From NCBI RefSeq assembly GCF_041381155.1, contig NC_091134.1, positions 55,501,944 through 55,565,943 on the forward strand: DNA of 64,000 nucleotides. The letters run 5' to 3'. The notes beneath the pieces were generated by a model, which saw nothing but the letters and a program-made list of their open reading frames with translations, was not told the DNA's origin and did not search any database. This stretch comes from Argopecten irradians. Lineage: Eukaryota; Mollusca; Bivalvia; Pectinida; Pectinidae. The position numbers and the translations under genes were made by a program. Positions 1 through 64,000 of the stretch are shown here, piece by piece (the stretch's first letter is position 1; each line of letters begins with the position of its first letter).

Positions 1-180
1 TAATTAATCTTGATGTACTTGATGTACTTAATTAGTCTTGAATCTCAATGTTAACATTAGAACTCTTTGGATTAACTCATTCACCATTAAAATGTCATAA
101 TGGACTGGTCTAGTCTTTTGATTTAGGAAAGCCTAAATATGTCTTTTGGAGTGAGTTTATTCATGGATTGTGTATTTCAG

Positions 181-3100
181 CTATAGTTATGATCTCACCC
201 AAACTCTCCAGTATAATATGACCACTGTGATTGACCCAGTGACCTCCTGTCCTGTCTGTACTGAATCAGAGACTCCATTGAAGGTTTGGGAACAATCGGA
301 GTCACGACCAAGTCAAACCACCACTGAAGATGATAACATTTCACCAGACACTGGGCTGTGTGCAGCAGCTACAACAACAAATGAAAAACAAGGTCTACTT
401 TTCTTTTAATGACTCAAAATTCTTTGGAACTTTATATAAAAAAACTTGTTTATTTTACATTGATGCGAGATAAATTATATAACACATATAAAAAAACTTT
501 AGATAGCCCGGATGAAAGCACGAGGGGTTTTAGAGTGGGAGGAAACAGGAGTGCCCAGAGAAAGCCCACGTGATCAGGCAGGTGACCCCTAACCTTTCCA
601 TATCCATGTTGGGGATCAAACCCCGGCAGGCTAGGTGAAAGGCGAGTGGCTTTAAATAACCACTACACCACCTGATTACCTTTTTGAAAACTTGTTGGGA
701 TTTTTTCTATGAGTGTGAACAGTTTATTTTTTCTAATGTATCATTTTCTTTCTTTTTCATTTATTTTCAATCCATTGTTAATTTATAGCGTTAACACAAA
801 CACCCTTACTGATATGCATGGCTATTGAAGGATTGAGAATGAAATATTTTTTAAAACAAGTTACACTGTTTGTTGACTATTCTTTATCTTTATACAGAAG
901 TTGCGTATGGGGTACGATCTGTGCCTGAGGAGAAATACGTGTGGAATCATTTCCTTCAGAGAAAATGTAAAGACATTATACACAGAGACTGGATGATACT
1001 GGTAACACATGGTTTTGTTGATCAGCGCAGTATCCTTGTTCTGTGAAACGTTATAATGATTGGACATCTAGTATTTAATTGTTTGTAAACCTGAAGTAAA
1101 GCAAATGCATCTGCATGATTCATAATATGTCCACTATGTATACTTAAAGAAAAACAAAAGAAGTAAACTTAATGGAATCACAAGGAAAGCGTCCAAAATT
1201 TCATCTTCTGATCAATTCTTTTCATTGACATACAGTTAAAGATGCTCCACCGCTGACAAATGGTATTTTTTCACTGTAAAAACAGCAGCAGACGATTTAG
1301 TATTTTTCTTCAGTTACAAAAGTTACTTACTTTACACCATTACCACCGTTGAAAAGTTTGAGCTCCTAATTTTACTTCAAGTTAAAAATATGAAAAATAA
1401 TTAATTGCATCCCGAAAAAAATCAGTACCACTATATCCTATATGAAATGAACTACTGAACGCGCATGTACCAAAGGCAAAATAAATTATTTTATATTATT
1501 TTTTGTGTTAATTAGACTATTATATACACGATTAAACACTAATTATTGTTCATATGATGAATATCATTTTTGGTCTGTCGGCGGTGGAGCATCTTTAAAA
1601 ACATTTCAAGAGTTAAACACTTTTGATAGAATTTAGAACAGTTTTCCTAAATAAAAATTGTTTACAATGATTTTCTTTCAAAAATTAAATTGAAGTCAAT
1701 GAAGATAATTTCAAGCAAAATGAGCCCTCTTAGCAGGTTTGATTGGGTTTGAAAATGTCAGATTCTAGACAGAGTGACCTTGACCTTTGACCAGATATCT
1801 GTGTATATGGTAAGCCTTTGTATATCACCTTGATTGCAAGAAGATCAAACCAATTTGCTGGAACAAGATTTCTGAAACGAGGAGCTAACTGCAAGGTACA
1901 ACATGTAAATTTAATTTTTTTCTGCTAACTAATGAATAAAATTGTCATTATTCTCAACAACACTTTAAACCATCGGTATATTAGGAACTTAAACTTTATA
2001 TTTATTTGAGTGTTACTTGATACATTTGTAGGGAGATGTGGCTAATGAAGTAGAGACAGAACAGATCCTTCATGATGCATCGATAACATTCCTTGAGAGA
2101 GCTAACATCACATCTTTTGTCCAGATGAGGGGGTCAGTTCCTCTGTACTGGTCACAGGATGTGTCCAAGATGGTCCCCAAACCACCTATCATGAGTAAGT
2201 TGCTAATACAGGTGTTTCGAGATACCAAAACAATATGAGTAAAGTATGATTAGTCCCACCTTGCTGTGTTTATGAAGTGACACAAAAATCATGTCAAATG
2301 ATGAAGTCATAATGACCGGATAGCGGGATAAACTGACAGTAAATTGTCCTTAACCACATTGTTTTGGGATCGCAAAACCCCTGTATTCATTAAAATATGC
2401 CTTTGACAATATGGTCCTCATTAAGCCGGCTTCAACTTTTTTCCCTTTAAACAAGATCTTCTCATTATCAATTAGGCCCAAAGACCTGAAATTGGGAAAT
2501 TTGTTGGATAACATACTAGTATTTTCTTCAAATCAATGGTCCTGAACTTGGGTCTATCTGTAGTGTACTAATTGAAATGAATCAATTATATTCACATGAG
2601 CTTTACCTTCATTCAAAGTTTCAAGGGTCAATGATGCTTAAATTTTGTTACATTCAAAACCACCAATTTTAGGGAACCTCAGACCTGTATTTGTAGCATG
2701 GATTTTGTGTATCATCTAATATAGGAATATAATGTTGAGCAATGCCATCCAATTAGACACATATTCTATTTTGTTAATTGAGAAAAAGCAAGCAGTTCGT
2801 TAAAATATCACTACTTATCTAGGAATGGCCATTGACTTAAAATTTGTATCACATGTTTCAAACAAAAAAGTTATTGTTTGATAAAGTTTTAAAATTATGT
2901 TTTAGTTGACCAGATAGATCCGTATGCAGGTGTAGCAGGCAGACATTTTAATGAGGTTCTCAAGCGATACGGAGCACCTGTTATCATCCTGAATCTGGTC
3001 AAGGTGAGTACAGCTGATATACTCATAATCTGTTCAATGTTAGTACAGCTGATAATAATAATAATAATAATTGACTTTATTTTCATTCCATTGCACATTG

Positions 3101-6100
3101 AGTCAAAGACTCTTCTCACATGTGGTCGAACATATAAAATGTACAGTATTTACAGCATAGTTAATAAACATACAGTAAGTATATAAAATGAAATCAAAGA
3201 TATCACAGAATAAGTAAAGCATATCACAGATTAAATTATCATATCACAAAAACAAAATCATAATATCACAGTCTAGAAAATTGCTATAATTGTACACATA
3301 AAAGCCATGCAAACATAAAATCTCATGCTGCAATTATATATAATTAGATATACTCATAATCTGTTCAATGTTAGTAAAGCTTTTAAACTCATTATCTGTA
3401 AAAACCTTGAGCAAATTATGAGTCTAAAAGCTTTACTAACCTTGAACAGATTATGAGTCTATAAGCTGTACTAACATCACAGCTAATAGATTAATTAGTT
3501 CATTTACCTCAACTTAATTACTTAAAATGTATTTCTCTGTTACCATTTTACCATTTGTGAATATATATGTATATTCAACCTGATTTGGAAAAATTCTGAT
3601 AAATTGTGTTGTATAGAAAAAGGAGAAGAAGCGACATGAGAGTATCTTGACAGACGAGTACAAGAAAGCTGTTAATTATCTAAACCAGTTCCTACCCCCA
3701 GAACATGCCCTCAAATACATTAGTTTTGATATGGCTCACATCAGCAAGAAGTAAGCAGTTTTGACTTCTTATCATCATACTAACAGTTTAACACAGTTTT
3801 GAACAATTTATTGTAACTATGTATCAACAAATGTTAAAGGTTGGTAATTATAGATTCAAAAGGAAAACAAAAAAATATTAAAAGTTTCAAGAGGTTAAGT
3901 ATATCTGAAGCATCAGTTTTAATAAAAATCTGAAAATATACTACCAGTTACAGTGAAACCTCACTACGACCACTCAGAATTAAGACCACCCGCTATTACG
4001 GCACTTGTTTTCAGTCCCGTTATTTTCCCCTCTATATCTTTGTACGGTCGTCTCAGTATTACGACCACCCCGCTATTCCGTATTACGACCAGCCCAGCAG
4101 TCCCAACGACCACTGATCAACGTAATTGACCCATAATTACACCATTCACCTGTGACAGTTTACCTTGGGTACAGCAGTCCTTCAGACCATAGCCAACACT
4201 AATTGCCCTCTTCATTACGACCATTCACCCGTGTCCGTCAATCGCTTGTCAAGTGACAGACCGTTACCTGTACAGTCGGTTGTGTACTAAGCGGGTATTG
4301 GAGTGACGGAATCGAGTCAATTATAATCAAATTAATTACCCGATACATACGCATAATAACTGTGACCAAAAGAAAGCATAGGGCTTTTGATGGTCCTCAT
4401 TATTTAGCCAAGACGACCACGTGTGTATGTGTGTATTTCGATCTTTTGTTTACCGAACGGGTCGTCGCCCTTGTCACCTGTTGACCTAGCAGCTAGGTGG
4501 CGCTTTGAAGTGAAACTAGACCAATTATCGGATCATTTGAAAGAGCGCGTGTAGCAATCGATCTTTTGTTTACTAATCAAAACATTAACCTGGGCTCTAA
4601 TGATTTTACAGTAGCAGTATTTAAAGCCCTATCTTCACGGGTGAGTAAAATAAACATCGTGGATCCAAGGCGTTTCGTTCTGATTGTGAAATTAATCCGG
4701 TAAGAATGTCGCCGTATTTTTGTTTTTTGACAAAACTTCAATTAAATTTCCATACAAACACGATAACTTTCAAACATTTGTATGTAATATTTCCACCTCC
4801 TTTAAATTTATATGCAATTTAAATCAAGAAGGGTACACCACGTAAACGAATAAGAAAGTTGAACTCCTTATATATAACTGTAGAAAAGGCCGTAGTCAAC
4901 TCGCCGAACAAGATTGGCATTAAAACACAAGTGCAGTCGATATTGAAGAGAAAGGCGGAAATCTATGTGTGTATGTTATGTGAATTAAAATTTATTAGAA
5001 TTTATTAATTAGATTATTTAAATAAAAACAAAATATCTACTTTATTTTCTTTTATGCTTATTCAACTAAATAAAAATATACACGTCTATTATGTTACTGT
5101 ATACATATAAGACATTTGTATATACATGTACAGTACATGTTTATATACTATTTTTAATCATAATGTGCAGAGTAGTGTGCTACAGAGAATGGTAAGCTTT
5201 GCGGTAAGTGTGTGAAGCTATGTGGACTGTTTGTACATAAATCTAAGAAGGTGGGCCGAGGAGTTTTGGCAGTCTCTAAGAAGGTGGGCGAGGAGTTTTG
5301 GCAGTCCAGCAGGTAAGTACTTCAATGTCAAGAGGATATCTAAACAAAACTACTGGTTATAAACCTCAACAGTGCATATAAAAGTATTGTCAGGCTTTCT
5401 GAAATGATTTGTATATCAATTTATCTTGATAAAATAGTCACACGGGTTTCATGTGTTATGGTAAGTTGATTTTGTAATTTGTTCAGTTTACGAGGACTAC
5501 GAGGCCTGAAGACAGAACATGGCAGTATACAGACTGGTGTAGCTCGTACCAACTGTGTCGATTGTCTCGATAGAACCAACACTGCACAGTTTGCCCTCGG
5601 CAAATATGCCCTGGCTTATCAGGTAAGATTCTAAAAATTTGAAATCAAGAGGAACCACTATTATTTTAGTTAACAAAAGATGCAACAAAAAAATAATAGA
5701 AAAAAATAAAGGTGTTTCAAATATTTTACGTCAATTTATTTTAGTTTATTTCGAAAGAATAAATTCCAGACCTTTGAAAATTTTGTCTATTGTATAAAAA
5801 TGATCATTCATTTTAGTCTTGATTTTTGTTTTTTCTTTTCAGCTTTTTATTCTAGGAGTTTTAAAAGAACCAAAGTTAGAATTTGATACAGTGTGTACTA
5901 AGTAAGTACATATATGTATAACTCTTAGCCTCCACATGCTAAAGTGGAAAAGTGGTTAAGGTTTCTTCTGAATGGAGAAATCAAGGCTAATATTAAGTAG
6001 CCATTGCTATTGGTGTTTTTTTCTCCATGAGCTCATGCTTTGCTCCTTACAAAACTTGACTTGATTACCATATCTGACAATAGGGCATACAACAAAAGTC

Positions 6101-9100
6101 AAATTTAGCTTACTTTCTCTGTTTATACAAAAAAACAAAAGTTTTATAAGTTGCATCTTTATTTTGAAGTTAAAATAAAAATATTTGTTCTAGCATGATG
6201 ATTCCTTGGTAACTATTACTGAATGTAAAACAAAATTTAAATATTTGTCCTACATGTAGCTTGATGATTCCTTGGTAACTATTACAGAATGTTAGAGCAG
6301 TTGTATGAGGACCAGGGAGACACTATAGCATTACAGTATGGGGGCTCACAACTTGTTCATCGTATCGAAGGATATCGTAAAACTGCTCCATGGACTGCCC
6401 ACTCCAAGGATATTATGAACACAATCTCTCGGTACTACAGCAATACCTTTGCAGGTATAAATATAGTTTCAACTCAAACGTAACAGTTAAAAAATGACAA
6501 TAAGGAAATTAGGAAATTAATGGTGTAGATGAATATTATACACTGAAATTTTAATTTGATTATCTAAAATCTAAGCCTAAATATTTTTGTGACCGTTTTC
6601 AAATGAACTGTGTTTGATTGATCAAAAATAATTGAGACTTCTTGAATTCAATTGAACTGTGTTTGAATTATTAAGAATAAGTGAGACTTATATATTTTCA
6701 TCATAGATCTTGAGAAACAGCAGGCCACCAACATATTCCTGGGTGTGTTTGAGCCAGTGGAAGGGAAGCCAAATATCTGGGAGTTACCAACCGACTTTTA
6801 CCTTCACAATAAAGACTTTGGTGCTAAGCTGACGCAGATAAGGAGGAGGTAGGAGTGATCTTATCTGTTGTTTTCTTCATTTTACACTAAGTGTATTCCT
6901 TTTCTCAAGATGACTTCAGTATGTTGCAACTCTAGAACTAAGGAAAGTGTTTTGAACATGCTGTTAAAAGTTATGTGTATAAATAATGCTATAATTTTCA
7001 TTGTTTTATAAGTGATTTTGAAGTTAACTCAAATTTTGTTTCTATTTTCAGTGTGAGTGTACTCTCACTCTATTATTTTCATTGTCAGGTTTTGAGTGTA
7101 CTTCCGCTATGCACAAATTCATACTGAGCATATGATACCGGAAGTCACTGTCTTATCATTATAAATATATTTTGCAGTGATTAAGTGACACCAGCCTTTT
7201 AAAACAAATAATAAGAGATATCTGTCAGTGATGTTCTACTAATTGAATTAACAACATTGACATTAGACACTGCTATTAAACACAATTTTATGTGTAAACT
7301 TCATGTGTCGTATCATACAAACACATGTATCGGTTAAAATATTCTAAGCATCTCATTGACTTTGGAAACTTCCCAAACAATACAATGTGAATTAGGTTTA
7401 TATAGTCAATAAAAGAAAGGACAAAATGGATAACATTTATTTCATATAGGCTTGTAGGTATATCTTTTGGATATTATGTGCTGTTTATTATACAAAGTTG
7501 CAGGCTAACATATAATTGACCTGCATGCCTATACATCACACATCGATGGCTAGAGTTCTACTTTCATTTTCTATCATATATGATTTTCTTCAGGTGTAAA
7601 TATCTTATTCTTTGTTATGTGCAAAATATCACATAACAGGAAATTAAGGTTTTAGGAAGTGGTACAGGAGCACTATAATGTTTAACAGACATATTTCTAG
7701 TTCAAAATTGATAATGAAATCAATAACTATTTCTGATGTATTGACATTAAATTTAAAAACATTTAGTATTTCTTTCAAGTATGATTGCTGCATGCAGTTA
7801 TTTAATTTTTACGGTACCATTTTTGTTTTGTTGAGTTTCAAATCTAAGCATACCAATGCACATTGATGTATAAACACATCCAATAACAGGTTTGTTTTAT
7901 TGATTGACAGCTACTCCCAGTGGTGGGAGGTGCCAGTCTACAGAAGTTTACCATTGCCATGGAAACAAGGTAAGATGATACAAACAATAAGCATAAAAAT
8001 AGTTTTACTTATAAAAGGTAAGACATGATAACCAAAATGTTATAAATATGCTTTCAATGCATTTGATAATCTTGCCAAAGTTTTGAGTATAATGGATGGT
8101 CATTTCCACATCAGTGTCCAAACCCCAGACATGTGAGGTGGAACATGCTGACCAGACAGAGGAGAAAGTAAACTTGTTCGAGGAGTACTACCGCACCACA
8201 GAACTGACTTTTTTCCAAGACATCTTCACACATTCTCTCTACCCTACATTCTCCAAGTAAGTTTTTTCACATTATCGGCCTGGTATCTTGTTATTCGCCT
8301 GTATAACACTCATTAAAGATACTATAAATCTTAACCAGATACTATATACATTGTATACCTTAACCAGATACTATAATACCTTAACCAGATACTATAATAC
8401 CTTAACCAGATACTATATATACCTTAACAGATACCTTAACCAGATACTATAAATCTTAACCAGATACTATATATACCTTAACAGATACTATAAATCTTAA
8501 CCAGATACTATATATACCTTAACCAGATACTATAATACCTTAACCAGATACTATAATACCTTAACCAGATACTATATATACCTTAACAGATACTATAAAT
8601 CTTAACCAGATACTATATATACTATATATACCTTAACCAGATACTAAAAATCTTAACCAGATACTATAATACCTTAACCAGATACTATAATACCTTAACC
8701 AGATACTATATATACCTTAACAGATACTATAAATCTTAACCAGATACTATATATACCTTAACCAGATACTATAATACCTTAACCAGATACTATATATACC
8801 TTAACAGATACCTTAACCAGATACTATAAATCTTAACCAGATACTATATATACCTTAACAGATACTATAAATCTTAACCAGATACTATAAATCTTAACCA
8901 GATACTATATATACCTTAACCAGATACTAAAAATCTTAACCAGATACTATAATACCTTAACCAGATACTATAATACCTTAACCAGATACTATATATACCT
9001 TAACAGATACTATAAATCTTAACCAGATACTATATATACCTTAACAGATACCTTAACCAGATACTATAAATCTTAACCAGATACTATATATACCTTAACA

Positions 9101-12100
9101 GATACTATAAATCTTAACCAGATACTATATATACCTTAACAGATACTATAAATCTTAACCAGATACTATATATACCTTAACCAGATACTACAAATCTTAA
9201 CCAGATACTATATATACCTTAATTAACTAGATACTATAAATCTTAACCAGATACTATATATACCTTAACCAGATACTACAAATCTTAACCAGATACTATA
9301 TATACCTTAATTAACTAGATACTACAAATCTTAACCAGATACTACAAATCTTAACCAGATACTATATACATTGTATACCTTGACCAGATACTATATATAC
9401 CTTAACAGATACTATAATACCTTAACCAGATACTACAAATCTTAACCAGATACTATATACATTGTATACCTTAACCAGATACTATGGAGGAGGCTGTTGT
9501 GACAGTGTTGTAATCACATAAATTATATTGTTCTTAAAGATTATATTCTATTCTTACTTAAACATTGAGTTATTTTCACATAAATTGTTCTTAAAGATTA
9601 TATTCAATTCTTACTAAACCATGGAGTGAATTCAGCTTTAAATTTTAGTATGAAGGTGGCGAAGACAAAATTCTTCTGATTCTAATCTTGCTTTGTCATT
9701 GAGTTACATAAGGTTGTGCTAATGAGATTAAAAGTAAAGAGTTGTTGTTTTTTTCTAACAGGGATGTAAAACCGAGGACAACTAAAGTGGAAAGCCCGTT
9801 TACCAGGAGAGTTCAGCCTGAAAGGGAGAGTACTGTGTAAGGAAAATTGTTTATATGTTGATCGGTCCTTTAATGCTTTTTATGTCCTCTAGGTGGCAAA
9901 GGGGAGCATTGTATCATTGTCTATCATTATTGCATTGCCTTATTTAGGACGATGTAAACATGTAGACCATGTCCAAATATAAGGTTTATAAGCTATCTCT
10001 CTGGTTGTCACAGGAGATGGGACGACAGCCTCCTGTAGTCATTAATTTGTCTGAAAGACAGTTAAGTTCTTTTTTGTCCTTTTTGCCCTTACATAGATGC
10101 TAATACTGACCTTTGACCTTGTATATCGACAGCCAGGAGATTAATTCCAATATCATTGATAGGCATTTGCTATGACCATTGACCTTATTTGTTCACAGCC
10201 AGGAAGTTAACCCCAATATTAGTGGGAAGGACTCCACTTCCTCGACCACCTCAACAGGATCCGAGTCGAGTGAGAGCAGCTCTGATGAAGTGGAGCTGTT
10301 ATACATTGATATCTCCAGCTCCCAGTCAGACTCATCTGTTGACTGTGATGAAGGACCCCAGGTATGTCTCAAAATCTTCACTTCAACATCACCTTTACTT
10401 TATAAGTAATGGAGTATTGGACAGATATGTGTTAGGGAAAATACTGTATAGACCGTTATTATCTCAGGGATGATATTTTTGAGATATCACAGAACATTGC
10501 TATGATCGTGAAAATTTGTTCAGTGAAATATCTAGAAATTGCTAAAATATAATTTTATCGTTTTAAGTGTGACCCATGGAAATATCCAGCTATACTTTAT
10601 TATATACTGTAAACCAACTTTTATTTGCGGCGATTAAATTTCACTAATTCCGTGTCAAAACAAGTTCGTCAATATTAATTTTCTCAGAACAGACTACATA
10701 TAGTTCTATTTTCATTTGATGCTATCATACTAAGTCATATCGATAATAATTCGTGGAGATAAACTTTCATGAATTTTAGTCGATGGCGAAATTCGTGAAA
10801 GTAAATCACTCGCGAATAAAACTTGGTTTACAGTAGGCCTGTCCTCCAGAGATTTTTGTTGTGTCATCATGAGGCTTTGGATTTGTTTCTTGCAAAATAG
10901 TATATTATTACAGTTGTTACGAAACTTTTTCTAATTACAGACTTGATGATATTCAAAATATTTGATTTTAGTTAAACACCATGTTATGAATCCACATCAT
11001 GTATGAATTATGCTGTGTAATTATTTAGAGCATGTGAGCTGTCTTGCTATTTCCATTCTTGCTATCATGTAAGATAGGATGTTTTCCTCCCTAACAGTCA
11101 TTGGGTTACCATTTCCCCAATTCACTAGTTTGTAAGGGGAAATATAACTCGTGTCTTCTATTGAGGTTGGAAAAAGCACCTCGCATGACATTATTAATAC
11201 ATGTTAAAGGACACCACAGCATACATTGTTATAAACATAAATGACTCATACTTGATGTGCTGTGATGGTGATACAGGATTCTTTCATTAACCCTCCTGAA
11301 AGATTTGGATAGCTCAGCAAGAGACTTACCAAGTGCTTAATTGCCAAGATATCATTATCGAGGTATCGAGATTTTAATGGTGATTTAAATCTTATTATAG
11401 TATTTGTTCTTCATTTGTTCTAGTTTGGACCATACTTTTGAAATTGTTGGACATATCACTATAAACAATATGGACACTAATAGAGTTATCCTATCAACTC
11501 TTATGCATTTTATACGATTTCACGTAACTTGTATACAAATGACTGAACAATGAACTTGTAGAATATACAGAGGAAGAGAGAACTGGAGACAAAAAGTGAC
11601 TATGGCATTGATCTTGGTGAACCACGCACTTATGACATGAACAAGTATAAAAGGTAATACTTTGGCTGTTTAAAATTATTTCTTGGGTACATTCTTTACA
11701 ACATTAAATAATCTATTAGCAATACAAATTTAAAAAACTAGATTTGTGAATGTGAGCAAAATAAAGGTATTTTACACATTTACATAAATCTCAGATGTAC
11801 TGTATACTGTAAAATGGGGTTATAACGAACCTGCGGGGACTGTCAAAATTACTTGTTATAAGAACAGTTTGTTATATAGATGTTACAGATGTCATATAGG
11901 AACCTTGACGGGGAATGAAAATAACTAAGTTATAACCATGTGTTCAGTGTAAGCGTGTTTGTTATAAATGTGTTTTACTGTAGGGTATCTTAGCAATTTT
12001 TGTGTACACTACAGATGTGAGTCATGTCCAGGCATTATAGAATATTTTATAAAATATATACCATATTCGCCGTAATTGTAACAAAAGTGGTTGCTTATTA

Positions 12101-13248
12101 ATGAAACAAAATGTCAGTTGTGGACGAAAAAAGTCAACCATATCTTAACTCTTTCTGTACTGATGGTACATTAATCTGTTACTCATGAAAAGACTTGCAA
12201 GTTCATGTAATATGGAATACAATGCTAATGTCAGAGGCATCACATGCTGTAAAACATTTTTAAATCCATCATGGAAAGAAGGGCGCTAAGGGGGGATGCT
12301 AATTACAGCGAACACGTTATGCAATTCTTGGCGGGCATTATAGGATATTTCATAATACAGGTGCGAGATTCTTGCTCATGCATTATATGATATTTATCAT
12401 ACAGATATGTGAATCTTGGCCGGGCATGCTTGGGCAATGCTGACCTGATGGACACTGGCTATTGGAACAGGGACTGGAGTTATAGGTGTAACAGGGTCAT
12501 GGACATGTAAGTCAAGTTGACATGTCAATTTACTGCTTTTAACTAGAGTTAAAAAAAAGTCATAAAAGCATGATACAATGATAAAAGCAATAATTACTTT
12601 CAAATTGGAAGTTATGGAAGAAGGTTTCCTCAGTTGATAATTATATATAATCATGGATCACAGTTAGTCATCGTTTGGTGTTTGGTTCTTTAGAAGTACT
12701 TATGGGAAGTTTCACTTGGTTCTTAGTTGTGTTTATTGCATTTTTTTTGACTGATATTATTGAAATGTAATTTTGTCAGTAAGAAATATGGTTGTATTTT
12801 CAATTTCTAACAACTATTACCTCTATATTCACCTTCTCCATCAAATGTTTCCAATTAGCTGGTAAGATGGAAATTAGTGAAAGACAGAAAGTAGAAAGGA
12901 TATTTTTACTGATGCAGACATGTTTCCTTCAGTGGTTTATTCCATGTGCTTTTGATAAGGTATTCATTCACCTTAAGTCTTCAAAATTAAATTAGGATTT
13001 TAGCAGTAAAAGTGAAGATTTCCAAATGTGTTTATTTTGGTAAGATAATATATTTTGTTTTCCATTTTAGAGATGTTGCTAGTGTGTTCAAGTTTGGTAG
13101 TAGTTTTGAAGTGGAACCCCCACCTGTCAACAAACAAGACCAACTACTATACCACAAATATGTTATGTGTGGGGAAAAGGGTGCAACTAACCCGTCAAAG
13201 GACCAAATAAGATTCTACAAACGTTACATTTCTAAAACTTTGAGATGA
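181..13248 (+). CDS. FIG4: FIG4-like polyphosphoinositide 5-phosphatase (SAC domain), 5' partial, 18 exons
   Basis: FIG4 dephosphorylates PI(3,5)P2 and, with VAC14 and PIKfyve, controls endolysosomal membrane identity. Exons placed by GT/AG sites, matching phase and similarity: 181-392, 898-1029, 1795-1895, 2032-2194, 2906-3003, 3617-3750, 5173-5312, 5487-5622, 5843-5901, 6288-6454, 6707-6848, 7911-7969, 8115-8256, 9762-9836, 10199-10361, 11571-11653, 12405-12506, 13071-13248. Recognisable stretches are [45 protein letters not shown], the catalytic CX5R loop [41 protein letters not shown] and [10 protein letters not shown], then a Ser/acid-rich linker (exon 15) and a C-terminal exon ending YISKTLR. 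About 761 residues lie in the window; the first exons (about 120 residues by comparison with vertebrate FIG4) precede base 1. All phases join except exon 5173-5312, which is one base short. Confidence 0.95.
505..682 (-). mobile_element. tRNA-derived SINE-like element in FIG4 intron 1
   Basis: Read on the minus strand, the element starts GGTGGTGTAGTGGTTA, close to a pol III A box, and continues to GGGGTTTGATCCCC, close to a B box, about 45 bases later. The following part contains GGGCTTTCTCTGGGCACTCC and TTTCCTCCCAC, which resembles a conserved central domain shared by several animal SINE families. The 3' end is not sharp. Confidence 0.6.
1236..1598. mobile_element. TTAA-ended inverted-repeat element (MITE family 1), complete copy
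   Basis: A 363-bp element in FIG4 intron 2. The left end is TTAAAGATGCTCCACCGC and the right end is its near-exact reverse complement (GCGGTGGAGCATCTTTAA). Both ends carry TTAA, the target of piggyBac-type transposases. It has no coding capacity. A second copy missing the left end lies at 16693-17011. Confidence 0.75.
2195..2905. other. FIG4 intron 4, no feature seen
   Basis: AT-rich intron bounded by ATGA/GTAAGT and TTTTAG. I see no coding exon or repeat structure in it. Confidence 0.5.
3017..3462. repeat. Foldback with three copies of one segment in FIG4 intron 5
   Basis: A segment containing ACTCATAATCTGTTCAATG occurs directly at about 3022, again at 3352-3392, and inverted at 3418-3458. 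The last two form 41-bp arms with few mismatches around a 25-base loop, so the transcript could form a long hairpin. Confidence 0.7.
3047..3145. repeat. Dispersed repeat fragment, also at 33494-33570
   Basis: An (AAT)n run followed by GACTTTATTTT and ATTGAGTCAAAG...CTCACAT. The same order of words appears in gene C intron 3 (33494-33570), so this is a dispersed element fragment, probably the 3' part of a retroelement. Confidence 0.45.
3951..4990 (+). mobile_element. Decayed pogo/Tigger-like DNA transposon in FIG4 intron 6
   Basis: It starts CAGTGAAACCTCACTACGAC, the style of pogo/Tigger termini. A tract of repeated 'TTACGACCA' words follows. At 4824-4990 there is an open fragment reading [13 protein letters not shown] and then [13 protein letters not shown], which resembles the CENP-B-type helix-turn-helix at the start of pogo-like transposases. 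No catalytic DDE part and no right terminus were found, so it is a fossil. Confidence 0.55.
5173..5312 (+). CDS. FIG4: FIG4 exon 7 with one-base frame break and internal 33/32-bp duplication
   Basis: The exon is needed between exon 6 (ends phase 2) and exon 8 (starts with one base of a split codon), which requires 141 bases; 140 are present. The first part reads [11 protein letters not shown] in one frame and, from about 5206, [12 protein letters not shown] in another. Adding one base near 5205 would align both with the family pattern VLxRLxxxA...VxxxGxFV without gaps. A stretch reading [11 protein letters not shown] is followed by a near-copy reading [11 protein letters not shown] (33 and 32 bases, about 5246-5310). 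It may be a sequencing indel, a real frameshift allele, or an unusual splice. Confidence 0.75.
5487..5622 (+). CDS. FIG4: FIG4 exon 8, catalytic CX5R loop
   Basis: This exon reads through [20 protein letters not shown] to [10 protein letters not shown]. The SAC-phosphatase signature C-x5-R-T is intact, so the active site is not compromised. The acceptor follows TTTGTTCAG and the donor is CAG/GTAAG. Confidence 0.95.
6181..6287 (+). repeat. Duplicated splice-acceptor region before FIG4 exon 10
   Basis: GATGATTCCTTGGTAACTAT occurs at 6197 and again at 6263, 66 bases apart. The downstream copy ends ATTACAG and is the real acceptor; the upstream copy reads ATTACTG and cannot be used. Confidence 0.75.
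6849..7910. other. FIG4 intron 11, no clear feature
   Basis: AT-rich intron between TTLTQIRR-coding exon 11 and exon 12. A weak local inverted repeat around 7085-7150 is the only structure noted. No exon is needed here because the flanking phases join. Confidence 0.5.
8330..9485. repeat. Minisatellite, about 20-bp unit, in FIG4 intron 13
   Basis: More than 50 tandem copies of a unit of the form CTTAACCAGATACTATAATA, with variants in the last few bases (TATATACC, TAAAT, ACAAAT) mixed in blocks. It begins about 75 bases after the exon 13 donor and ends about 275 bases before the exon 14 acceptor. Confidence 0.95.
10120..10215 (+). repeat. Duplicated splice-acceptor region before FIG4 exon 15
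   Basis: CAGCCAGGAGATTAATTCCA (exon-like start at 10133) is followed 66 bases later by CAGCCAGGAAGTTAACCCCA (start at 10199). Both have an upstream TGACC-rich tract. Using the first site would be in phase but runs into a TGA within 15 codons, so the second is taken as the real acceptor. Confidence 0.75.
10605..10835. mobile_element. TA-type MITE in FIG4 intron 15
   Basis: A 231-bp element with near-perfect 25-bp terminal inverted repeats; the left end starts TACTGTAAACCAACTTTTAT and the right end is its reverse complement. It has TA at the ends, as in Tc1/mariner-type elements, and no coding capacity. Confidence 0.75.
11805..11982. mobile_element. TA-type MITE in FIG4 intron 16
   Basis: A 178-bp element with imperfect 26-bp terminal inverted repeats; the left end begins TACTGTAAAATGGGG and then TTATAACGAAC. 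The outermost TACTGTAAA matches the element at 10605-10835, suggesting related mobilising enzymes. Confidence 0.6.
12005..12430 (+). repeat. Serial copies of the FIG4 exon 17 acceptor boundary
   Basis: ACAG followed by a segment like ATGTGA...GGCATTATAGAATATTT occurs near 12011, 12304, 12357 and at the real acceptor (12401-12404). The first three are diverged and lie in the intron; the last continues into coding sequence [11 protein letters not shown]. Confidence 0.6.
12507..13070. other. FIG4 intron 17, no feature seen
   Basis: AT-rich last intron. I found no exon, array or inverted-repeat element in it. Confidence 0.5.
13071..13248 (+). CDS. FIG4: FIG4 last exon with stop codon
   Basis: The exon follows TCCATTTTAG and continues in phase from exon 17. 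It reads [18 protein letters not shown], then YHKYV, and ends [11 protein letters not shown] followed by TGA. The EVxPPxV and (K/R)xYI(x)xxLR elements match the C-terminal end of FIG4 proteins. Confidence 0.9.
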
Positions 13249-13890
13249 GATTTACATTCTGTGTTACAATTACACTTGCTGTTCAAAGATGAATTTTTTC
13301 TCCCATTCTTTCACGGAACATTGTGAAAATGCAGTTTTTAGAAACAAGTGCCGCCATCATAGGAACATCGCGGACAATAGACACCACATGTATTGATGAC
13401 GTCACGTCATTGTCTCGTGCGTATGAGCTGTCTTTTCCCGACCCCGGTAAAAGACAAAATTATCTTTTCCCTAGCAACCATGGGATAACCCTGTCAAGTA
13501 TGGGAGAAAGTGAAAATCTTCTATTGCATCAGCAATGAAAAGAGATCAGAACATTCATACTTTTTATGGACTATCTGCTGTCTGAATCCTATTGTATCAT
13601 CGATAGCTGTTTATACAGGATATGTATGATGGGTTTATTTTTCAGTAGATAAATCGTTGTTAAAATACATGTACATAGCTTTATGTGCCAAGTATGTGTT
13701 ATGTATAATTGACACTCAATTAAGTTAAACACCTAAGTTAATCTAGAAATCTAGAAATGGTGTTTTTCCAACATGTATACCTTTTGTCAAAGATGAAGTG
13801 AATTAAAATATAAAGACTGATTGAATGAATCATTTATAGAAAGGAAATGGTTTAAGGGATCTGTGCAATAAAATCTTCAATGCAAATTCA
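13249..13890 (+). other. FIG4 3' untranslated region (probable)
   Basis: Non-coding sequence from the stop codon to shortly after an AATAAA at 13867-13872. No further exon follows, and the 36-bp tandem array begins about 90 bases later. The exact cleavage site cannot be seen. Confidence 0.5.
13867..13872 (+). promoter_or_regulatory. AATAAA polyadenylation signal, candidate for FIG4
   Basis: Canonical hexamer about 620 bases after the FIG4 stop codon and before any array or other gene. Confidence 0.45.
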
Positions 13891-13982
13891 AATTGTGTGG
13901 ATGATTCATTTGCTATCATGATCTTATCTTTTACTAAAACAGTTCCAAGAATTAAGAGGTTTTTAAGTTTTTTAAAATTCAA

Positions 13983-14885
13983 ACAGTCAGTGTCTCCACT
14001 ACAAGTGTGAACATTCCGACAGTCAGTGTCTCCACTACAAGTGTGAACATTCCGACAGTCAGTGTCTCCACTACAAGTGTGAACATTCCGACAGTCGGTG
14101 TCTCCACTACAAGTGTGAACATTCCGACAGTCGGTGTCTCCACTACAAGTGTGAACATTCCGACAGTCAGTGTCTCCACTACAAGTGTGAACATTCCGAC
14201 AGTCAGTGTCTCCACTACAAGTGTGAACATTCCGACAGTCAGTGTCTCCACTACAAGTGTGAACATTCCGACAGTCAGTGTCTCCACTACAAGTGTGAAC
14301 ATTCCGACAGTCAGTGTCTCCACTACAAGTGTGAACATTCCGACAGTCAGTGTCTCCACTACAAGTGTGAACATTCCGACAGTGTGAACATTCCGACAGT
14401 CGGTGTCTCCACTACAAGTGTGAACATTCCGACAGTCAGTGTCTCCACTACAAGTGTGAACATTCCGACAGTCAGTGTCTCCACTACAAGTGTGAACATT
14501 CCGACAGTCAGTGTCTCCACTACAAGTGTGAACATTCCGACAGTCAGTGTCTCCACTACAAGTGTGAACATTCCGACAGTCAGTGTCTCCACTACAAGTG
14601 TGAACATTCCGACAGTCAGTGTCTCCACTACAAGTGTGAACATTCCGACAGTCAGTGTCTCCACTACAAGTGTGAACATTCCGACAGTCAGTGTCTCCAC
14701 TACAAGTGTGAACATTCCGACAGTCAGTGTCTCCACTACAAGTGTGAACATTCCGACAGTCAGTGTCTCCACTACAAGTGTGAACATTCCGACAGTCAGT
14801 GTCAGCACTACAAGTGTGAACATTCCGACAGTCAGTGTCTCCACTACAAGTTTGAACATTCCGACAGTCAGTGTATCCACTACAA
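13983..14885. repeat. 36-bp minisatellite, about 25 copies
   Basis: A highly uniform unit containing GTGTCTCCACTACAAGTGTG and AACATTCCGACAGTCA. One unit near 14380-14400 is shortened by 18 bases. Because 36 is a multiple of three, frames stay open on both strands (12-residue repeats such as VNIPTVSVSTTS on plus, VETLTVGMFTLV on minus). There is no splice or start context to support translation. Confidence 0.95.
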
Positions 14886-15870
14886 GTTACCTCTCCGATT
14901 CCTTACCTTTGACCATTACCAAAAGGTCGTAACTCCTTACCTTTGACCATTACCAAAAGGTCGTACCTCCTTACCTTTGACCATTACCAAAAGGTCGTAA
15001 CTCCTTACCTTTGACCATTACCAAAAGATCGTGACTCCTTACTTTGACCATTACCAAAATGTCGTAACTCCTTCCCTTTGACCATTACCGAAAGGTCGTA
15101 ACTCCTTACCTTTGACCATTACCGAAAGGTCGTAACTCCTTACCTTTGACCATTACCAAAAGATCGTGACTCCTTACTTTGACCATTACCAAAAGGTCGT
15201 AACTCCTTCCCCTTTACTATTGCCAAGACATCGTGATTCTTTGCCGTGACCATTGCCAAAAGGTCGTGATTATTTGCCGTGACCATTACCAAAAGGTCGT
15301 AACTCCTTACCTTTGACCATTACCAAAAGGTCGTAACTCCTTACCTTTGACCATTACCAAAAGGTCGTAACTCCTTACCTTTGACCATTACCAAAAGGTC
15401 GTAACTCCTTACCTTTGACCATTACCAAAAGATCGTGACTCCTTACCTTTGACCATTACCAAAAAGTCGTAACTCCTTACCTTTGACCATTACCAAAAAG
15501 TCGTTACTCCTTCCTCTTTACTATTGCCAAAACATCGTGATTCTTTGTCGTGACCATTGCCAAAAGGTCGTGATTATTTGCCGTTACCATTGCCAAAAGG
15601 TCCTGACTCTTTACCGTGACCATTACCAAAAGGTCGTGACCCTTTACCGTGACCATTACCAAAAGGTCGTGACTTTTTTCCTCTGACCATTACCAAAAGG
15701 TCGTGACTCCTTTCCTCTGACCATTACCAAAAGGTCGTGACTCCTTTCCTCTGACCATTACCAAAATGTCGTGTCTCCTTTCCTCTGACCATTACCAAAA
15801 GGTCGTGACTCCTTTCCTCTGACCATTACCAAAAAGGTCGTGATTTCTTACCTTGACCATTATTGAAAAT
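14886..15870. repeat. 34-bp minisatellite, about 29 copies
   Basis: The unit contains TTTGACCATTACCAAAAGGT and CGTAACTCCTTACC. Copies towards the right end change to CGTGACTCCTTTCCTCTGACC, so the array has at least two sub-blocks. It directly abuts the 36-bp array. Confidence 0.95.
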
Positions 15871-16692
15871 TGTCTTGGGATATTATTATGATAGATGACA
15901 TTTTGTCATTAAAACAATTTATTGTATGACTTTATAATATATTGTATAGATATGAACAGTTAAAACAAATAGTCTATAACAACATTATTAGTTTGATGCT
16001 TGTTCCGTAAAATGCTATAAATGTTAGCATGGTTTATAAAGGGGCATTGATTGCTTTATGGGTGTATCCGTGATCGATATTGTTCTTGTTAAATCAGCAC
16101 AATATGAAATAATGTATGTATGACATCATGGTGTATTTATAGCCAAATGTACTATAAATATCGTATTTAATATATCGCACATGACCCCAGAAAATTTACA
16201 CTGGTTCATGATCGCATAAATTGCTTTTGTGTAGCGTTTATATAAGAGTTATTGTTATGGCGAGTATTCATCATTTTCTAACTTGTTTACTGTGGATTTG
16301 GCGCTAAATTTGCATAAAATAAAAGTAAGAATTATGCTTTGGTATAACCACGTTATCAGTTTACAAACTATGCACTACTTATATATGACTAAAATAAAGA
16401 TACACATAATGAAAATATAATGGAAATGGGAATACCTTTTATATTTTATCCTGTAATTATCATTTCATTGTTCCTCTTTCTGGTACAAGCAATAACAGAT
16501 ACGATCCAAATCAGATATGTATGTTACAAAAGACAGGAAAAGAGAATTGCTTTCAATCACCACACATCTTCATAATGACTTAGCTATTTAGTATAAAAGA
16601 GGTGATACATGTATTACATCACACACAATTTCTACTGAGTAATGGTTTTATAATAAGTAGTAGGAGTATTGTATGAAAGATTTTCATTATTA
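15871..16692. other. Intergenic, no feature seen
   Basis: AT-rich sequence between the 34-bp array and the truncated TTAA element. No exon or repeat structure could be supported. Confidence 0.5.
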
Positions 16693-17011
16693 AAAACAGG
16701 AGCAGACGATTTAGCATTTTTCTTCAGTTACAAAAGTTACTTACTTTACACCATTACCACCGTTGAAAAGTTTGAGCTTCTAATTTTAATTCAAGTTAAA
16801 AATAGGAAAAATAATTAATTGCATCCCGAAAAAATTCCGTGGCACTATATCCTATATGGAATGATGTACTGATTGCGCATGCATCAAAGGAAAATAAATT
16901 ATTTTTTATTATTTTTTGTGTTAATTATACATATATATACACGATAAAACACCAATTATTGTTCAAATGATGAATATCATTTATGCTCTGTCGGCGGCGG
17001 AGCATCTTTAA
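16693..17011. mobile_element. TTAA-ended MITE family 1, left-truncated copy
   Basis: Matches the element at 1236-1598 from about 45 bases inside its left end (AGCAGACGATTTAG...) to the right end CGGCGGAGCATCTTTAA. The left inverted repeat is absent, so this copy is no longer a complete substrate. Confidence 0.75.
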
Positions 17012-17184
17012 GTTCTATTGAAGACAGAATCTAACCAAACATGAAGAAAGCTTTGACAAATTTTGCAAGATACAATTAAATGCCGACCTCTATTATTAAA
17101 ACAAACCTATTGTAAAATAATCAGTATGTACATATAGATGGTTAATCATGAAATAAGGGGATAATGTTATGGTTTCTATTTTAA

Positions 17185-17325
17185 TATGCCATGTGGTTAA
17201 ATAAGGTGATCAAGCGACAGGAACGGTTCTGCAATGCTATGTGGTTAAAAGTAAGGTGAAAAATTCAATGTCACGGTTCTGATATGCTATGCGGTCAAAA
17301 TAAGGTGACCAAGTAATTGAAAACG
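17185..17325. repeat. Three diverged tandem copies of about 62 bp
   Basis: ATGCCATGTGGTTAAATAAG, then ATGCTATGTGGTTAAAAGTA, then ATGCTATGCGGTCAAAATAA, each followed by GGTGA and a CGGTTCTG-like word. It lies just downstream of gene B and may be in its 3' UTR. Confidence 0.6.
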
Positions 17326-17424
17326 GCTGTTGAATACGCATCGAGTCGTTCTAAAGTTGCTGTTGTAGTTATCCAAACACTGAAGTCCCACAACGGTCAA
17401 GTAAAATTGACGCAATTTGATGAA

Positions 17425-19973
17425 TTACATCATAAATCGTAAACCAAGCAACGCAAATGAGATGACCACATGCCTGGTCACACAAAAGGAAGATGTCCCT
17501 GATGCTGATGATGGCAATTGTTGAACTGCTGAACTCTCTGCTTCTGTCCCAGGTCTCCCTGCTTCGCGTCCTTGAATCACTGGTCCACGACGAGACATTG
17601 GAAAACATGGTTCATCAGAATCTGCACAGTACCTGAAAAACATTGATTCAATTTTTCGTCTTTCCTGTTGTTCTTTTATGATTTTGAATTCTGTTTTAGT
17701 GATAAATTCGCATGTCTTTATCGGTCGGAACTGGTTTAACTGGTACATTCCATACTCCGTCCTGTCAGGGAAAATGTCAGCGATTATACACAACAGCTCG
17801 TGTTCATTAGGGACGGCATCTAAGGACGCCATTACGGAATCAGACATTAGTAGATACCTCAAGTCTCTAACCATTGCTTCTAGATTTTCTGCTGTTTCCG
17901 TTTCGACATGGTATCGTATATTAACTTCGAGTAAACTCTCTTTTCTTTTTAAAACTACGTCTTGAAGCTGCGAGGTTTCCATGGTCCCTGAAAGACAGTG
18001 GTCTCGTATAAGGTTGAGAGGGTAGTGATCATATACATCCATTTCTGGTGGAGTTACGATTCCCAGAGCACAGAGAAGCTCCTTCAATGGCCAGATGTCT
18101 TCTCTCTTCACATCGTCGATATGTAAGTCCTTTCGGATAAAGTCACATACGGAGCTAATGGGGACGTTCTGCTCCATCTCTTTTTGTACCACTTTCCTCA
18201 GATAATTGCGAAATATTATTGGACTTCGATGTATGAGGATTCTTTTATTGTTATTCCTCTTTTCGATTGCCTCGCGCTTAAGGTGGGTAAATATTTCGGT
18301 TGTTAGATTACCACATTTCGACCTTGGCCTGAAACCAGATAAGGTATAGAATCCATACTCCATCTTCCTTGGAAATATTTCCGCAATGATACACAAAACT
18401 TCTTTTTCGTCTGGAAACTCTCCCAATGTATTCATGTAGTCGTCCTTTTGAAGCGAATTCTTGGCATCATTTGATATTCTGTCCGGGTCCTCTATTTCCC
18501 ATTGTTCGACACTACGTCTTACGGTCTCTGTTATCATTGTCTTTTTTCTCTTCAGCAGAATCGAATTCAGAGGGAAATCGTGTGCTGGTTGGTTACAATG
18601 ATCTCTCATTTCGGTCAGATCATAGTGGTCATACTGTATGTACTTACGATGGAAAAAGACCATGTTACAGAGGACGTCTCTTATCGGCCATTGGTGCCTT
18701 CTGTGAGTAATGAGAGGCTGAAAGTTGAGGTTCATACACATGTACGATACAGTCCTATTGCCATTAGTGCCATCTTGCACAGCTTCAAAGAGTTTATTTT
18801 CCGCGTGAGCCCAATGTTCCATTTCAGTAAAATTAAACAACTCGTTCTTAAAAATATTCAGCAGTTGATCTTGTTTTGTATGTATATTATCCCGGCTAGT
18901 TACACTCAGTATAACTCTTGTTAGGTTGCGGAATTGTGATATTTTCATTTCTGATTCGGTTATATTAGTTTCCTGTATATCATGGGCGTGCTGTAGCATT
19001 TCGTCAAACACACCAAGTGTTTCTGCAACTATCTCTGTGATATTTTTGAATTCGTTAACTAATGTGTCAATTACCAATGTGTAATTTGTTTGTAGTTTGT
19101 TTGCTTCAACAATATTGTGAATTAGTGTTTTACTGTCATTCCTATATTCCTCTATTGCTAATCTAAACTGATCTTCAAGTGAACTATACTTCTTTTGGTC
19201 GAAGTAAATCGAGATGGCAGACATGATCCCGGTCAATGCCCCGCCAGCGCGATTGACAAACGATCGGACCGATAGCTTGTTTGCATTCATATTCAACCGA
19301 ACATATTTGTATATGTTTTTTGGATGTTTGATAAATGTTGATATTTTACGTTTTGTCGAGCTCATTTTGTGCCTTATGTTTCCTAATTTATAGTTCAGGT
19401 ATTGTCTTGGGTATTTAACAGCATACTTTGCAGAGGTGAACATTTTTCTAAATGCACCTGATATACCGGATTTTATGGACTGACCAATCTGTTTTAAATT
19501 TCCGAATATGCCTTTTGGTTTACCATCACGTGAAACGTAAAACTCGTACATTTTAATTGATTCCCTTCTAAGTGGCATTAGTAATGTTTTTATCGCCTGT
19601 TCGATAACGAAGCCAATTACGGCCTGTTTTACATTGCTACTTTGTATATCACGTAGCTGGCTGTCCAGTTCCTGGTAAACAAATGTAATTGCTGCAATGT
19701 TTCCACGTAAACAGTCATCAATATCGTTTTGTTCAGCACAACGGAGATTTGTCCGGTCTAGTTCATGCACATGATTTACAACTTTACTGAATTTATCGAG
19801 ATCCCTGATATACGTTTGAATCTCTTCCATTTTTTCGCCTATTTGTCTTGCGCGACGAATCAGGTTTTCGAGAATGCTGTGGATGCCATTTAGTTCCTCT
19901 AGCTTAAGACTTATGTCTTCTTGCTGATGCTGTAGATCCTCTTTCAGACTACAGATGCTCGGTGTTGGGCACA
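17425..19973 (-). CDS. Gene B exon 3 (main coding exon)
   Basis: An 849-codon open frame begins right after a TTTTTACACTCAG acceptor and has no natural ATG at its start, so it needs an upstream exon. It opens CPTPSICSLKEDL and ends with a Ser-rich stretch plus HVVISFALLGLRFMM. Motif positions within the open frame: YDHY at 448-451 and 648-651, RDHC at 457-460 and 657-660, EYG at 539-541 and 740-742. Confidence 0.9.
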
Positions 19974-22900
19974 CTGAGTGTAAAAAGAGAACGTATCAAT
20001 AAATTGTTTATCCCAACACATATACCAAAGTATGTCGATCATAAGGTGAAATGTCGATTTTATATGTAAACATCGTGAATGTTTTATGGATAATTTGTAT
20101 GAGGACAATGCTCAAATAAGGTTACTTGAAGTAATGAAAATATTTGCGAGTTAGCGGTCGAGCGCAAACCATTGTGAACTAGTATGGAACGCCAGAATTA
20201 TTTTAAGGTATTAGGAACTATTATATGGTGCTTATATATTTATATGTGGTAGCTTTATCAATGCATCCGGTAGTTTAGTTAAAATATACGGTAATCATAC
20301 TTGTATAATGATTAAACTACCACATATAAAAAATATATGCACCGAATATAATAGTTTGTATGATCTCTGAGACAGTTCTAGTGTTTCATAAACTAGTTCC
20401 AAACAGAGATTCAATATAACATCACCAATCCAATCACTGTTCAAAAGTCGTTTAGCATCAAAACGCGAAATCGGATTGCCCCGGAAATAAGTTTATTTAC
20501 AACTATGAACAAATGAGAAAATATATTTCATGACATGTATCGCATATAAAACAATGTAGCATATATTATTACTAAAGTTGATGTCCAAGTTAATGGGTTT
20601 TTTTCCAAAATAGGTTAGCCTTTGTTAAATACTTTTCATTTTGTATCCATTATTAATTTGACTATCTCGTAAAATAGTGTTTTGAATTATAATTTTTTGG
20701 AAAAAACAAAAACGAAGCATTGCTCTTTGTTATCTAATTTATCCTGTTACGGGTTTTGTACACAATTTTATAAAGGTGTCTATGATCAGATTTGAATTTA
20801 CAGTCATCTAGGGCAAATATTGATTTTTCAAAAACTTCTCCTGACTTTATTTCAAGCCATTTCCGACAAAGATATTTCAACAATATCTTAGTTGGCCGTA
20901 TTTACTTTGCACTTTACAAAAATGAAACATATACGTACAGTATTATCAAAATGGCCATCGACTTGACCCGGAAAGCTATCGGCGCCAAATATCGAGATAT
21001 GGAACATGAGAAGGGGTAGAGTTAGGTTTGTTTTCACATGATGTCTGTTCATCTTAAAACCTGTTATTGTAGGACACTGTAGAAAAAGGCATTCTGACAT
21101 GCAAAAATTATCTCGATCGTGTCCGACTTAAGCAATATCGTCAATTGTAAAGTTTCGGGGCTGTATGCGACTGATTTACTATAACTTTTTGGCATATTAA
21201 AGGTTAACATTTACCTTTATATTTAGACCACTTCTGTTGAGATATCATGTCTGGTTAATTTAAAGTCGCCGCGCAAATTTACTGTTGTACAGAAAATCAT
21301 AACTCATTCCATTGTTCATGCTAATGGATATACTGGTGTACAGAAAAGCATAACTCATACCATTGTTCATGCTAATGGATATACTGTTGTACAGAAGATC
21401 ATAATTATTCCATTGTTGATGCAAATGGGTTTTTTGTCTTCGATGATTTCTTACCTGATACTGCCTGAGCAATTGTGATGCCTAGATCTACATACGGCAT
21501 GGCATTTCCACCCATGGAAATTACCTTCGTCAATGGCGATACAGTTCTCGGTACGTGTTTTATTGCTGAGAAAATAAAATACATTATGATGCTACAATAT
21601 GTGTTTACGGAAGGAGCTTATTTTCTCATAATAGAAGTTCAAGGATCATTTCTGTTGTTCGTTTGCCGTATTTAATTATTGATGTACGAGCGTATATTCG
21701 AATGTTTGCCAGGGAAATATCGGCATCGTTATTGCTAGTTTTCTCCACTTGTCAGGTATTAATCCAGAAGAAAAATTTCTCTTGATCATTTGAATAACAA
21801 ATAAAAATGTATAACTATCGTTTTTTTTTATAAAGGAAATATATCACGCACTTTACGAGTAGGATAGTATTAACCATTGATTTTTTTTTGTTTTTAAGGG
21901 AAGTCAACATTAATAATTACTCAAGTCCCATTATGTTTTTGATGAATGTTACGTAAACCAGACATATATTTCCATATGAATTTACAGTTCGACTAAAATG
22001 CAGATTAGAAATATATATTTAAAAACAAAGAACACAAAAATGTATTTGTCTAAAATATCATTTAAGGTCTGCACGCCCCCAGGTGTTCACCAGGTAAATG
22101 TGACCGACAGCATGGGGAAATTATTTATTCAATGTTTTATCATGTTCATGCTCATAACACAGGTTTTACTTTCTAGAATAAAAACGTGCTGCTTTATTAA
22201 AACTATGTACTCTGACGGTTTTAAACACACCTTGGTACACAGAAGTATCAATAAAGACAGAAGACGCGTCTGAAATGTGTATGATGAGCGTGTAGTCGCT
22301 TCGCTCTTACCTGAAAAAGTGGGCATTGTATGGTATCGTGCAAATACACTGTATCTTTGTTTACTAAATACAGACTTATTAAAGTAATTGTTTTTACGAG
22401 TAACTCGCTTACTGTTTACATATGACAATTATGTAATAATAATTTGTAAAGAATTAAAAGTCTTTAAGTTAGATTTTAAGTAATGTTGAAAGTTTTGGAT
22501 TGTGATAGTTTTTTTGAGTGTCGACTGTACTGGATGGTGCAACGTTTCTTTTTGATTACTTTAGTATATTGTAAATAAAACATGTCCCAATAATTGTAAA
22601 TAATATGTGATCTATTTATGTTATTATATCCACTCTACTTCCTCTCTTTTTATCTATTTATCTCTTTCTTCTCTCTTGTTTGTTCCACTTTAAGAAAATA
22701 ATTATGATACAATATTAATAGCATATATTATATGTTTTGTAAATTGTAATGGAGAGGGCGTTTGTAAGTAAGAAATAATTTGTGTGCGATCCTGTAGCTA
22801 ATATGGCAATAAAATATGTTTATATTAGAGACTCACTCTAAAAACAATGAAAATAAGATGGCCATGCATCGGCGTTCCTTGTCAACATCTATCAGTTGAC

Positions 22901-24396
22901 AAACACATTTGAGGTCAAAGATTATACCCACGTGTGAACTGTTGTATCACAACTGATTATCTCAGCAACCCCTCATTTATCACAAACCTGAATAACTACT
23001 GCATTTTTAATCACCCGGTACCTTATATTGTCATAAACCTACCAACTCTTATCATTTTAACATATTACAAAAACATAATGATACATGCCACCTAAAATAT
23101 AAATTCAAATGAAAACATCGAAAATGGATGTACAATAGATTCAACACTCGCCCATCCGCGATATTCCAGGGGTTACTATAACTTTTTATCGCTCCAAGGA
23201 CTACCTCATAGCAAAACTGGAGGCAACAGAACAGAACAGGAAATTTAGTCCTTTGATGTACATCAAAAGGGCCGTACAACGGTACATTGTGGTTGAATGT
23301 GTGGCTTTTAATCACCCGGTACCTTATATTGTCATAAACCTACCAACTCTTATCATTTTAACATATTACAAAAACATAATGATACATGCCACCTAAAATA
23401 TAAATTCAAATGAAAACATCGAAAATGGATGTACAATAGATTCAACACTCGCCCATCCGCGATATTCCAGGGGTTACTATAACTTTTTATCGCTCCAAGG
23501 ACTACCTCATAGCAAAACTGGAGGCAACAGAACAGAACAGGAAATTTAGTCCTTTGATGTACATCAAAAGGGCCGTACAACGGTACATTGTGGTTGAATG
23601 TGTGGCTTTGAAGTTGGGCGACGCTGTCTCTGTAGTCAACAAAGGAAATATTTGCAGGCCTGTGATTGGTTCAGATTGTTTCTCCTGGGCTGTCTTCAGT
23701 TTTACTATGAGATAGTCCAGGGGTGGATATAACGTCAGTTATAGTAACCCAATGAGTATCGAGGATGACTCGTTATAATTACCTGCTTTGAGTCCTTGAT
23801 ATGCTGCTTTCACCAGATGTGAAACTATCCCTCTCTTTTTTCGTATCTTATCAATCTGATGCATATAGTTGTCATCTAAGTTTGGAAACAAAACAAAAAA
23901 TAGTAAATGGATACGAGTTTACAGACAATAAGTGCTTGTTAGATTAGTATTTTATGCCCACCTGGCCCGAAGGGCCGGTAAGCTTTTAGAGTTCTGCTTG
24001 GAATGTAACCAAATTTGGCCAGAAACATCTTTGGGGGAAGGGAAACAGAGTTTGTATAAATTTTGGCTCTTATCCCCAAGGTACAGGAGGGGCGGGGCCC
24101 AATATGCTAAATAGGATAAATCCTTTAAATCGCTATTAGTCATAGAGTTCTTTATGGAATGTTGCCAAATTTGGCCAGTACATCCTAGGGTAAAGAGGAA
24201 CAGAGTTAAATTAATAAATTTTGGCTCTGAATCCCCGGGGACAGGAGGGGCGAGGCCCAATATGGGAAATAGAGTAAAAGCCTTTAAATCGCTACTTGTC
24301 AAAGAGTTTTGAATGGAATGTAACCAAATTAAGTCAGAAACATCCTTTAGGGAAGGGGAACATAGTTTGTATAAATTTTGGCTCTGACCCCCCCCA

Positions 24397-24427
<31 letters not shown>

Positions 24428-24730
24428 GACAGGAGGGGCGGGGCCAATAGGGGAAATAGAGGTAAATCCATTAAATCGCTACTTGTCATAGTGTTTTGCT
24501 TGGAATGTAACCAAATTAGTCCAGAAATATCCTTTGGTAAAGGGGAATAGGTTTTGTATTAATTTTGGCTCTGACCCCCCGGGGGCAAGAGGGGCGAGGC
24601 CCAATATTGGAAATAGAGGAAAAGCCTTTAAATCGCTACTTGTCAAAGAGTTTTGAATGGAATGTAACCAAATTAAGTCAGAAACATCCTTTAGGGAAGG
24701 GGAACATAGTTTGTATAAATTTTGGCTCTG

Positions 24731-24768
<38 letters not shown>

Positions 24769-27700
24769 GACAGGAGGGGCGGGGCCAATAGGGGAAATAG
24801 AGGTAAATCCATTAAATCGCTACTTGTCATAGTGTTTTGCTTGGAATGTAACCAAATTTGTCCAGAAATATCCTTTGGTAAAGGGGAATAGGTTTTGTAT
24901 TAATTTTGGCTCTGACCCCCGGGGGCAGGAGGGGCGAGGCCCAATATGGGAAATAGAGGTAAAGCCTTTAAAGCGCTACTTGCTATAGAGTTCTGAATGG
25001 AATGTAACCCAATTTGGCTAGAAACATCGTTAGGGGAAGCGGAACAGAATTTGTATAAATTTTGGCTCTGACCCCCTGGGGGTAGGAGAGGCGGGGCCCA
25101 ATAGGGGAAATAGAGGTAAAGACTAAATAGCTACTTGTCATAGAGTTCTGCATGGAATGTAACCAAATTTGACCTGAAACATACTTTTGGGAAGGGAAAC
25201 AGAATTTGTATAAATTTTGGCTCTGACCCCCTGGGGCAGGAGGGGCGGGACCCAAGAGGGGAAATAGGGGTAAATTCTTTAAATCGCTACTAGTCTTTGA
25301 GTTCTGTATGGATTGTAACCAAATTTGGCCAGAAACATTTTTCGCGGAAGGGGAACAGAAACATCCTTGGGGGAAGAGGAATATAGTTTATATAAATTTT
25401 GGCTCCGACCCCCGTGGGCAGGAGGGTCGGCATTAGCATTACAAATCAGTTGAACGATACAGCCCCTCTGGGCCTCTTGTTTTCTCTTGATCAATCGATG
25501 TGAGGAGTGATTTGGTCGTAACAAAATGTACATAAAATACATGATACATAGTATTAAGTATAGACACTGTTAGTATAACAATATTACCGTATTTGGAATT
25601 ACACTGTAATTTAGATTTTTACGTATTTTTATTATATTTTAGTTGCAGGGATTTATCAAGTATCTACACAATCTATTTAATTGTATCAATATTAGTACAA
25701 ATACTCACTTAGTGTGTCATTTCTTATCCTTCTTTCTCCCTTGACCTTCATAACTTTTCTTCTACCATCGCTGGAATCTTAAATGAAAATGCACGGAGTG
25801 ATACCTTTGGTAAATTGACCCCATTTGATTGTCATCAAGAAAATATAATTATAAATCTAAAACACTAATGAATATTTGTAAGGAACAACACAAATTAAAA
25901 TTGTATTGAAACTTTCCATTCTATAGTCCTTTGACTTATCTTATCAATGTTGAAAAAATGGTTTAAAAATAACAACAATGCGATATTGTTGATATTAAAC
26001 TACTGTGTAAGTATTTAACTATGATGTCACAGTTTTATCTATACTAAGGCCAAAAAATATGTCTAGGGTTACATTGGCAAAAAAATAGGGTCGGTCGGTC
26101 GGGAGGATTTTTTTTTTTTTCACTCTAAAATGATGACTGGAACTGGAGTCTTTTTAATTTCTTTTCGTAGAAAAGTGAAAAAATAAATTAGGGTCGGGGG
26201 TAAAAAAATAGGGTCGGTCGGGTGACCCTAACAGACATATTTTTTTTGGCATAATAGATAACCTTAGAAAGGTAATGTACCCGTGGCAGAAAATCGCAAA
26301 ATAGAAAATCAACACGTTACTACTGAAATAACCGAACATGAAATATCATTTACACTTAGAACATTAAATCATACACAATCGTTAAGGGAAGATAGTGTTT
26401 ATCCTAGAGTAGTGAGAGGAAACACTTCGAACGATTCACAAGAGGACAAGAACTTTCCTGGAAGTATAGGTTAGTGAGTTTGAACCAGCCTCAATATGTC
26501 AGTTTTCGGAGAAATTATCAGGAAAAAAACCCAACTAGTAATCGCCTCGAAAACAATTATCTCTGGTTAACCATTAATATTGATTCGTTGATGGAATGTC
26601 TACTTTTTCACACCTGATAAAGTTGATGAGTGAACGGGTATAAATCTAGATCAAGGAGGATCAATCGAAACAATGTTTACATATGTAGATTTCATGAAAA
26701 CGTTTCGCTATACCTGTTTAAAATCATGCTCCCGAAGATAATCTACAGCCAAATCAAAATCAAATTGAAGTGAATTTCAGTATTATCGAGATATATATTA
26801 ATCTGCAGGTTTAAACTCGCGAACGTAAATCGCACGCGAAAGAAAGTTAGTTTATGGTATTCTATGCCGTAAGGTTATATTAGTACCTATTTGTATTTAG
26901 GACGTACTCTCATTTATGTCAATGACCTTCCCGTGGATCCACGTATCTATTCACAGATAATGATTTATAAGATAATCAGCTTCAAAAGCGATATGAAATA
27001 TAATACACGAAATTATTGAAGGCTTAGAGCAAGCATGATACAAGGGGACCAAGCCGTCTTAAAGGGAATTTTAATGCAAAACTTTAGGACATTTTGTGGG
27101 AACATAAACAATCTAAGAAAATACTCATTATGTCAGCGGGTTGTTAATTACTGGAACTTCAGCCAACAGGGAAATCATTTGAAGCTCGTTTTAATTGCCT
27201 TTTTATTCAAATGATTTGTTTGCCTTTTAGAATATGATGAACATATCTTTAATTAGATTATATACATTGTGAAACACTGAGATTGACCCTAATGCTATTT
27301 CAACCGTGATCCGGATATACAGGCATAAAAGGCCTGCGTCCAGTGTATTATCAATATTGTCTTAAATTAAATGATATAATAATATAATAAATAGAGACAT
27401 ATCAATAAAAAAACAAAAGTTTAATATATCCTCGATACTCCAGGAGTTACTATCACTGTCGTAGATATCACGACAGTAATAGTAGATATTACCACATGAA
27501 TAATAGATATAACTACAGTAATATATGTTACCATAGTAATAGCATATATTACCACAGTAATAGTAGATATCGACATATTAATAATAGATATTACCACATG
27601 AATAATAGATATAACTACAGTAATATATATTACCATAGTAATAGTAGATATCGACATATTAATAATAGATATAACTACAGTAATATATATTACCATAGTA

Positions 27701-29440
27701 ATAGCATATATTACCACAGTAATAATAGATATTGCCATATTAATAGAATATATTACCACAATGATATAATAAAGATAGATATAACTAACAGTAATATATA
27801 TTAACATATAATAGCAATATATTACCACAGTAATATAATAGATTCCTAATATAGACATATCCATATAATATAGATAAAGAATATATTACCACATGAATGT
27901 AATAGATATAACTACAGTAATATATATTACCATAGTAATAGCATATATTACCACAGTAATTATAATAGATATTGCCATATTAATAGTACAGTGTATATAT
28001 TACCACATGAATAATAGATATAACTACAGTAGTATATATTACCAAATGAATAATAGATATAACTACAGTAGTATATATTACCAAATGAATAATTGATATA
28101 ACTACAGTAATATATGTTACCATAGTAATATCATATATTACCACAGTAATAGTAGATATCGACATATTAATAGTAGATATTACCACATGAATGATAGATA
28201 TAACTACAGTAATATATATTAACATAGTAATAGCATATATTACCACAGTAATAATAGATATTGCCATATTAATAGAATATATTACCACATGAATGATAGA
28301 TATAACTACAGTAATATATATTACCATAGTAATAGCATATATTACCACAGTAATAATATATATTGCCATATTAATAGAATATATTACCACATGAATGATA
28401 GATATAACTACAGTAATATATATTACCATAGTAATAGCATATATTACCACAGTTATAATAGATATTGCCATATTAATAGTACAGTGTATATATTACCACA
28501 TGAATAATAGATATAACTACAGTAGTATATATTACCACATGAATAATAGATATAACTACAGTAATAGTAGATATTGGCATGTTAATAGTAAATATTGCCA
28601 TATTAATAGAAGATATTGCAATTTTAATCGAAGATTTTGCCATCTTAATAGTATATATTACCACATGAATAATAGATATAACTACAGTAGCATATATTAC
28701 CACATGAATAATAGATATAACTACAGTAGTATATATTACCATAGTAATAGCATATATTACCACAGTAATAATAGATATTGCCATATTAATAGTAGATATT
28801 ACCACATGAATAATAGATATAACTACAGTAGTATATATTACCACATGAATAATAGATATAACTACAGTAGCATATATTACCACATGAATAATAGATATAA
28901 CTACAGTAGTATATATTACCACATGAATAATAGATATAACTACAGTAGTATATATTACCATAGTAATAGCATATATTACCACAGTTATAATAGATATTGC
29001 CATATTAATAGTACAGTGTATATATTACCACATGAATAATAGATATAACTACAGTAGTATATATTACCACATGAATAATAGATATAACTACAGTAATAGT
29101 AGATATTGGCATGTTAATAGTAGATATTGCCATATCAATAGAAGATATTGCAATTTTAATCGAAGATATTGCCATATTAATAGTAGATATTACCACAGTA
29201 ATAGTAACTCCATTAAACAAGTCACAAAATATGATTGCGTATGGTCTCACAAACGGAGGATAGAACCATGTGTTTGGAAAAGTTAGCATTCCACACTTCT
29301 TCGACGACACTGACCATACAAATCGAGTTCAAGCCAGTTCTTGATATATTTTACTGTGTAAATGAAAAATAATTATATTTACCTGGATAAGCCAAAGATA
29401 CCGCTAGCATGAGCAACAGCAAAATCCAGGCACCTTTCAT
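17425..29440 (-). CDS. Gene B: predicted secreted/GPI-anchored helical protein with four cysteine half-repeats (uncharacterised)
   Basis: I do not recognise this gene. Three-exon model, all joins phase 1: exon 1 29440-29383, exon 2 23875-23783, exon 3 19973-17425; about 899 aa. Exon 1 gives a signal peptide, exon 2 a short basic segment with RKKR. Exon 3 gives a helical N-terminal part (about 60-190), a Lys/Arg-rich stretch (about 200-285), a short hydrophobic segment (about 291-308, GGALTGIMSAISIYF), several N-glycosylation sequons (about 347-456), then two about 200-residue modules (about 477-625 and 676-825) and a Ser-rich tail ending in a hydrophobic segment, as in GPI-anchored proteins. 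Each module has two half-repeats, L-C-x(11,12)-Y-x2-Y-x-L-x3-R-x(2,4)-C. Gene C, 2.8 kb away and divergent, is a paralogue. Exon 3 is secure; exons 1 and 2 are inferred from splice sites and phase. Confidence 0.7.
20216..20356. repeat. Nested inverted repeat (foldback element)
   Basis: Arms of about 37-40 bases (20216-20252 and 20317-20356) run from AACTATTATAT...GGTGC to the reverse complement, with a second inverted pair inside (GGTAGTTTAGTT and GATTAAACTACC). Probably a small mobile element in gene B intron 2. Confidence 0.65.
20357..21279. other. Gene B intron 2, part without clear features
   Basis: AT-rich. The open frames here have no splice context or recognisable similarity. Confidence 0.4.
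21280..21432. repeat. 51-bp tandem repeat, three copies
   Basis: TACTGTTGTACAGAAAATCA...CATTGTTCATGCTAATGGATA repeated at 21280, 21331 and 21382 with a few substitutions. Confidence 0.85.
21433..23005. other. Gene B intron 2, no clear feature
   Basis: AT-rich sequence with only short spurious open frames. Confidence 0.4.
23006..23607. repeat. 301-bp tandem duplication
   Basis: Two adjacent copies (about 23006-23306 and 23307-23607) that appear identical over their length, starting at AATCACCCGGTACC. It is a very recent duplication or an assembly artefact. Confidence 0.9.
23783..23875 (-). CDS. Gene B exon 2 (inferred)
   Basis: 93 bases (31 codons, phase 1 in and out), with a strong acceptor (a T-rich tract then CCAAACTTAG) and donor GCAG/GTAATT. 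It reads DNYMHQIDKIRKKRGIVSHL and then VKAAYQGLKA. Other frames contain stops. The RKKR-G site could be a proprotein cleavage site, which is an inference. Confidence 0.55.
24388..24425. repeat. Poly-C run (about 38 bases, one A)
   Basis: Expansion of the CTGACCCCC position of one tandem unit of the surrounding element. See also 24732-24766, 343 bases further on. Confidence 0.9.
24732..24766. repeat. Uninterrupted poly-C run of 35 bases
   Basis: Pure C on the plus strand at the same place in the tandem unit as 24388-24425; other units have only 5-7 C. Confidence 0.9.
25483..26048. other. Gene B intron 1, possible unplaced exon only
   Basis: AT-rich. On the minus strand, 25771-25710 has an acceptor-like TTCCAG and donor-like CTAA/GTGAGT around an open stretch reading GRRKVMKVKGERRIRNDTL, but its phase (2 in, 1 out) does not fit the gene B exons, so it is not included. 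Confidence 0.3.
26049..26250. mobile_element. Inverted-repeat MITE
   Basis: About 27-bp terminal inverted repeats: left GCCAAAAAATATGTCTAGGG, right the near reverse complement ending ATATTTTTTTTGGC. The interior holds two copies of AAAAAATAGGGTCGGTCGG. Confidence 0.7.
26251..27439. other. Gene B intron 1, no clear feature
   Basis: AT-rich; a fragment near 26805-26855 (CTCGCGAACGTAAATCGC) resembles part of the MITE at 10605-10835. No exon supported. Confidence 0.35.
27440..29215. repeat. AT-rich tandem array (about 36-bp units) with a 532-bp higher-order duplication
   Basis: Units combine ATATATTACCACATGAATAA and TAGATATAACTACAGTA with variants. The segment carrying GATATTGGCATGTTAATAG occurs at 28567 and 29099 (532 bases apart) with matching surroundings, showing block duplication. 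Open frames on both strands come from the repeat and lack gene context. Confidence 0.9.
29383..29440 (-). CDS. Gene B exon 1, signal peptide (inferred)
   Basis: ATG at 29440 gives MKGAWILLLLMLAVSLAYP, a textbook signal peptide, followed by donor CCAG/GTAAAT in phase 1. The phase fits exon 2 and exon 3. The intron would be 5.5 kb. Confidence 0.6.
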
Positions 29441-29654
29441 GTCGTTCACTCAATTGTGTTTCGACGAGAACTTCCTGCGCTCCCCGTCGATAAGATATTA
29501 ATGTAGGTTATAATAATTAAAACACAATAATTCCGAACAATTACATTTATTTTAATGCAATATTCTTAGTAATCGTTTTCATTTGTGAAGTGTTTGTGTT
29601 GTAGAATACGTTTTTTCAAAATAAACACGGGATGAACATTACCTTTATTTATTT

Positions 29655-29686
<32 letters not shown>

Positions 29687-32223
29687 TTAATAAAGAAAAC
29701 TTAATTCTATAAAATTTCCTATCTTATTCAAACTATCTGTTTACTGCTTCGGTTACTAAGTATACGCCTTCAGAGAACAACAAACAAGCTTAAGCCATGG
29801 ACAGAGGATTTCTATCAGATTGATAAAATTTCACAAAAAATATTAAGCAAGTAGCCAATCAATATGATTAATACATTATGCCTCACCTTGTGTCGTCCTT
29901 ACGTCTTCAAAGGCGTTGCAGACATTGCTACGACGAAGCTTCTAGAAATTCCATTTATCGGTTACTATTTGGAAAACCCAATCTTTTGATAGGAAGTAAA
30001 TCTAATATCATGGTATGTGGACGTTTCCCATTAGTCATAAAGGTGTTTTAAATAACCAAGGTCAGAGATCGTAATCTGATAACAGAATAAATAGTATCGC
30101 ATGGATAAATATAAATATTTAAGGAATGAATTTTGAGTTGATCACGGTTACTAAAAATCAAAAGTTATTCCTTATACTCACAATTTTCTGTATAATGTAA
30201 AACCTTTTTCTGATTAGAAATGTTTTTATTTTCTATAAAATACTTGGTTCTAAGATCTTGTTCTATCGGAACTTATCGTCTGTTATCGAGGCTGTGTTCC
30301 GAGGTTCATTTACGTCACGTCATTTCATGAATCGCCAATACCGCCGTCACGTCATCACATCACCAGCCCCGTCGGTATATTATACAATGATCATGATATT
30401 TTTCAATAGAATAGTTATTGCGACAATGTCAGTACAATGTTTGCTCTTGGTTTCGCTTCACCATTGCGATATGACTAATGCGATAATATCATATGACTTA
30501 CCTTACTATGGTACAATGGAGGTTGAGTTATATATAACATATTACAAATACCCCAAAATACTGTATATATTCATAACAAGGTCACACGTTTTACCTTCTC
30601 TTGTTAGCTCAACCTATCGGGTATCGAATTTAATAGTCATTTCCTCTTACTCAATTTGTAGTATCAACTTGGTTATAGTATCAAATTAGAAACATATATA
30701 CCTATCTAATATCTTTCTGATCAAAATTGGACTGCATTAATACTATCATGAAAGTTTAGAATTTAGTTTGCTTGTATGTTTATATACAATTTATATTGTG
30801 AAAAGGTTTTTGCTTTGCACTTTGCGAGTTCGGGTGAACAAAGTTAAAATTGTATATATAATGTTCTTATTATACCTATTACATAAATTATCACAAATGA
30901 AAATTGTTCCAATTTAATATAATTTTCAATACGTGTAAAATAAAAGTCTCCGTTTCTAAATTTTCAACTTCATACTTTAAGAACGTTTGTGGAGGAAACA
31001 GTCACACACAATCGTTTAGTCTCGATTTAGTACAGCGGTACTTAACATTTAATGTAGTATCTATTAATGAATTTGTTATGACTAGAACCGTCAGTGATAA
31101 AAAAAATATATACTGCTGTGTGAATGTAATTTTAACCGAAACATGAAATTGAAATTCAAGCTGCTTTTGACTTTTAAACCTTTTCTTTAGAATAAATATC
31201 TACATCGCACAGCATCCATAGTAGATAAAATATCAATTTTATTTGACCATGCTTATTATTGTTTTACTTCTTCAGTACATGCCATGACTTAATATCTTAA
31301 AAATAACCCATCTATCATTTTCTTACAATGTTGTGACAATGCTTTATATGCAGTAGTGATCTAGTATATCATATATTTGGCACTATGATAAGATTGTGAA
31401 ACTGAAACTAGTTTCCAGGAAAGTATTACTCAGCTGCACCTGTATCGAAACCGCCATGGGTTTAAAGGTAGAGTGAACTAAATTGATTAATAGTTCGCAC
31501 TATATATACGTGAAGTATAATAGCAACACTCCGGCCATATACTAACACTAGTACTATAATGTAACATTATTGCTGCATTCAAAAGCTCCTTATAAACTAA
31601 CAAATTTTATTAGTATCCTTTTCACACAAAAGAATATCTTATAAATACTACAGTGCTATATAGCACACACAATTTAGAGTACTGTTTAAAGTGAAAGTAA
31701 ACCTAAATATCAATGTTATGTACCTTTGGTACGAGTATGTTGAACATTATGCTCGATGATGTGTTTGATTATAGGTGAGGAGATTGATACAACATTGTAA
31801 AATGGTGATAATCAAAGGTATAATTAACTTTTTTTTATTTAATTTACTAGACATACGTTTTCAAATTTTAGTATGTGTACCGCCTAATTCAGTAAATATC
31901 GGATTTTCAATGTAGATGATAGGAAAATCATCAGAAAGTAAAGGATAATAGTTGCATCTGTAAACAATACCCTTTAGTTACTGGTTTCAGAAATACGTTG
32001 ATCGTGTGTGAAGCTCTATTTTTGAAGCGCCACGTTATCTGGAAAAACCGTTCTAGTCTTTTGACAATCAATGCTATAGTCATTTTACTCGAATTATCTT
32101 TCATTAATTTTAAAGCATTGAACATCGATTCTAATGCAATTTTGTTTGGGAATCCCAATACAGAAAGTAGTGCATGAGGTACCTGCTTGTTTTACTTCAA
32201 AATACAATACTTTAAACATCACG
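29441..32223. promoter_or_regulatory. Shared upstream region between divergent genes B and C
   Basis: 2.8 kb separates the first exons of gene B (leftward) and gene C (rightward), so it should hold both promoters. Visible contents: a (TTTA)n microsatellite at about 29643-29690 and AT-rich sequence. Open frames at 30258-30689 (+) and 31931-32158 (-) have no splice or similarity support. No core promoter element is convincing. Confidence 0.4.
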
Positions 32224-35200
32224 ATGGCCACAGGTTTATGCGGGTAAGTTTGTTTTTAACATTATTTTGTTGAAATATCTTTGTCATTAGTGAATATTAA
32301 TCTTCTATATAGAATTCCTAGATCCATATGGGATTTAAAATTATCAAATAATAAACTTGATAGTCTTTTGGTGAAATCTTGGCTTGGTTAGCTTGGGTAA
32401 GGGAAGGATTAGAGTGGTTTCTATTGAACAACTGTATAACAAATTCAATGTCATTCCTTTATAACAGTCAGATATCTGATACTTATCGTAATACATGTAT
32501 TTAGTATCATATAAAGATGCCGTCTCGGTATCACTGATAGATTGAATTTCCTTTGGATGTTCAAGATATCCCTCTTTCGGTTATGAAAAAAAAGTTAGTT
32601 TCTTTAACACATATACAGAGCTGTGAACATAAATGCTAATCAATATATACAAAGTCGTTCATATAAATGCTAATTAACATATCTGATTTCAGTACTAGAC
32701 GGAGCCAGAACATTACATGTGTTATTGTTCGGTTATATTTGGCGTGGTTGATTATGACACAGACCTGCAGAGGAAGTAAGGACATCATATTTGGCTGTTG
32801 TCTTTTCTTTAATGTCTTTATGTTTTAATTATCTTAATATACCAGATCAATTAAAAAAAACATTTTTTACGCTATTTATATATCTGTATAATTTATCTAG
32901 ACATTACGAACTTAGAATAGCAGATCTAAGTTACCTAATGTCATTCAAGGGAAATAACTAGTGTTGGAGTATAACTATAGGAATAGCAATAGACTATATA
33001 ATAATAATATATTATGATTACTTTTACAGATAGCATTGAATGTCCTCGTCTCAATGACCAGACCATGATAACACTGGATCTTATCACAGGTATATATTAT
33101 ATGTATGTAAGGAAATAGAACTCGGGAATTCCAGTTTCGTTTCTGTTTGCAAAAAAAAATAATAATAATAAAAGGAACATATCAATGTATGACAATATAC
33201 TAATTATATATATGAGTACACACATTAAGAATAAAGAAAATTCCTATAAAAAGTCATTCAATTTGATATATAGAGTAAATTCAATTAAATTCGTAACAAA
33301 GTCCTTGTAATAAATTCTTCGGATATAGAGTGCATAACGAATTGTGGATTAGAAATGTAGCTTGCAACATTCAGCGAATAGACGAATAATATATAATAGG
33401 TGCTAAATAGTGGATTTATTCATGAATGTGTATGATTGAAAACAATGCAATTAGATACATCAACATATAGGCTCTGGCGTACATTGTTGACATTAACAAT
33501 AATAGACTTTATTTATACTTGATAACATATTGAGTCAAAAGGCTCATCTCACATATGATCAAGGTAGTGAAAAAGCATAATGTTGAAAATTTGGGATAAA
33601 ACATATTAGAGGATGGATGACAATTAACAATCAATCACAGTTCAATTTAAAAGAGATGGAGAATAATAATAGTCACCAATAATATGTATAATAAAATTGA
33701 AGTATAGAGCCCTAGGGATCACCTACTGCGAGGGATTAAGGATCACTTAAGAGTTTTTTTAATTTAACGGTTTGAAACAGATTATTAATATAGCTTTTAC
33801 ACAATATCACAGTACTTTCACAACAATCATACGAGCTTTTTCTTTTTTTAAAGTGGACTTGGAAAAGCATAGGTTAGGTTACATGTATACAAAATGTATA
33901 CTATACATGGTACACACTATGCTCAATATGATTGCCGTAGTTGTTTAAATGCACCATACCAGGCGTGTGATACAGGCGATGTAAAATGATACTGGCTACT
34001 GGATTAGCATTGATCCATAGTCAATTATAATTTAGTTTGATTTACAAGTCACAGTGAAAAAAATCATAATTTAACAAAGATGCATTTTTTCAGAAGGATG
34101 CAGAGGACAACAAAGACTTATCTGTAACTACCTAGAGGATATCCAACAGTACCGAAAGGAAGCTTCCGAGCTGCTAACGCAAGTCTGTCTAAAGTATGAG
34201 CGGTCAAGCGGACAGCCTGAGTGGCTGAACAAAGTCCAGTCTAACAATCGATACATTACTGACCAACTTTACATCAACCTGAAACGTCGTGTCACTATAC
34301 TGGAGAATAACAACAAAATAGACACACTGATGAAGACACATCTTGTCCAATATCTTGGATCCAGATCGTCAGCAAAGTTATCGTTCTTTTCGTTTATCGA
34401 TAAACTTATGCAGCCTCTCGAATACAAACTGTCTACCATTTACACATTCGTTGACGATTTACAATCCGAAAATGCATTCATGGAAAGCGCAGTTATTCGA
34501 GAAATCAAAATATCGTCGGTTCAAAATTTAATCAAGCTCTGTTCAGAATTCCATATAAATTACAACATTTCATACCTCGAAACATGCGAAGAGAAAAACA
34601 TGGCGGTTTATTTGAAAATGTTTTCTGGTAACGTATCATCGTCTGACGCTAATGTTCTAAAAAGTGGTCACCATGCCGAGTACGCTACTATATATAAAAA
34701 GTATGGACGAAGGGCTGAGAGGTATCCTGTAACGTGGCGGGTGGTAATGGACTTGATACGCGATGGCTTGCAGAATGTCAACACAAGTGAGACATTTGAG
34801 ACACTGAACCAATATGCTGTATTTCCGACGGAAAGCTTAAATATCTTCAACACGCTCATATCGAAATTACGCTATAAGCTTGATACGGACCCAGACCCAG
34901 AGATGTTCCGTGTGAAATTGAAGTCAGTATTTCCTTTTACATTAAAAGGAATCGATTGGATCAAAAACATTACAAAGGCAATAGAACAGAAAGAACTGAG
35001 TATTATCCGTCTAGCAGAAAAGAGAGATTGGCTCGAAGTAATGTTCCAAATGTACCTACTCATTCAATCATACTCAATGTTTGTCGGTAGGCTTTTTAAT
35101 TTCCATACTGGGCTCACAGCTGAACAGAAAACGAGTCAATCTGAGGTGGAAGGTCTTTCTGAAATTTGTGTTGGTGAATTTCAAGATATCTTGAATATCT

Positions 35201-36201
35201 TAGATACTCTTCGGAATATAACAACGAGTCGATATACTCCGGAACAGCACGGGATGGTTTCACTCGAATATCAATATATTCCTGGTCAAATCAAAGGTTT
35301 AGGACTTTCCAACATTATACTGCACCATGAGAGAAAACTTCTTCCGTGGATCGTGTCCGAGTTTAATCTGGAGCGACTAGGCGACTGGATGGAAGCACGA
35401 TTATCTTTATATGAGGAATTGTCAAGGAGCTCCGACTATAGAAAGTCTGTTAGTGGTATCCTGTCATCGCTTGCAGCCAAGTTTTGTAAATATGGCGGCC
35501 AATCTGTAACTTTGGATACGGTTGTTTCCCCGGGGGACATATTATGCACACTCTCTACAGTCAGAATGGATTTCAATGACTACGATTCATATCCTCTTCA
35601 AATCCTACGAGACAAATGTGGGTCTTCAAATTACCCTACTTCTGTCTTGTGTTGTGACACAGTTAATCAACGCAAAGTGACACTGGTTGAACAGGCGGTT
35701 CGTGAAGCTATTGCAAACCAAAGGCAGGGAGATGTCGACTTCATCTTCGATTGCATCTACAATAAATTGAGAAACGATGCTATTTCGAAAAAGTATGGAC
35801 TGACTGTTAGCAAGTTAGATATACTACACACTGTTTCTAAACTTTATCCTCAAATGGAAAACTTTGGATTTTACCAAGTGTCTCTCTTCAAACATTCCAG
35901 TCTTTCAGAAGACGCGTTTAACTTACTGTTGTCATTTGCTATCGAGCGAAGGAACTTGTTTACGAGACAAACGCTTCGGAAACAGTTTTGCGATGTTCAT
36001 GGGTTTTGCACTGAACACAAATCCTCTATAGGTAACATAACTAGTGAACAGATTCATGATATGGTACATATTGTAGTAGAGAAAGGGATGGAGGCACCAG
36101 CACAGAAACAAGCAGCACATCGCATTGCATCTGTTGCACCAAGAACTCACATGAACATCCATTACTCATTCCTTCTGCTGGTCTTTTTCGTAATACTGTA
36201 A
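32224..36201 (+). CDS. Gene C: predicted secreted/GPI-anchored helical protein, paralogue of gene B (uncharacterised)
   Basis: I do not recognise this gene. Four-exon model with consistent phases: 32224-32243, 32693-32775, 33030-33089, 34094-36201; 756 aa. Exons 1-2 give MATGLCG and then a hydrophobic signal-like stretch ending WLIMTQTCRG. Exon 3 reads SIECPRLNDQTMITLDLIT. Exon 4 holds a long, mostly helical region (about 55-530) and a module at about 535-678. Half-repeat 1 is complete (ILCTL...DYDSYPLQILRDKC, 537-563). Half-repeat 2 keeps spacing and aromatic positions (LDILH...ENFGFYQVSLFK) but has His in place of the first Cys and no second Cys. The tail IHYSFLLLVFFVIL suggests a GPI signal or membrane anchor. 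Similarity to gene B covers the modules and the overall plan. Confidence 0.8.
32693..32775 (+). CDS. Gene C exon 2, signal sequence
   Basis: Acceptor ATTTCAG and donor GGAA/GTAAGG. It joins exon 1 (ATGGCCACAGG... donor CGG/GTAAGT) in phase 2 and gives TCVIVRLYLAWLIMTQTCRG, a probable signal peptide core. Confidence 0.7.
33030..33089 (+). CDS. Gene C exon 3
   Basis: 60 bases, phase 1 in and out, acceptor CTTTTACAG and donor ACAG/GTATAT. It reads SIECPRLNDQTMITLDLIT. The CP near the mature N-terminus parallels CPTPS at the start of gene B exon 3, where the intron phase is also 1. Confidence 0.7.
33090..34093. other. Gene C intron 3
   Basis: AT-rich; 33494-33570 matches the dispersed repeat at 3047-3145 (AATAGACTTTATTT, ATATTGAGTCAAAAGGCTCA). 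No other feature seen. Confidence 0.5.
34094..36201 (+). CDS. Gene C exon 4 (main coding exon)
   Basis: Open from the acceptor (TGCATTTTTTCAG) to TAA at 36201. It begins GCRGQQRLICNYLEDIQQYR, upstream of the first long-frame ATG at 34330, so that internal ATG is not the true start. It carries the repeated motif and the hydrophobic C-terminus. Confidence 0.9.
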
Positions 36202-37984
36202 ACGTATGGTCCACTTCGATATTTCGAAATTGGTCTTCTAGAGACAGCACTGAACACCGGTAATATATGTAACATGATGCACAGAAGACGGATAAATTGG
36301 ATAAAAATAACTTTTTCGTCCGTTCTTTTCTATATTTGAGGGTACTCAAGGCGTGAGTTCTTTCTTTGCCTGTGGAGTCATATGAATTGCCTCGAGCAGT
36401 TGACACTATTTTTTCAAAATGATGTTAAAATATCTATGGTTATTTTGTAATATGCTCTAATAGGAAACTTAATTACATGTAAAACAGTTGTAAAAAAGGA
36501 ACAATATTGAATTTAGTTTCAGGGGAAATGAGTACAATAGAAAAGGGTGCCTTAATGTTACAAGGAGACTATATACACTGGTCTGAGATGATTAGGTATA
36601 CGTTATTAATCCACGACGATTCCTTTTTATACACTGTATAATTTACTCCATGTTGTAGTTTTGTGACCGTCATAAAGAAACACCTGATCATCAGTTAGCA
36701 TTATGTGAGGAATGGTTAACATCCTACTAGAAGGTTAAAGCTTTGAAAATGTCATTTATACAACCAAAGGGACGTAACTCGAATGTATTAATACTTAGGC
36801 CTAAGTGCCTATGTACGCCCAGAATCGTTCAATTGACACCGTGAGAATGTTTTTTATGTCAGAGTTGGGGTCCTAATGGTAAATCATCAGTTAATAGTGA
36901 TCATGATAATGACTTGGGTCCAAATAAAATGTGTCAAATAGGGTGTTCAGACTTGTGACAATCAGAAGTTTGTTCGGAATATTTCTCGTGAGAATATAAT
37001 TGTATAATAGAGAGTGAATATGAGAGGGTGAGCGAGTCTGACGTGCGCCGAGTTTGTATGGGATATGATACTTCTGTATTCTGTACATGCATATTATATT
37101 CTGTTTGGATTTTAATACACTATTGGAATTTTACAGCCGTATTGTTTCTTCACTCTGGTGGTAACACAGCACAAGACGGTCCGAACTATTTATGTCTTTA
37201 TGATACGTGACGGACGGCAGCCATTATACTGTAGGAACTCGGTGATTTGAGAGGAAACACAAGTTACATGGAGTTTTCTTGTAGTTTAATTCATCTTGTA
37301 TCCTGTCAGGTCGCTAATTCCAGGTACCACAGTTTGTCTTGGCATCGCTCGATCAGTTTTGAGTGGGACGACTGGTTCACCCGCTGTCAGTGTAATGTGA
37401 CTGGTTGGGGTGTGTTGCTTCGATGGCAAGCTTCAGTGATATAGCACTATAAAAAGGGCAATAGTTCTACTCTAAAAGAATACACAATACGAATATTCCA
37501 CAGTCTCCCAAAAACACGCACCTTGCACTTCAGATACACAAGACAGCACAAACACAAGAGGCCGTCCTTAAATGACCCTGGCTGTTACATATTTTGTATG
37601 GAACCATTACAATTATTTTCGCAACTGTTTCCATCTGTTCAATGGTAATTGTTCGTATCATGGCTTTTCTACGTCGTTTTCTGGTATTTTCAAGTTCTTA
37701 AAGAACATTAATCCTACTAAAGACTAGCGAGTGCTCCATTCTTTCATCATCAATAATTAATGGCCGAGGGTGCATGCTTTTGTCATGCGGTTGTCATAGT
37801 ATATAACGCATCCCGATTTTCTTCCGAATCTTTTGTCGAATCATCATCTCGATCCTCATCTGATTTTTGCGACACCATCCTATGTGCATTCAAAGCTCCA
37901 CATGCTTCTTCTATGTCCATTTCGTGACTAGAAGTCAATAACATCACTGTATCTATTACTTTTCTCTTAACAGGGTAATGGTCG
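36202..37984. other. Gene C 3' flank and intergenic region
   Basis: It holds a possible AATAAA at 36923-36928. The stretch at about 37330-37440 matches, in reverse orientation, the dispersed repeat at 58770-58860 (GGTGAACCAGTCGTCCCACT). No coding region could be supported. Confidence 0.45.
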
Positions 37985-40900
37985 TATTTTGCTACATCAA
38001 CATGGTCTTATTCTTCTACAGTCTTGCTTTTCTACATTAACATGGTCTTGTTTTCTACATTAACAGGTCTTGTTTTCTACATTAACAGGGTCTTGTTTTT
38101 CTACATTAACAGGTCTTGTTTTCACATTAACATGTCTTGTTTTTCTACATTAACAGGGTCTTGTTTTTCTACATTAACAGGTCTTGTTTTCTACATTAAC
38201 AGGGTCTTGTTTTTTCTACATTAACAGGGTCTTGTTTTTCTACATTAACAGGGTCTTGTTTTTCTACATTAACAGGGTCTTGTTTTTCTACATTAACAGG
38301 GTCTTGTTTTTCTACATTAACAGGGTCTTGTTTTTCTACATTAACAGGGTCTTGTTTTTTCTACATTAACATGGTCATGTTTTTCTACATTAACAGGGTC
38401 TTGTTTTTCTACATTAACAGGGTCTTGTTTTTCTACATTAACAGGGTCTTGTTTTTCTACATTAACAGGGTCTTGTTTTTCTACATTAACAGGGTCTTGT
38501 TTTTCTACATTAACAGGGTCTTGTTTTTCTACATTAACAGGGTCTTGTTTTTTCTACATTAACAGGGTCTTGTTTTTCTACATTAACAGGGTCTTGTTTT
38601 TACATTACAGTCTGTTTTCTACATTAACAGGGTCTTGTTTTTCTACATTAACAGGGTCTTGTTTTTCTACATTAACAGGTCTTGTTTTTCTACATAACAT
38701 CTTGTTTTTCTACATTAACATGGTCTTGTTTTTCTACATTAACAGGGTCTTGTATTTCAACATTAACAGGGTCTTGTTTTTCTACATTAACAGGGTCTTG
38801 TTTTCCTACGTTAACAGGTCTTGTTTTTCTACATTAACAGGGTCTTGTTTTTCTACATTAACAGGGTCTTGTTTTTTCTACATTAACAGGGTCTTGTTTT
38901 TCTACATTAACAGGGTCTTGTTTTTCTACATTAACAGGGTCTTGTTTTTCTACATTAACAGGGTCTTGTTTTTCTACATTAACAGGGTCTTGTTTTTCTA
39001 CATTAACAGGGTCTTGTTTTTCTACATTAACAGGGTCTTGTTTTTCTACATTAACAGGGTCTTGTTTTTCTACATTAACAGGGTCTTGTTTTTTCTACAT
39101 TAACAGGGTCTTGTTTTTCTACATTAACAGGGTCTTGTTTTTCTACATTAACAGGGTCTTGTTTTTCTACATTAACAGGGTCTTGTTTTTCTACATTAAC
39201 AGGGTCTTGTTTTTCTACATTAACAGGGTCTTGTTTTTCTACATTAACAGGGTCTTGTTTTTCTACATTAACAGGGTCTTGTTTTTCTACATTAACAGGG
39301 TCTTGTTTTTCTACATTAACAGGGTCTTGTTTTTCTACATTAACAGGGTCTTGTTTTTCTACATTAACATGGTCTTGTTTTTCTACATTAACAGGGTCAT
39401 GTTTTTCTACATTAACAGGTCTTGTTTTTCTACATTAACAGGTCTTGTTTTTCTACATTAACAGGGTCTTGTTTTTCTACATTAACAGGGTCTTGTTTTT
39501 CTACATTAACAGGGTCTTGTTTTTCTACATTAACAGGGTCTTGTTTTTCTACATTAACAGGGTCTTGTTTTTCTACATTAACAGGGTCTTGTTTTTCTAC
39601 ATTAACAGGGTCTTGTTTTTCTACATTAACAGGGTCTTGTTTTTCTACATTAACAGGGTCTTGTTTTTTCTACATTAACAGGGTCTTGTTTTTCTACATT
39701 AACAGGTCTTGTTTTTCTACATTAACAGGGTCTTGTTTTTCTACATTAACAGGGTCTTGTTTTTCTACATTACAGGGTCTTGTTTTTCTACATTAACATG
39801 GTCTTGTTTTTCTACATTAACAGGGTCTTGTTTTTCTACATTAACAGGGTCTTGTTTTTCTACATTAACAGGGTCTTGTTTTTCTACATTAACAGGGTCT
39901 TGTTTTTCTACATTAACAGGGTCTTGTTTTTCTACATTAACAGGGTCATTGTTTTTCTACATTAACAGGGTCTTGTTTTTCTACATTAACAGGGTCTTGT
40001 TTTTCTACATTAACATGGTCTTGTTTTTCTACATTAACAGGGTCTTGTTTTTCTACATTAACAGGGTCTTGTTTTTCTACATTAACAGGGTCTTGTTTTT
40101 CTACATTAACAGGGTCTTGTTTTTCTACATTAACAGGGTCTTGTTTTTCTACATTAACAGGGTCATGTTTTTCTACATTAACAGGGTCTTGTTTTTCTAC
40201 ATTAACAGGGTCTTGTTTTTCTACATTAACAGGGTCTTGTTTTTCTACATTAACAGGGTCTTGTTTTTCTACATTAACAGGGTCTTGTTTTTCTACATTA
40301 ACATGGTCTTGTTTTTCTACATTAACAGGGTCTTGTTTTTCTACATTAACAGGGTCTTGTTTTTCTACATTAACAGGGTCATGTTTTTCTACATTAACAG
40401 GGTCTTGTTTTTCTACATTAACAGGGTCTTGTTTTTCTACATTAACAGGGTCTTGTTTTTCTACATTAACAGGGTCTTGTTTTTCTACATTAACATGGTC
40501 TTGTTTTTCTACATTAACAGGGTCTTGTTTTTTCTACATTAACAGGGTCTTGTTTTTCTACATTAACAGGGTCTTGTTTTTCTACATTAACATGGTCTTG
40601 TTTTTCTACATTAACAGGGTCTTGTTTTTCTACATTAACAGGGTCTTGTTTTTCTACATTAACAGGGTCTTGTTTTTCTACATTAACAGGGTCTTGTTTT
40701 TCTACATTAACAGGGTCTTGTTTTTCTACATTAACAGGGTCTTGTTTCTCTACATTAACAGGGTCTTGTTTTTCTACATTAACAGGGTCTTGTTTTTCTA
40801 CATTAACAGGGTCTTGTTTTTCTACATTAACAGGGTCTTGTTTTTCTACATTAACAGGGTCTTGTTTTTCTACATTAACAGGGTCTTGTTTTTCTACATT

Positions 40901-43900
40901 AACAGGGTCTTGTTTTTCTACATTAACAGGGTCTTGTTTTTCTACATTAACAGGGTCTTGTTTCTCTACATTAACAGGGTCTTGTTTTTCTACATTAACA
41001 GGGTCTTGTTTTTCTACATTAACAGGGTCTTGTTTTTCTACATTAACAGGGTCTTGTTTTTCTACATTAACAGGGTCTGTTTTTCTACATTAACAGGGTC
41101 TTGTTTTTCTACATTAACAGGGTCTTGTTTTTCTACATTAACAGGGTCTTGTTTTTCTACATTAACAGGGTCTTGTTTTTCTACATTAACAGGGTCTTGT
41201 TTTTCTACATTAACAGGGTCTTGTTTTTCTACATTAACAGGGTCTTGTTTTTCTACATTAACAGGGTCTTGTTTTTCTACATTAACAGGGTCTTGTTTTT
41301 CTACATTAACATGGTCTTGTTTTTCTACATTAACAGGGTCTTGTTTTTTCTACATTAACATGGTCTTGTTTTTCTACATTAACAGGGTCTTGTTTTTCTA
41401 CATTAACAGGGTCTTGTTTTTCTACATTAACAGGGTCTTGTTTTTCTACATTAACAGGGTCTTGTTTTTCTACATTAACAGGGTCATGTTTTTCTACATT
41501 AACAGGGTCTTGTTTTTCTACATTAACAGGGTCTTGTTTTTCTACATTAACAGGTCGTTTTCTACATAACAGGGTCTTGTTTTTCTACATTAACAGGGTC
41601 TTGTTTTTTTCTACATTAACAGGGTCTTGTTTTTCTACATTAACAGGGTCTTGTTTTTCTACATTAACAGGGTCTGTTTTTCTACATTAACAGGTCTTGT
41701 TTTTCTACATTAACAGGGTCTGTTTTTCTACATTAACAGGGTCTTGTTTTTCTACATTAACAGGGTCTTGTTTTTCTACATTAACAGGTCTTGTTTTCTA
41801 CATTAACAGGGTCATGTTTTTCTACATTAACAGGGTCTTGTTTTTTCTACTAACAGGTTGTTTTTCTACATTAACAGGGTCTTGTTTTTCTCTACATTAA
41901 CAGGGTCTTGTTTTTCTACATTAACAGGGTCTTGTTTTTCTACATTAACAGGGTCATGTTTCTCTACATTAACAGGGTCTTGTTTCTCTACATTAACAGG
42001 GTCATGTTTCTCTACATTAACAGGGTCATGTTTCTCTACATTAACAGGGTCTTGTTTTTCTACATTAACAGGGTCATGTTTCTCTACATTAACAGGGTCA
42101 TGTTTCTCTACATTAACAGGGTCTTGTTTTTCTACATTAACAGGGTCTTGTTTTTCTACATTAACAGGGTCTTGTTTTTCTACATTAACAGGGTCTTGTT
42201 TTTCTACATTAACAGGGTCATGTTTTTCTACATTAACAGGGTCTTGTTTTTCTACATTAACATGGTCTTGTTTTTCTACATTAACAGGGTCTTGTTTTTC
42301 TACATTAACAGGGTCTTGTTTTTCTACATTAACAGGGTCTTGTTTTTCTACATTAACAGGGTCATGTTTTTCTACATTAACAGGGTCATGTTTTTCTACA
42401 TTAACAGGGTCTTGTTTTTCTACATTAACAGGGTCTTGTTTTTCTACATTAACAGGGTCTTGTTTTTCTACATTAACAGGGTCTTGTTTTTCTACATTAA
42501 CATGGTCTTGTTTTTCTACATCAACAGGGTCTTGTTTTTCTACATTAACAGGGTCTTGTTTCTCTACATTAACAGGGTCATGTTTTTCTACATTAACAGG
42601 GTCTTGTTTTTCTACATTAACAGGGTCTTGTTTTTCTACATTAACAGGGTCTTGTTTTTCTACATTAACAGGGTCTTGTTTCTTTACATTAACATGGTCT
42701 TGTTTTTCTACATTAACATGGTCTTGTTTTTCTACATTAACAGGGTCTTGTTTTTTCTACATTAACAAGGTCTTGTTTTTCTACTACTTAACAGGGTCTT
42801 GTTTTTCTACATTAACAGGTCTTGTTTTTCTACATTAACAGGTCTTGTTTTTCTACATTAACAGGGTCTTGTTTTTCTACATTAACAGGGTCTTGTTTTT
42901 CTACATTAACAGGGTCTTGTTTTTCTACATTAACAGGGTCTTGTTTTTTCTACATTAAACAGGGTCTTGTTTTTCTACATTAACAGGGTCTTGTTTTTCT
43001 ACATTAACAGGGTCTTGTTTTTCTACATTAACAGGGTCATGTTTTTCTACATTAACAGGGTCTTGTTTTTCTACATTAACATGGTCTTGTTTTTCTACAT
43101 TAACAGGGTCTTGTTTTTCTACATTAACAGGGTCATGTTTTTCTACATTAACAGGGTCTTGTTTTTCTACATTAACAGGGTCTTGTTTTTCTACATTAAC
43201 AGGGTCTTGTTTTTCTACATTAACAGGGTCTTGTTTTTCTACATTAACAGGGTCTTGTTTTTTCTACATTAACAGGGTCTTGTTTTTCTACATTAACAGG
43301 GTCTTGTTTTTTCTACATTAACAAGGTCATGTTTTTTCTACATTAACAGGGTCTTGTTTTTTCTACATTAACAGGGTCTTGTTTTTCTACATTAACAGGG
43401 TCTTGTTTTTCTACATTAACAGGGTCTTGTTTTTCTACATTAACAGGGTCTTGTTTTTTTCTACATTAGCAAGGTCATGTTTCTCTACATTAACAGGGTC
43501 TTGTTTTTTCTACATTAACAGGGTCTTATTTTTCTACATTAACAGGGTCTTGTTTTTCTACATTAACAGGGTCTTGTTTTTCTACATTAACAGGGTCTTG
43601 TTTTTCTACATTAACAGGTCTTGCTTGTTTTTCTACATTAACAGGGTCTTGTTTTTCTACATTAACAGGGTCTTGTTTTTCTACATAAACAGGGTCTTGT
43701 TTTTCTACATTAACAGGGTCTTGTTTTTCTACATTAACAGGGTCTTGTTTTTTCTACATTAACAGGGTCTTGTTTTTCTACATTAACAGGGTCTTGTTTT
43801 TCTACATTAACAGGGTCTTGTTTTTTCTACATTAACAGGGTCTTGTTTTTCTACATTAACAGGGTCTTGTTTTTCTACATTAACAGGGTCTTGTTTTTCT

Positions 43901-46900
43901 ACATTAACAGGGTCTTGTTTTTCTACATTAACAGGGTCTTGTTTTTCTACATTAACGGTCTTGTTTTTCTACATTAACAGGGTCTTGTTTTTCTCTACAT
44001 TAACAGGTCTTGTTTTTCTACATTAACAGGGTCTTGTTTTTCTACATTAACAGGGTCTTGTTTTTCTACATTAACAGGGTCTTGTTTTTCTACATTAACA
44101 GGGTCTTGTTTTTCTACATTAACAGGGTCTTGTTTTTCTACATTAACAGGGTCTTGTTTTTCTACATTAACAGGTCTGTTTTCTACATTAACATGGTCTT
44201 GTTTTTTACATTAACAGGGTCTTGTTTTTCTACATTAACAGGGTCTTGTTTTTCTACATTAACAGGGTCTTGTTTTTCTACATTAACAGGGGTCTTGTTT
44301 TTCTACATTAACAGGGTCTTGTTTTTCTACATTAACAGGGTCTTGTTTTTCTACATTAACAGGGTCTTGTTTTTCTACATTAACAGGGTCTGTTTTTCTA
44401 CATTAACAGGGTCTTGTTTTTCTACATTAACAGGGTCTTGTTTTTCTACATTAACAGGGTCTTGTTTTTCTACATTAACAGGGTCTTGTTTTTCTACATA
44501 ACAGGGTCTTGTTTTTCTACATTAACAGGGTCTGTTTTTCTACATTAACAGGGTCTTGTTTTTCTACATTAACAGGGTCTTGTTTTTCTACATTAACAGG
44601 GTCTTGTTTTTCTACATTAACAGGGTCTTGTTTTTCTACATTAACAGGGTCATTGTTTTTCTACATTAACATGATCTGTTTGTTTTTCTACATTAACAGG
44701 GTCTTGTTTTTCTACATTAACAGGGTCATGTTTTTCTACATTAACAGGGTCTTGTTTTTCTACATTAACAGGGTCTTGTTTTTCTACATTAACAGGGTCT
44801 TGTTTTTCTACATTAACAGGGTCTTGTTTTTCTACATTAACAGGGTCTTGTTTTTCTACATTAACAGGGTCTTGTTTTTTCTACATTAACAGGGTCTTGT
44901 TTTTCTACATTAACAGGGTCATGTTTTTCTACATTAACAGGGTCTTGTTTTTCTACATTAACAGGGTCTTGTTTTTCTACATTAACAGGGTCTTGTTTTT
45001 CTACATTAACAGGGTCTTGTTTTTCTACATTAACAGGGTCTTGTTTTTCTACATTAACAGGGTCTTGTTTTTCTACATTAACAGGGTCTTGTTTTTCTAC
45101 ATTAACAGGGTCTTGTTTTTTTCTACATTAACAGGGTCTTGTTTTTCTACATTAACAGGGTCTTGTTTTTCTACATTAACAGGGTCTTGTTTTTCTACAT
45201 TAACAGGTCTGTTTCTACATAACAGTTTTTTTTCTACATTAACAGGGTCTTGTTTTTCTACATTAACAGGGTCTTGTTTTTCTACATTAACAGGGTCTTG
45301 TTTTTCTACATTAACAGGGTCTTGTTTTTCTACATTAACAGGGTCTGTTTTTCTACATTAACAGGGTCTGTTTTTCTACATTAACAGGGTCTTGTTTTTC
45401 TACATTAACAGGGTCTTGTTTTTCTACATTAACAGGGTCTTGTTTTTCTACATTAACAGGGTCTTGTTTTTCTACATTAACAGGTCTGTTTTTTCTACAT
45501 TAACAGGGTCTTGTTTTTCTACATTAACAGGGTCTTGTTTTCTACATTAACAGGGTCTTGTTTTTCTACATTAACAGGGTCTTGTTTTTCTACATTAACA
45601 GGGTCTTGTTTTTCTACATTAACAGGGTCTTGTTTTTCTACATTAACAGGGTCTTGTTTTTCTACATTAACAGGGTCTTGTTTTTTCTACATTAACAGGG
45701 TCTTGTTTTTCTACATTAACAGGGTCTTGTTTTTCTACATTAACAGGGTCTTGTTTTTCTACATTAACAGGGTCTGTTTTTCTACATTAACAGGGTCTTG
45801 TTTTTCTACATTAACAGGGTCTTGTTTTTCTACATTAACAGGTCTTGTTTTTCTACATTAACAGGTCTTGTTTTTCTACATTAACAGGGTCTTGTTTTTC
45901 TACATTAACAGGGTCTTGTTTTTCTACATTAACAGGGTCTTGTTTTTCTACATTAACAGGGTCTTGTTTTCTACATTAACATACAGGTCTTGTTTTTCTA
46001 CATTAACAGGGTCTTGTTTTTCTACATTAACAGGGTCTTGTTTTTCTACATTAACAGGGTCTTGTTTTTTCTACATTAACAGGGTCTTGTTTCTCTACAT
46101 TAACAGGGTCTTGTTTTTCTACATTAACAGGGTCTTGTTTTTCTACATTAACATGGTCTTGTTTTTCTACATTAACAGGGTCTTGTTTTTCTACATTAAC
46201 AGAGTCGTGTTTTTTTCTACATTAACATGGTCTTGTTTTTCTACATTAACAGGTCTGTTTTCTACATTAACAGGTCTTGTTTTTCTACATTAACAGGTCT
46301 GTTTTTCTACATTAACAGGGTCTTGTTTTTCTACATTAACAGGGTCTTGTTTTTCTACATTAACAGGGTCTTGTTTTTCTCTTACTTTAACAGGGTCTTG
46401 TTTTTCTACATTAACATGGTCTTGTTTTTCTACATTAACAGGGTCTTGTTTTTCTACATTAACAGGGTCTTGTTTTTCTACATTAACAGGGTCTTGTTTT
46501 TCTACATTAACAGGGTCTTGTTTTTCTACATTAACAGGGTCATGTTTCTCTACATTAACAGGGTCTTGTTTTTCTACATTAACAGGGTCTTGTTTTTCTA
46601 CATTAACAGGGTCTTGTTTTTCTACATCAACAGAGTCGTTTTTTTCTACATTAACAGGGTCTTGTTTTTCTACATTAACAGGGTCTTGTTTTTCTACATT
46701 AACATGGTCTTGTTTTTCTACATTAACAGGGTCTTGTTTTTCTACATTAACAGGGTCTTGTTTTTCTACATTAACATGGTCTTGTTTTTCTACATTAACA
46801 GGGTCTTGTTTTTCTACATTAACAGGGTCTTGTTTTTCTACATTAACAGGGTCTTGTTTTTCTACATTAACATGGTCTTGTTTCTCTACATTAACAGGGT

Positions 46901-49622
46901 CTTGTTTTTCTACATTAACAGGGTCTTGTTTTTCTACATTAACAGGGTCTTGTTTTTTTCTACATTAACAGGGTCTTGTTTTTCTACATTAACAGGGTCT
47001 TGTTTTTCTACATTAACAGGTCTTGTTTTTCTACATTAACAGGGTCATGTTTTTCTACATTAACAGGGTCTTGTTTTTCTACATTAACAGGGTCATGTTT
47101 TTCTACATTAACAGGGTCTTGTTTTTCTACATTAACAGGGTCTTGTTTTTCTACATTAACAGGGTCATGTTTTTCTACATTAACAGGGTCTTGTTTTTTC
47201 TACATTAACAGGGTCTTGTTTTTCTACATTAACAGGGTCTTGTTTTTCTACATTAACAGGGTCTTGTGTTTTTCTACATTAACAGGGTCTTGTTTTTCTA
47301 CATTAACAGGGTCTTGTTTTTCTACATTAACAGGTCTTGTTTTTCTACATTAACAGGGTCTTGTTTTTCTACATTAACAGGGTCTTGTTTTTCTACATTA
47401 ACAGGGTCTTGTTTTTCTACATTAACAGGGTCTTGTTTTTCTACATTAACAGGGTCTTGTTTTTCTACATTAACAGGGTCTTGTTTTTCTACATTAACAG
47501 GGTCTTGTTTTTCTACATTAACAGGGTCTTGTTTTTCTACATTAACAGGGTCTTGTTTTTTCTACATTAACAGGGTCTTGTTTTTCTACATTAACAGGGT
47601 CTTGTTTTTCTACATTAACAGGGTCTTGTTTTTCTACATTAACAGGGTCTTGTTTTTCTACATTAACAGGGTCTTGTTTTTCTACATTAACAGGGTCTTG
47701 TTTTTCTACATTAACAGGGTCTTGTTTTTTTCTACATTAACATGGTCTTGTTTTTCTACATTAACAGGGTCTTGTTTTTCTACATTAACAGGGTCTTGTT
47801 TTTCTACATTAACAGGGTCTTGTTTTTCTACATTAACATGGTCTTGTTTTTCTACATTAACAGGGTCTTGTTTTTCTACATTAACAGGGTCTTGTTTTTC
47901 TACATTAACAGGGTCTTGTTTTTCTACATTAACAGGGTCTTGTTTTTCTACATTAACATGGTCTTGTTTTTCTACATTAACAGGGTCTTGTTTTTCTACA
48001 TTAACAGGGTCTTGTTTTTCTACATTAACAGGGTCTTGTTTTTCTACATTAACAGGGTCTTGTTTTTCTACATTAACAGGGTCTTGTTTTTCTACATTAA
48101 CAGGGTCTTGTTTTTCTACATTAACAGGGTCTTGTTTTTCTACATAACAGGGTCTTGTTTTTCTACATTAACAGGGTCTTGTTTTTCTACATTAACAGGG
48201 TCATGTTTTTTCTACATTAACAGAGTCTTGTTTTTCTACATTAACAGGGTCTTGTTTCTCTACATTAACAGGGTCATGTTTCTCTACATTAACAGGGTCT
48301 TGTTTTTCTACATTAACAGGGTCTTGTTTTTCTACATTAACAGGGTCTTGTTTTTCTACATTAACAGGGTCTTGTTTTTCTACATTAACAGGGTCTTGTT
48401 TTTCTACATTAACAGGTCTTGTTTTTCTACATTAACAGGGTCTTGTTTTTCTACATTAACAGGGTCTTGTTTTTCTACATTAACAGGGTCTTGTTTTTTC
48501 TACATTAACAGGGTCTTGTTTTTTCTACATTAACAGGGTCTTGTTTTTCTACATTAACAGGGTCTTGTTTTTCTACATTAACAGGGTCTTGTTTTTCTAC
48601 ATTAACAGGGTCTTGTTTTTCTACATTAACAGGGTCTTGTTTTTCTACATTAACAGGGTCTTGTTTTTCTACATTAACAGGGTCTTGTTTTTCTACATTA
48701 ACAGGGTCTTGTTTTTCTACATTAACATGGTCTTGTTTTTCTACATTAACAGGGTCTTGTTTTTCTACATTAACAGGGTCTTGTTTTTCTACATTAACAT
48801 GGTCTTGTTTTTCTACATTAACAGGGTCTTGTTTTTCTACATTAACAGGGTCATGTTTTTCTACATTAACAGGGTCTTGTTTTTCTACATTAACAGGGTC
48901 ATGTTTTTCTACATTAACAGAGTCTTGTTTTTCTACATTAACAGGGTCATGTTTCTCTACATTAACAGGGTCTTGTTTTTCTACATTAACAGGGTCTTGT
49001 TTTTCTACATTAACAGGGTCTTGTTTTTCTACATTAACAGGGTCTTGTTTTTCTACATTAACAGGGTCTTGTTTTTCTACATTAACAGGGTCTTGTTTTT
49101 CTACATTAACAGGGTCTTGTTTTTCTACATTAACAGGGTCTTGTTTTTCTACATTAACAGGGTCTTGTTTTTCTACATTAACAGGGTCTGTTTTTCTACA
49201 TTAACAGGGTCTTGTTTTTCTACATTAACAGGGTCTTGTTTTTCTACATTAACAGGGTCTTGTTTTTCTACATTAACAGGGTCTTGTTTTTCTACATTAA
49301 CAGGGTCTTGTTTTTCTACTTAAACAGGGTCTTGTTTTTCTACATTAACAGGGTCTTGTTTTTCTACATTAACAGGGTCTTGTTTTTCTACATTAACAGG
49401 GTCTTGTTTTTCTACATTAACAGGGTCTTGTTTTTCTACATTAACAGGGTCTTGTTTTTCTACATTAACAGGGTCTTGTTTTTCTACATCAACATGATCT
49501 TGTTTTTCTACATTAACAGGGTCATGTTTTTCTATTTAACAGGGTCATGTTTTTCTGCATTAACAGGGTCATGTTTTTCTACATTAACAGGGTCATGTTT
49601 TTCTGCATTAACATGGTCTTGT
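37985..49622. repeat. Giant 24-bp minisatellite, about 485 copies
   Basis: An 11.6-kb array whose unit joins TTGTTTTTCTACATTAACAG to GGTC. Common variants are AACATGGTC, GGGTCATG and TTTCTCTAC. Most of the array is in register; one- to three-base indels cluster near 38030-38220, 38590-38850, 41560-41900, 43270-44220, 45190-45500 and 46190-46400. Because 24 is a multiple of three, two plus-strand frames (LFFYINRV and SCFSTLTG) stay open for hundreds of codons while the third has TAA in every unit; these are not genes. Confidence 0.98.
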
Positions 49623-49739
49623 AATTGTATACTCCAGCTTTATAATATTTCTTTTCATTTATCCCTCTCTTTGTACTTCGTCCTCAAATCTTTGAATCAC
49701 ACTTCCCCCAATTTGATGATATTGGGTTTGAACAGCTCA

Positions 49740-50103
49740 TTTCATGCTCAACAGAGGATTCGCCTTCAGTCTTAAGCGTGGGTAGATTTCCACCTTCACA
49801 AATCGTTTTCTAGAGGTTTCCATTGAACAAAAATCCTGTATATCAAATATTAGTGTGAGTACACAATGGTGTTTCACTATTAATAAAATAACATCAGTTG
49901 AAATGTCTGTCGTATCAACGAAATCGTTGTTTATAGCATTGTACTTTATATCGTCTGTTCCATTTGGTTGAAATCTGAGGTCTTCAGGTGTGGTTGTGGT
50001 CAAATTCACCACAAAGGTAGAAACAGGGTTTCCTCACGGCTTCTTTTAACTGGTTCATGAAAAGTCTAGAATCTTCCAGATGTATTTGTCGACCGACACG
50101 CGT
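49740..50103 (-). pseudogene. Possible degraded coding fragment
   Basis: After an acceptor-like TTCTTTATACAG, the minus strand reads RVGRQIHLEDSRLFMNQLKE to a stop at 49984. An overlapping frame (from about 50030) reads VNLTTTTPEDLRFQPNGTDD and continues to about 49740, with a second acceptor-like ATATACAG before DFCSMETSRKRFVKVEIYPR. The composition looks protein-like but frames disagree and I cannot identify the family. Confidence 0.25.
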
Positions 50104-51275
50104 CTGTATAAAGAACACAGTGTATGAATGGAAGTGTATAGTATTTTTTAAATTTCGTAGTTGCTAGTCTGTATAGCAGTACTCGGTAACTTGCTAAGAC
50201 AAATGAAAGAATCGATCATCGATAATTTTTGCCAATTTTATTCATTCTATACGTTTTTGTTGTAATCTTCGGTTATAAACGGCGTTATGGATAGAAATTT
50301 GAACAACCAGTGACTAATGAAATGTTGAGGGTTAACCAGCATTAACAGTTGAGACACTTTTTGTGAGTTGATCTGCTGTTCATCATCGAAGAATTGAGAC
50401 ACCCGCCTAATATTTTGCACTATTATAAGGTATTCTGTCTGTCTTTCACTATTTCTAGCACCATCACAGGTCGATAAATGAACCTAACAATATAAACACA
50501 TAAATACATCTCTATGGACACAATATCTTTTACTTAATCGTATTTTGAAGTTGTAGGATGATCAGTTAAAATTGTATAGTCATTTGCATTGTTTTGAACT
50601 GGCGATGTATAGTTGCTTGCGAGGACACTTGTATAGTCGATGTATTATTTTCAAAATCATGTTCATGAATTTGTTTATATACATGTTATGAAGACGTCTA
50701 TAATGTTAAACATATTCGTAGTTACGAATAATGCCGATATTTGGTGTTTTACCGACCTGTACACCATGCCTGTTTTCATTCATCCCGCTTCGATACTCAC
50801 GAGTGACGATACAAAAATCAACTAATGATTATACTATACACTTCCGTTCATACACTGTGAAGAAGACCAAGTAATGACAGTTTCTGGTGGCTTCCTTCTG
50901 TGAAGAAATCGTTGATACGCGAGTCCTTGCTAGACATAGACAGAAGGTCGTCGAGTATAATAAGATTATTTAGAACTCAAAGTACCTGTGTTGATGAAAC
51001 TGCCCTTTATCATATTGTTTACCTTGACTGAACTGGACCGCTGGGGACGAGGTTGCTTTTATGGTATCATATCATCGTTTGTATAGCCATTTGCGGAAGT
51101 GGCGATATCGTGATCCAACAATTTTGTAGAAGTTGTTTCACAAAATGTGTTTTGGTGTCATTTAAAAACTACTGTTTTACAAAAACTCGAGAACCATGTT
51201 GGTTTGGAGGTATAGTATAATGTTGAAAAATTGCATCGTTTTATGATCGAATTGCTAAACTGAATTACATCGTAT
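50104..51275. other. Intergenic, no feature seen
   Basis: AT-rich sequence with only short open frames lacking any support. Confidence 0.4.
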
Positions 51276-51621
51276 TTAAAGTGAACAGTCGGGCAAGGAT
51301 GGCTAAAGTCGGTAAAAATGGTGTGAATGTATCCAATATAATTTATTATGAAATAGAAAAATAAAATCTCTCGCCAAAATCTGTCTGCGTACGAAGAAAT
51401 TAATATAAAGTATAAGAATCCTAAAACGTCCTTCCGGCTGAGTATGTCCGTAGTTACATTTACACGCAGCCTCGCTTTCAATGCTTTCAACTTTCCTGTA
51501 CTTTAATGGTCAGAACTGCGAAACGTAAGCAGAACTTGGCCGTCGTATTAATATGTGAGAACTTTTGGAAGGCCAATGAACGCATTTAGACTGGTTTTCT
51601 TTGCCCGACTATTCACTTTAA
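51276..51621. mobile_element. TTAA-ended inverted-repeat element (MITE family 2)
   Basis: 346 bp. Left end TTAAAGTGAACAGTCGGGCA, right end TGCCCGACTATTCACTTTAA, with TTAA at both ends. The open frame at 51158-51490 on the minus strand runs through it and is not a gene. Confidence 0.8.
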
Positions 51622-51904
51622 CATATAGACGGCAGAATTTAGTCCTTTATTACTAAATTTGTATTGTGGAGTCTTCTAAATCTGTAAATATTAACAGTGC
51701 TAGTTTGTGTATCCATCCCATAATGATCGTAGGCAGTGTGTCTACAACTCATGATTGATGCAATGTTATATGTTGCATAGCTACGTTAGTATTTGCCGCG
51801 GGACGTTACGTGATACACAACTTGTAAACAGTTTAACCGTGCTGTGAGGTCTCGCTTGTTTCCGCAATTAAATATTCCCGCCCTATCACCTTAATATCTA
51901 CAGA

Positions 51905-53288
51905 AGTGAGGGAGGGGCTGTAAATATATGGGCTGGCGGGGCTAGAGAGGTGAGGGAGGGGTTGTATATATATATGTGTGCTGGCGGGGCTAGAGAGGTG
52001 AGGGAGGGGCTGTATATATATGTGTGCTGGCGGGGCTAGAGAGGTGAGGGAGGGGCTGTATATATATGTGTGCTGGCGGGGCTAGAGAGGTGAGGGAGGG
52101 GCTGTATATATATGTGTGCTGGCGGGGCTAGAGAGTGAGGGGCTGTATATATATGTGTGCTGGCGGGGCTAGAGAGGTGAGGGAGGGGCTGTATATATAT
52201 GTGTGCTGGCGGGGCTAGAGAGGTGAGGGAGGGGCTGTATATATATGGGCTGGCTGGGCTAGAGAGTGAGGGGCTGTATATATATGTGTGCTGGCGGGGC
52301 TAGAGAGGTGAGGGAGGGGCTGTATATATATGTGTGCTGGCGGGGCTAGAGAGGTGAGGGAGGGGCTGTATAAATATGGCCTGGCTGGGCTAGAGAGTGA
52401 GGGGCTGTATATATATGTGTGCTGGCGGGGCTAGAGAGGTGAGGGAGGGGCTGTATATATATGTGTGCTGGCGGGGCTAGAGAGGTGAGGGAGGGGCTGT
52501 ATATATATGGGCTGGCTGGGCTAGAGAGTGAGGGGCTGTATATATATGTGTGCTGGCGGGGCTAGAGAGGGGAGGCGAGGGGCTGTATATATATGTGTGC
52601 TGGCGGGGCTAGAGAGGTGAGGGAGGGGCTGTATATATATGGGCTGGCTGGGCTAGAGAGTGAGGGGCTGTATATATATGTGTGCTGGCGGGGCTAGAGA
52701 GGTGAGGGAGGGGCTGTATATATATGTGTGCTGGCGGGGCTAGAGAGGTGAGGGAGGGGCTGTATATATATTGGCTGGCTGGGCTAGAGAGTGAGAGGCT
52801 GTATATATATGTGTGCTGGCGGGGTTAGAGAGGGGATGGAGGGATGTATATATATGGGCTGGCGGGGTTAGAGAGGGGAGGGAGGGATGTATATATATAT
52901 GGGCTGGCGGGGTTAGAGAGGGGAGGGAGGGGCTGTATATATGGCTGGCGGGGATTGAGACTGGAGGGAGGGGCTGTATGTATATTGGCTGGCGGGGCTA
53001 GAGTGGGGAAGGAGGGGCTGTATATATATGGGCTGGCGGGGCTTGAGAGGGGAGGATGGGGCTGTATATATATTGGCTGGCGGGGCTAGAGAAGGGAGGG
53101 AGGAGATGTATATATATGGGCTGGCGGGGCTAGAGAGGAGATGAGCGGTTGTATATATATGGGCTGGAGGGTTTAGAGAGGGGAGAGAGGGGCTGAATAT
53201 ATGGGCTGGCGGGGCTAGAGAGGGGAGGGAGGGGCTATATATTTATGTATATGGGCTGGCGGGGCTAGAGAGGGGAGCGAGGGGCTAA
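51905..53288. repeat. G-rich minisatellite, about 46-bp unit, with about 131-bp higher-order units
   Basis: The unit contains GCTAGAGAGGTGAGGGAGGG and GCTGTATATATATGTGTGCT. A shorter variant with GGCTGGCTGGGCTAGAGAGT recurs at about 52249, 52381, 52511, 52641 and 52773, giving a three-unit higher-order period of about 131 bp. G-runs are frequent and alternate with TATATATA. Confidence 0.95.
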
Positions 53289-53496
53289 ATTAATGATAAT
53301 AACTTAATAATGATTTATGCAGCAAGAGCATAAACGACACTCGTCATTTGAACAATAACTGCAGATGTTTAATATTGCATGCATATATGTGCCTAATTAA
53401 AAGCAGTTAGCCAAGGGAAAATGCCTATTAACCGGAAGTCCCTCTGCCCAAAGTAGTTTCTCTATGATACACATGTATAATTAGGCCTAACATTTA

Positions 53497-54675
53497 AAAA
53501 CAAGAGATCCCAGAGGGATCTTGGCGCCCACCAAAGAATGATCTATATCTGACAAAGGACTACTTTTTAAACTTTATTCAAACATACTACATATAAAATT
53601 TGAGACAGATCGATTCAGTACCTTTTGAGAAATAGCGGTAACAATCTTCAACTATCGAAATCCAAGATGACTCCTTGGCGGCCATCTTGTTGATCAATCG
53701 GTCCCAAATCACAATATGCACAAATAGGGCCCTAGGGGAACCTACATGTGAAATTTGAGAAAGATCCATCCAATACTTTCTGAGAAATAGCGATAACAAA
53801 CTTTGAATATTAAAATCCAAGATGGCTGCCTTGCAGCAATCTTGTTGACCGATCGGTCCCAAATCACAATATGCACAAATAGGGCCCTAGGGGAACCTAC
53901 ATGTGAAATTTGAGAAAGATCCATCCAATACTTTCTGAGAAATAGCGATAACAAACTTTGAATATTAAAATCCAAGATGGCTGCCTGGCAGCAATCTTGT
54001 TGACCGATCGGTCCCAAATCACAATATGCACAACTAGGGCCCTCGGGGAACCTACATATGAATTTTGAGACAGATCCCTTCAGTGCTTTCTGAGAAATAG
54101 CGATAACAAACGTTGAATAACAAAATCCAAGATGGCTGCCTGGCGGCCATCTTGTTTACCGATCGGTCCCAAAATGCAATATGCACAAATAGGTCCCTAG
54201 GGGAACCTACATATAAAATTTGAGACAGATCCCTTCAGTACTATCTAAGAAATAGCGATAACAAACTTTAACTATCAAAATCCAAGATGGCGGCCTGGCG
54301 GCCATCTTGTTGACCAATCGGTCCCAAAATGCAATATGCTCAACTAGGTCCCTAGGGGAACCTACATATAAAATTTGAGACAGATCCCTTCAGTACTATC
54401 TGAGAAATAGCGATAACAAACTTTAACTATCAAAATCCAAGATGGCGGCCTGGCGGCCATCTTGTTGACCAATCGGTCCCAAAATGCAATATGCACAACT
54501 AGATCCCTAGGGAAACCTACATATAAATTTGAGACAGATCCCTTCAGTACTATCTGACAAATAGCGATAACAAACTTTAACTATCAAAATCCAAAATGGC
54601 GGCCTGGCGGCCATCTTGTTCACCGATTGGTCCAAAAATGCAATATGCACAACTAGGGCTCTAGGGGAACCTACG
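53497..54675 (-). mobile_element. Pearl-like element B, reverse-oriented, 5'-truncated
   Basis: It opens AAACAAGAGATCCCAGAGGG, the reverse complement of the tail of the element at 61211-63213, and continues with about seven tandem units of about 155 bp containing AAGATGGCGGCCTGGCGGCC. The head (hairpin and short microsatellite) is missing at the 54675 end. Confidence 0.75.
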
Positions 54676-56144
54676 CTGGTCAAATTTCCAAACAGTAGCT
54701 ACACACATTTACACGCGTTCATGAAAATATATAATCAATATAGGTCGAAAATACACGAGTCTTTAATTGTGCCAAATATCGAGCATAACTATTTGTATTA
54801 TAAATTAAAGCTGCAGTGTCGACTGTCCATGGACATAGGTGTATAGGATTTCGGAGTTACACTCTGATACATTGCGCCATAGGGACACACTATACACATG
54901 TGTGTTTAGGAATTGGCAGACCGAGTCTATTGATCGGTGGAGTATACGTATACACTACTAAAAAGCTTTGTGTCGACCAGGATGATCTTGTAAACACGGG
55001 CATAGCTAGGTCCAGCTGACTGTATCGTCTTATTCGAGGTTTGTATATTTGTATATATATTTGACATGCCACATTGAATGCATTTCTTTTAGACTAGTTT
55101 TGTTACTAAGTATTCCGATTGCTATATATTGTTTTGACTCGCTGGGAACAAAGAAAACATGCGTCATCATACATGTCGTGTAACTAGGCCACAGTTGTAC
55201 TGGCTCCACATTATAAATACATGTAATGTTAACCTTGAAAATGTAGTTGGATTTCCTCCTCGGTACATATGGCAGACAGACAATATTTTGGTGTCAGCCC
55301 CTTCACATACATCTGTCAGATACGGTAGCTTATAGACTAAGTCTGATTTCAGCGTCAGAGGCTAAGACTAAATTGAGGTGGGACTTGTATGTACTGTATA
55401 GTCAACTTAACGTGTCAATTTTAGCGTATAACCTTTACAGTTTAATCTGTCATCTAATTGGTCTATAATATTTCCAATGCCTTAAACCTCTAGTCTACCT
55501 TCTCGATGTATTATAAAGCTATATCCTCTTTCATCGATTCCCTAATTATCATAAAGATAGTGAAGACTGTCTGCCATGCATCATTGTATACACGTGTGTA
55601 CCTGTGTACATGTGAAAGGAGCCGATTATAATAACTCACAGTAATAGTTAAACATTTGTATGTGTGTTTTGTCTTATTTGACTATTCTCGTATCTGTAAG
55701 AGATGGAAGACCTTCAAATTTGGATTTCCTGAGAGCTTTTGTCATTTTACGACATGTTAATGTATACAATATGCATCGTTATGGGGAAACATTAGGACGG
55801 AGGACTATTCTTCTGGCCTGGAGCCACCATCGCTAATTATAAACAGCCAAATCTCGCTCCGGTCTAATTAACTCGTTCGGTGGATCTACTAACTTAATTA
55901 TTAATTCAAGGACGTATATTGATTAATTATATCAATCAATCAATAATATTTTATTTAAGTGTCACATGTTATAAAGATATAGCCATGTAATTAGTAAGTC
56001 TTCATTTCCATGGTTTTTTTAGAATAAGGAATTTCACCTATTACTATTAGTGATTTGATTAGTTTAAGGTCATATTAACAGTCAGAGTCATTTAAAGGCA
56101 CACTACCTTTCCGGAGCAAATCATAAAGGTATTAGCGTATCTGA
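54676..56144. other. Intergenic, no feature seen
   Basis: AT-rich with only short unsupported frames. A short palindrome-rich stretch at 55585-55615 (ACACGTGTGTACCTGTGTAC) is not interpretable. Confidence 0.35.
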
Positions 56145-56695
56145 TTAAAGGGACAATTCATTCTAAGAGAACATTAAAATTTGTATATATATCAGATAAA
56201 ACAACTTCTAATGGAAATTACATCAGTCAGTTTTACTGTGATATGCCTGAAACGCCTATGGTGGTGACACGTGTGTGAAATATTACACACTGTGGTCGAA
56301 CTTCTTGTATGCCGAACCCTGTCCCTTGCTCGTAAAGTAATGCAACTTTTGGCTAGAACTGCTCAAATCGCTCTGACAGTAGTGTGTTTACCTTATTAGG
56401 TGAATTGTCTTGCCTAAAAATCATTTTATCACCTTCTCAGTGGTTATGTAGTTCATTTGTTTAACGTGCGTGACTTTGGCTCGGGTATGGGTACAGAGTT
56501 AATATTTTACCTGCTTAATCGTATTGATCAACGATTTGATATTTCAACGATATTAATTAAAATACTTAACAATGTTGTGGAATTTGTCAATGTTTTACGT
56601 TATATGTTTCATAAGAAATGTAGAACAATACATTTATGCTATAGTTTGCTTATTGGTTATGTAAAAGAATTTGCCTGAGTGAATTGTCTCTTTAA
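56145..56695. mobile_element. TTAA-ended inverted-repeat element (MITE family 3)
   Basis: 551 bp. Left end TTAAAGGGACAATTCATTCT; right end AGTGAATTGTCTCTTTAA is its near reverse complement, with TTAA on both sides. An internal GGTGAATTGTCTTGCC near 56399 repeats the terminal word. Confidence 0.65.
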
Positions 56696-59610
56696 AGATA
56701 CTGATTTTGATATAATAAATCAAACAATACTCTTTGTGCACGAAAAATGTATGAAAACCGAATCATATAGGAGTTAAAGCAAATGTAGCGAATTAGTGCG
56801 TGGCCACTTGTCCTTGAAGTAAACCCAGAATGAAGCCTCGAAACTACTACATGGCATTGTCTGCTCCCTATCAAGGACACTAACTATGCTCCTTTATTTT
56901 CCATTAGATGCCATGTATATTCACAGTGTTGTAAAGAGATTGTTTCGACTATTTTGATTTCAACGACACCAAAAAACATACACTTCAATATTACAGAGAA
57001 ATCAACAAGGACAAGTTACTATTACGACATCATTCTCAAAACTACTATATTTACATGTCCCATAATGAGGTAAAAATGGTATAAAGCTAGTATATTAATA
57101 TCCGAAATAAAAGGCCAAAACAAATTAAAAGCAAAATTAAAATCATTTCTATGGAATATATATTCACACACAACACTAACACAACGTGTTCGTCTACATG
57201 TTGGTTTACATCTTACTAGTTATATAGGATATGTTTTGGGGTAAAGCTGTCGACTATTGACATAGCATACATGTTGATGAAGACTTGAGGAAAGTTTTAC
57301 GGTTGATAATCTGATCTTCTTTAGAAATGTTCTATCTATAGTATATAGACTAGTTGTTACTATACAGCTATTCTTTGATATCTATTGTTTATTGTGTCCA
57401 TAATCAGACGTTGAACATAATCAGATGGCGAGCTCTTCGAACTGACCTCCCTCCGCAGTCCGTGCCTCGGAAACGATTCTGCTTTCTTGCTATATTAACA
57501 CAAAGCTACACTTTATTTGTTCTCTGTCCTTGTTGGGACCGATCGGAAATCAAATGGTTATCAGACAGACAGGCTTATTTGATTTGGACAGATTGTAATC
57601 GCATCAGACTCCATTTCCTATGTAATTATGTATCCTTAATTTTGATATTGGTTAAAAATACAAAATTGTGATATAGGTACAATCTTTTATGAATGAAAGT
57701 TGGCTAATATATATAGACGTCCCTCTCAGTGAAGGACGGTCTCCTGGGAATGTGTTGTGTGTGCTTTGGTAGACTATGTGTAATCTTATTGAATCATCTT
57801 ACCATTTCATCGTGCTATCTTATTGAAGCATGCAGCTAAGGCCACCGAACACCCCACCCAGTCACATTATACTGACAACTTGCACTAGTCTGCTAAATGT
57901 GCCTATTAGCCTATAAGTTGGGTTTTTCCTTATATATTTGCAAAAAGGTAGACAAAAAAGTAAAAAATGAAATGCCTAATAATAAATTTATATGCGGACT
58001 GACATGGACTAACGCTCAACTTTAGGTTTAAAGTGAAGCAGTGTCAAGATGTATAAAGATGATAGAAAGAAGAAAGTCAGGGCGAATAGAAAATATCCTA
58101 AAATGTAGTCGCCCTTCAGGTCACGTAAGCGGAGCAGCAGGTACAACTTTAACACACTCCTGCATGTCACTTCATGTTGATTGATGGATTTTACCTTAGT
58201 TCGGGTTATTACAGTACTTGGAAGACAAATATTGATTTAGAGCTACACAAGCCATGTTCTACAGCACAGATTATAATGGGTCTACCAACGGTATTATGTA
58301 AGAAAAATGAATTTCCTTTTTAATTTGGTCCCTTTATCAAAATACCGCACAGTGTGATTGTTGTCCGCATGTGGACTTTGGACATGTTGCTATAAAATTG
58401 TCTGAAATTAGGCCAAACAGTATGTGATGTTTTACAAGTACACATTTGCTTTTATCTTATCAGGGTCTCGATTATAATGAATATACGTACCCGGCCTACA
58501 GTACCTTTCGACCGGTCGGTATAAAGACGACATCACTATCATGTAAAAGTCTTTCGTGAGCTACAATATTGCAGCTAGGTCCTGATAAGATTGTGCTTCT
58601 GGTAAAATATTATTGTTACTAAAACAACTATGTACATGTACACTATACTGTATTGTAACTTGTGTTTTGGATATGTACACATACTGTGATGTATTCGTAT
58701 TGTATCTTCTTGTATCTAGTGGAACTCTTGCCATTTTATAGTACTATATCACATGTCACTAAAGACACCAAGTAACACACCCCACTAAGTCACATCATAC
58801 GGACAACGGGTGAACCAGTCGTCCCACTCCCGGTATGCTGAGCGCTTAGCAGGAGCAGAACTACTACTTTTATAGATTTTGGTGTGAAGGCCACGACTTG
58901 ATTGTATGACAGAATTCAGTATATCGAATAGCATGTAGTGCATAATAATATATAGCATGCCAGAGCTTTTGTGTTAGTCATTTAACTTATGTATAAATAT
59001 GTATAGTATGTGCTTTGTATATATTTCAAAATGTACATGTTACAAAGCCTTGCAAACTTATCAATTAAGTTAATGTTCATCCTTGTTCGGCAAAGAAAAT
59101 CACTATTACATAGGAATATTCAACTAAATTCAATATAAGTATAAAAACTGCTCAACAGATAAGGTTGTTTAAAAATTGCCTACATGATACAGAACCTCGC
59201 ATTACAGATGGAATGTTTTCGTGTCACGTTAGTAAGAACGCGTTCTAATTATCGGATTCTTGACATTCTAGCTGCCTCAATCTTACATAAGACGTAAAAA
59301 GACGTCATACTCTATGTAAGACTGGGGTAGGGACGTCATTGACAGAGGAAAAGGAAACATCAGTTTGTGAGCTGATAATTAGTTTGATAGTACTATACAA
59401 GCATACAATGTATATTGTGATGGTGTGAGATGGTGTGCGGACAGTTGAAGTGCAATTCTCTGCTCTAACGCTCACGGTCGTAAGACAAAATGTGCATGCT
59501 TTGAAATTTTGGCGTTTATGATGTTATGAACTGTGATTTTTTTACGTGACTTTATATCGATATTTTGTCGTTTGCATAGGTTTTGAAGATCGCCTGAAAA
59601 AAACTTGAAA
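56696..59610. other. Gene D upstream region with dispersed repeats
   Basis: It contains two related stretches (about 57830-57885 and 58765-58860) sharing CACCCCAC...GTCACAT...ACTGACAAC/ACGGACAAC; the second matches 37330-37440 in reverse. A third repeat (CGTGAGCTACAATATT) at 58556 recurs at about 60858. No coding exon supported; the gene D promoter is presumably near 59400-59600. Confidence 0.4.
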
Positions 59611-59880
59611 ATGTATCATCTTTTGGAAAACGCCTTCGCCTTGCTTCTATTTACAATGGAGAGTTACCACGTGACGAGTCACATCATGGTTTTAACAAGA
59701 ACCCGTCTCCTTCCGCGCAAAGATCTAGTCCGTCTGCGATTGTATTTTCTGATCGACCTGATGACGGTTTTCTTCTCCTCGGTAGTGTTCCTACAGCGAC
59801 TCCAATGGCTGGCGGTACTTCAGATCTTACAACACCTCTACTACTTTATCTTCTGGGAGAAAACCAAGCCAGCGAAGAAG
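59611..59880 (+). CDS. Gene D exon 1
   Basis: Starts MYHLLENAFALLLFTMESYH and runs to EKTKPAKK at the donor. Two to three hydrophobic helices with a basic loop (RTRLLPRKDLVRLR) between the first and second. Confidence 0.65.
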
Positions 59881-62800
59881 GTTTGTGATTAGTCGTATGC
59901 ATACATCGTTCTAGGTTATAAATCTAATGATGTTTTGTGTGCATGTAAATCTTTTCGTTAGTTTTGTACAATTGAACAAATTTCATGACTAACCATATAT
60001 TTGTAGGTCTTAAGGTTAACGCATAATTTGTTGCGTTGCTTGCTATTTACTAAATAGGCGAAAACAATGTACGGTGCAGAACAAATAATATCAGGTCAGA
60101 TTTCTTTTATCTTAAAGCAATTCCTTTGCGAAAGGGTTTTAATTATAAAAATCTATTCGTTCTTCCATCCGTTAACAACACTTGTTACCGCTATTTCTCA
60201 GAAAGTTCTCAAATGTCACATGTATGTTACCCTAGGACCTTAGTTGTGCATATTGCATTTTGGGGCCGATCGGGCATCAATGTCGCCGACAGACCGCCAT
60301 CTTGAATTTTGATAATTGAAGTTTGTTACCGCTAATTCTCAGGAAAGCACTGAAGGAATCTGTCTCAAATCACATATGTAGATTTCCATCTTTTCAGACA
60401 GTAATGAAAGAAGGTTTCTCAAATTTCACATTGAGTATGTAGTCAAATTCGAAAAGCAGAGAAAAGATCCCCCTTTCCATTGTTAGATGTAGACAAAGCA
60501 TTCTTTGATGGGCGCCAAGATCCCTCTGAGATCTCTTGTTTAAACTTAAAAAGAGATAGATGATACATGCAGGCGTCTACATTACAGTCTCGACTGTATA
60601 TACATGTATGAAAAGTGGATTACACGTGGCCATTCGTTACTATATACGCGTACAGGCAATTGTTCTTTACACAAGAATTTCTTTTAACAGCAGAATATGC
60701 TTCATGTGTAATTTTATCACATTATGCGCACAATGGCTTTCATATTATTCTTGTATTTCACAATTACCCCTTGTTGGCCGCTAGACGAAACGTGACATAT
60801 TCTGGATCACTATATATATGCTTTTCTAACGACACCATTACATCTGTCCAGAAGTCTCGTGAGCTACAATATTACAGCTGACTAGGTCATAAAATAGTCA
60901 CATCATTTGAGGTTGTGTAAAAAATATTGTTTAGAGAAAAGTTAATATTTACAATACTCACAAGATATTTCTCCTGTAAAACGTTTGAACATTACCTCTG
61001 ACCTCGTTGACTCTATTTTCTCTTATTTTCCCATCAAGATGTATTCTAGAAAACTAATGACTGGAGTAATTATGCAGTATTTGATGCCATTTTTATTCCT
61101 TTAATATTAACAATAGAAATGCGCACGGTAATAAATTTCCGGATTCGTGGTTCTGTAATTCTTTCACATCTGTTACATTAAAAAGTTGTATTAGTTTATA
61201 CATACTTGGTTTTTAGCCCACCATCATCAGATGGTGGGCTATTCAAATCGCCTTTCGTCCGTGGTCCGTCGTCCGTCCGTCCGTCCGTCCGTCCTTCCGT
61301 CCGTCCGTCCGTCCGTTAACAATTCTTGTTACCGCTATTTCTCAGAAAGTACTGAAGGGATCTTTCTCAAATTTCACATGTAGGTTCCCCTAGGACCCTA
61401 GTTGTGCATATTGCATTTTGCGACCGATCGGTCAACAAGATGGCCGACAGGCGGCCATCTTGGATTTTGATAGTTAAAGTTTGTTACCGCTATTTCTCAA
61501 AAAGTGCTGAAGGGATCTTTCTCAAATTTCATATGTAGGTTCCCCTAGGACCCTAGTTGTACATATTGCATTTCGGGACCAATCGGTCAACAAGATGGCC
61601 GACAGGCGGCCATCTTGGATTTTGATAGTTAAAGGTTGTTACCGCTATTTCTCAAAAAGTGCTGAAGGGATCTTTCTCAAATTTCATATACAGGTTCCCC
61701 CAGGACCCTAGTTGTGCATATTGCATTTTGGGACCGATCAGTCAACAAGATGGCCGACAGGCGGCCATCTTGGATTTTGATAGTTAAAAGTTTGTTACCA
61801 CTATTTCTCAAAAAGAACTGAAGGGATCTTTCTCAAATTTCATATGTAGGTTCACCTAGGACCTTAGTTGTGCATATTGCATTTTGGGACCGATCAGTCA
61901 ACAAGATGGCCGAAAGGCGGCCATCTTGGATTTTGATAGTTTTAGTTTGTTACCGCTATTTCTCAAAAAGTACTGAAGATATCTTTCTCAAATTTCATAT
62001 ATAGGTTCCCTAGGGCCCTAGTTGTGTATGTTGCATTTTGGGACCGATCGGTGAACAAAATGGCCGACAGGCGGCCATCTTGGATTTTGATAATTAAAGT
62101 TTGTTACCGCTATTTCTCAAAAAGTGCTGAAGGGATCTTTCTCAAATTTCATATGTAGGTTCCCCTAGGACCCTAGTTGTGCATATTGCATTTCGGGACC
62201 AATCGGTCAACAAGATGGCCGACAGGCGGCCATCTTGGATTTTGATAGTGAAAGGTTGTTACCGCTATTTCTCAAAAAGTGCTGAAGGGATCTTTCTCAA
62301 ATTTCATATACAGGTTCCTCCAGGACCCTAGTTGTGCATATTGCATTTTGGGACCGATCAGTCAACAAGATGGCCGACAGGCGGCCATCTTGGATTTGGA
62401 TAGTTAAAAGTTTGTTACCGCTATTTCTCAAAAAGAACTGAAGGGATCTTTCTCAAATTTCATATGTAGGTTCACCTAGGACCCTAGTTGTGCATATTGC
62501 ATTTAGGGACCGATCAGTCAACAAGATGGCCGACAGGCGGCCATCTTGGATTTTGATAGTTTAAGTTTGTTACCGCTATTTCTCAAAAAGTACTGAAGAG
62601 ATCTTTCTCAAATTTGATATATAGGTTCCCTAGGGCCCTAGTTGTGTATGTTGCATTTTGGGACCGATCGGTGAACAAAATGGCCGACAGGCGGCCATCT
62701 TGGATTTTGATAGTTTAAGTTTGTTACCGCTATTTCTCAAAAAGTACTGAAGGGATCTTTCTCAAATTTCATATGTATGTTCCCCTATAACCCTAGTTGT

Positions 62801-63830
62801 GCATATTGTATTTTGGGACCGATCGGTGAACAAGATGACCGACCGACGGCCATCTTGGATTTTGATAGTTAAAGTTTGTTATCGCTATTTCTCAGAAAGT
62901 ACTGAAGGGATCTTTCTCAAATTCCAAGCATAGTTTCCCCTTGTACCCTAGTTGTGCATAGTACCTTTAAGGACTGCTCCATAATGCTTTTTGGGACTGA
63001 TCGGTAAAAAAGATGGCCAACCGGCCGCCATCTTAGATTTCATTGTTGAAGTTTGTTACCACTTTTTCTTAGAAAGTACTATAGCGATCTGTATCAAATT
63101 TTATATGTAGTGTGTTTGAAAAAGTTTGAAAAGCAGGGAAAAGATCCTCTTTCCATTGTCAGACATAAATCATTCTTTGGTGGGCGCCAAGATCCCTCTG
63201 GGATCTCTTGTTTAAAATAATAGTTTTTCATATGCTTCCCGTCTCGGTTGGTTCTTGTACCGTCATCGTTTAATGACTATCTCATAATCATCAGTAATTA
63301 ATGTATGACTATTATTCTCAAAATTGCGCTACGCCTTAATGTTCAAACTTTAATCATAACTCAACGACTTTTAAAGAACGATAGATAAACTTATTGTTTT
63401 TGACATACGAAGTGGGGAAGAACGAATATAAACAATCACCAGTTTTGAAGCGAAATAACTAATTAAGTGTTGAACCTAATAAGGTTCTGAACATGTGAAC
63501 CCTGATGTTACAGTAACAAAGGTATACCATTATATACAGATTATCAGCTGGAGTTCTATCGACTGGACCAAAAGTAACTTCCAACAAGAATGGCACTTCG
63601 ACTCCATCCTCGGCACGCTCTTCGACATCGCAGTCCACGTGGTGTTTGCTGTACTTCTCGGGGAATATCTGACCACTGTCCAGATGATGATATCGTTGAT
63701 GGCGGGCCACAGTGTCCTTTTCATGTTCCTCTGGAGCCGGCGCTTTGCCTGGAGTAATCCATGGTCACCTCCCAAATGGGTCGAAAAGCGAATCCAGCCA
63801 GTTTCACTGGACAAGGCTCGCTGGTTTTAA
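59611..63830 (+). CDS. Gene D: small multi-pass membrane protein (uncharacterised), two exons
   Basis: I do not recognise this gene. Exon 1 59611-59880 (90 codons) and exon 2 63522-63830 (102 codons plus stop) join in phase 0 to give 192 aa. An in-frame stop at 59584 lies upstream, and the ATG has A at -3 (GAAAATG). Predicted helices: about 5-28, 42-62 with a further hydrophobic stretch 64-82, 118-138 and 143-161. Acidic and His residues lie in or next to the helices (D49, H75, D125, H129, E138, H153). A Trp/Pro-rich C-terminus follows (WSNPWSPPKW). The donor is AAG/GTTTGT and the acceptor ACAAAG/GTATAC is weak, so the join is inferred from continuous character and frame. Two pearl-like elements sit in the 3.6-kb intron. 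Confidence 0.6.
60152..60542 (+). mobile_element. Pearl-like element B, short copy
   Basis: A partial head (TTCTTCCATCCGTTAACAAC), about two core units (TTACCGCTATTTCTCAGAAA, GCCATCTTGAATTTTGATAA) and the complete tail GATCCCTCTGAGATCTCTTG then TTT. Same orientation as the long copy 0.7 kb downstream. Confidence 0.75.
60543..61210. other. Gene D intron between two mobile elements
   Basis: Contains one copy of the CGTGAGCTACAATATTACAG dispersed repeat near 60858; otherwise no feature seen. Confidence 0.4.
61211..63213 (+). mobile_element. Pearl-like element B, long copy with tandem core
   Basis: The head is a perfect hairpin, GCCCACCATC-ATCA-GATGGTGGGC, followed by a (CCGT)n microsatellite at about 61259-61316. 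Then come about 11 units of about 155 bp, each with an imperfect palindrome (AAGATGGCCGACAGGCGGCC...ATCTTGG) and GGGACCGATCGGTCAACAAG, and the tail GGCGCCAAGATCCCTCTGGG plus ATCTCTTGTTT. Bivalve pearl elements have this plan (head, ACGG-type microsatellite, about 160-bp core repeats). No protein-coding capacity. Confidence 0.8.
63522..63830 (+). CDS. Gene D exon 2
   Basis: Reads VYHYIQIISWSSIDWTKSNF, two hydrophobic helices, then WVEKRIQPVSLDKARWF and TAA. GC content is higher than in the flanks, consistent with real coding sequence. The remaining 170 bases of the window are AT-rich 3' flank with no clear polyadenylation signal. Confidence 0.65.
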   Translation, partial: VYHYIQIISWSSIDWTKSNFQQEWHFDSILGTLFDIAVHVVFAVLLGEYLTTVQMMISLMAGHSVLFMFLWSRRFAWSNPWSPPKWVEKRIQPVSLDKARWF

Positions 63831-64000
63831 CGTGTATTTAAATAGGGTGAATTCGTGACCTCACTCAAGATTGTTGTTTTGTTTTTAATGTAATTTTCGT
63901 TTTTCATAGATAAAATCAAATTAATATAGTAAATCTTCGTTTATATAGCTGATAGCATTTTCTCATCGTTTTTACAAATGAAATGATGTTTCATGTAATA

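Follow-up and report, generated by a model that had tools for sequence, protein, structure and literature searches.

Two predicted genes, B on the minus strand and C on the plus strand, lie head to head in the analyzed window, a stretch of 64,000 nucleotides of the Argopecten irradians genome (C1:55501944-55565943 of an 845.8-Mb assembly in 1508 contigs). The open frame of gene B extends from 17425 to 19995 (minus strand, 856 codons) and that of gene C from 34075 to 36201 (plus strand, 708 codons). From base composition alone (G+C content of the window 0.35), open runs of these lengths have a chance of about 4e-28 and 2e-23, respectively. In the sequence-based model, gene B consists of two exons and encodes a protein of 868 amino acids. 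Exon 1 (29383..29440, minus strand) holds the start codon and a predicted signal peptide (MKGAWILLLLMLAVSLAYP) that is clear by hydropathy, the only measure used, and exon 2 (17425..19973, minus strand) would encode the entire mature protein and the stop codon. The donor of exon 1 is in phase 1 and followed by GTAAAT, and an acceptor at 19973, behind a pyrimidine tract, restores the frame. This first exon was picked among several candidates; other phase-1 candidates lie at 33604 and 22326, with hydrophobic stretches that are later or weaker in both cases. About 3.6 kb of the resulting 9.4-kb intron is made up of tandem arrays located within 23005-29206, including an exact 301-bp doublet (23005-23609), an array rich in C runs (24083-25360) and an AT-rich array of a 21-bp unit (27461-29206).

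The model of gene C, which is likewise sequence-based, has three exons on the plus strand and predicts a protein of 736 amino acids. Exon 1 (32224..32243, MATGLCG) ends in a phase-2 donor (GG|GTAAGT), so that gene C has an extra 5' intron compared to gene B. Exon 2 (32693..32775) carries the hydrophobic core of the putative signal peptide and a phase-1 donor, and exon 3 (34094..36201) would encode the entire mature protein and the stop codon. With an alternative start, an in-frame ATG at 32667, the interval between the two genes would be wider. By hydropathy, the signal peptide of C is weaker than that of B, with an arginine within the hydrophobic stretch.

In the chosen models, 2783 bp separate the two start codons (29441..32223), and within this interval there are just two inverted-repeat pairs, both weak (28 and 19 nt, 79%). 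A previous sequence-only reading of this DNA had described a pair of paralogues diverging from a 2.8-kb interval, each with a signal-peptide-like start. Our gene models agree with both points, exons with usable splice sites being present for B and for C, even if the choice of exons is not unique. The same reading had taken the shared intron phase near the mature N-terminus as support for common descent by inverted duplication. We did observe a phase-1 junction into the long exon in both models, but it is weak evidence of descent, since phase-1 introns are in excess near the signal-peptide cleavage sites of human genes according to PMC7259759. From the layout of the sequence, an inverted (head-to-head) duplication would nevertheless be the simplest reading of the arrangement of the two genes, which may also be co-regulated and act as partners.

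Apart from their signal peptides and C-terminal tails, the predicted proteins contain 16 (B) and 14 (C) cysteines, when the first three of C are counted to the signal peptide and C850 of B to the tail. N-glycan sequons number eight in B and seven in C, and one of those in C falls inside the presumed signal peptide. The middle of B is strongly basic (residues 171-260; 19252..19521, minus strand), residues 181-270 having zero D/E and 13-14 K+R per 60 residues. A hydrophobic stretch lies ahead of this part (about residues 136-154) and a glycine-rich one, below the hydropathy limit used, continues it (about residues 262-277). By its composition, the acid-free middle part of B could bind membranes or polyanions. 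With an acid-free, basic segment placed between these two stretches, B and C might even be a membrane-active pair, in which the middle of B and its flanking segments act on lipid membranes and the cysteine modules merely target or regulate this activity. We regard this explanation as very improbable: the basic stretch is absent from C, the body of the protein gave no usable model (full-length B, modelled with C as alignment, reached a pLDDT of 38.3 and a pTM of 0.22 and was discarded), and the sole family match nearby is a sub-threshold ferritin-like one at B residues 245-307 (NCBIfam PRK15022, E 0.0011, scoring 18.8 bits where 154 are required).

Both proteins end in a tail that resembles a GPI signal when judged by eye. 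The tail of B (17428..17508, minus strand) consists of small residues, a short spacer and a hydrophobic end, and that of C (36124..36198, plus strand) also finishes with a short hydrophobic end. The two tails are dissimilar in sequence but have, by eye, the same layout: small residues, then a spacer, then a hydrophobic end that is not followed by a cytosolic tail. These observations are consistent with a GPI anchor on both proteins, and they argue against the proposal that B and C are soluble secreted or matrix proteins whose hydrophobic ends are not anchors. That proposal, which draws on the short length of the hydrophobic ends (about 10-14 residues) and on the arginine present within that of B, seems to us rather unlikely. 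GPI-anchored surface proteins with disulfide-pinned domains are a general kind in animals, and B and C are like them in the signal peptide, the N-glycan sites, the cysteine modules and the short hydrophobic end. Unlike them, B and C carry a module for which the searched libraries gave no named domain above cut-off.

The modules are built on a cysteine half-repeat, for which the sequence-only reading had proposed the pattern L-C-x(11,12)-Y-x2-Y-x-L-x3-R-x(2,4)-C, with four copies in B and two in C. The four copies in B stand: the cores lie on the minus strand at 18595..18672 (residues 454-479, module 1 half a), 18313..18396 (residues 546-573, module 1 half b), 17995..18075 (residues 653-679, module 2 half a) and 17710..17793 (residues 747-774, module 2 half b). 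The residue numbers first given for them were about 7 below the actual open-frame positions. Gene C has a single strict copy (35542..35619, plus strand, residues 518-543). Its second copy (35824..35901, plus strand, residues about 612-637) aligns to module half b but is degenerate: the first Y is replaced by F, L by V and R by K, and both cysteines are missing. Since both cysteines were lost together from this copy, the cysteines of LC and R-x(2,4)-C may pair with each other. Across all six reading frames of the window, the strict pattern without a stop was found only at the four sites of B and the one of C, and it did not appear in 2000 shuffled versions of either protein (0/2000 for B, 0/2000 for C).

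When half a and half b were compared as profiles, we observed a match over 42 columns that covers the motif region and not the whole half (P 5.8e-5, probability 65.7). In single-sequence shuffle tests of nine pairs, B2-B3 gave 0/1000 and B3-B4 4/1000, and the other seven gave 14 to 264/1000. Sequence comparison thus supports the half-repeat over about 42 residues, seven of the nine single-sequence pairs not being strong.

Common descent of the two genes is well supported for the C-terminal modules, which align in BLASTP over about 200 residues at 25% identity (E 1e-13) and exceed all shuffles (z 27, 0/500). When module 2 of B was used to search the genome, it matched module 1 with 36% identity (E 8.4e-23) and C with 25% identity (E 1.3e-7); a self-comparison of B by BLASTP returned the self line only, and the likeness of modules 1 and 2 comes from this genome search and from shuffles. 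As the two modules of B are closest to each other, module 2 of B probably post-dates the separation of B and C, or C has lost a module. Codon differences at the first, second and third positions were 90, 74 and 118 in 170 codons between B modules 1 and 2, and 106, 86 and 116 in 168 and 102, 78 and 118 in 164 between each of these modules and that of C, a pattern of constrained coding sequence.

Beyond the module, the descent from a common gene put forward in the sequence-only reading is less firmly borne out. The bodies of B and C are barely alike (33/500 shuffles local, 2/500 global) and we observed no likeness of the post-module stretches (163/500 shuffles). A pre-module stretch common to B and C (FN...W..A...L.E) was reached by 1/5000 shuffles, and the N-terminal head, the first 46 mature residues (IC...ED.Q), is weakly alike with 26/5000; the former was picked after seeing the alignment and the latter also post hoc. 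The results for the bodies, and the frequent occurrence of phase-1 junctions behind signal peptides (PMC7259759), could be explained by domain shuffling, the module alone being shared between unrelated bodies and the head-to-head position being secondary. We consider this quite improbable because in each gene model a single exon holds both the body and the module, the genes are adjacent with the same layout, and the similarity reaches, in the post hoc selections, to the pre-module stretch and the head.

We compared both proteins and their modules with collections of known families. In Pfam, every family listed for whole B and whole C was under its curated cut-off. For B, five families were listed, the best being the Fibrinogen alpha/beta coiled-coil family (Fib_alpha, PF08702), a weak match at open-frame residues 7-119 (E 0.021; 15.5 bits, cut-off 29.9) that most likely reflects generic coiled-coil similarity; for C, Plexin_RBD reached 13.1 of 27 bits. 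The sub-cut-off matches of the whole proteins (Fib_alpha, BORCS6, CpxA_peri, YtzH, BLOC1_2 and Plexin_RBD) were regarded as chance or coiled coil. With single modules, the best Pfam match among the three had an E of 0.0094, and none was found for B module 1; Plexin_RBD (E 0.0094, one of three members), Glyco_transf_15 (E 0.03) and DUF7556 (E 0.046) were set aside. Also set aside, as chance or coiled coil, were the NCBIfam matches PRK15022 (E 0.0011) and Mbov0283 (E 0.21) and nine PHROGs matches to B (best E 0.0051). PADLOC gave no match, and no PDB sequence was better than E 0.38, the weak matches to 2ip6 (E 0.38 and 0.47) being set aside. The claim that the modules belong to no known named domain is therefore sustained in so far as none exceeded a Pfam cut-off. 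Among the matches listed in a literature word search, no title concerned this family.

In the viral and prokaryotic collections, which are able to show a foreign origin only, tblastn of B against phage records found nothing, and non-exhaustive scans by a few short peptides gave 3 and 188 pattern matches in IMG/VR and 22 in GTDB, with no relative confirmed. We also searched the 846-Mb assembly itself with C (limit E 0.001), B (limit 1), B module 2 (limit 10) and the C module (limit 10), and these credibly matched only each other; since the search scores the best candidates only, the copy counts are lower bounds. The body of B alone (limit E 10) matched only itself. Two candidates for further module copies, on C2 (E 1.21) and C12 (E 4.56), have two internal stops each and were rejected. 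Family searches of this assembly for COX1 and for mollusc haemocyanin gave no hit, the latter with no control signal.

The structure of the module was predicted from B residues 425-605, with an alignment to two relatives, i.e., three sequences from one locus. The model has a mean pLDDT of 69.8 and a pTM of 0.60. It is confident over residues 71-170 (blocks 74-92), which span half b, the connecting helices and, in half a, the long helix. The pLDDT falls below 50 at residues 1-24 and at 40-46, where half a makes its turn, and no block up to residue 60 averages more than 52. In both halves, the order of elements is a helix, two short strands at Y-x2-Y-x-L, one or more short helices and a long helix, half a being of low confidence. 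The model thus loosely supports the half-repeat. A Foldseek search with the module found no PDB match at E 0.001 or better (best E 4.5, 15 matches up to E 10), and in BFVD the best E was 1.2 (59 matches up to E 10). This miss is weak evidence, as the model is moderate, is derived from three sequences and is low in half a.

Taken together, the modules had no relative over cut-off in Pfam, NCBIfam, PHROGs, PADLOC, PDB, BFVD, IMG/VR, GTDB or phage records, which provisionally suggests that they are novel. Three module sequences alone make a profile of low sensitivity, and B and C might accordingly be divergent members of a named or catalogued animal family that lies beyond the reach of its models. 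We think this unlikely, although it is the strongest of the alternatives: whole B and C fall under every listed Pfam cut-off, the modules do not go below E 0.0094, and the PDB sequences (E 0.38) and the Foldseek searches of PDB and BFVD (E 4.5 and 1.2), the latter with a moderate model, add no closer match. The opposite reading is tentative, and we give it somewhat less than an even chance: the module would be an undescribed extracellular domain of tandem disulfide-pinned half-repeats, present here in only two head-to-head genes, and no named family or solved fold would include it. With slightly more confidence than doubt, we favor the explanation that B and C are old head-to-head paralogues encoding a helical surface protein that is restricted to the lineage, disulfide-bonded and probably GPI-anchored. 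Confidence in this explanation and in the new-domain reading is reduced because half a of the model is of low confidence and the two halves match as profiles over 42 columns only.

According to the explanation by old paralogues, the ancestor would be a gene for a secreted, surface-held and mainly helical protein that was duplicated head to head in inverted orientation. The chains of B and C would enter the secretory route through the signal peptide, bear N-glycan sites and disulfides, and probably end in a GPI anchor. Their outer part would consist of a long body, probably helical, and then of one module in C or two in B. Each module would be made of two half-repeats, each of them probably a helix, a tight turn at Y-x2-Y-x-L, a short helix and a long helix, with a probable disulfide between the cysteine of LC and that of R-x(2,4)-C. 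As to the order of events, the half would have duplicated first, B and C would then have separated, and B would have duplicated its module (or C would have lost one); the second half of C would have lost its two cysteines together. From this layout, the likeliest role would be recognition or adhesion, the body acting as a spacer from the membrane and the module as the part that binds a partner.

If this explanation is true, the locus would hold a family of two genes sharing a new cysteine half-repeat, with a readable order of origin (half, gene pair, module), and the copy of C without the cysteine pair would be a natural test of the disulfide. Orphan surface or secreted proteins are frequent in invertebrates, but a domain that can be defined is open to modelling and then to a search for it in further species. 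The pair alone does not answer any long-standing question. Among the lineage-restricted secreted proteins of molluscs, CRASP of Achatina is comparable: PMC4596865 describes it as cysteine-rich, secreted and without detectable relatives at the time. Unlike CRASP, which is an 18.1-kDa soluble protein in that account, B and C have 736-868 amino acids, a long body and hydrophobic tails.

Several other features were observed in the window. Downstream of gene C, an 11.6-kb satellite (38021-49622) consists of about 483 copies of a 24-bp unit with 94% matches. Between gene B and its left neighbour, two runs of a 36-bp minisatellite, followed by one with a 34-bp unit, are arranged head to tail (13983-15862), and the 36-bp minisatellite has long open frames on both strands, encoding repeated peptides. 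A 155-bp tandem repeat with a GACCGATCGGTC palindrome forms two arrays (53587-54674 and 61326-62960) in opposite orientation, as judged by eye. The open stretches at 59587-59892 and 63483-63830 have hydrophobic segments and may be exons of a membrane protein (best Pfam E 0.085). At the other end of the window, the open stretches at 155-406 and 2893-3183 (plus strand) have weak SacI (Syja_N) matches below cut-off (E 0.024 and 0.0041) in the correct order, and they could be exons of a gene for a phosphoinositide phosphatase of the SAC type, perhaps FIG4-like.
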